A stretch of 43,270 nucleotides of DNA from Geodermatophilaceae bacterium. GTDB taxonomy: Bacteria; Actinomycetota; Actinomycetes; Mycobacteriales; Geodermatophilaceae. The DNA lies in assembly GCA_013812145.1 (NCBI GenBank), contig JACCTY010000095.1:1-43270 (forward strand). Reading direction: 5' to 3'. The position numbers and the translations under genes were made by a program. Shown here in pieces: positions 1-43,270 of the stretch (positions are counted from its first letter, which is position 1; the number at the start of each line of letters is the position of its first letter). The notes beneath the pieces are model-generated. The model had not been told where the DNA came from, made no database searches, and worked only from the letters and a program-made list of their open reading frames with translations.

Positions 1-2
1 CG

Positions 3-986
3 CGGCCGCATTGGCTGCAGGGACGCATTCTGGGCACGCTGAACGAGCCGGTGTACCGCAGCCACAACCTGCGGGTGGCCTACGAGGACGCCGTCAAGCT
101 GTGCGCGCACGAGCAGGAGGCGGCCGGCCTCGACATCCTGACCGACGGCGCGCAGTACTACGAGTGGGAGGCGCCCGGCTTCCAGCTCGAGCCGATCTTC
201 CACTTCATCCCGGAGAACCTGGCCGGCTTCCAGCCCTACGGGCCGCCCGGCGACGGCGCGAAGTACAAGCCGTTCTACAAGGCCGCGGTCACCAGCAAGA
301 TCGAGTGGAAGCGGCCGATGTTCGAAAGCGTCGTGACCGCGATGCAGGGCGCGACGAAGAAGCCGTTCAAGGTCGCCTTTCTGGGTCCAGCCCAGCAGAG
401 CGTCATCGTCGACGACCAATTCTACGGCGACCCGATCAAGGTCGCACAGGACCTCGCCGTCGCGATGAACCAGGAGCTGAAGTATCTGGTGGGCATCGGC
501 CTCGAGGCGGTGCAGCTGATCGACGTGCTTGCGCCGTACACCCAGGACATGTGGCAGATCGAGGTGCAGAACACGATGTTCGACGGCGTGGATGCGCTGA
601 AGTTCTGGCACGTCTGCTACGGCAGCGTCGACGGGCAGCGTGACGTCTTCGAGGCCAAGACTGCCGACATGATGCCGCTGTTCAAAGAGTCCACCGCCGA
701 CGTGATCCACCTGGAGTCGTGCGCCGCCGAGTTCGGCGATCTCGAGGCCTACCGCGACTTCCCGACCGACAAGGTGCTCGGCCTCGGCGTCGTCGACGCC
801 AAGAACCTGCACGCGGAGTCGCCGGAGATCATCGCCGACCGGATCCGCAAGCGGCTGGAGATCGTCCCGGCCGACCGTCTCCTCGTGGCCCCCGACTGCG
901 GCCTGGGATACTTCAGCCGTACGGCGGCGTACGCCAAGCTGCGCAACATGGGACAGGCGGTTGAGATGGTGCGAGCGGAGCTGTGA
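3..986 (+). CDS. MetE-like zinc protein (candidate alkyl/epoxyalkane:coenzyme M transferase), 5' end cut by window
   Basis: The frame is open to the left edge, so the true start lies outside the window; 327 codons are visible and perhaps 10-20 N-terminal residues are missing. The protein belongs to the C-terminal-domain family of cobalamin-independent methionine synthase (a TIM barrel), which also contains epoxyalkane:CoM transferase (XecA/EtnE). It shares the same layout as the paralogue at 9120. The zinc ligands are intact: an H-V-C motif (FWHVCYG, codons at 609-617) and a late Cys in APDCGLGY. At about 330 residues it is half of a full MetE and lacks the N-terminal folate half, so housekeeping methionine synthesis is unlikely. 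A thiol such as CoM is the natural guess for the zinc-bound substrate, given the CoM operon downstream; this is inference. Confidence 0.82.
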   Translation, partial: RPHWLQGRILGTLNEPVYRSHNLRVAYEDAVKLCAHEQEAAGLDILTDGAQYYEWEAPGFQLEPIFHFIPENLAGFQPYGPPGDGAKYKPFYKAAVTSKIEWKRPMFESVVTAMQGATKKPFKVAFLGPAQQSVIVDDQFYGDPIKVAQDLAVAMNQELKYLVGIGLEAVQLIDVLAPYTQDMWQIEVQNTMFDGVDALKFWHVCYGSVDGQRDVFEAKTADMMPLFKESTADVIHLESCAAEFGDLEAYRDFPTDKVLGLGVVDAKNLHAESPEIIADRIRKRLEIVPADRLLVAPDCGLGYFSRTAAYAKLRNMGQAVEMVRAEL

Positions 987-987
987 A

Positions 988-1599
988 GTGACTGGAACCG
1001 CCACCGTCGATCTGCCCGGGGTCCGGCTGCAGGCCGGCGATCACATCTGCGCCTTTTACCGGCAGCCCGACGAGCGCGACGACATCCTGATCCCGTACCT
1101 GCTCGGCGGACTGACCAACGGGAGCAAGTGCACGTGCGTCGTCGACAGCTGCGCCCCTGTACACGTCCTGGAGCGGCTGGCCGAGACCGTGGACGTGGGC
1201 CCATGCGTCGAGCAGGGCCAGCTCGAGGTGCTGGACTCCGATGCGACGTACTTCGACGGTGGCGGTTTCCTTCCGCAACGAATGCTGAAGTTCTGGGCCA
1301 GCAAGGCTCGCTGGTCGGGCAGTGCCGACGGCAACGTCGTGCGCAACATCGGGGACATGACGTGGGCGCACCGGGATAAGCCTGGGGTCGCGGACTTGGC
1401 GATGTACGAGTCCGAACTCAACCGGATCATGGGCAGCTACCCACAAATCGTGTTGTGCCTGTACGACATGAACCGGTGCGGCGGCGAGATGGTGCTGGAC
1501 GTGCTCAAGACGCATCCGAAGGTGATGCTCGGCGGCATGGTCATCGACAACCCCTACTACCTGGAGCCGGACGACTTCCTCGCCTCCCGCACCCGCTGA
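988..1599 (+). CDS. MEDS-domain sensory protein
   Basis: A 203-residue protein resembling the MEDS (methanogen/methylotroph DcmR sensory) domain. It shows the typical opening GDHICAFYRQPDERDDILIPYLLGG, in pieces G-D-H-I-C and P-Y-L-L-G-G, then a central block ending in a D-x-N-R loop and a C-terminal hydrophobic strand followed by NPYYLEPD. In DcmR and many actinobacterial regulators this domain senses small organic compounds or their metabolites and usually sits on a regulator. Here it stands alone, with no helix-turn-helix or kinase domain. I chose the GTG at 988, one base after the upstream TGA, because residues before it read into the previous gene. It is therefore translationally coupled to the MetE-like gene and may sense the substrate of that enzyme. 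Confidence 0.72.
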   Translation: MTGTATVDLPGVRLQAGDHICAFYRQPDERDDILIPYLLGGLTNGSKCTCVVDSCAPVHVLERLAETVDVGPCVEQGQLEVLDSDATYFDGGGFLPQRMLKFWASKARWSGSADGNVVRNIGDMTWAHRDKPGVADLAMYESELNRIMGSYPQIVLCLYDMNRCGGEMVLDVLKTHPKVMLGGMVIDNPYYLEPDDFLASRTR

Positions 1600-1603
1600 C
1601 TCG

Positions 1604-1990
1604 TCATCCCGCCGGCGGCAGCTGGCTCATCAGGGCCAACGTGTTGCCGGTCGGATCGGTGAAGAACACCATCCACTCCTCGGTGCCGTCCTCGTGCCGG
1701 TGGATCAGTTGCGGCGCGCCCTCGAAACGCACGTTTGCGGCGGTGAGCCGATCGTAGGCAGCGTGCACGTCGCCGACCTGGAAGTAGATGATCGAGCCAG
1801 GCTTCCATTCGACGGCCGGAACCGCGCGTAGGAACAGGCGGGTTCCGCCGCAGTCGAAGAACGTAAGGTCGCCGAACGTATAAAGGTGCGGCAGCGCCAG
1901 CGCGTCGCGGTAGAAGCGTTCGGCCTCTTCCAAGTCGGTGACGAGCAACGCGATCTGGCCGACGCTGGTCAGCTGGGTTGGAGCGGACAT
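1604..1990 (-). CDS. VOC family (glyoxalase/bleomycin resistance/dioxygenase) protein
   Basis: A 128-residue single-module VOC protein. It opens with VGQIALLVTDLEEAERFY and closes with FFTDPTGNTLALMSQ, the usual beta-alpha-beta-beta-beta edges of the fold, with a second repeat beginning around YFQVGDVHAAYDRL. I placed the start at the ATG at 1990, preceded by AGAAGGG eight bases upstream, rather than at the longer frame reaching 2137, whose extra 49 residues are basic and unlike the family. The metal ligands are not clear, so the reaction cannot be named; members include glyoxalases, epimerases, fosfomycin-type thiol transferases and dioxygenases. It lies downstream of the aldehyde dehydrogenase on the same strand, with a hairpin and a palindrome between them. 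Confidence 0.8.
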   Translation of the reverse strand: MSAPTQLTSVGQIALLVTDLEEAERFYRDALALPHLYTFGDLTFFDCGGTRLFLRAVPAVEWKPGSIIYFQVGDVHAAYDRLTAANVRFEGAPQLIHRHEDGTEEWMVFFTDPTGNTLALMSQLPPAG

Positions 1991-2028
1991 GACAGTGCCC
2001 TTCTGGCGCGGACGCCGACCTTCCGACC

Positions 2029-2043
2029 GATGTTGCCAACATC
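2029..2043. promoter_or_regulatory. Perfect 15-bp palindrome upstream of the VOC gene
   Basis: GATGTTG-C-CAACATC is a perfect 7-1-7 inverted repeat whose edge lies 38 bases upstream of the VOC start codon. The size and position suit an operator for a dimeric regulator; no regulator can be assigned. Confidence 0.35.
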
Positions 2044-2094
2044 CACCGATCTTCGCGTAACGGCGGCAACGGTGTCCGTGCAGATCTGGCGTTA

Positions 2095-2137
2095 TTGGAT
2101 GCGTTTTCGGCCGCAGGCTAACCGAATCGGCATCCAA
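2095..2137 (-). terminator. Two-tier stem-loop between aldehyde dehydrogenase and VOC genes
   Basis: An outer stem TTGGATGC / GCATCCAA encloses an inner stem TTCGG / CCGAA. It lies 43 bases after the aldehyde dehydrogenase stop codon on the minus strand. No clear U-run follows, as is common in actinobacteria. It may be a terminator or an mRNA-stabilising hairpin. Confidence 0.4.
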
Positions 2138-2180
2138 TGATGCTCGTTCGCCACCGCGGCCTTGGCCCCGGTGCCCAGGG

Positions 2181-3590
2181 TCAGCGGCCGTGCTTCTGCC
2201 AGTGCTCGGCGAAAAGGTCCTCCTCGCTGACCGTGCGCGGCTCGATCGGTCGGGCCACCCAGGTCAGGTTGACGAAGTGTCGGGCGTTGACGTTCTCGGT
2301 GGTGATGTTGCCGCCCCACGTCCCGCAGCTGAGGCTCAGAGTGAACGGCAGGCCGCAGCGTGGACTCCCGGCGCCCTCGTTGAGGTTCAGGTTCACGAGC
2401 ACACGGGACGTCTTCGTCATCGTCGCCAGCGTCTGGATGTTCTCCTCGGAGCTGGTGTGTATCCCACAGGTGTGCCCGAGCCCCTGGTACGCGGTGATGT
2501 CGTTGACCAGCCTGGCCGCCTCGGCCACCTCCCCGTCGTACCGGTAGACCGCCAGCACCACCGACAGCTTCTCCCCGGAGAACGGGTGCTCGGGGCCGGT
2601 CCCGGTCTCCTCGACGACCAAGAAGGTGCGGTCCGACTCGATTGAGAACCCGGCGAGCGCGGCGATCTCCCCGGCCGGCTTTGCCACGACGTCGATCGTC
2701 GGGACATGCCCCCCGTCGGGCCACATCGCCTGCTGCAGGGCCGCGGCCTCCTCAGCCGAGCACAGGTGCCCGCCGCCGTCGGTCAGCCGGGACAGCAGGT
2801 CGTCGTACACCGAGGTATGGACGATCACCGAGTTGTCCGCCAGGCAGCTCGTGGCGTTGTCGAACGTCTTCGCCGCCACGATCATCGCCGCCGCGTCGGC
2901 CAGGTCGCCGGTCTCGTCCACCACGTGGACGGCGTTGCCCACGCCCACGCCGTACGCCGGGGTGCCCGAGCTGTAGGCGGCCTTGACCATGCCGGCGCCA
3001 CCGGTGGCGACGATGAGGTCGGCCTGGCGCATCAGCTCCTGGGTCTTGGGTAGCGACGGCTCGGCCAGGGACTGCACCAGATCCTCCGGCGCTCCTACCT
3101 GAGCACAGGCCGCCCGCATGACCTCCACCACGGACTCGGTGCTCCGTCGGGTCCGGGGGTGCGGCGCCACGATGATCGCGTTGCGCCCCTTGAGGGCGAA
3201 CAGTGCCTTGACCGGCGGCGTGGCGTCCGGCCCGGTGGTCGGGATCAGCGCGGCCACCACGCCGACCGGCTTGGCGATCTTGACCAGACCCAACTCGGGT
3301 GACTCCTCGACCACACCGACGGTTCGCACGGTGCGCATGTCGTTGAGCACGCCGACGACCCGCTTGTTGATCTTCGTCACCTTGTCCGCGTAGTTGCCGA
3401 ACCCGCCTTCCTCCACCGCCTGCCGCGCCAACGCCTCGGCGTTGTCCTTGCGTACGACGGCCCACGCCACGGCGGTGACCAGCTCGTCGACCTGCTCTTG
3501 GGTGTACTCAGCTATTGCCTGGGCGGCCGCGCGCGCCCGCCCAACCGCGTCCGTGACCTGCCCTTTCGCCTGGTCCGTCAAATCAGCCAT
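2181..3590 (-). CDS. CoA-acylating aldehyde dehydrogenase, sulfoacetaldehyde-dehydrogenase-like
   Basis: A 469-residue member of the aldehyde dehydrogenase superfamily, of the CoA-acylating branch (AdhE N-domain, EutE/PduP, SauS). The nucleophile is Cys249 in FDNATSCLADNSVIV; the nucleotide-binding region around GNAVHVVDETGD and the C-terminal block SLSCGTWGGN are both clear. The last block and the overall length look most like sulfoacetaldehyde dehydrogenase (acylating), which turns an aldehyde carrying a sulfonate into its acyl-CoA. In this island a plausible substrate is a CoM-thioether aldehyde such as 2-oxoethyl-CoM, which also carries a sulfonate; that is inference. It is transcribed divergently from the flavoprotein at 3709 and probably shares its control region. 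The ribosome binding site is weak. Confidence 0.85.
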   Translation of the reverse strand: MADLTDQAKGQVTDAVGRARAAAQAIAEYTQEQVDELVTAVAWAVVRKDNAEALARQAVEEGGFGNYADKVTKINKRVVGVLNDMRTVRTVGVVEESPELGLVKIAKPVGVVAALIPTTGPDATPPVKALFALKGRNAIIVAPHPRTRRSTESVVEVMRAACAQVGAPEDLVQSLAEPSLPKTQELMRQADLIVATGGAGMVKAAYSSGTPAYGVGVGNAVHVVDETGDLADAAAMIVAAKTFDNATSCLADNSVIVHTSVYDDLLSRLTDGGGHLCSAEEAAALQQAMWPDGGHVPTIDVVAKPAGEIAALAGFSIESDRTFLVVEETGTGPEHPFSGEKLSVVLAVYRYDGEVAEAARLVNDITAYQGLGHTCGIHTSSEENIQTLATMTKTSRVLVNLNLNEGAGSPRCGLPFTLSLSCGTWGGNITTENVNARHFVNLTWVARPIEPRTVSEEDLFAEHWQKHGR

Positions 3591-3708
3591 GTCTCAAGAG
3601 TGGCGACCACGCGGCCGACGTTCACTGCTCTGCCGGGTCGAGCTTGCTGGTGCCCTTCGTCCTGTCGAGACCTGCCTGCCACGTCGACGCCGCACACATG
3701 CTGGTCCG

Positions 3709-5043
3709 GTGCCTCGCCTCCTGGTCCTCGGCGGCGGGGCGGCGGGGATGTCGGCGGCCTCCGCCGCGCGGCGCGAGGACCCCGCACTGGAGATCGTGGT
3801 GCTGGAGGCGAACGGGTACGCCGCCTACGGCATGTGCGGCCTGCCCTACTACATCAGTGGCGTGGTCGCCGAGGCGGAGAACCTGCTCGCCTACCCACCG
3901 GAGACGTTCCGCGCAGACCGCGGTCTCGACCTGCGGTTGCACACTCGGGCGGTGCGCCTCGATCCGACCCGGCGCATCGTCGAGACCGGACAGGGCGAGC
4001 AGATCACCTACGACGCACTGGTGGTCGCGGCCGGCGCGCGACCGACCCGACCTCCGATTCCCGGAGTGGAGCACGAGCGGGTGTTCACGATCCGAGCGCT
4101 GGAGGACTCGATCCGGCTCCGCACCCTCATCGACTCCGGGGTGGTGCGCCGGGCGCTCGTCGTCGGCGCCGGATACATCGGACTGGAGACGGCCGAGGCG
4201 CTCGCCGCCCAGGACGTCGAGGTGGAGGTGGCGGAGGCGCTCCCCCAGGTCACGATGAGCGTGGACGCCCCGATCGGTGATCTGGTGGAAGCCGAGCTGC
4301 GCACTCACGTCCCGCTGCGGTTGAACACGGCTGTCACGGCGCTGGAGTCCCGCGGCGATGCCCTGACCGCTCAGCTGTCCGACGGCGACGCGCTCGACGT
4401 GGACGCCGTCGTACTGGCCACCGGCGTACGGCCGGACAGCCGGCTGCTCACCGACGCCGGCGCCGAGCATCTGCCAAGCGGCGCTGTCGTCGTCGACGAC
4501 GAGATGCGCACGTCGATCGCCGACGTGTTCGCCGCCGGGGACTGCGTGGCGCATCACCACCGGGTACTCGACGCGCCGGCGTGGGTCCCACTCGGACCCG
4601 CGGCGAACAAGACCGGCCGGGTGGCCGGGACAGTGGCGGCTGGAGGGCGCGCGTCCTTCCCCGGAATCGTCGGCACCGCTGTGGTCAAGGTCTTCGACCT
4701 CGAGGTCGCCAGGACCGGCCTGAGCGCGGCCGAGGCCGGACCCGACGCACTGACCTGTGACGTGGTGCACCGCTCGCGCGCCAAGTACTACCCCGACGGC
4801 CATCCGTTGCACGTGCGGCTGGTGTTCGAACCCACCGGTCGGTTGCTCGGCGGCCAACTCGCCGGTCGGGACGGTGTGGCCAAACGCGTCGACGTCCTGG
4901 CCACAGCGCTCTACGCCGGGCTGAGGGTAGCCGACCTCGCCGCGCTCGACCTCAGCTACGCGCCGCCGTTCGCGCCGGTGTACGACCCCGTGCTCATCGC
5001 CGCACAACGTGCCATGGTCAGCCTGTCCGCCGCAGTCTCCTGA
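3709..5043 (+). CDS. CoA-disulfide-reductase-like FAD/NAD(P)H flavoprotein (candidate CoM-disulfide reductase)
   Basis: A 444-residue pyridine nucleotide-disulfide oxidoreductase. The FAD-binding GGGAAGMSAA starts at residue 8, the NAD(P)H-binding VVGAGYIGLETAEAL lies mid-protein, the second FAD motif is VFAAGDC, and a dimerisation domain carries AKYYPDG and the LSYAPPFAPVYDP block. The only active-site cysteine is Cys43 in MCGLPYYISG, exactly where CoA-disulfide reductase has its single Cys, so it should reduce low-molecular-weight disulfides or persulfides through a mixed disulfide. The upstream frame extends to 3394, but residues before the GTG at 3709 are basic and unlike the family, so I start there. 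It is followed by the CoA-transferase genes. Reduction of a CoM disulfide, the last step of bacterial CoM synthesis, is an attractive role but unproven. Confidence 0.82.
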   Translation: MPRLLVLGGGAAGMSAASAARREDPALEIVVLEANGYAAYGMCGLPYYISGVVAEAENLLAYPPETFRADRGLDLRLHTRAVRLDPTRRIVETGQGEQITYDALVVAAGARPTRPPIPGVEHERVFTIRALEDSIRLRTLIDSGVVRRALVVGAGYIGLETAEALAAQDVEVEVAEALPQVTMSVDAPIGDLVEAELRTHVPLRLNTAVTALESRGDALTAQLSDGDALDVDAVVLATGVRPDSRLLTDAGAEHLPSGAVVVDDEMRTSIADVFAAGDCVAHHHRVLDAPAWVPLGPAANKTGRVAGTVAAGGRASFPGIVGTAVVKVFDLEVARTGLSAAEAGPDALTCDVVHRSRAKYYPDGHPLHVRLVFEPTGRLLGGQLAGRDGVAKRVDVLATALYAGLRVADLAALDLSYAPPFAPVYDPVLIAAQRAMVSLSAAVS

Positions 5044-5053
5044 AGGAGTCCCC

Positions 5054-5974
5054 GTGGGTTTGCAACCGCTCCGCGACAAGGTGGTCGACGTGGCCACCGC
5101 CATCGCCGGCGTCCCGGACGGCGCGATGATCGCACTCGGCGGCGGCCTGTCGGCACGGCTGCCGATGGCCTTTGTCCGTGAACTGATCCGGCAGCGCAAG
5201 CGCGACCTGCATCTCGTCGGGTCCGCCCACAGCATCGACGTCGACCTGCTCGTGGCTGCCGAGGCGGTACGCCGCTGCGAGGAGAGCTACGTCGGTTTCG
5301 AGCAGGACCTCGGGCTGGCGCCGGCGTACCGGCGGGCCGCCGAGACCGGCACCATCGAGGTGGCCGAGAGCTGCTGCGTCACGATCCTGGCGCAGCTTCG
5401 CGCCACCGAGTTGGGGCTGCCGTTCCTCCCGGTGCGCGGTGTGCGCGGCTCGGACATCGTGCGGCTGCACCCGGAGTACGCCGAGGTGACCTGTCCGTTC
5501 ACCGGCGAGGTGCTCGTCGCCGTACCGGCGTTGAAACCGGACGTGGCCCTCCTGCACGCGCCGCTCGGCGACCGGTACGGCAACCTGCACCTCCAGCAGC
5601 CGTACGTGCTCGACGAGCGGTTCGCTTCGTCATCCGCACGGGTCGTCGCCACTGTCGAACGTCTGGTGTCCACTGCGGACGTTGCCGCCAACGGCGTGAC
5701 CATTCCGGCGCATCTGGTGGCGGCCGTCGCCGAAGTCCCCTTCGGCGCCCACCCGACGTCCTGCTATCCCGAGTACGCCTACGACCGCGAGCATCTGTCC
5801 ACCTACGTGAAGGCGGCGCAGTCCGGCGGCGAGGATCTCGCCGGCTACTTGAAGACCTACGTGTACGGCGTCGCAGATGAGCAGGAGTACCGGGAACTGA
5901 TCGGTAGCAAGCGGCTGACGGAGCTCGCCCGGTGGGCACAGTCCACAGCGGACTGGAAGGGGCTGTTCCGATGA
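5054..5974 (+). CDS. CoA-transferase subunit A (glutaconate CoA-transferase-like)
   Basis: A 306-residue alpha subunit of a class I CoA-transferase. It contains the early glycine-rich loop IALGGGLSARLP, the CESYVGFEQDLGLAP region and the substrate-side loop PLGDRYGN. The GTG start at 5054 is preceded by AAGGAG (5043-5048), which overlaps the stop codon of the flavoprotein gene, so the two are cotranscribed. The catalytic glutamate of this family lies in the partner subunit, encoded next with a 4-base overlap. The pair would swap CoA between acetyl- or succinyl-CoA and a carboxylic acid; in this island a CoM-thioether acid is a candidate acceptor. It resembles GctA and the actinobacterial IpdA-like proteins rather than the SCOT type. 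Confidence 0.87.
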   Translation: MGLQPLRDKVVDVATAIAGVPDGAMIALGGGLSARLPMAFVRELIRQRKRDLHLVGSAHSIDVDLLVAAEAVRRCEESYVGFEQDLGLAPAYRRAAETGTIEVAESCCVTILAQLRATELGLPFLPVRGVRGSDIVRLHPEYAEVTCPFTGEVLVAVPALKPDVALLHAPLGDRYGNLHLQQPYVLDERFASSSARVVATVERLVSTADVAANGVTIPAHLVAAVAEVPFGAHPTSCYPEYAYDREHLSTYVKAAQSGGEDLAGYLKTYVYGVADEQEYRELIGSKRLTELARWAQSTADWKGLFR

Positions 5975-6801
5975 AGTTCAGCCTCGATGAATGGTTCGTG
6001 GTCCTGCTCGCCCGCACCATCCGGCCGGCCGAGACGGTGTTCCACGGCTTCGGCAGTCCCTGCGCGCAGGTCGCCATGCACGTCGCGCGGCGGACGCACG
6101 CCCGGGACATGACCCTGATCGAGGGGGCCACGTACGCCGTCAATCCGGATCCGCGGTTCATCCCGCCGACCAGCAACGACGCGAGCCTGCAGCGTGGTGC
6201 GGCGTACAGCATGCGGTTCGAGGAGTTCTTCGACGCGGCCGTCCGCGGCGATGTCGACCGGATGTTCCTCTCCGGTGGGCAGATCGACGGCTACGGCAAC
6301 ACCAACGTGACCGGGATGGGGCCGTCCGAGAACGGCTTCAAGGTCAAGCTCGGCGGTGGAGGAGGCGGCTGCAACCTGGCCGCGACGATCCGGCACCTGT
6401 CGCTGTGGAGCAGCCGGCACCGCTCCGGCCGGGCACTGGTGGAGGAGTGCGACTTCATCACCGACATGGGGCATCGCACGCCGTCCGGTGACCGGGCCGA
6501 ACTCGGCTTCACCGGCGGTGGTCCACAGTGGATGGTCACCGAGTTGGGCATGTTCGACTTCCCGGATGGCCACGCCCGACTGACCCACCACTTTCCCGAC
6601 GTGACGGTAGATGAGATCGGCGCCGCCACCGGCTTCGAGCTTCGGGTTGCCGGTGACCTGAGGACGGTGCCGCCTCCGTCCAGCGCCGAACTCTCCGCGC
6701 TGCGGGCGGTTGACTCGCTCGGCGTCCGACGCAGCGAGTTCGCTCCCGCCGAACTGGAGCGGGTGTTCGACCACGATCCGGCCATCGGCTGCGCCTGTTG
6801 A
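5971..6801 (+). CDS. CoA-transferase subunit B (glutaconate CoA-transferase-like)
   Basis: A 276-residue beta subunit. The ATG at 5971 overlaps the subunit A stop (ATGA), giving tight translational coupling and equal subunit levels. Glu51 in TLIEGATYAVNPDP aligns with the catalytic glutamate of glutaconate CoA-transferase, so true CoA transfer is possible; the related IpdB hydrolases lack this residue. The glycine-rich loop KLGGGGGGCN after residue 120 is the expected CoA-site loop. The protein ends in an unusual GCAC tail. A long inverted repeat follows before the next gene. Confidence 0.87.
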   Translation: MKFSLDEWFVVLLARTIRPAETVFHGFGSPCAQVAMHVARRTHARDMTLIEGATYAVNPDPRFIPPTSNDASLQRGAAYSMRFEEFFDAAVRGDVDRMFLSGGQIDGYGNTNVTGMGPSENGFKVKLGGGGGGCNLAATIRHLSLWSSRHRSGRALVEECDFITDMGHRTPSGDRAELGFTGGGPQWMVTELGMFDFPDGHARLTHHFPDVTVDEIGAATGFELRVAGDLRTVPPPSSAELSALRAVDSLGVRRSEFAPAELERVFDHDPAIGCAC

Positions 6802-6861
6802 CCGGGTGCCTGGTCCTATCGGCTGCGCGGCGGTCGTCGTCGTGACGCGTGGCCGGACGGT

Positions 6862-6916
6862 AACTGGTCACAAACAACATCCCCAAGGTCGGTTTCGGTG
6901 TTGTTCGTGACCAGTT
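6862..6916. repeat. 18-bp inverted repeat in the 149-base gap before the acyl-CoA synthetase gene
   Basis: AACTGGTCACAAACAACA (6862-6879) and TGTTGTTCGTGACCAGTT (6899-6916) are inverted copies with one mismatch, separated by 19 bases. The arms are notably AT-richer than their surroundings. There is no T-run, and the repeat sits only 34 bases before the next start codon, so an operator or attenuator fits at least as well as a terminator. Confidence 0.6.
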
Positions 6917-6950
6917 TCGTGCTTGGTCGAGCACGCCAAGGACGGTCGCC

Positions 6951-9062
6951 GTGACCGACGGACTCGACGCCGTGTTCAATCCGCGGCGGATCGCGCTGGT
7001 GGGGGCGTCCGACCGCGCAGGCACGATGGGGCGGCTGCTGTGGGACAACCTGCGGGACTTCCCGGGTGAGGTGGTCCCGATCAGCCGCTCCGCCAGCATC
7101 GACGGGACGCGGGCGTACGCCGATCTCACCGAGGTGCCGGGCGACATCGACCTCGCTGTCATCGGCGCGCCCGCCGACCGGGTGCTGGGCGCGATCCGAG
7201 CAGCGGCGGAGAAACGGGTGCGCGCGGCTGTCGTCCTGACCGCCGGCTTCGCCGAGATCGGAGCGGACGGCGCGCGGTTGCAGGAGGAGGTCGTGGCAGC
7301 CGCCCGGGCCGGTGGCGTGCGGCTGGTCGGTCCGAACTGCTTCGGCGTACAGAACTGCGACCTGCCGCTGAACGCATCCATCGCGCCGGGCGCGCCCGCC
7401 GGTGATGAGCGGGGCGGGATCAGCCTGGTGACCCAGTCCGGTTCGTACGGCATGGCCGTGCACGCGCTCGGCCTGGACGAGGCGATGCGCTTCGCCAAGG
7501 TGTACGCCGCCGGCAACAAGGCGGAGATCTCCGACGCCGAGACACTGGCCTATCTCCGTGACGACCCGGCGACCCGGGTGGTCTGCCTGCTGCTGGAGTC
7601 GATCACCGATCCGCGGGAGTTCTTCGCCCAGGCGCGCCGGACCACGGCGGTCAAACCCGTGATCGCCGCCGTCACCGGACGAAGCGCCGCCGGCAAGCGC
7701 GCCGCCTTGTCACACACCGCGGCGATGGCATCGGACACCGCGATCCGCGACGCCGCGCTGGAACAGGCAGGGGTGGTTCGCGCGTCCTCTGGCCTGGCCA
7801 TGCTCGACGCGGCCAAGCTGCTGGCCGCCCAGCCGATCCCGGCGGGGGGCCGGGTCGGCATCGTCACGAACTCCGGCGGTCTGGGCGTCGAGTTGACCGA
7901 CCTGCTCGACGTCGAAGGCCTCGAGGTGCCCGAGCTGAGCCCGGCGCTGCAGGCAGACCTGCGCCGCTTGCTGCCGTCGTACGGTAGTCCGCGCAATCCC
8001 GTGGACATGACACCGATCTGGTCGCGGTATGCCGAGCTGTACCCGGCCCTGGTCGACGTACTGGCCCGGTCCGGCGAGGTCGACATCGTCATCCCGATCC
8101 TGCTGGCCCGGGGCGGCTCCCCCGAGGTGGTCGAAGGGCTGGCGGCGACCGTGGCCGCGATGCGTGCCGACGGGAACGACGTTCCGGTCTACGGCTGCTG
8201 GGTGGCTGAGCGGTCCCGGCAGCCCCAGGCCGACGCGCTGCAGGAGGCCGGCGTCCCGTGCCTGCCCTGGCCGGAGCGGACGGCGGCGGCCGCCGGCGCC
8301 GCTCACCGTTGCGCGAGCGCCCTGGGCCGCGACCCCTCGATCCCAGCTGCCCGGGAGACACCAGTCCTGCCCCCGGACACGGACCTGACCGATCCCGTCC
8401 AGGCAAGGGAGTACCTCGCCTCGGCCGGCATCGACACTGCCCCTGTCGCCGTTTGCACAGACGCGGATGGGGCCGTGGCGGCGGCTCGACGACTCGGCTA
8501 CCCCGCCGTACTCAAGGTTGTCCACCCGGCGCTGTCCCACAAGAGCGATGTCGGCGGGGTCCGCGTCGGCCTGTCCGACCCGGCAGCCGTCCGGCAGGCG
8601 GCCGACTACCTGTTGGCGCTGCGCTCCGGCGCGCGCGTCCTGGTGCAACGGCAGGCCAGCGGGGTGGAGTTCGTCGTCGGCGGCCTGCGTGATCCGGGGT
8701 TCGGGCCGGTCGTCATGGTCGGCCTCGGCGGGACCACCGTCGAGGTGCTCGGCGACGTCCAGTTCGCCGTCGCCCCGGTCGACGCCGGGCACGCGGAGGC
8801 GATGCTGCGCTCGCTGCGCGGTGCCGCGCTGCTCGACGGCGTGCGCGGAGCCGAGCCGGTGAACGCGGCCGCGCTGGCCGATCTCATGGTGGCGGTGGGC
8901 GACCTGCTGGTCGGCGTACCGGAGATCGCCGAGATCGACCTCAACCCGGTCCTGGCGACCGCGGCCGGCGTCCGGCCCGTCGACTGGCGGATCGTTCACC
9001 GCGACGATTCGACCCCTGGTGAGCAGAAGGCCGACCAGAACTGTCCCGACGAGGGGAAGTGA
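6951..9062 (+). CDS. ADP-forming acyl-CoA synthetase (NDP-forming, ACD family), single-chain
   Basis: A 703-residue fusion of the usual alpha and beta parts. An N-terminal CoA-binding Rossmann domain (FNPRRIALVGASDRAGTMG) is followed by two succinyl-CoA-ligase-like flavodoxin domains, with the phosphohistidine in ALSHTAAMASD. A C-terminal ATP-grasp domain starts near residue 480 (LKVVHPALSHKSDVGGV, EIDLNP). The family interconverts acid + CoA + ATP with acyl-CoA + ADP + phosphate through a histidine phosphate. The GTG start at 6951 has AAGGA eight bases upstream. Together with the CoA-transferase just upstream, it gives the island two ways to load or unload CoA from an acid; the acid cannot be told from the sequence. 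Confidence 0.88.
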   Translation: MTDGLDAVFNPRRIALVGASDRAGTMGRLLWDNLRDFPGEVVPISRSASIDGTRAYADLTEVPGDIDLAVIGAPADRVLGAIRAAAEKRVRAAVVLTAGFAEIGADGARLQEEVVAAARAGGVRLVGPNCFGVQNCDLPLNASIAPGAPAGDERGGISLVTQSGSYGMAVHALGLDEAMRFAKVYAAGNKAEISDAETLAYLRDDPATRVVCLLLESITDPREFFAQARRTTAVKPVIAAVTGRSAAGKRAALSHTAAMASDTAIRDAALEQAGVVRASSGLAMLDAAKLLAAQPIPAGGRVGIVTNSGGLGVELTDLLDVEGLEVPELSPALQADLRRLLPSYGSPRNPVDMTPIWSRYAELYPALVDVLARSGEVDIVIPILLARGGSPEVVEGLAATVAAMRADGNDVPVYGCWVAERSRQPQADALQEAGVPCLPWPERTAAAAGAAHRCASALGRDPSIPAARETPVLPPDTDLTDPVQAREYLASAGIDTAPVAVCTDADGAVAAARRLGYPAVLKVVHPALSHKSDVGGVRVGLSDPAAVRQAADYLLALRSGARVLVQRQASGVEFVVGGLRDPGFGPVVMVGLGGTTVEVLGDVQFAVAPVDAGHAEAMLRSLRGAALLDGVRGAEPVNAAALADLMVAVGDLLVGVPEIAEIDLNPVLATAAGVRPVDWRIVHRDDSTPGEQKADQNCPDEGK

Positions 9063-9073
9063 CCGCGATCACA
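9058..9073. promoter_or_regulatory. CRP-family-like binding site before the second MetE-like gene
   Basis: AGTGACCGCGATCACA matches the CRP/FNR-type consensus TGTGA-N6-TCACA at every fixed position except the first. It overlaps the stop codon of the acyl-CoA synthetase gene and lies 46 bases upstream of the ATG at 9120, where it could control a promoter for the MetE-like gene and perhaps the CoM operon. No CRP homologue is in the window. Confidence 0.4.
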
Positions 9074-9119
9074 GCGGCCCTAGCGTGGGGCTATCCAACG
9101 ATCGTCAAGGGAGTCGCAC

Positions 9120-10223
9120 ATGCGCATCGGCAATGAGGACATCCTGCTGCCCACCACCATGGTGGGGAACTATCCCAACCCGCGGTGGTACGACGGCCAG
9201 GCCTTCGCCACGGTCCCCAAGGGCGAGTTCATCTTCGACGCGATCAGCCGGGAGGCGTTCGAGGACGCGGTCGGCGCGATCGTGCATGACCAGGAGGCTG
9301 CCGGATTCGACGTGATCGCCGACGGCAAGGTGTACGGCGGAGATTCGCCGTACGGCACGATCCTCTACTACTACTCCGAGCGGATGTCGGGCTGGCGGCT
9401 GTCCGGTCCGCCGGTCGGCCTGCCGATCTACTCCACGCTGTACTCCCCCACCTGCGTCGGTGAGATCAACCGCGAGCACCCGTTCCACCTTGCCCATCTG
9501 CGTGCTGTGCGCAAGGCGACCAAGAAGCCGGTGAAGATCTCCTACACCGGCCTCGGCGTCATCGCCGCCGCCACCCAGAACCTGCACTACAAGGACACCA
9601 AAGAGCTGGCGATGGCGTTGGCCAAGGCGTTCAACGAGGACTTCAAAGAACTCGCCGACAACGGCTGCGAAGTCATCCAGCTGGACGAGTTCGTCTGGCC
9701 CTACGGCATGGGCGACTGGGAGATCGAAGCGGTCAACGCCTCCGTCGAGGGCGTGAACTGCCAGTTCTGGGTGCACACCTGCTGGGGCAACTACTCAGGT
9801 ACGCCGGCGTACTTCCCCGACGAGACGAAGACCGAATTCGGTGCGTACGACTTCGCCAGCCGTGCGCAGGACGCCGCGGCCCCAGAGCGCGCGCACGCGA
9901 TCTTCCCGCACGTGCTCGACGCCAACATCCACGCGCTCAACTACGAGGTCGGGCGAACCGGCGTCGACGACCTGACGCCGCTGCGTGACAACAACTGGGA
10001 GAAGGACTTCGTCGCCGGCGTCATCGACGTCAAGACCACGATCACCGAGAGCGCGGCCGAGGTGGCCGACCGGATCCGCGAGGTGCTCAAGGTGGTGCCG
10101 GCCGAGCGACTGGGCCTGACCACCGACTGCGGCCTGCCCAACCTGCCGCGGATGATCGGCGCGGCCAAGCTCAAGGCGCTGGTCGCCGGTCGGGACATCG
10201 TCCGGGCCGAGCTCCGCGGCTGA
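9120..10223 (+). CDS. MetE-like zinc protein (candidate epoxyalkane/alkyl:coenzyme M transferase)
   Basis: A complete 367-residue member of the MetE C-terminal-domain family, close to the roughly 370 residues of epoxyalkane:CoM transferase. The zinc ligands are His219 and Cys221 (WVHTCWG) and Cys337 (TTDCGLP), a spacing very like the His-x-Cys and distant Cys of XecA. The N-terminus starts PTTMVGNYPNPRWY, the usual start of the barrel. The ATG at 9120 has AAGGGAG six bases upstream. It differs clearly from the first paralogue at 3-986, so the two probably have different substrates or form a hetero-oligomer. It lies directly upstream of the CoM biosynthesis genes. A methionine synthase role is possible but disfavoured by the missing N-terminal half and the neighbours. 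Confidence 0.85.
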   Translation: MRIGNEDILLPTTMVGNYPNPRWYDGQAFATVPKGEFIFDAISREAFEDAVGAIVHDQEAAGFDVIADGKVYGGDSPYGTILYYYSERMSGWRLSGPPVGLPIYSTLYSPTCVGEINREHPFHLAHLRAVRKATKKPVKISYTGLGVIAAATQNLHYKDTKELAMALAKAFNEDFKELADNGCEVIQLDEFVWPYGMGDWEIEAVNASVEGVNCQFWVHTCWGNYSGTPAYFPDETKTEFGAYDFASRAQDAAAPERAHAIFPHVLDANIHALNYEVGRTGVDDLTPLRDNNWEKDFVAGVIDVKTTITESAAEVADRIREVLKVVPAERLGLTTDCGLPNLPRMIGAAKLKALVAGRDIVRAELRG

Positions 10224-10229
10224 CCAGCT

Positions 10230-10271
10230 CCCGGCGCGGCGCTGTCTCCCAGCAAGCGGCGTCGCGCCGGG
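10230..10271 (+). terminator. GC-rich stem-loop after the second MetE-like gene
   Basis: CCCGGCGCG (10230-10238) and CGCGCCGGG (10263-10271) form a perfect 9-bp stem. A small inner hairpin GCTG/CAGC sits in the 24-base loop. It starts 7 bases after the stop codon and has no U-run. It would partly separate the transferase gene from the CoM operon, whose first start lies 90 bases downstream. Confidence 0.5.
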
Positions 10272-10361
10272 GCAAGACTTCGGGTGATCCTTGGCCCGGG
10301 AGGACAACGCCGCCTGGCTCCGTTCCGCATACGGTCGGGCAGACCCGGCGGGAGGCCAGCT

Positions 10362-11129
10362 GTGACGGAAGGTCCCACCTTTCTCGCGCTGCCCGACCGC
10401 ATGAGCAAGCCGCGCTCTCGCGGGATCACGCACATCTTGGACAAGGGCCTGCCGCAGGCGGCCACCGAGGACCTGCTGGATCAGGCCGCGCACCTGATCG
10501 ACATCGTCAAGATCGGCTGGGGCATCGGTTACGTCGACCCGACGCTGCCGCGGCGGATCGCCGCGTACGCCGACGCCGGTGTCCCGGTGTGCCTGGGCGG
10601 GACCTTGACCGAGATCGTCGCGCGGCAGGACCAGGTCGCCCGGTTTCGTCGGTGGGCGCTGTCGATCGGCGTCAGCCACATCGAGGTCTCCAACGGCTTG
10701 CAAGCGCTCACCGATGACCGCAAGCTTGGCCTGATCAAGGAGCTGGCCGCGGACTTCGTCGTACTGGCCGAGACCGGCTCCAAGGACGGCAGCTACCCGT
10801 CAACGCCGGAGGATTGGGCCGAGGAAATGGTCAGGGACCTCGACGCGGGTGCCCAGTTCGTCGTGGCCGAGGGGCGGGAAAGTGGGACCGTCGGCCTGTA
10901 CGACGCCGATCAGGCGGTGCACGAGGAGATCGTCAGCGCAATCATCGGACAGATTCCGCCGGACCGGATCATCTTCGAGGCGCCGCTCAAGGCCCAGCAG
11001 ACCTGGTTCATCACGTGCCTCGGTGCGGAGGTCAATCTGGGCAACATCGAGCCGTCGTCCGTGCTGCCGCTGGAGACGCTGCGGCTGGGGCTGCGCGCGG
11101 ACACCGCCGCTGTGCAGATTCCCCAATGA
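10362..11129 (+). CDS. comA: Phosphosulfolactate synthase (ComA family; XcbB-type)
   Basis: A 255-residue TIM-barrel protein, the usual ComA length. Family blocks are clear: RSRGITHILDKGLP near the start, DIVKIGWGIGY, CLGGTLTEI, IEVSNGLQAL, LAETGSKDG and VAEGRESGTVGLYD. ComA adds sulfite to phosphoenolpyruvate to give (R)-phosphosulfolactate, the first step of CoM synthesis in many methanogens and in bacteria such as Xanthobacter autotrophicus (XcbB1). I chose the GTG at 10362 (GGGAGG six bases upstream); an ATG at 10401 is an alternative. It opens an operon of six genes with 1-4 base overlaps or short gaps. YitD-like relatives outside CoM synthesis exist, but the neighbouring genes argue strongly for CoM. 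Confidence 0.92.
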   Translation: MTEGPTFLALPDRMSKPRSRGITHILDKGLPQAATEDLLDQAAHLIDIVKIGWGIGYVDPTLPRRIAAYADAGVPVCLGGTLTEIVARQDQVARFRRWALSIGVSHIEVSNGLQALTDDRKLGLIKELAADFVVLAETGSKDGSYPSTPEDWAEEMVRDLDAGAQFVVAEGRESGTVGLYDADQAVHEEIVSAIIGQIPPDRIIFEAPLKAQQTWFITCLGAEVNLGNIEPSSVLPLETLRLGLRADTAAVQIPQ

Positions 11130-12079
11130 CCCCGGCGTTGCCGGACCTCGCGCCCAACACGGTAACGCGGCCCTACCGTGGCCTGTCCGTCCAGGACGTC
11201 GACGTCCCGCTCACTGACCAGGCCATCAGCGCGCTGCTGCTCGGCCGCGAGGTCTACCGCCGGACCGACTTTCTGGCGCTGCGCAACGGTTCGCAGACCG
11301 CCTTGGTCGCCGTGCAGGCCGAGAATCGGGAGCCACTGTTCGCCCCTGTCAGCGAGCTACGGGTACTCGCCGGCCCCGCCGACACGGTGTGGATCGACGA
11401 CCCGGAGACCGACGTCGGGAACGCCAGCGCCCTGGCCCGTACGGCGCTGGAACACGGCCCGGCCGGTGCGCTGGCCTACGTCGTACAGGGTCGCTACGAA
11501 CACGTGAACTTCATCTGGCGGCCGGTGCCGCTGCTGATCCATGTGACCGAGGTGATCCCGCCGCACCCACCGAAGCTGTATGCCATGGCCGAGCAGGTGC
11601 TGGCCTTCGACGAGGACCTGCCCCCCGTCGAGCTGGTGCTCGACGCGGTCGACATCCGCGAGCTGGCCGGCGCGCACCCGGCGCCGCACTACCTGCTGCC
11701 GTGCCGCGGCAGCGGCGTCGACCTGCCCGGCGAGGTCAGCTTCCTGGACACCAGACCCGGAGCGGAGTTGGACTGGTTGCTGATCGGGTGCGACCGCTCG
11801 CGGCAGTTCCACGAGCACTTCTACGGCGCGGAGCCGGCCCGCGTGGAGCTGTGCCCTCGGGCCCGGATCGACCGTCCGGACGGAGCAGCCGTGCTGGCCA
11901 AGTGCTGCCTGCTGGAGCGCGGAATCGCGGTTTCCGACCGAGCTGCCGTCGTCCCGTGGGGGTCCAATCTGGACGAGGTTCGGGCCGCTCTGCGCGCCCT
12001 GTGCGGCCTGCCACAGCCGGCGCCGATCGACCTCGTCCCCGCCCCGACCGCCGTCCTCGCCGCTGCCGCCCGGCACTGA
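11126..12079 (+). CDS. Protein of unknown family inside the CoM biosynthesis operon
   Basis: A 317-residue protein that I do not recognise. The ATG at 11126 overlaps the comA stop (ATGA), so it is tightly coupled to comA. It has no signal peptide or membrane segment. It is rich in Cys and His in its second half: HVNFIW, LLIHVTE, HYLLPCRG, LIGCDRSRQFHEHFYG, VELCPR and AKCCLLERG, which could bind a metal or a thiol. The C-terminal 40 residues are Ala/Pro-rich. Its place between the first and second predicted enzymes suggests a catalytic or accessory role in CoM synthesis, such as a step not covered by the other four enzymes, or sulfite or thiol handling. The function is unknown. Confidence 0.85.
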   Translation: MTPALPDLAPNTVTRPYRGLSVQDVDVPLTDQAISALLLGREVYRRTDFLALRNGSQTALVAVQAENREPLFAPVSELRVLAGPADTVWIDDPETDVGNASALARTALEHGPAGALAYVVQGRYEHVNFIWRPVPLLIHVTEVIPPHPPKLYAMAEQVLAFDEDLPPVELVLDAVDIRELAGAHPAPHYLLPCRGSGVDLPGEVSFLDTRPGAELDWLLIGCDRSRQFHEHFYGAEPARVELCPRARIDRPDGAAVLAKCCLLERGIAVSDRAAVVPWGSNLDEVRAALRALCGLPQPAPIDLVPAPTAVLAAAARH

Positions 12080-12133
12080 AACCGTCATGATCGCCGGGGC
12101 GGGGCGGCTGCGCTTTCTTGGTGACGGGCGGCG

Positions 12134-13480
12134 TTGAGCGCGCACCCGGCCGACTCCCGGCTGTTCGGCCACCTGTGGTCGACAGCGGAGTCCCGGACGC
12201 TGTTCGACGACAACGGCCGGGTGCAGTCGTGGCTGCACATACTGGCGACGCTCGCCGAGGCGCAGGCCGACGTCGACCTGGTGCCCCGCGCCGCCGCCGA
12301 CATCATCCGCAACCACGCGCAGGTCGAGCGCATCGACCTCGACGTCGTCGGGTCCGAGACCCGCGCCAGCGGACATTCGACGATGGGTCTGATCCGGGCG
12401 CTGCGGGCCACCCTTCCGGACAGCGCTCGGGAGTGGGTTTACTACGGCGCGACGGTCCAGGACCTGTCCGACACCTGGGGTGCGCTGATCTGCCGCGCGA
12501 TCGGCGACATCATGGCCCGCGACGTGTCGGCGATGCGCGACCTGACCGCCGAGTTGGCCCGCCGGTACCGTGACACGCCCATGTGCGGGCGGACTCACGG
12601 CCAGCCCGGCCTGCCGATCACGTTCGGCTTCAAGGCGGCGGTGTGGGCAGCGGAGCTGGATCGACACCTGAGCCGGCTCGCCCAGGGCAGGCAGCGGTGG
12701 GAAGTGGTCCAGCTCGGTGGGGCACTCGGCACGATGGAGTTCTGGGGCGAGCGGGCACCGGACCTTCTCCAGGCCTTCGCCGCCCGACTGGAGCTGGGCG
12801 CCCCCGAGATCTGCTGGCTGAGCGCCCGCGACCGGGTGGCCGAGTTCGTCTGCCTGCTGGCAGCCACATCCGCCACCGTGGCCAAGATCGGGAATGAGGT
12901 CTTCCAACTGCAGCGCCCGGAGATCGGCGAGGTCCGCGAGGGGTTCCGGCCGGGAACCGTCGGATCGATCACCATGCCGCACAAGCGGAACCCGGAGAAC
13001 TCCGAGCAGCTGGTCTCGCTTTCCCGCGTGGTGCGGGCGCAGGCCGGGCTGGCCCTGGAAGGAATCGTGTCCGAGCACGAGCGCGACGGCCGGGCGTGGA
13101 AGACCGAGTGGCTGCTGCTGCCAGAGGCCTGTCTTGCCTTTTCCGCGAGCTGCGAACTCGGGGTCGCCATGCTCGGTGGGTTGGCGGTCGACGTCGAGCG
13201 GATGAGCCGGAATCTGGCCTCCCACCAGGGGTATCTGATGTCCGAGCCGGTGCTGCGGGCGCTGTCCGATCGGCTCGGTAAACACACCGCGCACGATGTG
13301 GTCTATCAGGCAGCAATGACCGGGATCGAAGCCGGGCAGGACTTCCTGACCGCCCTTCGGGCCGATCGTCGGCTCGACGTGATCACCGACGAGGAGCTCA
13401 CCGCCCTGCTCGACGTGCGCGGAGCGCTCGGTTCCGCCGGCGCGTTCGTCGATCGGGTGCTGGCCGGGCTGGGGAGGTGA
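12134..13480 (+). CDS. Aspartase/fumarase-superfamily lyase (XcbC-type phosphosulfolactate phosphate-lyase candidate)
   Basis: A 448-residue member of the aspartase/fumarase superfamily. Conserved regions are GATVQDLSDTWG, GRTHGQPGLPITFGFK and the flexible-loop signature VGSITMPHKRNPENSE. The catalytic-loop Ser is kept, but the usual second Ser is Ile. The fold resembles adenylosuccinate lyase and carboxymuconate cycloisomerase. In Xanthobacter a member of this superfamily (XcbC1) removes phosphate from phosphosulfolactate to give sulfoacrylate, and the position after comA makes that the best guess. The start is the TTG at 12134: an in-frame stop at 12122 excludes anything longer, and the DSRLFGHLW start region is needed. 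The ribosome binding site is poor. Confidence 0.85.
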   Translation: MSAHPADSRLFGHLWSTAESRTLFDDNGRVQSWLHILATLAEAQADVDLVPRAAADIIRNHAQVERIDLDVVGSETRASGHSTMGLIRALRATLPDSAREWVYYGATVQDLSDTWGALICRAIGDIMARDVSAMRDLTAELARRYRDTPMCGRTHGQPGLPITFGFKAAVWAAELDRHLSRLAQGRQRWEVVQLGGALGTMEFWGERAPDLLQAFAARLELGAPEICWLSARDRVAEFVCLLAATSATVAKIGNEVFQLQRPEIGEVREGFRPGTVGSITMPHKRNPENSEQLVSLSRVVRAQAGLALEGIVSEHERDGRAWKTEWLLLPEACLAFSASCELGVAMLGGLAVDVERMSRNLASHQGYLMSEPVLRALSDRLGKHTAHDVVYQAAMTGIEAGQDFLTALRADRRLDVITDEELTALLDVRGALGSAGAFVDRVLAGLGR

Positions 13481-13481
13481 G

Positions 13482-14471
13482 ATGACACCGCTCGGTAGGG
13501 TACGCGCCGCCCTTGCGGGTATCAGCCGGGTCGAACTCGCGACCGTGCCCACCCCGCTGCAACTCGCCAGCAGGCTGTCCGACGAGCTGGCCGTCCCGAT
13601 CTGGTTCAAGCGGGACGATATGACCGGCATCGGCCTCGGCGGCAACAAGGTACGGCCCCTGGAGTACCTGCTCGCCGACGCACTCGGTCAGGGTTGCGAC
13701 AGCCTGGTCACCGGCGCCGGACCGCAGTCGAACTGGACCATGCTGGCGGCCCTGACCGCGCTCCGATCCGGCTTGGAACCGTTCGTCGTCTGCTACGGCG
13801 ACCCCGTTCCCGACGTCGGCAACCTGCTGCTGCACCGCAAGCTCGGCACCAAGATCTACTTCACCGCAGATCCGGAACGATCCTCAGTGGACAGTGGGAT
13901 CGAACAGCTCGCGGCTGAACTGCGCGGCCTCGGGCGTCATCCATACGTCGTTCCCCGCGGCGGTGCCACAGCCGTGGGAGCGCTCGGTTATGTGCGGGCG
14001 AGCGTCGAGATGGCAGCCCAGCTCGTCAGGATGCCCGAGCCGCCGACCGCGCTCTGGCTGGCCGCCGGCTCCGGCGGAACTTGCGCCGGGCTCGTCGCCG
14101 GAGCAGCGCTGCTGCAAGCGTCGTACGACGTCGTGGGTGTCACGGTGAGTCGACCGGTACCGGAGATCACGGCGCAGGTGAGCCGACTCGCCACGGCCGC
14201 CGGCGAGCTGCTCGGGACGCCGGTGACCGAGCCGGCCGTGGACATCCGGGGCGGCTGGATCGGGCCGGGGTACGGCGTCCCCTCTCCCGAGGGCGAGCAA
14301 GCGGCGGCGCTGGTGGCCCGCGCCGAAAGCGTGTTCCTCGATCCGGTCTTCGGCGCCAAGGCGATGGCCGCACTGATCGACGCCTGCCGGTCCGGTGAGG
14401 TGGTCGGTCCGGTGGCGTTCCTCGTCAGCGGTGGTGCCTCGACATTGTTCGCAGCGGCGGGGCAGCCGTGA
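13482..14471 (+). CDS. D-cysteine desulfhydrase/ACC-deaminase-like PLP enzyme (XcbE-type)
   Basis: A 329-residue fold-type II PLP enzyme. Lys56 in GLGGNKVRPLEY is the PLP lysine, GAGPQSNW (79-86) the substrate loop, and AAGSGGTCAGLVAG the phosphate-binding loop. A GGATAVGALGYV block is also typical of D-cysteine desulfhydrases. The gene begins one base after the previous stop, with GGGGAGGTG as ribosome binding site. In the bacterial CoM pathway a PLP enzyme of this group introduces the thiol sulfur, with cysteine as a plausible donor. Its place between the two aspartase/fumarase homologues supports that role over ordinary ACC or D-cysteine breakdown. Which step it performs here is inferred from the Xanthobacter pathway. 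Confidence 0.87.
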   Translation: MTPLGRVRAALAGISRVELATVPTPLQLASRLSDELAVPIWFKRDDMTGIGLGGNKVRPLEYLLADALGQGCDSLVTGAGPQSNWTMLAALTALRSGLEPFVVCYGDPVPDVGNLLLHRKLGTKIYFTADPERSSVDSGIEQLAAELRGLGRHPYVVPRGGATAVGALGYVRASVEMAAQLVRMPEPPTALWLAAGSGGTCAGLVAGAALLQASYDVVGVTVSRPVPEITAQVSRLATAAGELLGTPVTEPAVDIRGGWIGPGYGVPSPEGEQAAALVARAESVFLDPVFGAKAMAALIDACRSGEVVGPVAFLVSGGASTLFAAAGQP

Positions 14472-15988
14472 GTGAGCACGGCACCCGACCCGAGGGCTAT
14501 CTCGGCACGGAAGGCCGGATCACCAAGGGGCCGGCGCCCGAACTCGTCGAGGCCGGATACCAGCTGGAAACCGACGACGCGCCGCTGCTGCACCGCGGGC
14601 TGGCCCTCGCGGACCTGGCCCACCAGGTGTCGCTGATCGAGGCCGGCGCAGTGCAGCCCGACGTCGTACGACCGCTCCTTCGCCGGCTGCTCGAACTCGT
14701 CGACAGCGACCCCGCCGACTTTCGCTACGATCCGGAGTACGGCGATGCCTACAACGCCCGCGAGCGGGAGTTGGAGCAGACCCTCGGGTCGGTGACCGGA
14801 TGGCTGCACCTGGGACGGACCCGTCGCGAGGCCGGCCGGATAGCGTTCCGGATCGCTCTGCGCCGGCTGCTGCTCGACCTGCACACCGACGTCGGCACGC
14901 TCGCCGCTGTGCTCGCCGAGCGGCAGGAAGAACACGCTGGCGCGATATGGGCCGACAGCACCTACCTCCAGCCCGCGCAGCCCTCGACGTTCGGGCACTA
15001 CCTGGGTCAGTTCGGGGAGCAGGCGCTGCGCCACCTGGAGCGGATCGAGGCGGCCTACCGGACCGCCGACATCTGCCCCGGTGGGTCGGGCGGGGCGGGT
15101 GGCAGCCGGATCCCGGTGGACCGGCAGCGGGTGGCCGACCTGCTCGGGTTCGACCGGGTGGGTGCGAACACCCGGGATGCGATGTGGTCGGTCGACGCGC
15201 CGCTGGACGCGGTGTTCGCCGGCGTGCAGGCGGTCTTGACCGCCGACCAACTCGCCGAGGACCTGGAGATATTCGCCAGCCCGGCCTTCGATTACGTCGA
15301 ACTCGACGCGGCGCTGTGCCGGGCGAGCGTGTTGATGCCGCAGAAACGCAATCCCTACGCGCTGGCGGTCATCCGGGGCGGGGCCGGCACCCTGTCCGGG
15401 CGGCTCGCCGGCCTGATCACCACCGCCCGGACCCCGTCGGCGCGGACGGACAACTGGCTCTACACGTACGGCGAGGTTGCGGGGGCACTCGGGCTGGCCG
15501 GTCGGCTGGTACGGCTGACAGCCGCGGTGGTGCGAGGACTACAGGTCAACACCGCAGTGCTCGCCTCCGGTGCGGCGGCGGATTTCATCGGCGCCGCTGA
15601 CTTGGCCGAGGACCTGTCCCTGAGCCACCGGCTGGACTACCGGACGTCGTACCGGATCGTCGGTGCGGCCGTCGCGACGGCCGTGGCGAACGGTGTCGAC
15701 CGGCTCAGCGCAGCATCGCTCGCCGATGCCGCGGACCGGGTCATCGGCGAGCGACTGCGGGTGTCCGACGACCTGCTCACTGCCGTCGAGGATCCGGTTG
15801 CACTCGTCGAGGCGCGGCGGGCGCCGGGGTCAGCAAGCCCAGATCGGGTTCGTGAGCACGCCGGCCTCATCCGGCAACGGATCGAGACGGCGCAGCGATG
15901 GCGCGATGAGCGTCGCGCCGTCGTGGCAGCGGCCGAGAACGGGTTGCAGGTAACGGCGCGCGCTCTCGCAGTTGGCCCTGCCGCGTGA
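14468..15988 (+). CDS. Argininosuccinate-lyase-like enzyme of the aspartase/fumarase superfamily (XcbD-type)
   Basis: A 506-residue argininosuccinate-lyase-like protein. GYLGTEGRITKGPAP opens it, like the N-terminus of argininosuccinate lyase. Then come a GWLHLGRTRREAGR block, TYLQPAQPSTFGHYL (the Thr-His loop of the lyase is replaced by Thr-Tyr) and the signature CRASVLMPQKRNPYAL, where the standard GSS is ASV. These changes argue against a housekeeping argininosuccinate lyase and for a changed reaction, probably the step after phosphate elimination in CoM synthesis. The GTG at 14468 overlaps the previous stop by 4 bases, and its own stop overlaps the next gene by 4. Confidence 0.85.
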   Translation: MSEHGTRPEGYLGTEGRITKGPAPELVEAGYQLETDDAPLLHRGLALADLAHQVSLIEAGAVQPDVVRPLLRRLLELVDSDPADFRYDPEYGDAYNARERELEQTLGSVTGWLHLGRTRREAGRIAFRIALRRLLLDLHTDVGTLAAVLAERQEEHAGAIWADSTYLQPAQPSTFGHYLGQFGEQALRHLERIEAAYRTADICPGGSGGAGGSRIPVDRQRVADLLGFDRVGANTRDAMWSVDAPLDAVFAGVQAVLTADQLAEDLEIFASPAFDYVELDAALCRASVLMPQKRNPYALAVIRGGAGTLSGRLAGLITTARTPSARTDNWLYTYGEVAGALGLAGRLVRLTAAVVRGLQVNTAVLASGAAADFIGAADLAEDLSLSHRLDYRTSYRIVGAAVATAVANGVDRLSAASLADAADRVIGERLRVSDDLLTAVEDPVALVEARRAPGSASPDRVREHAGLIRQRIETAQRWRDERRAVVAAAENGLQVTARALAVGPAA

Positions 15989-16500
15989 TCGACCCGGCTC
16001 GTAACTGGGGCGCGACCGCTGCCGAGCGCGCAGCGCCCTATCCCTGCGACTCACACGGGGCGCCCGGCGCGGTTGCCTACTTCCGCGCCGTCGGCATCGC
16101 CGCATCGCCGCCGACGGTGTTCCGTTGGCTGTGCCAGCTGAAGGTCGCGCCGTACAGCTACGACCTGCTCGACAACCGCGGCCGGCGCAGCCCGCGCGAG
16201 CTGACACCGGGGGTCCAGCGGCTGGAACGCGGTCAGCCGTTCCTGGTGTTCTCCCTGGCCGACTTCGCGGCCGACGACCACCTCACCGGTGTCTCGCTGC
16301 CTGCGGCGACCCGGGTCTTCGGGCCGCTGGCGATCACCTACGCCGTTCGTGCCGCGGGTCCGACCACGCGGCTCGTGGTCAAGATGCTGGTCGGGCGGTC
16401 CGGCCCGATCGGTGGCCTGCGCCGGCTCCTGCTCGGCTGGGGCGACGTCGTCATGATGCGCAAACAACTGCTGACCCTCAAAGAGCTGGCCGAGGGCTGA
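15985..16500 (+). CDS. SRPBCC-like (START/polyketide-cyclase fold) protein ending the CoM operon
   Basis: A 171-residue protein that resembles SRPBCC ligand-binding proteins: NWGATAAERAAPYPCD at the start, then SPPTVFRWLCQLKVAPYSYD and LDNRGRRSPRELTPG, with the helix-grip strands F-L-V-F-S and DDHLTG after it. The GTG at 15985 overlaps the previous stop by 4 bases, so it belongs to the operon. These proteins bind hydrophobic or amphipathic small molecules and rarely have obvious catalytic residues. Its role in a CoM operon is unknown; chaperoning an unstable intermediate or a CoM conjugate is one idea. Confidence 0.72.
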   Translation: MIDPARNWGATAAERAAPYPCDSHGAPGAVAYFRAVGIAASPPTVFRWLCQLKVAPYSYDLLDNRGRRSPRELTPGVQRLERGQPFLVFSLADFAADDHLTGVSLPAATRVFGPLAITYAVRAAGPTTRLVVKMLVGRSGPIGGLRRLLLGWGDVVMMRKQLLTLKELAEG

Positions 16501-16639
16501 CCGGGAGCACGGCGGCTCGGCTCAGTCGACCTTGCCGGACGACGCCGCCGCCGACTACCTAGTGCTGCATCAGGCACTCTTCGCCCGCTTGATCGTGCTG
16601 GCCTGGCGACCTCGCGTAGCCGTAGCGGCACGGCCGGAT

Positions 16640-16773
16640 CTGGCACGTTTCGCTCCGTTGCCTGGGTGATGGCCCAGCACGGTGGAGCGAATGGTGCCAG
16701 TTTCCGCCCGAGGTGGCACTTTTCGTTGCAGCCCAACCGACGCTGCCAGGGGGCGCGGAGCGAAACGTGCCAG
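16640..16773. repeat. Cluster of inverted repeats in the 366-base gene-free stretch after the CoM operon
   Basis: The gene-free stretch 16501-16866 holds no reading frame I can support. It contains a perfect 18-base inverted pair, CTGGCACGTTTCGCTCCG (16640-16657) and its complement (16756-16773). Two looser copies of the same motif lie between them: GGAGCGAATGGTGCCAG (16684-16700) and GGTGGCACTTTTCGTTGC (from 16712). The four copies alternate in direction and could form nested hairpins. This looks like a REP-type intergenic repeat or a strong transcription barrier between the operon and the convergent small membrane gene. Confidence 0.6.
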
Positions 16774-16866
16774 GTGGCTAGCAGTGCAACCCGAAGGACC
16801 AGGGTGCAGGGTTGGTGGCAGCGGTACTAGCCGAAGCCGGGCCACCGGTCACTTCAGGCTCGCCGC

Positions 16867-17253
16867 TCAGCCGCCCACGCAATCGTTGCTTCCACTGAAG
16901 CACGGCGTGTAGTTCTGATCCTGGACGGGGGTCGGCGCTCGGTCCGTCCACCGCCCATTGGGCACGGCGAAGACCACGATCGTCGCCAGCATGACCAGGA
17001 GCAGGATGCCGAACGTGACGCTGCCACCCGTGCTGCGGCGTACGACGGCCTGACCGAGCGATGCGATCGCGAGGACCAAGCCCACGACCGCCCTGGATTC
17101 ATACCTGTCGATCGCCGACTCGGTGACCTCGGGCTGCTCACCGAGAAAGACGAGATAGACGTCCAGGTGACTGGCGAATACGGCCAGCAGCAGGCCCAGC
17201 AATGCGACCACGAGGACGACGTCGAGGAGGCGGAGCCACCCGCGGCGGGTCAC
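16867..17253 (-). CDS. Small membrane protein, unknown function
   Basis: A 128-residue protein with three likely membrane helices (about residues 9-27, 54-70 and 78-96). Between helices 1 and 2 is an acidic loop (GEQPEVTESAIDRYE), and the outer tail ends in two cysteines (YTPCFSGSNDCVGG) that could form a disulfide. The start is a GTG at 17253 with only a weak ribosome binding site. No family is recognised. It is divergent from the metal regulator gene at 17341 and could share its control region. Confidence 0.6.
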   Translation of the reverse strand: MTRRGWLRLLDVVLVVALLGLLLAVFASHLDVYLVFLGEQPEVTESAIDRYESRAVVGLVLAIASLGQAVVRRSTGGSVTFGILLLVMLATIVVFAVPNGRWTDRAPTPVQDQNYTPCFSGSNDCVGG

Positions 17254-17315
17254 CCGGTCATGCTAGAGCCGGGGAGCGGCCGGTCACGAAAAGACTGTTT
17301 CGATTGCGCGCCGGA

Positions 17316-17329
17316 TTAGACGTGTCTAA
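17316..17329. promoter_or_regulatory. DtxR/MntR-type operator overlapping the promoter of its regulator gene
   Basis: TTAGAC-GT-GTCTAA is a perfect palindrome with 6-base arms. A -10-like TAACAT (17327-17332) overlaps it and ends 8 bases before the ATG at 17341, so the transcript is probably leaderless. Position and sequence fit autoregulation by the DtxR-family protein encoded immediately downstream. Confidence 0.65.
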
Positions 17330-17340
17330 CATCAGTGTTC

Positions 17341-18036
17341 ATGCAGGCTACGGAGGCCGTTGAGGACTACCTCAAGGTGATCTACCACCTGGTGACCGAG
17401 GGCGAGGCGGTCACCACGTCTACGATCGCGCGCCGGCTCGGGGTGTCGGCGCCCTCGGTGTCGGCGATGGTGAAGCGGCTGGAGGCCGGCGAACTGGTGG
17501 TCCGCCGCGGCGAGGGAGGCCTCACGCTGACCTCGGGTGGCGAGGTCCAGGCACTGCGCGTCGTGCGCCGGCACCGGCTGCTGGAGACGTTCCTCGCCGA
17601 GGTGGTCGGGGTTCCCTGGGACGAGGTCCACGACGAGGCCGAGGTGCTCGAGCACAGCCTGTCCGACCGGCTGGAGGACCGCATCGACGCCCTCCTCGGG
17701 CACCCGGCGCACGACCCGCACGGCGATCCGATCCCCCCGAGGACGGGGCCGCACAACGAGCGGTGGGCCGATCCGCTCACCGCGGCGCCCACCGGCTCAC
17801 GATTTCAGATCGAGCGGGTCAGCGACCGCGACCCCGAGGCGCTGCGCTACCTGGCCGACATCGGCCTGCGGCCCGGCGTACTGGTCGAAGTCGGTGCGCG
17901 GGCGCCGTTCGGTGGGCCACTGTGGATCACCGTCGACGGCGCCGAGCACGCCCTCGGATCCCAGCTGACGAATCTTCTGCACGGCGCTGTAGTCACGACC
18001 GGCACCACGCCCATCCGGCGACGGAGAGCCGGCTGA
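17341..18036 (+). CDS. DtxR-family metal-dependent regulator, MntR-like metal site
   Basis: A 231-residue three-domain DtxR-type repressor. It has an N-terminal winged helix (TTSTIARRLGVSAPSVSAMVKRL), a dimerisation/metal domain and a C-terminal SH3/FeoA-like domain (from about residue 150, IGLRPGVLVEV). Metal-site positions are Asp9, His78, Glu101, Glu104 and His105. Where iron-sensing DtxR/IdeR has Met10 and Cys102 this protein has Asp and Glu, as in manganese-sensing MntR, so Mn(II) is the likelier co-repressor. I start at the ATG at 17341 rather than a GTG six bases earlier. The three genes downstream follow with short or no gaps, so it probably controls a metal oxidation and uptake operon. 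Confidence 0.87.
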   Translation: MQATEAVEDYLKVIYHLVTEGEAVTTSTIARRLGVSAPSVSAMVKRLEAGELVVRRGEGGLTLTSGGEVQALRVVRRHRLLETFLAEVVGVPWDEVHDEAEVLEHSLSDRLEDRIDALLGHPAHDPHGDPIPPRTGPHNERWADPLTAAPTGSRFQIERVSDRDPEALRYLADIGLRPGVLVEVGARAPFGGPLWITVDGAEHALGSQLTNLLHGAVVTTGTTPIRRRRAG

Positions 18037-19085
18037 TGGCGGTTCCGTCTCGGCGCCAATTCCTCGTCGGCGGCGCGGTGCTCGGAACCGCCGGGGCCGC
18101 ACTTGGCGCCGGCGCGTTGCTCGACACCGCTCCGGCGGCCGCCGACCATGCTCCGGGAAACGGTGGCCAATCCGGCACCGCGCACGGCGGCGGGATCAAC
18201 GGTCCCACCTTCCGCGCGGGCGAAACGGTCGACCACGCCGCCAACGGCTTCCAGCCCACTGAGATCCTGCGCGACTTCGACTACGGCCGGGTGTCGGTCT
18301 CACCGGAGGGTCGCACCGTCCGCGAGTGGGAGGTGTTCGCCACCGATCGGGAGATCGAGGTCGCCCCGGGCGTCCGGTTCCCGGCCTGGACGTTCAACTC
18401 AAGGATTCCGGGGCCGACGCTGCGCTGCCGGCAGGGCGACCTGCTGCGCGTGCGGTTCGTCAACGACTCCGCGCATCCGCACACCATGCATTTCCACGGC
18501 ATCCATCCGGCCGAGATGGACGGGGTTCCGCTGGTCGGCCGCGGGGTGATCTCGCCTGGTGAAAGCTTCACCTACACCTTCGACGCCGAGCCGTTCGGGT
18601 TGCACCTCTACCACTGCCACGTCGGGCCGCTGGCCGAACACATCGCCCGTGGCATGTACGGCACGTTCATCATCGATCCGCCCGAGGACCGCCCGGCCGC
18701 GGACGAGCTGGTGATGGTCATGCACGGTTTCAACACCACCTTCGACGGCGAGGGCAACCAGCTGTACGCCGTCAACGGCATCCCGTTCCACTACGTGCAC
18801 GAACCCGTGCAGGTCCGCCGCGGTGAGCTGGTCCGGATCTACCTGGTCAACATCCTCGAGTACGACCCGATCAACAGCTTCCATCTGCACGGCAACTTCT
18901 TCGACTACTACCCCACCGGAACCCGGCTGGAGCCCTCAGAGTTCACCGACACGGTCATCCAGGCCCAAGGCCAGCGTGGCATCTGCGAGGTGCGCTTCCC
19001 CTATACCGGGCGGTACATGTTTCACGCGCACAAGACCGAGTTCGCCGATCTGGGCTGGATGGGCTTCTTCGAGGTCACCGACTGA
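18036..19085 (+). CDS. Tat-exported two-domain multicopper oxidase
   Basis: A 349-residue exported oxidase. A twin-arginine signal (SRRQFLVGGAVLG) is followed by two cupredoxin domains. All four His-x-His motifs for the trinuclear copper centre are present: HFH (152-154), HCH (193-195), HLH (283-285) and HAH (330-332). The type 1 copper ligands Cys194, His202 and probably Met207 are in domain 1; domain 2 lacks the Cys, so this is a two-domain laccase type with type 1 copper only in domain 1. The start ATG overlaps the regulator stop (TGATG). Within this operon, oxidation of Mn(II) or Fe(II) outside the membrane is a likely job. The HCH triplet argues against a copper nitrite reductase. Confidence 0.87.
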   Translation: MAVPSRRQFLVGGAVLGTAGAALGAGALLDTAPAAADHAPGNGGQSGTAHGGGINGPTFRAGETVDHAANGFQPTEILRDFDYGRVSVSPEGRTVREWEVFATDREIEVAPGVRFPAWTFNSRIPGPTLRCRQGDLLRVRFVNDSAHPHTMHFHGIHPAEMDGVPLVGRGVISPGESFTYTFDAEPFGLHLYHCHVGPLAEHIARGMYGTFIIDPPEDRPAADELVMVMHGFNTTFDGEGNQLYAVNGIPFHYVHEPVQVRRGELVRIYLVNILEYDPINSFHLHGNFFDYYPTGTRLEPSEFTDTVIQAQGQRGICEVRFPYTGRYMFHAHKTEFADLGWMGFFEVTD

Positions 19086-19122
19086 TGCGCGCCGACGCAC
19101 TTTCCGCCGCGGAGGCGCTGGG

Positions 19123-20355
19123 ATGACCGCCGACCCGAAGCTGGCCGAAGCCGGAGTCGCCGACCCATCCGTGATCGAGGCCGACGTAAACGGCCGTGTA
19201 CCCGTGTGGGCGCTGGCGTTGGCCGCGATCGTCGTCGCGGCCGCGGCACTGTTCGGGTTGGCTCTGCTCGGCGGCCAGTCGCTGCCCGAGCGGAACGGGC
19301 CGCCGGTCGAGGAGCTGGCGGTGGAGCGCACCGTCCTGCTCCCCCAAGTGATCGAGCTGACCATCCGCAACACCGGACCGGACCCGGTGAGGGTCGCTCA
19401 GGTGTTCGTCAACGACGCGTTCGTCGACGTTGTCGGCGGCACGGCCCCCATCGACCGGCTCGGCACTGCCACGGTGCGGCTGAACTATCCGTGGCAGGAC
19501 GGCCAGCCCTACCTGATCTCCCTGCTCACTTCCACCGGTGTGGTCGTCGAACACGAGATCCCCGCTGCCGTGGCCACCCCTTCCCCCGGCGGTGTCCTCG
19601 GTTTGATGGCGCTGCTGGGAACGTACGTCGGGATCATCCCGGTCGCGCTGGGCATGTTGGTGCTTCCGCTGCTGCGGCGGGTGAGCCCCACCGTCGTGCG
19701 GGTGCTGCTCGCACTGACGGTCGGGCTGCTCGCCTATCTGGCTCTCGACGGTGGGATCGAGGCGCTCGAGTTGGGCGGGCGCTCCAGCGGCGCTTACGGC
19801 GGACCTGCCCTGGTCGCGCTCGGCGCCGTACTGGCGTTCCTGGCTCTCACCTTCATAGACCGAGTGCTGCGAAGCAGCCGTCACCGCTCGGAGGCCAGTG
19901 GGGCGAGCGGCCTGCGACTCGCCGTGATGATCGCCGTCGGAATCGGGCTGCACAACCTCGGCGAAGGGCTCGCGATCGGCTCCGCCTACGCCGTCGGCGA
20001 GCTGGCGCTGGGAGCTTTCTTGGTGATCGGGTTCGCCCTGCACAACACGACGGAGGGCATCGCGATCGTGGCGCCGCTGGCCAAGGAGCGACCGTCCCTG
20101 ATGCAGCTCGGTTTGCTCGGTCTCCTCGCTGGTGCACCGGCGATCCTCGGTGCGATGCTCGGCGCCGCAGTGAACAACAGCGAGTTGTCCGCGTTCCTAC
20201 TTGGGGTCGGAGTCGGTGCGATCGCCCAAGTGATCGTCCAAATTGCGCCGGCGCTGCGCGGCCGCTCGGGGCAGACGCTCAACCCGGCCGCCATCGGCGG
20301 GATCGCCGCAGGGGTGCTGATCATGTACCTCACCGGACTGCTGGTCACCGCATGA
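19123..20355 (+). CDS. ZIP-family metal transporter with N-terminal extracytoplasmic domain
   Basis: A 410-residue membrane protein. One helix (about 27-50) leads to an extracytoplasmic beta-rich domain (about 60-150: IELTIRNTGPDPVRVAQVFVND), followed by about eight helices. The ZIP signature metal sites are both present: HNLGEG (277-282) and HNTTEG (307-312), normally in helices 4 and 5. ZIP proteins import Zn, Fe or Mn. The extra exported domain is unusual and looks like a cupredoxin or Ig-type sandwich without obvious copper ligands; it may dock the multicopper oxidase. The ATG at 19123 has GGAGG seven bases upstream. Confidence 0.85.
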   Translation: MTADPKLAEAGVADPSVIEADVNGRVPVWALALAAIVVAAAALFGLALLGGQSLPERNGPPVEELAVERTVLLPQVIELTIRNTGPDPVRVAQVFVNDAFVDVVGGTAPIDRLGTATVRLNYPWQDGQPYLISLLTSTGVVVEHEIPAAVATPSPGGVLGLMALLGTYVGIIPVALGMLVLPLLRRVSPTVVRVLLALTVGLLAYLALDGGIEALELGGRSSGAYGGPALVALGAVLAFLALTFIDRVLRSSRHRSEASGASGLRLAVMIAVGIGLHNLGEGLAIGSAYAVGELALGAFLVIGFALHNTTEGIAIVAPLAKERPSLMQLGLLGLLAGAPAILGAMLGAAVNNSELSAFLLGVGVGAIAQVIVQIAPALRGRSGQTLNPAAIGGIAAGVLIMYLTGLLVTA

Positions 20356-20753
20356 CGGGCCGGGAAGCCGTGACCCGGCGCACCGTCATCGCCGGCGGGT
20401 GCGTCGTTGCGGCTGCCGCAGTCGCCGGGTGCTCCAGCGGTGATCAGGCTGCCGAGCGCAGCAGCCAGAAAACGCTCGGCTCGACGTCGGACATTCCGGT
20501 CGGCGGCGGCACCGTGTTCGCCGACCAGGAGGTGGTCGTGACCCAACCCACCGCCGGCGCGTTCCGGGCCTTTTCGGCGATCTGCACCCACCGGGGGTGC
20601 ACGGTCAACGAGGTGGTCGACGGCACGATCAACTGCCCGTGCCACGGCAGCAAGTACAGCGCAGCCGACGGTTCGGTGGTCACTGGGCCGGCGCAGATGC
20701 CGCTACCCAGGCGAGAGGTCACCGTCGAGGGCGGCTCCCTCAAGCTCGTCTGA
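20352..20753 (+). CDS. Tat/lipoprotein Rieske [2Fe-2S] protein
   Basis: A 133-residue exported Rieske protein. The signal has twin arginines (VTRRTVIAGG) and a lipobox VAGC with Cys27, so it should be a lipid-anchored iron-sulfur protein. Cluster motifs are CTHRGC (Cys78, His80, Cys83) and CPCH (Cys95, Cys97, His98), with the two extra cysteines forming the usual Rieske disulfide. The ATG overlaps the ZIP stop (ATGA). It probably shuttles electrons to or from the multicopper oxidase outside the membrane. Its 3' end overlaps the convergent TetR gene by 51 bases. Confidence 0.88.
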   Translation: MTGREAVTRRTVIAGGCVVAAAAVAGCSSGDQAAERSSQKTLGSTSDIPVGGGTVFADQEVVVTQPTAGAFRAFSAICTHRGCTVNEVVDGTINCPCHGSKYSAADGSVVTGPAQMPLPRREVTVEGGSLKLV

Positions 20754-21350
20754 TGGCGGCGTGACCGCCAGGGTGGCCAGTAGGTCCGCGAGCGAGACCA
20801 GGGCGGCCAGTGCGGCTGGGCTGTCCCGGTCGACCAGCCAGCCGAGCACCACTCCGTCGATGACAGTCATGAGCATTCGGGCGAGTACCGGCATCGGCCG
20901 CGACCAGGTGATTCCAGCCGCGGCGGCGATCGCCTCCAGATGCGCGGAACAGGCGGCGTAGGACATCTCGTACTGCCACAGCGCGAAGCTGTCCATCCCC
21001 GGCTGCCGCAACGCGTAGTGGGTGAGTTCGTAGGTCAGCTGCTGCTTACCCGGTTCCTTCTCGACGATCACCCAGAGCGCCTGAAGCCCCTCCCGCAGCA
21101 GCGTCCCGGCGTCGATGCCAGGGCGGACTTCTCCCCGGGCAGCCTCGGCGAGTTCGGTGATGATCGCGGTGAGGACCTCCTGAAGGAGTTCTTGCTTGGA
21201 ACGGAAGCAGTAGTGCACGGAGGCCAGGCTCGCGCCGGCCTCGGCGGCGATCCGCCGGGTCGTCGTTGCAGCGATGCCATCGCGCTCGGCGACCCGGATC
21301 GCGGCCTCGATCAGCTGCTGGCGCCGATCTCCGGCTGCGACCCGCCCCAA
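20703..21350 (-). CDS. TetR-family transcriptional regulator
   Basis: A 215-residue TetR repressor. The helix-turn-helix is at about residues 10-56 (RRQQLIEAAIRVAERDG, TTTRRIAAEAGASLASVHYCFRSKQEL), followed by an all-helical ligand domain. The start is a TTG at 21350 with AGGAGG five bases upstream. It is divergent from the permease operon at 21524 and very likely controls it through the repeats in the 173-base gap between them. Its end overlaps the Rieske gene on the other strand. Confidence 0.87.
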   Translation of the reverse strand: MGRVAAGDRRQQLIEAAIRVAERDGIAATTTRRIAAEAGASLASVHYCFRSKQELLQEVLTAIITELAEAARGEVRPGIDAGTLLREGLQALWVIVEKEPGKQQLTYELTHYALRQPGMDSFALWQYEMSYAACSAHLEAIAAAAGITWSRPMPVLARMLMTVIDGVVLGWLVDRDSPAALAALVSLADLLATLAVTPPSDELEGAALDGDLSPG

Positions 21351-21398
21351 CCCGACCTCCTCGGTGCAACGCTCGGCTCACCAGGATACGGTCAGCAA

Positions 21399-21462
21399 CT
21401 GAGTCAACCGTCTGAGTCAATCATCTGGGACGCTTGACCAACTCGCCCGGACGTCGGATCCT
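21399..21462. promoter_or_regulatory. TetR/permease divergent control region with tandem CTGAGTCAA repeats
   Basis: Two direct copies of CTGAGTCAA (21399-21407 and 21412-21420) are spaced 13 bases apart. On the minus strand each reads TTGACTCAG, which could be part of a -35 element for the TetR gene. A TTGACC (21434-21439), 17-base spacer and GATCCT (21457-21462) could be the permease promoter. The repeats are candidate operator half-sites. Confidence 0.4.
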
Positions 21463-21523
21463 GTCCGCGAGAACGCAGCCGCGGTCTCTGCAGGCCAGGA
21501 TTCACCATGTCCGGGAGGCCACC

Positions 21524-23017
21524 ATGTCCGCAGATCAGATCGCGCCAGGGACCGAAGACGCCGCGGTCAACGAATTCGGCTATCGACAGGAGTTCAGGCG
21601 GGTCCTGCACCTGTTCGCCGTCTTCTCGGTGTCGTTCTCGATCATCTCGATCACGACCGGGATCTTCCTGAACTACGCCTTCGGCATCACCCATCTCGGT
21701 CCGGCCAGCATCTGGCTGTGGCCGGTAGCCGCCGTGGGACAGACGCTCGTCGCCTTGATCGTCGCCGAACTCGCCACCCGCATCCCGCTGGCCGGCGCCA
21801 ACTACCAGTGGGCCTCGCGTCTGGTCGGCCCGCGCTACGGCTATGTGGTCGGCAGTCTGGGCATCATGCTGGTCGCGGTCGGCATGCCCGGCATCCTGCT
21901 CCTCGGAGCCTCACCGCTGCTGGTCACCGCGTTGGGTTGGAACATCGAGAACCCTCGGCTACTGCTGTTCGTCGCCATCGTGCTGATGGCCTCGGCCTTT
22001 GGCATCAATCTCATCAGCATCCAGCTCGCCGCCCGGGTCAACAACACCGCCGTCGTCACCGAGATAGTCGGAGCCGTCGGAGTCGCCGTGGTGCTCTTCG
22101 TCCTGTGGGTGGCCAAGGGCACTCCGGACGAGCACGGGCTGGGCTTCCTCGGCACCACCACGACCTTGCCTGGCCAACCCCTGTGGTACGCCGTGGTGCT
22201 CGCCGCGTTGATCGGGGTCTACACCCTGGCCGGGTTCGAGGCAGCCGCCGACATGGGCGAGGAAACAGTCGATGTCCGGCGGACGATCCCGCGCGCCATC
22301 ATCCTGTCCGTCGTCCTGTCGGGCGTGCTGGGCATGCTCACCCTGATCGGCTTCACCATCGCCATCCCCGACCTCGCGGCGGTGCAAGCCTCCCCTGTTC
22401 CACTGGCCGACATCACGTTCTACTGGCTCGGCGAGACCCTCACCAAGGTGCTCCTGCTCGTCGTGGTGTTCTCGATGTTCGCCCTGACCGTTGTCTACGT
22501 GGCCGCAGCCGCCCGGCTGATCTTCGCGATGGCGCGGGACAACATGCTGCCGGGATCGACGGTGCTGCGCCGGGTCAATCCGGGCACCAGGACACCGATC
22601 AGCGCCCTGCTGATCACCTTCGTGATCTGTCTCGCACTGATGCTTTACGGCTACGCCAACGGCGACGCGTTCGGCACGCTCGTCGGCGCCACCGCCCTGC
22701 TCCCCTTCCTGGTCTATTTCCTGACGGTGGTCGCCTACGGGCTCCGGCGGCGGCGGCTTGCCGCGCTCCCGGACGCCTTCCACCTCGGCAGGTGGGCCGG
22801 TCCGGTGTTCGTCGCGGCGCTCGTGTGGCTGCTCGCCGCGCTCACCGCCCTGATCCTGCCGTCGGAGTTCCGCAACGCCACCTACGTCGTGCTCGGCGGG
22901 TTGGCGCTGGCCGGCCTCTGGTACGTCGTCGGGCTGCACAAGCGGCTGCAAAACGGCACCGCCGGAGCGACAACCCTGTCGGCGGCCGCCAATCGGCCGC
23001 GCGACACGGTGCAGTGA
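21524..23017 (+). CDS. APC-superfamily amino acid permease
   Basis: A 497-residue permease with about 12 membrane helices. The N-terminal part has the family pattern FSIISITTGIFLNYAFG and LAGANYQWASRLVGPRYGYVVG, where the first helix is broken as in APC transporters, and later GFEAAADMGEETVDVRRTIPRAI. These features place it with amino acid and choline/polyamine-type permeases. The ATG at 21524 has GGGAGG five bases upstream. Its stop overlaps the next gene by 4 bases, and the three downstream products suggest import of an amino acid or amino sugar acid that is then processed. Confidence 0.87.
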   Translation: MSADQIAPGTEDAAVNEFGYRQEFRRVLHLFAVFSVSFSIISITTGIFLNYAFGITHLGPASIWLWPVAAVGQTLVALIVAELATRIPLAGANYQWASRLVGPRYGYVVGSLGIMLVAVGMPGILLLGASPLLVTALGWNIENPRLLLFVAIVLMASAFGINLISIQLAARVNNTAVVTEIVGAVGVAVVLFVLWVAKGTPDEHGLGFLGTTTTLPGQPLWYAVVLAALIGVYTLAGFEAAADMGEETVDVRRTIPRAIILSVVLSGVLGMLTLIGFTIAIPDLAAVQASPVPLADITFYWLGETLTKVLLLVVVFSMFALTVVYVAAAARLIFAMARDNMLPGSTVLRRVNPGTRTPISALLITFVICLALMLYGYANGDAFGTLVGATALLPFLVYFLTVVAYGLRRRRLAALPDAFHLGRWAGPVFVAALVWLLAALTALILPSEFRNATYVVLGGLALAGLWYVVGLHKRLQNGTAGATTLSAAANRPRDTVQ

Positions 23018-24321
23018 CGACGGGCACCATCTGGCGCAACTGGGCCGGCAACCAGGTCGCGCAGCCAGCGCTGGTCGCATCTCCTCGCGACGTCAGCGAA
23101 CTCGCGGGTCTGGTCAAGGCCGCCGAGCGGGACGGCCAGCGGATCAAGGCGATCGGCTCCGGTCACTCGTTCACCGCCATCGGCGTGACCGACGGCATCC
23201 ACGTCCGCCTCGACCGGCTCGCCGATCTCGTGCATGCCGACCAAGCGACGGGTCTGGTCACGGTGCAAGGCGGCATGTCGCTGCAGCGGCTCAACACTCT
23301 GCTCGACGAACACGGCTTGGCGTTGAGCAATCTCGGCGACATCGATCAGCAGACAGTCGCTGGCGCCCTCTCGACCGGCACCCACGGCACCGGCCGAAAG
23401 TTGGGTGGGCTGGCCACCCAGGTCCGGGCGCTACAGCTCGTGCTGGCCGACGGCTCTGTGGTCAGCTGCAGTCCGCAGGAACGCCCGGAGCTTTTCGCCG
23501 CGGCGCGGGTCGGGCTCGGCGCGCTCGGCATCATCGCCACCGTCACCCTGCAGACCGAGCCGGCGTTCAGCCTGCACGCGCAGGAACGCCCCATGGCGCT
23601 CTCGGCCGTCCTCGGCGATTTCGACGCGCTGGTCGCCGACAACGACCATTTCGAGTTCTTCTGGTTCCCGCACACCGACAAGACCCTGACCAAGCGCAAC
23701 AACCGGCTGCCCGCCGGCGCGCCGCTTCGACGGCTGAGCCGTCCCCGCGCCCTGCTCGAGGACGAGTTGTTCGGCAACGGCATATTCGAGTTGACCTGTC
23801 GCCTCGGGCGGCTGCGTCCTGGCCTGATCCCCCGCATCAACACGATGGCGGCCCGCTTGATGGGTGACCGTGAGTACGCCGACGCCTCGCATAGGGTGTT
23901 CGTGTCCCCGCGGCGGGTGCGCTTCGTGGAGATGGAGTACGGCGTACCGGCGGCGGCTGTCCGAGCCGCTATCGCCGGCATCGGGCAAGTCATCGAGCGG
24001 CACGAGCTCAAGGTCTCCTTTCCGGTCGAGGTCCGCTTCACCGCCGCCGACGACATCCCGCTGTCCACCGCCTCGGGCCGCGAGTCGGCGTACCTCGCCG
24101 TACACATGTTCAAAGGGCAGCCATACGAGACTTACTTCCGCGAAGTCGAGGCGGTGATGAAGGACCTGGACGGTCGCCCGCACTGGGGCAAGCTGCACTA
24201 TCAGGACGCCGGCACGCTGCGCGGCCGCTACCCGCGGTTCGAGGAGTTTCTGGCGGTCCGGGACAACGTCGATCCAGGCGGCCGGTTTGCCAACGCCTAC
24301 CTCGACCGGGTCCTGGGCTGA
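23014..24321 (+). CDS. FAD-linked sugar-lactone/alditol oxidase (D-arabinono-1,4-lactone oxidase family)
   Basis: A 435-residue flavoprotein of the ALO/gulonolactone-oxidase/alditol-oxidase family. The FAD-binding domain has IKAIGSGHSFTAIG, whose His normally bonds covalently to FAD, and DIDQQTVAGALSTGTHGTG. The C-terminal ALO domain ends with the HWGKLHY motif near the active site. No signal peptide is seen. The GTG start overlaps the permease stop. Substrates in the family range from sugar lactones to alditols; the exact one cannot be told. Co-occurrence with a permease and a PLP aldolase points to a small catabolic route. Confidence 0.87.
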   Translation: MTTGTIWRNWAGNQVAQPALVASPRDVSELAGLVKAAERDGQRIKAIGSGHSFTAIGVTDGIHVRLDRLADLVHADQATGLVTVQGGMSLQRLNTLLDEHGLALSNLGDIDQQTVAGALSTGTHGTGRKLGGLATQVRALQLVLADGSVVSCSPQERPELFAAARVGLGALGIIATVTLQTEPAFSLHAQERPMALSAVLGDFDALVADNDHFEFFWFPHTDKTLTKRNNRLPAGAPLRRLSRPRALLEDELFGNGIFELTCRLGRLRPGLIPRINTMAARLMGDREYADASHRVFVSPRRVRFVEMEYGVPAAAVRAAIAGIGQVIERHELKVSFPVEVRFTAADDIPLSTASGRESAYLAVHMFKGQPYETYFREVEAVMKDLDGRPHWGKLHYQDAGTLRGRYPRFEEFLAVRDNVDPGGRFANAYLDRVLG

Positions 24322-24323
24322 CA

Positions 24324-25316
24324 ATGGACGTCGGCGAGCTGCAGACCCCTGCCCTCGTCGTCGAGCAAGCCCTGCTCACGGCGAACCTGGACGTCATGTC
24401 AGCAGCCCTCCCGGGGAACCGGTTGCGGCCGCACGTCAAGGCGCACAAGTGCACATCGTTGGCTCGGGCTCAGCACCGGCGGGGCCATCTGGGGTTCACC
24501 TGCGCGACGATCCGCGAGGTCGAGGGGATGGCCTGCGCCGGGCTCGGCGGTGACCTGCTGCTTGCCAACGAGGTGCTCGACGCGCGCCGGCTGGGCGCTG
24601 TGATCCAGGACGGCGCCCGCGTCACGGTTGCGGTCGACTCGGTGGAGACGGTCGCGGCGGCCGCTGCGGGCGGCGTCACCGAGGTCGTGGTCGACGTCAA
24701 CGTCGGGCTGCCGCGCTGCGGCTGCGCACCTGCCGACGCCGGCCGGATCGCCGAGCTGGCCGGTTCTCGGGGCCTGACGGTGCGCGGTGTGATGGGCTAC
24801 GAGGGCCACCTGATGATGGCCCAGCCGGTAGCTGAGCAGGCTCGGCTGACCGCCGAGTGCATGGCTTTGCTCACGGCCGCGCACGCCGACGTGGGTGGCG
24901 ACCTGATCAGCGCCGGCGGAACCGGCACCTACGCGGTCAACACGTGGGCGACGGAGATCCAGGCCGGCTCCTACGCGCTGATGGACACCGCCTACGCCCA
25001 GCTGGACCTGCCGTTCGCCAACGCGCTGTCCGTCCTTGCCACCGTCGTCTCGGTCAGCCCCGGCTGGGCGGTCGCCGACGTCGGCCTGAAATCCCTGGGG
25101 ATGGACCACGGCAACCCGACGATCCCAGGAGCGACCGTGTGGTTCTGCTCGGACGAGCACACCACGTTCGCACCGGAGGAACCGGTGCGGGTGGGCCAAC
25201 GGATCCGGGTGCTACCCGCTCACGTCGACCCGACGGTCGCCCTGCACGAGGCCCTGCACGTCGTCGACGGGGAGGTAGTCATCGATCGCTGGCCGGTGGA
25301 CCTGCGCGGCTGGTGA
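24324..25316 (+). CDS. D-threonine aldolase / D-serine dehydratase-like PLP enzyme
   Basis: A 330-residue fold-type III (alanine-racemase-barrel) PLP enzyme. Lys39 in RPHVKAHKCT is the PLP lysine; the C-terminal metal site reads LPAHVDPT near residue 300. The His-x-Asp pair is that of D-threonine aldolase, while D-serine dehydratase has His-x-Cys, so cleavage of a D-3-hydroxy amino acid to glycine and an aldehyde is the likelier reaction. It begins two bases after the oxidase stop with no strong ribosome binding site, so it depends on coupling. Its end is two bases from the convergent transporter gene. Confidence 0.82.
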   Translation: MDVGELQTPALVVEQALLTANLDVMSAALPGNRLRPHVKAHKCTSLARAQHRRGHLGFTCATIREVEGMACAGLGGDLLLANEVLDARRLGAVIQDGARVTVAVDSVETVAAAAAGGVTEVVVDVNVGLPRCGCAPADAGRIAELAGSRGLTVRGVMGYEGHLMMAQPVAEQARLTAECMALLTAAHADVGGDLISAGGTGTYAVNTWATEIQAGSYALMDTAYAQLDLPFANALSVLATVVSVSPGWAVADVGLKSLGMDHGNPTIPGATVWFCSDEHTTFAPEEPVRVGQRIRVLPAHVDPTVALHEALHVVDGEVVIDRWPVDLRGW

Positions 25317-25317
25317 C

Positions 25318-26016
25318 CTACGGCGAATCACAGCACGCACAGCCGGTCCCCGGCGACCGCGCGCCCGCCGCCGGCGCGACGGCCGGGGCGCAGCAGAGGT
25401 CGCCTCGCCACGCGGCGCGGCCTTCGCGCACTGCCACCGCGGCGATCACCAATGCCGCCACCGGGTCCGCCCACGACCAGCCGAACAGCGAGTTCAGCGC
25501 GAGCCCGACGAGCAGCACCGCGGACAGATACGTGCACAGCAGGGTCTGCTTGGAATCAGCCACCGCCGATTTGGAGCCGAGTTCCCGACCGGTGCGCCGC
25601 TCCGCCCATGACAGCACCGGCATGACCAGCAGGCTCAGCCCGGCAAGGACCAGACCGACGCTGGAGTGCCGGGCATCGGAGCCGCCGGACAGGGACAGGA
25701 CCGCCTCGACGGCGACATAGCCGGCGAGGGCGAAGAAGGACACCGCGATGATCCGCAACGCGGCCCGCTCCCGCGCCTGCGGATCGGAGCCGGTGAACTG
25801 CCAGGCCACCGCCGCGGCTGAACCCACCTCGATCACCGAGTCCAGGCCGAACCCCACCAGCGCCGCCGAGGACGCGGCAACTCCGGCGGTGAGCGCGACG
25901 ACGGCCTCGACGACGTTGTAGCCGATGGTCACCGCCACCAGGATTCGGATCCGCCGCGACAACAGCCGCTGTCGCGTGTCGCTCGTGTCGCTCGTCACGA
26001 GGACCGACTCGGCCAT
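25318..26016 (-). CDS. Cation transporter (CDF-like) with cysteine-rich C-terminal tail
   Basis: A 232-residue membrane protein with about six helices, related to the cation diffusion facilitators but without a long cytoplasmic domain. GFGLDSVIEVGSA (helix 2) and WSWADPVAALVIAAVAVREG carry the acidic residues expected for metal transport. The tail is Cys-rich: DLCCAP and GCACCDSP. The ATG at 26016 shares one base with the stop of the upstream CmtR-like gene and has GAGGGGGT in front. I rejected a longer frame reaching 26628, which covers the regulator gene in another frame. Likely role: efflux of Cd(II), Pb(II) or Zn(II) under the sensor's control. Confidence 0.85.
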   Translation of the reverse strand: MAESVLVTSDTSDTRQRLLSRRIRILVAVTIGYNVVEAVVALTAGVAASSAALVGFGLDSVIEVGSAAAVAWQFTGSDPQARERAALRIIAVSFFALAGYVAVEAVLSLSGGSDARHSSVGLVLAGLSLLVMPVLSWAERRTGRELGSKSAVADSKQTLLCTYLSAVLLVGLALNSLFGWSWADPVAALVIAAVAVREGRAAWRGDLCCAPAVAPAAGARSPGTGCACCDSP

Positions 26017-26345
26017 CAGCAACACCCCCTCGACTCGGCTACGGCGCAGTGCTGCGGGTCCACCGCCAGCACCACCCCCAGCAGATCGGCCAGCGCGTGG
26101 CCCAACCGCGCGTCGGCCAGCTCGTACCGGGTACGGCGGCCCTCCGGCACCGCCACGACCAGCCCGCAGCCGCGAAGGCACGACAGGTGGTTGGACACGC
26201 TCTGCCGTGACACGCCGAGCAGCTCGGCCAGCTCCGCCGGGTATGCCGGGGCGTCTCGCAGCGCCAGCATCACCCGGGCTCGGGTCGGATCCGACAGGGC
26301 GTGGCCGAAGCGAGCCAGGACATCGGCGTGAATGGCGACCTGCAT
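26016..26345 (-). CDS. ArsR-family metal sensor, CmtR-like (Cd/Pb)
   Basis: A 109-residue ArsR/SmtB repressor with the winged helix ELLGVSRQSVSNHLSCLRGCGLV. Cysteines sit at 56 and 60 in the recognition helix region and at 100 near the C-terminus. This is nearly the same pattern as Cys57, Cys61 and Cys102 of mycobacterial CmtR, which senses Cd(II) and Pb(II). Three more Cys/Gly residues end the protein (RGCC). I start at the ATG at 26345; an earlier ATG at 26360 lies inside the operator and would add five residues. It forms an operon with the transporter. Confidence 0.88.
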   Translation of the reverse strand: MQVAIHADVLARFGHALSDPTRARVMLALRDAPAYPAELAELLGVSRQSVSNHLSCLRGCGLVVAVPEGRRTRYELADARLGHALADLLGVVLAVDPQHCAVAESRGCC

Positions 26346-26354
26346 CCAGGCAGA

Positions 26355-26372
26355 GTACATCCTCCGATGTAC
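26355..26372. promoter_or_regulatory. Operator palindrome of the CmtR-like regulator
   Basis: GTACATC-CTCC-GATGTAC is a perfect 7-4-7 inverted repeat ending 9 bases before the regulator's start codon and lying between two divergent genes. It is the obvious site for autoregulation and may also affect the lipoprotein gene at 26428. Confidence 0.6.
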
Positions 26373-26427
26373 CCACACCGGGCAGACTCGATGGAACCGG
26401 CTGGTTCCCAGCAGCGTCAGAGCAGGT

Positions 26428-27315
26428 ATGCCGGCAGCTCACCTGGGTAGGACGGTCAGCATTGCCGCCAGTGCGCTGCTCGTGACCGGCTGCGCGGAAC
26501 AGCTGAACCAGGGAGGAGCGCCCGTGGCTGAGCCGGCCCCGACGCTGGTCGCCGACGGCTATGACGGACGGTTCCGGACGTTTGCTGCGGTCCTGGAGAG
26601 CCCGGAGCACGGCCCGCAGCTGTGCCACGGGGTCGACGAGTCATACCCGCCGCAGTGTGGTGGACCCGATATCGCGGGTTGGGACTGGTCGGCAGTCGAA
26701 CACGAATCCGCCTCCGGGACGCATTGGGGCTCCTACGTCCTTGTCGGGACGTTCGGCGCCGAGACGTTCACCTTGACCGAGCCGGCCATTGTGGACGACG
26801 GGTCCGTCGAGCGCCCGCACAGTGAGGAGGATCAGTTCGCCACACCGTGCCCCGAACCGGCCAGCGGGTGGCGACCCGTGGACCCCGAGCGAGTGACGGA
26901 AGCCGCATTCCAGGCGGCCAGGCGGGTCGCCCAGGCCGCCGAGGGCTACGGCGGCCTGTGGATCGACCAGCGGACGAGCGGGTCAGAGATGACCGAAGAG
27001 AGTGCCAACGACCCGCAGCGCTTCGTCCTGAACGTGATCACCACGCAGGACGTGGACGCCCTCCACAACGCCATTCGCGAGGTCTGGGGCGGGTCGCTGT
27101 GTGTCAGCCCGACGGTCCGCGACGAGGCCACGCTGCTCGCCGTGCAGCAACAGTTGGACCGCGACCCGGGTGTCATGGGCAGCTCCCCCGACATCTGGAC
27201 CGGGCAACTCGTCGTCCAGGTGTTCGTAGCCACCGCGGAGCTGCAGGAGACGTACGACCAGCGCTACGGCGCCGGCACGGTGCGGCTCGAGGGACTCCTG
27301 ATCCCGGTCGACTGA
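26428..27315 (+). CDS. Predicted lipoprotein, unknown function
   Basis: A 295-residue exported protein. A short signal (from HLGRTVSIAASALLV) ends in the lipobox VTGC with Cys22. The mature part has six further cysteines, likely disulfide pairs, and a repeat-free mixed sequence with no catalytic motif I recognise. The start ATG at 26428 has a modest AGAGCAGG upstream. A longer in-frame extension to 26332 would remove the signal peptide from the N-terminus and is rejected. It is divergent from the metal sensor, but a link is not proven. Confidence 0.75.
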   Translation: MPAAHLGRTVSIAASALLVTGCAEQLNQGGAPVAEPAPTLVADGYDGRFRTFAAVLESPEHGPQLCHGVDESYPPQCGGPDIAGWDWSAVEHESASGTHWGSYVLVGTFGAETFTLTEPAIVDDGSVERPHSEEDQFATPCPEPASGWRPVDPERVTEAAFQAARRVAQAAEGYGGLWIDQRTSGSEMTEESANDPQRFVLNVITTQDVDALHNAIREVWGGSLCVSPTVRDEATLLAVQQQLDRDPGVMGSSPDIWTGQLVVQVFVATAELQETYDQRYGAGTVRLEGLLIPVD

Positions 27316-27321
27316 GCGTCC

Positions 27322-28347
27322 TCAGCCGCGGTGGTTCTCGATCCAGCTGTCGATGTCCGCCCACCGCTCGTACAGCCAGCCGATCTGCGCCTCCCGCCCG
27401 GCCGGCACGTCCGCGGCCGGCACGAACCACCAGCGCAGATGCAGCGTCTTGTCCTCCGGCAACTCCCGCCAGACATCGGCCATGGTGGCGAGGTGCTCCA
27501 GCCCGGTGTGCGCGACGAACACGACGTCGGCGTACGGCGCCGCCTCGATCGCGGCGATGACGCCGCCGGGGCGAGGCGGGAGGACGTGCCGCATCCGCTC
27601 CGCCGCGTCCGCATGAGTTCGGTGCCCGCGCTGCCGCAGCCGCAGGATCGCCCGCCGCCGTCGCTTGGCGGTGAAGTTGCCGCCCTCCGGGAAAATCAGC
27701 AGCGCGTCCTCCTCCCCCATGTCGTCGGCGAGCGCGCCGATGACCGCCTCCACGTCCGCTCCGGCCCCCGGTACGGGGTCGATGAAGCGGGCCGGAACCC
27801 GATGCAGGTAGACGTCGATCATCGGGTCCAGCTGGAGAATGCCCTTCAGCACGATCCGCGGCTGGCGCCGGTGATCGCGATTCATCAGGGTGTGGACGAG
27901 CAGCAGGCTGTCCCCCGGTCCCGCATGGCGGCTCAACACCAGCATCGCGTTCGTCGAACCTGGTACGCCGTCGTCCAGCGGTGTCCACGACACGCCGTCG
28001 GTCTCCAACTGCAACCGGAAGAGCACCTGCGCCGCGTCAACAACGGCGTCCAGGACCAGCCGCAGCACGCCGTAGTGGGCACGCTGGAACACTCGGGTAC
28101 CCAGCAGCACGCCGAAGCCGCTGGCCACCCAGAATGCCAGGGCAGCCCCCAGCGCGACGACCTCAGCTGCCACCCAGACCAGGGCGAATCCGAGCAACCG
28201 CAGGCCGCGCCAGCGTCCCGGCAGCCAGATCGACGCAATGGCGGCGGCGACCGCGAGCAGGGGAAGTAGGAACAGCCCTCCAACCGCTGCGAGGACGACG
28301 ACTACCGGCCCCGCGATCCGTCGTGCCCCGCGCGGCGGCAGCCTCAT
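27322..28347 (-). CDS. Membrane-bound PlsC-type lysophospholipid acyltransferase
   Basis: A 341-residue protein with two to three N-terminal membrane helices (about residues 10-40 and 50-80) followed by an acyltransferase domain. The catalytic HAGPGD (H-x4-D) sits near residue 140 and FPEGGN near 220, the standard motifs I and III of 1-acylglycerol-3-phosphate acyltransferases. It should transfer an acyl chain to a glycerophospholipid or related acceptor at the inner membrane face. The start overlaps the stop of the patatin-like gene by 4 bases, so the lipase and acyltransferase are made together. Confidence 0.87.
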   Translation of the reverse strand: MRLPPRGARRIAGPVVVVLAAVGGLFLLPLLAVAAAIASIWLPGRWRGLRLLGFALVWVAAEVVALGAALAFWVASGFGVLLGTRVFQRAHYGVLRLVLDAVVDAAQVLFRLQLETDGVSWTPLDDGVPGSTNAMLVLSRHAGPGDSLLLVHTLMNRDHRRQPRIVLKGILQLDPMIDVYLHRVPARFIDPVPGAGADVEAVIGALADDMGEEDALLIFPEGGNFTAKRRRRAILRLRQRGHRTHADAAERMRHVLPPRPGGVIAAIEAAPYADVVFVAHTGLEHLATMADVWRELPEDKTLHLRWWFVPAADVPAGREAQIGWLYERWADIDSWIENHRG

Positions 28348-29189
28348 GAACCTGCCACCGACTCGAAATAGGCCTCGGTGGCGACTTGAGCGGCCCAGAT
28401 CCGGCCGGGAACTGAGCGGAAGTCCCGGTAGCGGAACTGCCGCCGGTCGGTGAAGCCCATCGGCTCGCCGCCAGCGGGCAGGACATGGACGGTGACGTCG
28501 TCGGGCAGCGCCGCCATCGTGGTGGTGAAGCGGTGCCTACGGGCGATCTCGAACGCCACGAGCCCGACTTCCCAAGGCCGCCGCGGCGGCCGTAACGGAC
28601 TCTCGATTCGCCCGACGTGCAAGACGTAGATCGTCCGCGCGCCGAGGTGCACGGCACGCCCGACCGGAATGCTGTCCACGAGCCCGCCGTCGAGGTAGTG
28701 CTCGTCCCCGATCCGGACCGGCGCGAGCAGACCGGGTACGGCGCTGCTGGCCAGCACCGCGTCGACGACCGAGCCGCTGTCGAACCAGTGCTCGGTGGCC
28801 CGCTCGATACTGGCCGCGACGCACTGGAACCGCACAGCGAGGTCCTCGAGCACCGCGTCACCGAACTGATCGGCGAGCAGCCGGCGTAGCGGGCCTGGTG
28901 CCTGCAGGTGAGTCCCGGTGCGGACCAGCGTCGCCGTCTGGGCCAGCAGCGATCCGCCGAAGACGTCGCCGCGGGCGAGGTCGCACCAGAGCTCCGTCAG
29001 CCGGTCGACGCTGCCTCCCGTCGGGTCGGCGGCCACCAGCGCACCGTTGATGGCGCCGACCGACGTTCCGACGATCAGATCGGGCCGGATGCCGCGGTCG
29101 AGCAGGGCGGCGAGCATGCCCACCTCGGACGCCCCGAGGACCCCACCGCCGCCGAGGACAAAGGCAACCGGACCGTCGTTGCCGAGCAT
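28344..29189 (-). CDS. Patatin-like phospholipase
   Basis: A 281-residue patatin-like hydrolase. The oxyanion loop is GGGGVLGA near residue 14, the nucleophile motif GTSVG (Ser in the middle) near residue 42, and the catalytic Asp lies in DGGLVDS. No signal peptide is present, so it should act inside the cell on membrane lipids. I placed the start at the ATG at 29189, since the 48 residues upstream in frame are unrelated to the family. Pairing with the acyltransferase suggests phospholipid remodelling. Confidence 0.88.
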   Translation of the reverse strand: MLGNDGPVAFVLGGGGVLGASEVGMLAALLDRGIRPDLIVGTSVGAINGALVAADPTGGSVDRLTELWCDLARGDVFGGSLLAQTATLVRTGTHLQAPGPLRRLLADQFGDAVLEDLAVRFQCVAASIERATEHWFDSGSVVDAVLASSAVPGLLAPVRIGDEHYLDGGLVDSIPVGRAVHLGARTIYVLHVGRIESPLRPPRRPWEVGLVAFEIARRHRFTTTMAALPDDVTVHVLPAGGEPMGFTDRRQFRYRDFRSVPGRIWAAQVATEAYFESVAGS

Positions 29190-29280
29190 GCTGCGATCGT
29201 CGCATCTGGCTGGCCGGGAATGTCGTACGTCCCCGGCAACATTGGTCCACTCAGAGACCCCGTCGAGAGGTGGACAGGAC

Positions 29281-30231
29281 GTGAGCAGGCGCGGCTGGCT
29301 GCTGTTCGTCGCGATGGGTGTCATCTGGGGCATCCCCTACCTGCTGATCAAGGTCGCCGTAGCGGAACTCGCACCCTCGACGCTGGTGCTGGTGCGCACC
29401 GCACTCGCCGCCGCGTTGCTGCTGCCCATCGCCCTCGCCCGTGGGCAGGTCCGGCCGCTGCTCGCCCGGTGGTGGCCGCTGGTGCTGTTCACGGTGGTGG
29501 AGATCTGTATCCCCTGGCTGCTGCTCGGCTTCGCCGAGCAACGGCTGTCCAGTTCATTGACCGGCCTGCTGATCGCCGCCGTACCGCTGATCGGCGCCCT
29601 GATCGGACTCGGCGGTCCGGCCGGTGAGCGGCTGGGCGCCCGCCGGTTGGTCGGCCTGCTGCTCGGAGCCGCCGGGGTCGCGGCGCTGGTCGGCTTCGAG
29701 GTCGGCGCCGGCGACAGCCGCGCGATCGCGGCCATCGCCGGCGTGGTCGTGTGCTACGCGGTCGGGCCGGTGATCCTGTCGCGCAGCCTCTCCGACCTGC
29801 CGCAGCTGGGCACGGTCGCGCTGGCGCTGGGCCTGGCCGCCGTGGCGTACATCCCAGCCGGTGTCGCGCAGGCGCCGTCCAGCTGGCCGTCTGCCGAGGT
29901 CGTGGCGGCGGTCGTCGTGCTGTCGGTGGTCTGTACGGCGTTGGCCTTTTTGCTGTTCTTCGCCCTGATCGCCGAGGTCGGCCCGGCCCGCTCGGTGGTC
30001 ATTACGTACGTCAACCCGGCGGTCGCGGTGCTGCTCGGCGTGACGCTGCTGGACGAGGCCTTCACCGTGGTCACCGCCGTCGGATTCACCCTGATCCTCC
30101 TCGGATCAGTGCTGGCCACCGGGCGTCGACGCGGGCGGGACGATGGGTCCACGGAGGTCTGCGACGTCCCCGGAGCGCCGGTGGCCAAGAACGCTCAGGG
30201 CGCCCGGCCACGGGATGCGGTCAACAAGTAA
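29281..30231 (+). CDS. EamA-family drug/metabolite exporter (DMT superfamily)
   Basis: A 316-residue membrane protein with ten predicted helices arranged as two EamA repeats. Repeat one opens with GWLLFVAMGVIWGIPYLLIKVA and repeat two ends VGFTLILLGSVLATG. These permeases export metabolites such as amino acids or nucleobases; substrate is unknown. The GTG at 29281 is preceded by GAGAGG. A basic/acidic cytoplasmic tail of about 40 residues follows the last helix. The gene is divergent from the patatin gene. Confidence 0.85.
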   Translation: MSRRGWLLFVAMGVIWGIPYLLIKVAVAELAPSTLVLVRTALAAALLLPIALARGQVRPLLARWWPLVLFTVVEICIPWLLLGFAEQRLSSSLTGLLIAAVPLIGALIGLGGPAGERLGARRLVGLLLGAAGVAALVGFEVGAGDSRAIAAIAGVVVCYAVGPVILSRSLSDLPQLGTVALALGLAAVAYIPAGVAQAPSSWPSAEVVAAVVVLSVVCTALAFLLFFALIAEVGPARSVVITYVNPAVAVLLGVTLLDEAFTVVTAVGFTLILLGSVLATGRRRGRDDGSTEVCDVPGAPVAKNAQGARPRDAVNK

Positions 30232-30295
30232 CCTCACAGTCGCCTTAGAGTGATGCGCTGGGTTACGGTCCGATTCCGGAAGTGGGTACTGCGGG

Positions 30296-31222
30296 TTGAG
30301 TATCGAGGAATCAGTGGACGACGACGACGAAAGCCGGTTCCAGAGCGCCTTTCGGCACGCCCCGACGGGAATGGCCTTGTGTACGCCGCACGGCGACATC
30401 GAGGAGGCCAACGAGGCGCTTGGGCGCCTGCTGGGACGAAACGCGGACGATCTGCTGGGCACCAGCCTGTTCGAGGTGACCCACGATGACGACCTGAGGG
30501 CTGCCCACGCCGCGTGCGCGCAGATGCGACGCGCCGAGACTTATTTCACCCGGCAGTCGGTGCGGCTCAAACCCGCCGACGGCAGCACGGTGCACGTGGT
30601 CGTGTCCACATCCCGGGTCGATGATCGGCACGGTGTCGTCCGGCGCTATGTCATGCACGTCGAGGACGTAACCGATCGGATCGCGCTGGAAGGGGCGCTG
30701 CAGCACCAGGCGTTGCACGACCCACTCACCGGCCTGCCGAATCGGGCCCTGTTCGTACGCCGACTTACCGACGTCGCCTCCGCAGCAACGACCGGGGCCA
30801 CGCGGGTCGGCGTGCTGTTCGTCGACCTCGACCGATTCAAGGCGATCAACGACAACTACGGGCACGCCGTCGGGGACTCGGTTCTGGTCGCGGTAGCCCG
30901 CCGGTTGAGCACGTTGCTGCGGCCCGGGGACACCGTCGCCCGCTTTGGCGGCGACGAGTTTCTGCTGCTCTGTCAGAACGTCGGAATCGCCGAGGTGACC
31001 CGCATCGCCGAGCGGATCACGGCGGCGATCGAGGACGACATCACGGTGGGCACCCTGCGACTACCGGTCACCGCCTCGATCGGCGTCGCGGTGCGGGGCC
31101 AGGCCGACAACCCGCCCGAGTGGCTGATCCGCGAGGCGGACATGGCGATGTACCGCGCCAAGGCCGAAGGCCGTGCCCGCATCCAGACGTTCTCACCGGA
31201 CATGGGCGGCGACCCGAGCTGA
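30296..31222 (+). CDS. PAS-GGDEF diguanylate cyclase
   Basis: A 308-residue soluble protein. A PAS domain covers about residues 12-130 (FRHAPTGMALCTPHGDIEEANEAL) with its PAC end before a GGDEF domain from about 140. The active-site GGDEF is intact (218-222), and an inhibitory I-site R-P-G-D lies at 209-212, so it should make cyclic di-GMP and be checked by its product. No EAL domain and no membrane segment. The PAS domain could sense a small ligand or redox state. The start is TTG at 30296. Confidence 0.9.
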   Translation: MSIEESVDDDDESRFQSAFRHAPTGMALCTPHGDIEEANEALGRLLGRNADDLLGTSLFEVTHDDDLRAAHAACAQMRRAETYFTRQSVRLKPADGSTVHVVVSTSRVDDRHGVVRRYVMHVEDVTDRIALEGALQHQALHDPLTGLPNRALFVRRLTDVASAATTGATRVGVLFVDLDRFKAINDNYGHAVGDSVLVAVARRLSTLLRPGDTVARFGGDEFLLLCQNVGIAEVTRIAERITAAIEDDITVGTLRLPVTASIGVAVRGQADNPPEWLIREADMAMYRAKAEGRARIQTFSPDMGGDPS

Positions 31223-31264
31223 CGGCCGGCAGCCTGTCCCGAGCGCTAGGACGCCACCAACGAA

Positions 31265-31738
31265 GTGACCACCAATTGTCTCGCCCAGGTAAATGTCGGG
31301 CGGCTGGTTGCGGCGTGGGATTCCCCGGATGTCCGCGAGTTCGTGGCCGGCCTCGATGCGATGAACCGGCTCGCCGACAACAGTCCCGGTTTTCGCTGGC
31401 GGCTCCTCGCCGACAGCGGTCATCCGATTGCGCCGGCGCCGTACGACGATCCGCGCCTGTTCGTCAACGTGTCTGTCTGGCGGTCTTACGAGGACCTGCA
31501 TGCGTTCGTGTATCGGAGCCGGCACGGCGGATTCGTACGTCGGCGCGCGCAATGGTTTACGCCGGTCAGGCAACCCTCGACGGCCCTGTGGTGGGTCACG
31601 GAGGACGATCGCCCGGATGCGGACGCGGCGATGCTCCGGTTGGAGTACCTGCGCGCCCATGGCCCGTCGCCGCGGGCATTCTCGTTGCGACGGCGTTTCG
31701 ACCCTGCCGGCGAGCCCGTCCGCCCACGCCGCCGGTGA
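31265..31738 (+). CDS. DUF3291-family protein
   Basis: A 157-residue protein matching the DUF3291 pattern: LAQVNVGRLVAAWDSPDVREFVAGLDAMNRLADNSPGFRWR in pieces (V-N-V-G-R, D-x-x-N-x-L-A-D, PGFRWRL), then LFVNVSVWRSYEDLHAFVYRS and WWV. The fold is likely a dimeric alpha-beta barrel like small monooxygenases. Function is unknown. The GTG at 31265 lies 42 bases after the diguanylate cyclase stop. Confidence 0.8.
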   Translation: MTTNCLAQVNVGRLVAAWDSPDVREFVAGLDAMNRLADNSPGFRWRLLADSGHPIAPAPYDDPRLFVNVSVWRSYEDLHAFVYRSRHGGFVRRRAQWFTPVRQPSTALWWVTEDDRPDADAAMLRLEYLRAHGPSPRAFSLRRRFDPAGEPVRPRRR

Positions 31739-31746
31739 ACCCGTTC

Positions 31747-32370
31747 CTAGGTGAATGCAGCCATCCCGGCCAGACTGACGTAGCCACCGCACGTGATCTG
31801 GTTGACGCGGCGCTGTGCCCGCGACGACCCTCGGATCCTACTCGCCAGCCGGCCTGCCACGACGGCGTACATCCCGTCGCAGACTGCGGCCAGCGCAACA
31901 AAGCACAGGCCGAGCGCCAGGATCTGCTTCCCGGCTGAGCCCTGAGCCGGCTCGACGAACTGCGGTAGGAACGCGACGAAGAACAATGCGGTCTTCGGGT
32001 TGAGCAGATCGACGAGCACGCCATCGAGATAGAGCCGTCGATGCGGCACGCTGTTCGATGCCGTGGCCCGCTGCAGGTCGCAACTACGCCGCCGGAGTTG
32101 TCGGGCACCCAGGTACAGCAGGTACCCGGCTCCGGCGTATCGGAGGATCGAGAACACGCGCTCGGACGACGCCAGCAGCGCCGCAAGGCCGGTCGCGGCT
32201 GCGACCACGTGGAGTAGAGCGCCCGTCTCAACGCCGAGCACGGCATGCAGGCCAGCCGACCGGCCTTGCTCGACGCTCCGGGCCACCACGTAGAGGACCG
32301 CAGGCCCCGGAACGAGCAGCACGACGAGCGTCGCAAGCGTGAAGGCAACCCACGTGGTGGTCGTTGGCAT
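31747..32370 (-). CDS. LysE-family amino acid exporter
   Basis: A 207-residue membrane protein with six helices, typical of the LysE/RhtB family. The family block VPGPAVLYVVARSVEQGRSAGLHAVLGVETGALLHV is clear in pieces (VPGPAVL, G-x-x-A-G, E-T-G) and NPKTALFFVAFLPQFV is the usual helix 4 motif. Exported substrates in the family are amino acids such as Lys, Thr or homoserine lactones. The ATG at 32370 has GGAGGAGG about 11 bases upstream. An N-terminal extension to 32802 is not needed. Confidence 0.87.
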   Translation of the reverse strand: MPTTTTWVAFTLATLVVLLVPGPAVLYVVARSVEQGRSAGLHAVLGVETGALLHVVAAATGLAALLASSERVFSILRYAGAGYLLYLGARQLRRRSCDLQRATASNSVPHRRLYLDGVLVDLLNPKTALFFVAFLPQFVEPAQGSAGKQILALGLCFVALAAVCDGMYAVVAGRLASRIRGSSRAQRRVNQITCGGYVSLAGMAAFT

Positions 32371-32543
32371 GGCTGCTCGGGCCTCCTCCGGAAATCTGCG
32401 ATGACGACCCGTTGGCTTCGCACAGTGGGCAGTCTGCGGAGGTACGTCGCTCGGCGGCTGCACGGTTCTCGGTGCCTTGGCGCAGCATCGGAAACGGTGC
32501 CCGCGACACCGCTCAGCTGTTCGCGCCCGAGGCCCCGGTGGTG

Positions 32544-33080
32544 TCAGTCGAGGACACGGTCCAGCCGGCGAGACAGCACCCGCAGGGCCGTCAGTCCGGC
32601 GGCGGCGACGCGTGGCTCCGGGTCGTCCCGCAGCGTGCGTAGGGCAGCCCCGTGCTCGGACTCGCCGACGGCGGCAAGCGCGTGAGCGGCGGCGATGCGA
32701 ACTCGCGGCACCGGATCGCCCAGCCGGTCGGCCAGGGCGTCCGCGCCCTCGGCCAGCTCTCGGACGACGACGACCTTGGCTGCCATCTCCCGTACCCGCC
32801 ACTGCTCGTCTCTGAGTGCTGCCACCACCGTAGGCGCCGCTTCGTCGGTCCAGGCGTAGAGCAGCGCTCGAGCGCCCCAGACCCGCGCCCAGTAGGCATG
32901 GCCCGGCGGCTTGCCAGTCTTGAGAAAGTCACGGTCGGTCAGTTCGCCGAGCACCATCACCAGGTCCAGCAGCTGACCCTCGACAACCTGACCCGGCCGC
33001 AGCAGATCGGCGCAGCCACGAACGACGGCCGCCTCGCCCCAGCGGGCGCAGGCCTGCCGCACCCGCTGGTCGGGCCGCAC
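32544..33080 (-). CDS. HEAT-repeat protein
   Basis: A 178-residue helical protein made of HEAT-like repeats in its second half: V-V-A-A-L-R-D-E-Q-W-R-V-R-E-M-A-A-K, LADRLGDPVPRVRIAAAHAL and LRTLRDDPEPRVAAAGLTAL. Such repeats bind other proteins or tRNA-modifying enzymes and have no enzyme site of their own. The start is a GTG at 33080, nine bases after an upstream stop. Function unknown. The 173-base gap to the LysE gene holds nothing I can identify. Confidence 0.7.
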   Translation of the reverse strand: MRPDQRVRQACARWGEAAVVRGCADLLRPGQVVEGQLLDLVMVLGELTDRDFLKTGKPPGHAYWARVWGARALLYAWTDEAAPTVVAALRDEQWRVREMAAKVVVVRELAEGADALADRLGDPVPRVRIAAAHALAAVGESEHGAALRTLRDDPEPRVAAAGLTALRVLSRRLDRVLD

Positions 33081-33187
33081 GCGTTCTAGTCCTCGGGTGG
33101 GCGAGTCACGGTCGCTACCGTAGTTCAGCGGATCGGCCCCTGGCTTTCCCAGGCTCTGGGTCGGGTCGCCGGTACAGGATGGGCCAC

Positions 33188-33289
33188 CGCTTCGTCGAGC
33201 CGCCGCGCCAGTAGAGCTACGGCACGGTTGCGGTGTTCGAGGACCTGTACGGCAACCGCTGGGACCTCGTGGAGCGCATCCCGCGGTAA
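33188..33289 (+). pseudogene. Remnant of a glyoxalase/VOC gene with an amber stop
   Basis: Read in frame, this stretch gives RFVEPPRQ, a TAG stop (33212-33214), then SYGTVAVFEDLYGNRWDL and VERIPR before a TAA. That is the typical last third of a VOC-family protein (YGTVAVFEDLYGNRWDL is near-canonical), but upstream sequence in all frames shows no matching N-terminal two thirds. It is therefore a decayed or truncated gene. The rest of the 294-base gap between the HEAT-repeat gene and polA is featureless. Confidence 0.6.
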
Positions 33290-33374
33290 GCGTCCCAGAC
33301 GTCCGACCAGGCGTGAGCTATACCTCACTCTTACTCGGACGTCGGCCAGGCTGATCCCCGTTCAGGTGGCCGTA

Positions 33375-36056
33375 TCAGTGGCCGGCCTCGTCCCAGGTCC
33401 GGCCGATACCTATCGAGACGTCCAGCGGAACCGACAACACGTAGGCCGCACCCATCTCGCGGCGGACCAGCCCCTCCAGCCGCTTCCGCTCACCCGGAGC
33501 CACTTCGAGCACCAGCTCGTCGTGAACCTGCAGCAGCATCCGTGAGCCCATCCCGGCGGCCCGCAGGGCACTGTCGACGCCGAGCATCGCGACCTTGATG
33601 ATGTCGGCGGCCGACCCCTGGATCGGCGCGTTCAGCGCCATCCGCTCGGCCATCTCGCGGCGCTGGCGGTTGTCGCTCGTCAGGTCCGGGAGGTAGCGCC
33701 GACGCCCCAGGATCGACTCGGTGTATCCGCTCATCCGGGCCTCGTCGACGACGTTGCGCAGGTAGTCCCGGACCCCGCCGAAACGTTCGAAGTACGCAGT
33801 CATCTGCTCGCGGGCGTCCTCGGGGGTGATCCGCAGCTGCTGGGCCAGCCCGTACGCCGACAGCCCGTAGGCCAGCCCGTAGCTCATCGCCTTGATCCGG
33901 CGCCGCAGCTCCGGGTCGACCTGCTCGATGGGAATGTTGAACGCCCGCGAGGCGACGAAGGTGTGCAGGTCCTCCCCCGACGTGAACGCCTCGATCAGCC
34001 CCGCGTCCTCGGACAGGTCGGCCATGATCCGCATCTCGATCTGGCTGTAGTCCGCCGTCATCAGTGACTCGTAACCCTCACCGACCACGAACGCCTGCCG
34101 GATGCGACGGCCTTCGGCGGTGCGGATCGGGATGTTCTGCAGGTTCGGGTCGGTGGAGGACAACCGCCCGGTCGCGGCGATGGTCTGGTGGAACGTGGTG
34201 TGGATGCGTCCGGCGTCGTCGACCATCGGGATCAGCCCGTCGATGACCGTCCGCAGCCGGGTCACGTCGCGGTGGCGCATCAGGTGCTCGAGGAACGGGT
34301 TGCCGGTCTGATCGAGCAGGGTCTGCAAGGACTCCGCGTCGGTGGTGTAGCCGGTCTTGATCCGCTTCGTCTTGGGCAGCGCCAGTTCCTCGAACAGCAC
34401 CACCTGCAGCTGCTTCGGCGAGCCGAGATTGATCTCGCGGCCGATGACTGCGTACGCCGCCTGCTCGGCCTCGGCGCATTGCGCGCTGAAATGCTTCTGC
34501 AGCTCGTGCAGGTAGCCCTCGTCAGCGGCGATGCCGGTGCGTTCCATCCGCGCCAAGACCTCGGCCAGCGGCAGCTCCATGTCGCGGAGCAGGCTGCTGG
34601 CGTTACGCTCCTGCAGATCGCCGTCCAGCGCGGCGGCCAGATCCAGTACGGCGCGCGCCCGCACCACCTCCGATCGGGCCACCGTCTCGTCGGCTTCCTC
34701 CGCGCCGCCGTCCAGTGTCAGCTGACCGTCGCCAGGTTCCTCGGCTCGCAGCTCACGACGCAGGTAGCGCAGGGTCAAATCGGCGAGATCGAACGAACGT
34801 TGACCCGGTAGCGCGAGGTACGCCGCCAAGGCGGTGTCGCTGCTCACTCCGGCGAGGTCCCATCCACGGGCCCAGGATGCGAGCAGCGGTCCCTTCATCT
34901 CATACATCGCCTTGGTACGGCCCGGGTCGGCCAGCCACCCGGCGAGGGCGGTCTCATCCTCGGCGTCCAGGCCGGCGACGTCGACGTACGCCCCCTCAAC
35001 GCCTCGACCGGCCAGCGCGATCGCGGCGACGTCACCGGTCCCCCTTGCCCACTGGCCGCGGAACGAGACGCCGGTCCGCACCCCGGCGCCGGTGTGCTCG
35101 GCCAGCCACCCGGCAACTTCACCGGGACCGAGCCGGCGCGCCGTCACCTCGAAGCCCTCGTCGGCCTCCGGCTCGGCCGCCTGGAGGGTCTCGAACAACC
35201 GGTCGCGCAGGACTCTGAACTGCAGGTTGTCGAAGATCCGGTGAACCTCGTCCCGATCCCACGACGTCATCCGCAGGTCGCCGGGTCCCAGGGGCAACGG
35301 CACCTCGCGGACCAGCTCGGTCAACCGCCGGTTGCGCAACACCGACGCGAGGTTCGCCCGTAAGGCGTCCCCGGTCTTGCCGCCCACCTCATCGACGCGG
35401 TCGGCCAGGTCGTTGAGCGACCCGAACTCACGCACCCACTTGGCAGCGGTCTTCTCACCGACGCCGGGGATACCCGGCAGGTTGTCGCTGGGGTCACCGC
35501 GCAGCGCCGCGAAGTCCGGGTACTGAGACGGGGTCAACCCGTACTTGTCCTCGACCTCCTCGGGGGTGAACCGGGTGAGCTCCGACACGCCGCGGCGGGG
35601 ATACAGCACGGTCACCTGCTCGCCCACGAGCTGCAGGGCGTCACGGTCCCCGGTGAGGATGAGGACGTCCATGTCGTCGGCGATCGCCTGCGTCGTCAGC
35701 GTCGCGATCACGTCGTCGGCTTCGTAGTTCTCCACCTCGATGGTGGGTACCCGAAGCGCGTCCAGCACCTCCTTGATCAGGCTCACCTGGCCCCGAAAAT
35801 CAGCCGGGGTTTCGCTACGGCCGGCCTTGTACTCGGCGTACATCTCGTTGCGAAACGTCTGGCGCGACACGTCGAAGGCGACGCCGAGATGGGTCGGCGT
35901 CTCATCCCGCAGGACGTTGATGAGCATCGAGGTGAAGCCGTAGACCGCGTTGGTCGGCTGCCCCGTCGTGGTGGAGAAATTCTCCACCGGCAGGGCGAAG
36001 AACGCGCGATAGGCCAGCGAGTGACCGTCCAACAGCAGCAGCCGTGAATCACGCAC
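33375..36056 (-). CDS. polA: DNA polymerase I
   Basis: An 893-residue DNA polymerase I. The N-terminal 5'-3' exonuclease/flap domain (LLLLDGHSLAYRAFFALP, VENYEADDVIATL, LTGDRDALQLV, GDPSDNLPGIPGVGEKTA) is followed by a degenerate 3'-5' exonuclease domain and the polymerase domain with motif A (DYSQIEMRIMADLS), motif B (KAMSYGLAYGLSAYGLAQ) and motif C (LQVHDELVLE). The proofreading region lacks the D-x-E pair, as usual in actinobacteria, so it repairs and processes Okazaki fragments without editing. The GTG start at 36056 is best; the frame extends to 36179 without family similarity. A TAGACT at the right spacing suggests a leaderless transcript. Confidence 0.97.
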   Translation of the reverse strand: MRDSRLLLLDGHSLAYRAFFALPVENFSTTTGQPTNAVYGFTSMLINVLRDETPTHLGVAFDVSRQTFRNEMYAEYKAGRSETPADFRGQVSLIKEVLDALRVPTIEVENYEADDVIATLTTQAIADDMDVLILTGDRDALQLVGEQVTVLYPRRGVSELTRFTPEEVEDKYGLTPSQYPDFAALRGDPSDNLPGIPGVGEKTAAKWVREFGSLNDLADRVDEVGGKTGDALRANLASVLRNRRLTELVREVPLPLGPGDLRMTSWDRDEVHRIFDNLQFRVLRDRLFETLQAAEPEADEGFEVTARRLGPGEVAGWLAEHTGAGVRTGVSFRGQWARGTGDVAAIALAGRGVEGAYVDVAGLDAEDETALAGWLADPGRTKAMYEMKGPLLASWARGWDLAGVSSDTALAAYLALPGQRSFDLADLTLRYLRRELRAEEPGDGQLTLDGGAEEADETVARSEVVRARAVLDLAAALDGDLQERNASSLLRDMELPLAEVLARMERTGIAADEGYLHELQKHFSAQCAEAEQAAYAVIGREINLGSPKQLQVVLFEELALPKTKRIKTGYTTDAESLQTLLDQTGNPFLEHLMRHRDVTRLRTVIDGLIPMVDDAGRIHTTFHQTIAATGRLSSTDPNLQNIPIRTAEGRRIRQAFVVGEGYESLMTADYSQIEMRIMADLSEDAGLIEAFTSGEDLHTFVASRAFNIPIEQVDPELRRRIKAMSYGLAYGLSAYGLAQQLRITPEDAREQMTAYFERFGGVRDYLRNVVDEARMSGYTESILGRRRYLPDLTSDNRQRREMAERMALNAPIQGSAADIIKVAMLGVDSALRAAGMGSRMLLQVHDELVLEVAPGERKRLEGLVRREMGAAYVLSVPLDVSIGIGRTWDEAGH

Positions 36057-36063
36057 GGGTGCG

Positions 36064-36069
36064 AGTCTA
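36064..36069 (-). promoter_or_regulatory. Likely -10 element of polA (leaderless start)
   Basis: On the minus strand TAGACT ends 7 bases before the GTG start of polA, the spacing typical for actinobacterial leaderless mRNAs. No ribosome binding site is seen. No good -35 element accompanies it. Confidence 0.4.
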
Positions 36070-36150
36070 GGGTGGCCCTGCGACAACTCCTGGTGGTCGC
36101 GATCGGTCGGCGGCAGCCGTGCCGATGAACCGTGAGGAGATGCCGGCGCG

Positions 36151-36567
36151 ATGGTGCGGATGGACGTGGCCGGACACATGATCGAGGTCCCCGAGGGTCA
36201 GCTTCCCGAGCGAATGGGCATCGAGATCATCGACTGGACGCCCGAGCGAATGGTCGCCACGATGCCGGTGGCCGGCAACCTGCAGCCGTACGGACTGCTG
36301 CACGGCGGCGCGTCCTGTGTGCTTGCCGAAACCGTGGGATCGACAGCCGCTGCCATCCACGCCGGCCAGGATCGCGCCGTGATCGGGCTGGAGATCAACG
36401 CCACCCACCACCGCGCCGCCCGGTCTGGCACCGTCACCGCAGTGTGTACGCCGCTGCATGCCGGGAACACCGTTGCGACGTACCAGATCGTGATCAGCGA
36501 CGACGACGAGCGGCGGATCTGCACGGTCCGGCTGACCTGCCTGATCCGCAGCGCGCCACCGGGTTGA
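36151..36567 (+). CDS. PaaI-family hotdog-fold thioesterase
   Basis: A 138-residue hotdog protein. GLLHGGASCVLAETVGSTAA is the family motif, with the catalytic Glu in AETVGS and the HGG loop holding the thioester, and INATHHRAARSGTVTA is the next block. It should hydrolyse an acyl-CoA, often an aromatic one such as hydroxyphenylacetyl-CoA or 1,4-dihydroxy-2-naphthoyl-CoA. The ATG at 36151 has GAGGAG 11 bases upstream; an ATG at 36163 is a second choice. It is divergent from polA. Confidence 0.87.
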   Translation: MVRMDVAGHMIEVPEGQLPERMGIEIIDWTPERMVATMPVAGNLQPYGLLHGGASCVLAETVGSTAAAIHAGQDRAVIGLEINATHHRAARSGTVTAVCTPLHAGNTVATYQIVISDDDERRICTVRLTCLIRSAPPG

Positions 36568-36579
36568 CCCGAAGGGTCA
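36565..36579. terminator. Short hairpin between convergent thioesterase and acetyltransferase genes
   Basis: TGACCC-GAA-GGGTCA forms a 6-bp stem with a three-base loop; its left arm includes the thioesterase stop codon. It sits between two convergent genes and may act as a weak two-way terminator. Confidence 0.35.
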
Positions 36580-36593
36580 TGAGCCTGTCTCCG

Positions 36594-37175
36594 TCAGGTT
36601 CCGCGGCGCAACCGGGGTCCGGCCAGCCGGGACCCGAGCGGCCGGACCGAGGGCGACGCGTGATCGGCGAGGCTGCGCCGCAGGGCGGGCACGCTGGCGA
36701 TGCGGCGCATGATGAGCGGGGTGAAGCCGAGCCGGGCGAAGAACCGGTTGCTCTCCCGGCCTCCAGGGTTCAGCCCGACGATGACGTGCTCGGCGTCGAT
36801 CTCCTCCGCGAAGGTCGTCGCGGCGTCGACCAACGCTCTGCCCACGGCACGGTCGCGTTCCAGGCCCGGCACGAGGACGTGGCTGACGTAGATCACCGGG
36901 ACGGTGAGCAGCGCACTGATCATGTCGACGGAGAAGACAGCCACGCCAACGGTCGTCCCCTCATCGGAGACCGCCAGTACGACCCGATGCTCGGGATCGG
37001 CGAGCAGGCGGGAATACCGCTCACGCAGCGAATGTCCCATGACTCCGTCGGCCAGCCGAACGGTGGGCGACTTGCTGCCGGGCTCACCGGATTCGAGCAC
37101 CTGCTCGGCGAATTTCAGGACGGCCTCGATGTCAGCTGGACCGGCATCCCGCACGCACACGCCGCTGCGTCGCAT
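36594..37175 (-). CDS. GNAT-family N-acetyltransferase
   Basis: A 193-residue acetyltransferase of the GNAT fold. The N-terminal strand-helix VRDAGPADIEAVLKFAEQVL, the central strands IYVSHVLVPGLERDRAVGRALVDAA (acetyl-CoA-binding region, with R-x-x-A-V-G-R-A-L in place of the usual Q/R-x-x-G-x-G/A), and the C-terminal NRFFARLGF are typical. The acceptor is unknown. The ATG at 37175 has GGAGG four bases before its preceding TTG, and I prefer it to the TTG at 37178. Confidence 0.83.
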   Translation of the reverse strand: MRRSGVCVRDAGPADIEAVLKFAEQVLESGEPGSKSPTVRLADGVMGHSLRERYSRLLADPEHRVVLAVSDEGTTVGVAVFSVDMISALLTVPVIYVSHVLVPGLERDRAVGRALVDAATTFAEEIDAEHVIVGLNPGGRESNRFFARLGFTPLIMRRIASVPALRRSLADHASPSVRPLGSRLAGPRLRRGT

Positions 37176-37421
37176 CAACCCTCCGTTCCGTCAAGATCGC
37201 CGCCGCTCAGGTAACCACATCTCCGAACCGCCTGAACAGGGCCTCACAGGATGTGTTGGGACGAAGCGGATCCGGTGACAAACTCCTTTCGGCGCTGAAA
37301 TCACGCGCCTGTCTCGCGCCGCACGGGCGTCCGTCGGCTAGGGTTCCGCCAGCCTGTCCTGGTGGCCGGGTGGTGTCGGCAGTGCCCGGGCATGAACGCA
37401 GTGTGTGTGAAGGAGTGCGCA

Positions 37422-38684
37422 GTGCTTCGTCGGTTCGTCGCTGTCGTCGTACTCGGCTTCGCCGCGCTTCTCACTGTCCTCAGTGGACAGGCCAGCGCGG
37501 AGGGCGAACAGATCATTGGGACGCTGCAGACCGGCCGCAGCGGCCCGATCGAAGGTGTCACCATCACCGTCGAGACGACCGGCGGCGACGAGGTGGGCAC
37601 AGATCAAACCGACTCCGACGGACGGTTCGCCATCGAGCTGCCGGACGGGGCCGGGGACTACGTCGTCACGCTGGACGCCGACGACCTCCCCGATGGCGTG
37701 ATCCTGCGCGAGGGCGGGGCGGAGCGGCGGATCACGGTGGGCGCGAACCGCACCCAACCGGTCGCGTTCGGCATCGGTGACGGGTCCCTGAGGCAGGCCA
37801 GCGCGAACATCGAGATCCTGCAGCGAACCCTGGAGGGGATCAGGTTCGGACTGCTCATCGCCATGGCCGCCGTGGGCCTGTCGCTGATCTTCGGTACGAC
37901 GGGACTGGTGAACTTCGCGCACGGGGAGCTGGTCGCGATCGGGGCCGTCATTGCCTGGTTCCTCAACGTGGATGCCGGCATCCCGCTGATCCCCGCGACG
38001 GTCGCGGCCATCGCGTTAGGCGCCGTCGTCGGCGCCATCAACGAACTGGGGCTGTGGCGACCCCTGCGCAATCGCGGGACCGGCCTGGTGGCGATGCTGG
38101 TCATCTCTATCGGGCTGTCGCTGGCCCTGCGGTACGTGCTGCAGATCGTCTTCGGCGGGCGGGCGCGGGCCTATGTGAGCTTCCAGGGCCAGTCGGCGAC
38201 CAGCTACGGCGTCATCCGCATCACCGACAAAGATCTCTTCTCCATCGCCCTGTCCCTGGCCGTCCTGATACTGGTTGCGCTGATGCTGCAGAAGACCAAG
38301 GTGGGCAAGGCGATGCGGGCGGTGGCCGATAACCGCGACCTCGCGTCCTCGTCCGGGATCAACGTCGACCGGGTCATCCTGTTCGTCTGGATGCTGGGCG
38401 GCGCTTTGGCCACTCTGGGCGGTGTGCTGTTCGGACTCAGCGACCAGGTCTCCTGGGACATGGGCTTCCAGCTGTTGCTGCTGATGTTCGCCGGCGTCGT
38501 CCTGGGTGGCTTGGGGACGGCGTACGGCGCCCTGGTGGGCAGCCTGATCGTCGGCATCTTCGTGCAGGTCTCGACTATCGTCATCCCGGACGAGACCAAG
38601 TACGTCGGCGGCCTGCTGCTGCTGATCGTCATCCTGGTCGTCCGGCCGAGCGGCATCCTCGGGGCACGGGCGAGGATCGGCTAG
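37422..38684 (+). CDS. livH: Branched-chain-amino-acid-type ABC permease LivH with exported N-terminal beta-sandwich domain
   Basis: A 420-residue permease. The C-terminal 290 residues are a normal LivH with about eight helices (GLSLIFGTTGLVNFAHGEL, GLGTAYGALVGSLIVG). Before them is a signal peptide (residues 1-24, FVAVVVLGFAALLTVLSGQASA) and about 90 residues of a carboxypeptidase-regulatory or SdrB-like beta-sandwich: GPIEGVTITVETTGGDEVGTDQTDSDGRFAIEL in pieces (G-V-T-I-T-V, D-S-D-G-R-F). Standard LivH lacks this domain. The GTG at 37422 has AAGGAG six bases upstream, so the signal peptide is real. It opens the liv operon. Confidence 0.9.
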   Translation: MLRRFVAVVVLGFAALLTVLSGQASAEGEQIIGTLQTGRSGPIEGVTITVETTGGDEVGTDQTDSDGRFAIELPDGAGDYVVTLDADDLPDGVILREGGAERRITVGANRTQPVAFGIGDGSLRQASANIEILQRTLEGIRFGLLIAMAAVGLSLIFGTTGLVNFAHGELVAIGAVIAWFLNVDAGIPLIPATVAAIALGAVVGAINELGLWRPLRNRGTGLVAMLVISIGLSLALRYVLQIVFGGRARAYVSFQGQSATSYGVIRITDKDLFSIALSLAVLILVALMLQKTKVGKAMRAVADNRDLASSSGINVDRVILFVWMLGGALATLGGVLFGLSDQVSWDMGFQLLLLMFAGVVLGGLGTAYGALVGSLIVGIFVQVSTIVIPDETKYVGGLLLLIVILVVRPSGILGARARIG

Positions 38685-38688
38685 CGCC

Positions 38689-39690
38689 ATGCAACAAGTC
38701 CTCGACGTCCTCATCATCAGCACCAAGGCCTTCTTCGGTCCGCTCGCGGTGTTCTACGCGCTGATGGCGATCGGGCTGAACGTGCACTTCGGCTACACCG
38801 GCCTGCTCAACTTCGGCCAGATCGGCTTCGCGATGCTCGGCGGCTTCGGGATCGCGATCTCCGTGACGACCTACGGGCTGCCCTTCGCCGTCGGGGTGCT
38901 GGTCGGCCTGCTCGCCGCCGTGCTGTTCGCGCTACTCCTTGGCCTGCCCACCCTGCGGCTTCGCGCGGACTACCTCGCTATCGTCACCATCGCCGCGGCG
39001 GAGATCCTCCGGCTGCTCTTCCGGTCGGTGTCGGCCACCCCGATCACCGGGGCGACCCGTGGGCTGTCCGGATTCAGTGGGGACTTCTACGCCTTGTCCC
39101 CCTTCGAGACCAGCGCCCGGTACACCATCCTGGGAGCCCGCTGGAGTGGCCGGGAACTGTGGGTAGTCAGCGTCGGCTGGACGCTGGTGGCCTTGGGCTG
39201 CTTGGCGGTATGGCTGTTGATGCGTAGCCCCTGGGGCCGGGTGATCAAGGCGATCAGGGAGGACGAGGACGCGGCCCGATCGTTGGGCAAGAACGTCTAT
39301 GCATACAAGATGCAGTCACTCATCCTCGGAGGGATCTTCGGGGCGCTCGGCGGCATGATCTACGCGCTGGCCACTAGTTCGGCCAACCCCGATCAATACC
39401 AGAGCGCGAACACGTTCCTCGCCTACGCCGCCCTCATCCTCGGCGGAACCGCACGGGTGTTGGGGCCGGTGATCGGAGCGATGATCTTCTGGTTCCTGCT
39501 CGCCTTCACCGAGTCGGGTCTGGTCGAGCTGACCGGTGCCGACGGGATCATCCCCCCGGAGATTCTCAGCTCCACCGACGTCGCCCAGATCCGCTTCGTC
39601 CTCGTCGGTCTCGGGCTGATGACGCTGCTCATCTTCCGCCCGCAAGGGATATTCGGCGACCGTAGAGAAGTGATGCTTGATGCCCGCTGA
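38689..39690 (+). CDS. livM: Branched-chain-amino-acid-type ABC permease LivM
   Basis: A 333-residue permease with eight or more helices. NVHFGYTGLLNFGQIGFAMLGGFG and GRVIKAIREDEDAARSLGKNVYAYK (the cytoplasmic coupling loop to the ATPases) are diagnostic of LivM. It starts four bases after livH stops. With LivH it forms the membrane channel of the importer. Its end overlaps livG by 11 bases. Confidence 0.93.
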   Translation: MQQVLDVLIISTKAFFGPLAVFYALMAIGLNVHFGYTGLLNFGQIGFAMLGGFGIAISVTTYGLPFAVGVLVGLLAAVLFALLLGLPTLRLRADYLAIVTIAAAEILRLLFRSVSATPITGATRGLSGFSGDFYALSPFETSARYTILGARWSGRELWVVSVGWTLVALGCLAVWLLMRSPWGRVIKAIREDEDAARSLGKNVYAYKMQSLILGGIFGALGGMIYALATSSANPDQYQSANTFLAYAALILGGTARVLGPVIGAMIFWFLLAFTESGLVELTGADGIIPPEILSSTDVAQIRFVLVGLGLMTLLIFRPQGIFGDRREVMLDAR

Positions 39691-40627
39691 GTTCAGCATG
39701 CGCACGTCACCCCTGCGCGATGTCGCGTCCCAGGTCGGGGTGGCCAAGCCGGATCCCGCGATCGTGGTGGACGACGTGACCCGGACGTTCGGTGGTCTGG
39801 TCGCCGTACAGGTCGAGCACCTGGAGTTCCAGCGCGGCTGCATCACCGGTCTGATCGGGCCGAACGGGGCCGGCAAGACGACCCTGTTCAACCTGCTCAC
39901 CGGTTTCGACCAAGCCAACAGTGGCCGGTGGACTTTCGACGGTAAGCCGTTGGCAAAGCTGCCCCCGCACCGCGTCGCCCGCCTCGGCGTTGTCCGCACG
40001 TTCCAGCTGACCAAGGCGCTGTCACGGTTGTCGGTACTGGACAACATGATGCTGGGCGCCACCGGGCAGCGGGGGGAGAGCATGTGGCGCGCGCTGCTGC
40101 CGGGAATGTGGCGGGGGCAGGAGCGGGAGGTCGAGGACAGGGCGAACGAGCTGCTGGAGCGGTTCAAACTCGACACCAAGCGCGCCGACTTCGCCGGCAC
40201 CCTGTCCGGAGGACAGCGCAAACTGCTGGAGATGGCTCGGGCGCTGATGAGCCAGCCCAAGGTGGTCATGCTCGACGAACCGATGGCCGGGGTGAACCCG
40301 GCGCTGACCCAGAGCCTGCTCGAGCACGTCAAGGACCTGCGCGAGCAGGGCATGACAGTGGTCTTCGTCGAGCACGACATGGACGTCGTCCGCGACATCA
40401 GCGACTGGGTAGTCGTGATGGCGGCCGGAAAGGTCATCGCGGAGAGCCCGCCGGAGTCCATCTCCCACAACAAGGAGGTAGTCGACGCGTACCTCGGCGC
40501 GCATCACGACGCGCCACTGACCGTGGAGGAAGAGGACAAGGTGCTCGCCGAGGCGGAGGCCGTCATTCGCGCCGAACGAGCAGCGCAAGCAGAGGCGCTG
40601 GACGCCGCTGCCAGGGAGCCCTTGTGA
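39680..40627 (+). CDS. livG: ABC ATPase LivG
   Basis: A 315-residue ATPase. Walker A is GPNGAGKTT, the signature LSGGQRK, Walker B VVMLDEP, and the H-loop VEHDMD, all intact. A C-terminal tail of about 60 residues after the core is acidic and Ala-rich, longer than usual. The ATG at 39680 lies within the livM end; an ATG at 39698 is possible. It pairs with LivF to drive uptake. Confidence 0.93.
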   Translation: MPAEFSMRTSPLRDVASQVGVAKPDPAIVVDDVTRTFGGLVAVQVEHLEFQRGCITGLIGPNGAGKTTLFNLLTGFDQANSGRWTFDGKPLAKLPPHRVARLGVVRTFQLTKALSRLSVLDNMMLGATGQRGESMWRALLPGMWRGQEREVEDRANELLERFKLDTKRADFAGTLSGGQRKLLEMARALMSQPKVVMLDEPMAGVNPALTQSLLEHVKDLREQGMTVVFVEHDMDVVRDISDWVVVMAAGKVIAESPPESISHNKEVVDAYLGAHHDAPLTVEEEDKVLAEAEAVIRAERAAQAEALDAAAREPL

Positions 40628-41463
40628 GCGAGTCCAACGCGCCGGCCGGAGACGCCGCCGGTGGGTCTCCGCACACCGCACCCGAGCTGACCCGCGCTCA
40701 ACTCGCGGCGACCCGCGAGGAACACGTCAAACTGGCCGAGTCCGCGTTGCTCCGCGCCGATGAGCTGGTAGCCGGGTACGTACCCGGGGTCAACATCCTG
40801 CGCGGCTGCGACTTCTACCTCAACGACGGCGAACTCGTGGGCATCATCGGTCCCAACGGGGCTGGCAAGTCGACGCTGCTCAAGGCGCTGTTCGGCCTGA
40901 TCCCGGTCCGCAGCGGCACCGTTCGACTGCGCGACGAGGACATCACCTCGGCGCCCGCCCACACCTTGGTGCGCAACGGGGTCGGCTACGTCCCGCAGAA
41001 CAACAACGTCTTCCCGTCACTGACGATCGAGGAAAACCTGCAGATGGGGATGTTCCTTCGCTCGTCCAAGTTCGCCGAGCGCTTCGATCACGTCTCTCAG
41101 CTGTTCCCGATGCTGGGCGAGCGGCGGAAGCAAAAAGCGGGGGCGTTGTCCGGTGGCGAGCGGCAGATGGTCGCCATGGGTCGGGCGCTGATGATGGAGC
41201 CGTCGGTGCTGCTGCTCGACGAGCCGTCGGCCGGCCTGTCGCCGGCATTCCAGGACGACGTGTTCATCCGCTGCCGGCGGATCAACGCCTCCGGGGTGTC
41301 GATCATCATGGTCGAGCAGAATGCCCGGCGCTGCTTGCAGATCTGCGATCGGGGATATGTGCTGGACCAGGGCCGCAACGCCTACACCGACAGCGGCCGC
41401 TCGCTGATGAACGACCCGAAGGTCATCGAGTTGTACCTGGGAACGTTGGCCACCGCCCGGTAG
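40624..41463 (+). CDS. livF: ABC ATPase LivF
   Basis: A 279-residue ATPase. Walker A is GPNGAGKST, the signature LSGGERQ, Walker B VLLLDEPSAGLSP and the H-loop region reads IMVEQN, the usual LivF form. An extra 40-residue N-terminal segment (SESNAPAGDAAGGSPH) precedes the ATPase core. The GTG at 40624 overlaps the livG stop by 4 bases. The operon ends here at a strong terminator shared with the convergent binding-protein gene. Confidence 0.93.
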   Translation: MSESNAPAGDAAGGSPHTAPELTRAQLAATREEHVKLAESALLRADELVAGYVPGVNILRGCDFYLNDGELVGIIGPNGAGKSTLLKALFGLIPVRSGTVRLRDEDITSAPAHTLVRNGVGYVPQNNNVFPSLTIEENLQMGMFLRSSKFAERFDHVSQLFPMLGERRKQKAGALSGGERQMVAMGRALMMEPSVLLLDEPSAGLSPAFQDDVFIRCRRINASGVSIIMVEQNARRCLQICDRGYVLDQGRNAYTDSGRSLMNDPKVIELYLGTLATAR

Positions 41464-41491
41464 TCACGGGCAGCTGGCGTCCAAAGGGAAC

Positions 41492-41537
41492 GACGAAGGG
41501 GTCCGACCCTTGCTTGCCGGGGCCGGACCCCTTCGTC
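41492..41537. terminator. Two-way terminator between livF and the substrate-binding-protein gene
   Basis: GACGAAGGGGTCCG (41492-41505) and CGGACCCCTTCGTC (41524-41537) form a perfect 14-bp stem around an 18-base loop. It lies between convergent genes, 28 bases after livF and 15 bases after the end of the binding-protein gene. Confidence 0.75.
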
Positions 41538-41552
41538 ACTGCCTTCGCGGGG

Positions 41553-42887
41553 TTACGGGCCGGCGGGTCCGACGCCCTGCGCGTTCATCTCGGTGATGAC
41601 GATCGACGATTCATCGAAGCCGATGACGATTATCGCATCCGGGTTGAATTCGACCATGTCGGCGACCTCGGTCCGGAACGACGTGGCGTTCGGGTCGTAG
41701 ATCGTGGTCAGGATCGAGTCCTCGGCGATTCCGTCGGAGATCAGGTTCTCCATGATGTTCTCGGCGAGCCCGGTGCCGTACGGGTCGTTCAGCGCCAGCA
41801 TCCCGACGCTGGTGTTGCCGTCGGCGATCAGGATGTCTGCCAGGGCCCGCGCCTGCAGCAGGTCCGGCGGTGCGGTGCGGAAGTACAGGCCCTTGTCGTC
41901 GTAGTCGGTGAAGATGTCCGAGGTGTTGGCTGCGGAGAACATCAGCACTCCAGCGCCGGTGATCTTGTCGATGACGGTCTGGCTGACACCGGAGGATGCG
42001 GCGCCGATGATCGCGTTGACATTCGCTTGCAGCAACCGGTCGGTCGTGGTGTTGGCGGTGTCGGTCGAGGTGTCACCGGAGTCACCCTCGGTGAGCGCCA
42101 CCGGCTGGCCTAGGACACCGCCAGCGGCGTTGATCTCCTCGATCGCGACCCGGACGCCGGACTCCTCCGGCGGGCCGAGGAAGGCCAGGCTGCCGGTCTG
42201 CGGCAGCAGCGTGCCGATCGAGAGCGGACCGCCGGTCGGGGCGCTGGCGGGGTCGGGCGCAGCCGGCGGCGGGGTGGTCGACGCGTTGGCCTCGTCGCCT
42301 GCCAAGACGAACTCGGGCTCACCCAGCATGTTGTCGGCGCCGAAGGTCAGGACGCCGAAGCTGGCTGCAGCCGGCTCGCCGGCGTCGGTGAAGGCCAGCG
42401 GGCCGCTCTGGCCGTCGTAGTCGACGTCGCCAGCGGCCTGCACAATGGCGAGGCAGGTGGCCCAGTCGCTGCACTTCTCACCGCCGGTTGTCAGCGAGTT
42501 CACAAATGGTGCGAACACGACCGCGTCGTTCGTCCGCGCGGTTTCGGCCGCCATCGCGACGAGGAGCACCGCGTCGTACGCCTCGGCCGCGTAGTTGAAG
42601 TCGACCAGCGCCGGGTCGTCGGCCAACAGTCGGGTCCGGAATTCCTCGCTCAGATCGGTGAGCGGCGTGGTGCCCTTGAAGCCCTCGAGCGCGCCGTCCT
42701 CGGTGAAGTTCTCCCCGAGGGCGTTGCCGGTGTTGCCGTCGGACCCGTAGACCTTGACCTGCTTCTGCTCCGGCTCCGGCTCTCCCCCACCTGCGGGAGT
42801 TTCGGGATCGTCGCTGCCGCAGGCGGCTACTGCGATGAGGACCGCACCAACCGTCGCCACCGCGCGCATTGTCTTGCGCTTGCCCAT
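41553..42887 (-). CDS. Liv-type substrate-binding lipoprotein with circularly permuted halves
   Basis: A 444-residue lipoprotein (lipobox VAAC, Cys23) of the Leu/Ile/Val-binding family, but the order is reversed. Residues about 44-197 (VKVYGSDGN, YAAEAYDAVLLVA, GGEKCSDW, DYDGQSGPLAF) are what normally ends such proteins. After a Pro/Thr/Ala linker (about 198-220) residues 221-444 contain the normal start (PLSIGTLLPQTGSLAFLG, INAAGGVLGQPV, YGTGLAEN, IVIGFDESS) and the chain stops at AQGVGPAGP. In a standard member AQGVGP leads straight into the strand found here near residue 45. All parts appear once, so the fold could be complete. The RBS GAGGAGAG precedes the ATG. It likely feeds the liv importer, though it is transcribed on the opposite strand. 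Confidence 0.88.
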   Translation of the reverse strand: MGKRKTMRAVATVGAVLIAVAACGSDDPETPAGGGEPEPEQKQVKVYGSDGNTGNALGENFTEDGALEGFKGTTPLTDLSEEFRTRLLADDPALVDFNYAAEAYDAVLLVAMAAETARTNDAVVFAPFVNSLTTGGEKCSDWATCLAIVQAAGDVDYDGQSGPLAFTDAGEPAAASFGVLTFGADNMLGEPEFVLAGDEANASTTPPPAAPDPASAPTGGPLSIGTLLPQTGSLAFLGPPEESGVRVAIEEINAAGGVLGQPVALTEGDSGDTSTDTANTTTDRLLQANVNAIIGAASSGVSQTVIDKITGAGVLMFSAANTSDIFTDYDDKGLYFRTAPPDLLQARALADILIADGNTSVGMLALNDPYGTGLAENIMENLISDGIAEDSILTTIYDPNATSFRTEVADMVEFNPDAIIVIGFDESSIVITEMNAQGVGPAGP

Positions 42888-43006
42888 TCAGCTCTCCTCG
42901 CTCTGGTAACACGTGCCCGTACGGCGCCGCGCTCGATGCTTGTGCGACGGTAGCCCTAGATCAACACGGGCGGTACTAGGCCAGCCCTCGTCGTAACCGT
43001 GTCGTG

Positions 43007-43032
43007 ACCATCACCCCGCTCGCGGTGACGGT
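43007..43032. promoter_or_regulatory. Imperfect palindrome upstream of the last lipoprotein gene
   Basis: ACCATCACC (43007-43015) and GGTGACGGT (43024-43032) are inverted copies with one mismatch around an 8-base loop, 19 bases before the ATG at 43052 and in the divergent gap with the binding-protein gene. It may be an operator or a 5' leader hairpin. Confidence 0.3.
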
Positions 43033-43051
43033 GCTGTGACAGGATCGCGAC

Positions 43052-43270
43052 ATGCCATCGCGCTGGCGGGTTGCCCTTGCGGTAGCAGGCCTGGCGTTGT
43101 CTGGATGCGCGCAGACGCAAGCCGGCCCCGGAGCAGGCGCAAGCACGAGCGCCAGCCTGACCTACGGCCCGGCCGTGGACGGGATGGTGGCATTGGCCTG
43201 GCGGACCCGCTTGGACGACGCAGCGGGCGGCGTCTTCCAGATCAAGCTCACAAACACCGGCAGCGAGCAA
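43052..43270 (+). CDS. Predicted lipoprotein, 3' end cut by window
   Basis: 73 codons are visible. A signal peptide (RWRVALAVAGLALSG) ends in the lipobox LSGC with Cys19, followed by a low-complexity Ala/Gly/Ser/Thr linker and the start of a domain (LTYGPAVDGMVALAWRTRLDD, then FQIKLTNTGS). The last part resembles the first strands of an Ig-like fold, but too little is present to name a family. The ATG at 43052 has AGGATCG upstream. Confidence 0.65.
   Translation, partial: MPSRWRVALAVAGLALSGCAQTQAGPGAGASTSASLTYGPAVDGMVALAWRTRLDDAAGGVFQIKLTNTGSEQ

Follow-up and report, generated by a model that had tools for sequence, protein, structure and literature searches.

The window analyzed here is a 43,270-nt stretch of contig JACCTY010000095.1 from the metagenome-assembled genome (MAG) of an uncultured soil actinobacterium, very probably a member of Geodermatophilaceae (GCA_013812145.1). 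Between positions 10362 and 16500 six reading frames are open on the + strand, and those at 10362–15988 encode all five Xcb pathway proteins in the order B-A-D-E-C. The unit extends upstream, where the gene for EtnE ends 138 nt before the comA gene. The features are listed below with identities to the clusters of Nocardioides JS614 and Mycolicibacterium chubuense NBB4 or to other named proteins.

51–986, + strand: EtnE2, second MetE-like/coenzyme M (CoM)-transferase-like protein (Pfam Meth_synt_2); truncated at its 5' end, where the contig begins
961–1599, + strand: MEDS-domain sensor protein (Pfam MEDS, 148.5 bits; 43–47% to JS614/NBB4 cluster MEDS)
2181–3590, − strand: CoA-acylating aldehyde dehydrogenase, SauS-like (NCBIfam SauS, 529 bits, below the cut-off of 600; 72–76% to JS614/NBB4)
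3697–5043, + strand: CoA-disulfide-reductase-like flavoprotein (TIGR03385, 389 bits, below the cut-off of 578.8; 54–62% to JS614/NBB4)
5054–5974, + strand: CoA-transferase subunit alpha (Pfam CoA_trans; 64–70% to JS614/NBB4)
5971–6801, + strand: CoA-transferase subunit beta (Pfam CoA_trans, below the cut-off; 66–76% to JS614/NBB4)
6862–6916, no strand: inverted repeat ahead of the CoA ligase gene, with arms of 18 nt separated by 19 nt
6951–9062, + strand: acetate–CoA ligase (ADP-forming type) family (Pfam ATP-grasp_5, Succ_CoA_lig; 41–60% to JS614/NBB4)
9120–10223, + strand: EtnE, epoxyalkane:CoM transferase (EaCoMT) (69% to NBB4 EtnE; 48% to Xanthobacter 2-hydroxypropyl-CoM lyase)
10362–11129, + strand: XcbB (ComA), phosphosulfolactate synthase (Pfam ComA, 267 bits, cut-off 25.2; 53–56% to JS614/NBB4)
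11126–12079, + strand: XcbA (DUF7714) (NF052538 CoM_XcbA_fam, 426 bits, cut-off 150; PF24830, 302 bits, cut-off 25)
12134–13480, + strand: XcbD, aspartase/fumarase-superfamily enzyme (NCBIfam NF052536, 669.9 bits, cut-off 600; tree)
13482–14471, + strand: probable XcbE, a D-cysteine-desulfhydrase-family pyridoxal phosphate (PLP) enzyme (best NCBIfam model NF052537; GGNK motif)
14468–15988, + strand: XcbC, argininosuccinate-lyase-like, predicted phosphate-eliminating enzyme (best NCBIfam model NF052535; tree)
15985–16500, + strand: overlapping ORF with no family match and no operon association found elsewhere

A first-pass annotation made from the sequence had described 10362–16500 as a complete-looking bacterial CoM operon with 1–4 base overlaps. 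Overlaps of 4 nt are present at three of the five junctions (B/A, E/C, and C/last ORF), whereas D and E are separated by 1 nt and A and D by 54 nt. The enzyme families that it had named were recovered, with the ComA match listed above, Lyase_1 matches of 123 and 103 bits for the two aspartase/fumarase-superfamily enzymes (cut-off 27), and a PALP match of 128 bits for the D-cysteine-desulfhydrase-like enzyme (cut-off 35). In its gene order of B, unknown, C, E, D, the C and D genes had been swapped, as the tree described later shows. Of its two extra genes, the unknown one is XcbA, itself a pathway gene; for the last ORF, neither the label SRPBCC nor membership in the operon is supported. GC content by codon position in this ORF resembles that of coding sequence; it matched no Pfam or NCBIfam model at an e value of 0.001 or less, and no tblastn match better than 0.037 was obtained in comparison loci L019–L116, so that we rejected it as a pathway member. 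Recent transfer was likewise rejected as a conclusion from composition, GC being 0.69–0.72 across the operon in 2-kb steps and 0.65–0.71 in the rest of the window.

XcbA is 48% identical to Xaut_5051 of Xanthobacter autotrophicus Py2, which is encoded directly upstream of the ComA protein Xaut_5052, and because of this homology it is not an extra gene. The match identifies a gene that had been left open in actinobacterial clusters; according to PMC8727900, it was earlier named xcbF1 in mycobacterial work, and a literature search with the words DUF7714 or PF24830 found no paper. Five cysteines are invariant (C193, C222, C243, C260, and C261), and we infer that XcbA may perform the final, reductive step of CoM synthesis. 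For the structure alignment 73 of 80 loci were put forward, of which one (L055) is interrupted by a stop codon within its matched region; the window and 57 of the other 72 were used. AlphaFold2 modeled XcbA with high confidence (mean pLDDT 92.7, pTM 0.88). Foldseek returned only weak matches, two of them at an e value of 0.001 or less with TM-scores of 0.12–0.17, and the best Z in a VIA structure comparison was 6.4, a range that possibly means only a common arrangement, the part before approximately residue 134 being barely covered. No PDB sequence matched the XcbA profile at an e value of 1 or less.

From Pfam alone, the two lyases and the PLP enzyme would read as a lyase, an adenylosuccinate-lyase-like protein, and a PALP protein, that is, as ordinary amino-acid or purine enzymes lying behind ComA by chance. 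The first-pass annotation had held that grouping of the lyases with housekeeping enzymes would count against a CoM operon. We constructed a lyase tree from 57 of 59 rows, with L187 and L188 (weak matches to the window lyases) and matches shorter than 300 residues left out. The protein encoded at 12134–13480 groups with Xanthobacter XcbD (16 rows, support 100/99) and that at 14468–15988 with Xanthobacter XcbC (16 rows, support 100/100), and both lie apart from the ArgH and PurB proteins of the same genomes, including the separate ArgH (contig C171) and PurB (contig C70) of the host itself. Assignment of the lyases as ArgH or PurB is therefore ruled out, and a chance arrangement of the operon genes is excluded because their order is conserved in relatives; taken as a whole, the ordinary-enzyme explanation is extremely improbable.

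Three of the Xcb proteins fall below curated score cut-offs. XcbC scores 385.9 bits against 575 for NF052535, and XcbE scores 316.9 bits against 450 for NF052537, followed by CuyA (243.5 bits) and ACC_deam_rel (231.1 bits); these NCBIfam cut-offs are naming thresholds and not properties of a pathway. XcbE, a probable ortholog, is 44% identical to Xaut_5055, keeps the lysine motif GGNK, and has a conserved position in the operon. ComA scores 217.5 bits against 280 for TIGR03849, and it scores 166 bits against PDB 1u83, which we take to be YitD of Bacillus subtilis, and 135.5 bits against 1qwg, titled (2R)-phospho-3-sulfolactate synthase. The first-pass annotation had regarded affinity of ComA to YitD-type proteins as evidence against CoM synthesis; because 1u83 is itself titled phosphosulfolactate synthase and outscores 1qwg, this comparison does not discriminate.

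The low scores of XcbC and XcbE would also suit an operon that starts from the same first intermediate but ends in another sulfonate, such as sulfolactate, sulfoacetaldehyde, or a sulfonated thiol other than CoM. The module may vary among relatives, since in the stretches compared some related operons lack XcbE (B-A-D-C in L026 and L029) or consist of A-D-C only (L027, L030, L033, and L088, of which L033 begins inside XcbA so that its ComA side is unseen). In the window, however, all five genes are present directly behind EtnE, a member of a family that uses CoM, and the tree and synteny place the operon with the clusters of known CoM users, making a different product very unlikely. The lyase tree and the synteny with JS614 and NBB4 support the earlier claim of a complete bacterial CoM operon, and on this sequence evidence the host probably makes CoM. 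We conclude that a complete xcbB-A-D-E-C operon very likely lies directly behind an epoxyalkane-degradation cluster, with its CoM used by EtnE. Genes, orthology, order, and residues are observed; chemistry and expression we infer from them.

XcbB would add sulfite to phosphoenolpyruvate, XcbC would form sulfoacrylate by eliminating phosphate, and the remaining conversion to CoM would fall to XcbD, XcbE, and XcbA. Wu 2022 reportedly gives the order of steps as sulfite addition, phosphate elimination, decarboxylation, thiolation, and reduction. The NCBIfam name for XcbD, 3-sulfopropionylcysteine synthase, does not fit the decarboxylation in that order, and the assignment of the middle steps is therefore tentative. 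For steps B and C, and for D/E in the form proposed at the time, PMC8727900 reports the findings of Partovi 2018; our account of the reaction steps as a whole also draws on PMC11507031, PMC12068725, and PMC12713407.

Upstream of the operon lie accessory genes as in etn clusters, for the CoA-transferase pair, CoA ligase, disulfide reductase (DSOR), aldehyde dehydrogenase, and MEDS protein. EtnE has an HxC...C pattern formed by H219, C221, and C337, columns that are invariant in five of five rows with MetE-like paralogues included, and these residues are presumably zinc ligands. EtnE2 is 32% identical to EtnE over the alignment, keeps the pattern, and has relatives of 67–76% identity in other XcbA loci. 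The inverted repeat at 6862–6916 is a possible operator; with up to one mismatch its motif was not found in loci L019–L131. EtnE would use CoM to open short-chain epoxides, and the resulting hydroxyalkyl-CoM might be oxidized and cleaved by the dehydrogenase and 2-ketopropyl-CoM carboxylase (2-KPCC) homologs encoded on contig C87, or might alternatively be processed by the products of the genes at 2181–9062, which encode an aldehyde dehydrogenase, a CoA-transferase, a CoA ligase, and a disulfide-reductase-like protein.

The same xcbB-A-D-E-C order is found in JS614 (pNOCA01) and NBB4 (pMYCCH.01 and pMYCCH.02), which likewise have EtnE, the CoA-transferase pair, CoA ligase, CoA-disulfide-reductase-like protein, SauS-like aldehyde dehydrogenase, and MEDS protein at 41–77% identity, except that the compared stretch of pMYCCH.01 is without EtnE. 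The EtnE, CoA-transferase, and CoA-ligase genes are co-oriented with the CoM genes in the window but point the opposite way in JS614 and NBB4, and unlike in those clusters no short-chain dehydrogenase (SDR) or etnABCD genes adjoin, the SDR and 2-KPCC homologs being on another contig. With Xaut_5051–5055 of Xanthobacter Py2 five proteins are shared at 36–48% identity (tblastn), in the order A-B-C-D-E there. As described in PMC11507031, Methylohalobius crimeensis also has EtnE, a CoA-transferase, ComA, two lyases, a D-cysteine desulfhydrase homolog, a SauS-like dehydrogenase, and MEDS, an alkene monooxygenase was not detected, and its fifth CoM enzyme is a sulfoacetaldehyde dehydrogenase with no significant similarity to XcbA; unlike in that account, a SauS-like gene and XcbA are both present here. 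The ComA step is common to one of the two archaeal CoM pathways (ComA-ComDE-MMP16, but not the cysteate route), and the bacterial route is distinct from the archaeal one after ComA according to PMC12068725. The locus is thus a known kind of system, CoM genes beside epoxide breakdown genes, in a new lineage, and it would extend both the synthesis of CoM and its use in epoxide breakdown to Geodermatophilaceae. Among the papers listed in text searches, none addressed this by its title or the beginning of its abstract. To our knowledge, CoM is a rare cofactor in bacteria.

No etnABCD alkene monooxygenase genes were found in the window, which is cut at its 5' end in a MAG that is 95% complete, nor was any EtnABCD-like match found in the binned genome, where the sole PF02332 matches are on contig C139; the alpha subunit encoded there shares at most 36% identity with any of three alpha subunits compared, and the matches are distant from the EtnA, EtnC, and other subunits used in the comparison. 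This would fit intact CoM genes that serve a role other than epoxide breakdown, as would the related CoM operons in genomes that have no EaCoMT-level match and those beside other gene sets. We consider such a role very unlikely in this host, because EtnE directly precedes the operon and the genome encodes a 2-KPCC homolog (54% identical to Xaut_5048, CPHxxC kept) and two SDRs (67–68% to NBB4) on C87, both C87 and C139 being host-derived only as far as the binning is right. In addition, the soluble di-iron monooxygenase of C139 could form the epoxide, comparable to the co-oxidation proposed for M. crimeensis in PMC11507031, and neighbors may have been lost where the contig starts inside a pathway gene. 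Use of the CoM by EtnE therefore remains our preferred reading.

To view the operon among its relatives, we surveyed 95 loci, each selected because it carries XcbA (the best 80 of 201 plus 15 from plasmid and phylum searches, L019–L033). The set includes duplicates: L032/L085 are apparently a single contig, L057/L058 and L042/L044 are nearly identical pairs, and L022/L024 are one plasmid. The order B-A-D-E-C occurs in 32 of the 95 and the other main order, A-B-C-D-E, in 18. Epoxide-pathway genes, defined by a tblastn match (e value of 1e-8 or less) to EtnE, EtnE2, 2-KPCC, CoA-transferase, or CoA-ligase, are present in 67 loci, oxamate-carbamoyltransferase-type genes in 12, corrinoid-methyltransferase genes in 3, and none of these in 13, without overlap; many loci are cut by contig ends, which makes absence of a neighbor weak evidence. 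Among the 67, 51 have EtnE at 40% or more or EtnE2 at 60% or more, one has a weaker EtnE2-like match, and 15 were assigned by other genes alone, including L054, L062, and L090 by a 2-KPCC-like match. All three corrinoid-methyltransferase loci are from Chloroflexota, where the xcb genes are interleaved with genes for an MtaA-like methylcobamide:CoM methyltransferase, a corrinoid protein, a RACo-type activase, and MtrH. The xcb genes of Methylocystis and of several families of actinobacteria accompany FdrA/AllG/AllH (oxamate-carbamoyltransferase-type) genes, partly with Nit1C-type genes, and most of the genomes concerned have no match at the EaCoMT level. The transferase was searched for in 11 of the 15 genomes that carry the oxamate-type and corrinoid-type loci, and none of the 11 had a match near its level. 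These relatives hint at further bacterial uses of CoM. It is conceivable, at somewhat less than even odds, that xcb is a general CoM supply with XcbA as the shared terminal enzyme, serving a methyl carrier in Chloroflexota and nitrogen or nitrile/cyanide use elsewhere; if so, bacterial CoM would carry methyl groups as methanogen CoM does, and would serve nitrogen or nitrile/cyanide metabolism beside FdrA/AllG/AllH genes.

Within its own genus the operon is not an assembly accident, because XcbA is encoded in all four sampled genomes, the present one included, and neighboring Xcb genes are found on the two contigs of the genus that were compared (L129 and L130). Across 396 actinobacterial genomes XcbA was found in ten, and the same ten have the ten best XcbD scores (at least 534 bits); two further genomes encode XcbD-like proteins of 491 and 420 bits without XcbA. 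A scan of the class of genome G456 found XcbA in 2 of 274 genomes, and among the control genomes an XcbA homolog match was obtained in Methanosarcina acetivorans.

Family searches, combined with gene junctions read from the sequence, identified a complete set of five xcb genes in the window (bases 1-43270 of contig C95), which belongs to a MAG of 3.08 Mb that is 95% complete and very probably comes from an uncultured member of the Geodermatophilaceae, and upstream of them a gene for EtnE, an epoxyalkane:CoM transferase (EaCoMT):

9120-10223, EtnE
10362-11129, ComA/XcbB; the NCBIfam ComA model is the best for this protein, though the score is below its cut-off
11126-12079, XcbA; over the NCBIfam curated cut-off
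12134-13480, XcbD; over the NCBIfam curated cut-off
13482-14471, XcbE; the best NCBIfam model is XcbE, but the score is below its cut-off
14468-15988, XcbC; the best NCBIfam model is XcbC, but the score is below its cut-off

The two lyases retain the motifs SVLMPQKRNP and SITMPHKRNP, and the PLP enzyme retains GGNK. The first-pass annotation had proposed a coenzyme M (CoM) operon in the order B, unknown, C, E, D, SRPBCC. This claim is borne out in substance and its interpretation was mainly right; the reading of the last ORF as SRPBCC is not supported, and the 'unknown' gene encodes a DUF7714/XcbA protein. The operon is an already known kind of system, now in a new family, and the surprise lies in its relatives rather than in the operon itself.

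The lyases were placed in a tree of 57 rows comprising the ArgH- and PurB-family members of ten xcb-carrying genomes plus plasmid copies. The 16 XcbC rows all group together (support 100/100), as do the 16 XcbD rows (100/99), and Xanthobacter proteins fall in both groups. The tree has a long terminal branch for one ArgH row and a meeting of long inner branches, with three PurB rows opposite the side of XcbC and ArgH; ArgH does not form a single group, nor does PurB. The protein at 14468-15988 falls inside the XcbC group and that at 12134-13480 inside the XcbD group; the C and D labels first given to them are therefore exchanged. Identity of either protein as housekeeping ArgH or PurB is ruled out, the host's own ArgH and PurB lying outside both groups. 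Entries for trans-aconitate decarboxylase 1, a decarboxylase of XcbD's superfamily, are among the closest solved relatives of window XcbD (E 4e-64), and a decarboxylation role would fit this likeness better than NCBIfam's '3-sulfopropionylcysteine synthase'.

Window XcbA is 48% identical to Xaut_5051 of Xanthobacter autotrophicus Py2, which is encoded directly upstream of ComA (Xaut_5052), and 63-66% identical to hypothetical proteins at the XcbA position in the known etn clusters of Nocardioides sp. JS614 and Mycolicibacterium chubuense NBB4. PMC8727900 calls the gene at this position 'xcbF1' and proposes that it joins in CoM synthesis in an unknown manner. XcbA was found in 10 of 396 actinobacterial genomes, the same ten that give the ten top XcbD scores, five of which exceed the NCBIfam cut-off; the next XcbD scores (491 and 420 bits) come from genomes without XcbA, and scores thereafter are at most 354. 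Cysteines C193, C222, C243, C260, and C261 are invariant among 58 aligned sequences. The structure model of XcbA is confident, and no solved fold stands out in comparisons with it. The bacterial CoM pathway reportedly includes a 'reduction' step, and because of this step, the invariant cysteines, and the co-occurrence, we infer that XcbA performs the terminal reductive step of CoM synthesis. The second Xanthobacter cluster (L024:9101-9942) has an XcbA match in two pieces that is not annotated as such, and Methanosarcina acetivorans, a control genome, has an XcbA-family match over the Pfam cut-off and under that of NCBIfam.

Further upstream of the xcb genes are those for a CoA ligase, a CoA-transferase pair, a CoA-disulfide-reductase-like flavoprotein, and a MEDS protein, as well as a SauS-like aldehyde dehydrogenase on the opposite strand and a truncated second EtnE-like gene (51-986). 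Each of these, the second EtnE-like gene excepted, is closely matched in the etn cluster of JS614 or NBB4. Those clusters also include an SDR, which the window operon does not have beside it, but another contig of the MAG, C87, encodes two SDRs (67-68% to NBB4). C87 also encodes a homologue of 2-ketopropyl-CoM carboxylase that keeps CPHxxC (66% to NBB4, 54% to Xaut_5048) and a PucR-type regulator. The only two PF02332 matches in the genome are on contig C139, next to reductase and zinc alcohol dehydrogenase ORFs and, by eye only, one amidohydrolase-like and one GroEL-like ORF. This arrangement resembles the propane-monooxygenase gene order, and the neighbouring ORFs suggest a propane-monooxygenase-type enzyme. 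The host may form epoxides by co-oxidation, as PMC11507031 proposes for Methylohalobius crimeensis, or etnABCD (alkene monooxygenase) may have been lost. Upstream of the CoA ligase/EtnE/xcb unit is an inverted repeat (6862-6916; 18-nt arms, 19-nt spacer), a motif absent, at up to one mismatch, from the other loci checked (L019-L131).

A profile scan of genome contigs gave 201 XcbA relatives, and the best 80 of these together with L019-L033 made a set of 95 loci. The two main gene orders are B-A-D-E-C (32 loci) and A-B-C-D-E (18 loci), the other 45 being partial or rearranged; all five xcb genes are present in 56. Epoxide-pathway genes occur in 67 loci (51 with EtnE or EtnE2 at strict level), FdrA- or AllG-type (oxamate carbamoyltransferase) genes in 12, and MtaA-like, corrinoid, and RACo genes in three, all from Chloroflexota, with zero overlap among these classes; the remaining 13, most with a short flank, have none of the three gene kinds. 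On the stretches examined, L026 and L029 have the order B-A-D-C, without XcbE, and L027, L030, L033, and L088 have A-D-C, without XcbE and ComA. Such variant operons may make a product other than CoM, or the absent genes may be located elsewhere.

The FdrA/AllG loci (L023, L025-L031, L033, L067, L093, L101) carry no epoxide genes on the stretches examined, and six of the 12 have all five xcb genes. Some also have AllH, sll0787-type, MSMEG_0565-type glycosyltransferase, radical SAM, or nitrile hydratase genes; part of this gene content is of the 'Nit1C' type, which is tied to cyanide or nitrogen starvation. With EtnE as query against 15 genomes, no EaCoMT-level match was found in the genomes of ten of these loci (L025-L031, L033, L093, L101), including G735 (L093), with no match, and G457 (L101), with one full-length match (37%, 143 bits). 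Among the nine other actinobacterial XcbA genomes (from the 396), G070 alone has an EaCoMT (66%, 509 bits), and the rest gave at best partial weak matches (up to 66 bits, G189); G042, G092, and G253 had no match. EaCoMT was found at 67% and 63% in G736, the genome of L088, and at 95% and 93% in the relatives G403 and G405.

In the three corrinoid-type loci (L108:1150-19582, L098:1413-11716, and L096), xcb genes are interleaved with genes for MtaA-like methylcobamide:CoM methyltransferases, corrinoid proteins, and RACo-type activases, with MtrH in L096 and L108 and all five xcb genes in L108. The one genome of this class covered by the EtnE search, G734 (L108), had no match. From gene content, these loci are possibly a bacterial methyl-CoM system. 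Caution is needed because only one of five MtaA-like proteins scanned, L098:8007-9035, exceeds a subfamily cut-off (NF004889, 263 vs 244; TIGR01463, 243 vs 235), none passes the MtaA/MtbA equivalog cut-off, MtrH is under its cut-offs, and MtaA-like proteins can serve tetrahydrofolate too. Judged by titles and the start of abstracts, none of the papers listed in a literature search on CoM, Chloroflexi/Anaerolineae, and corrinoids deals with CoM synthesis there. Other Chloroflexota have an epoxide-type xcb locus (L113).

XcbA is present in all four sampled genomes of the host's genus, its own included, and in 6 of 57 genomes and 3 of 12 genera of the family. The window EtnE is 95-99% identical to those of close relatives (L037-L039) and the adjoining xcb genes 77-88%, which suggests a much slower evolution of EtnE. 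The second EtnE-like gene is 70-76% identical to those of L059, L074, L076, L094, L097, L099, L111, and L115, loci of Actinomycetota and Pseudomonadota that also hold CoM genes, and JS614 has an EtnE match in two pieces without annotation as such (L019:5853-6940). In another relative, L040, the ORFs adjoining the EtnE-xcb genes are by eye alaS-, mltG-, and aroE-like, which suggests a chromosomal site.
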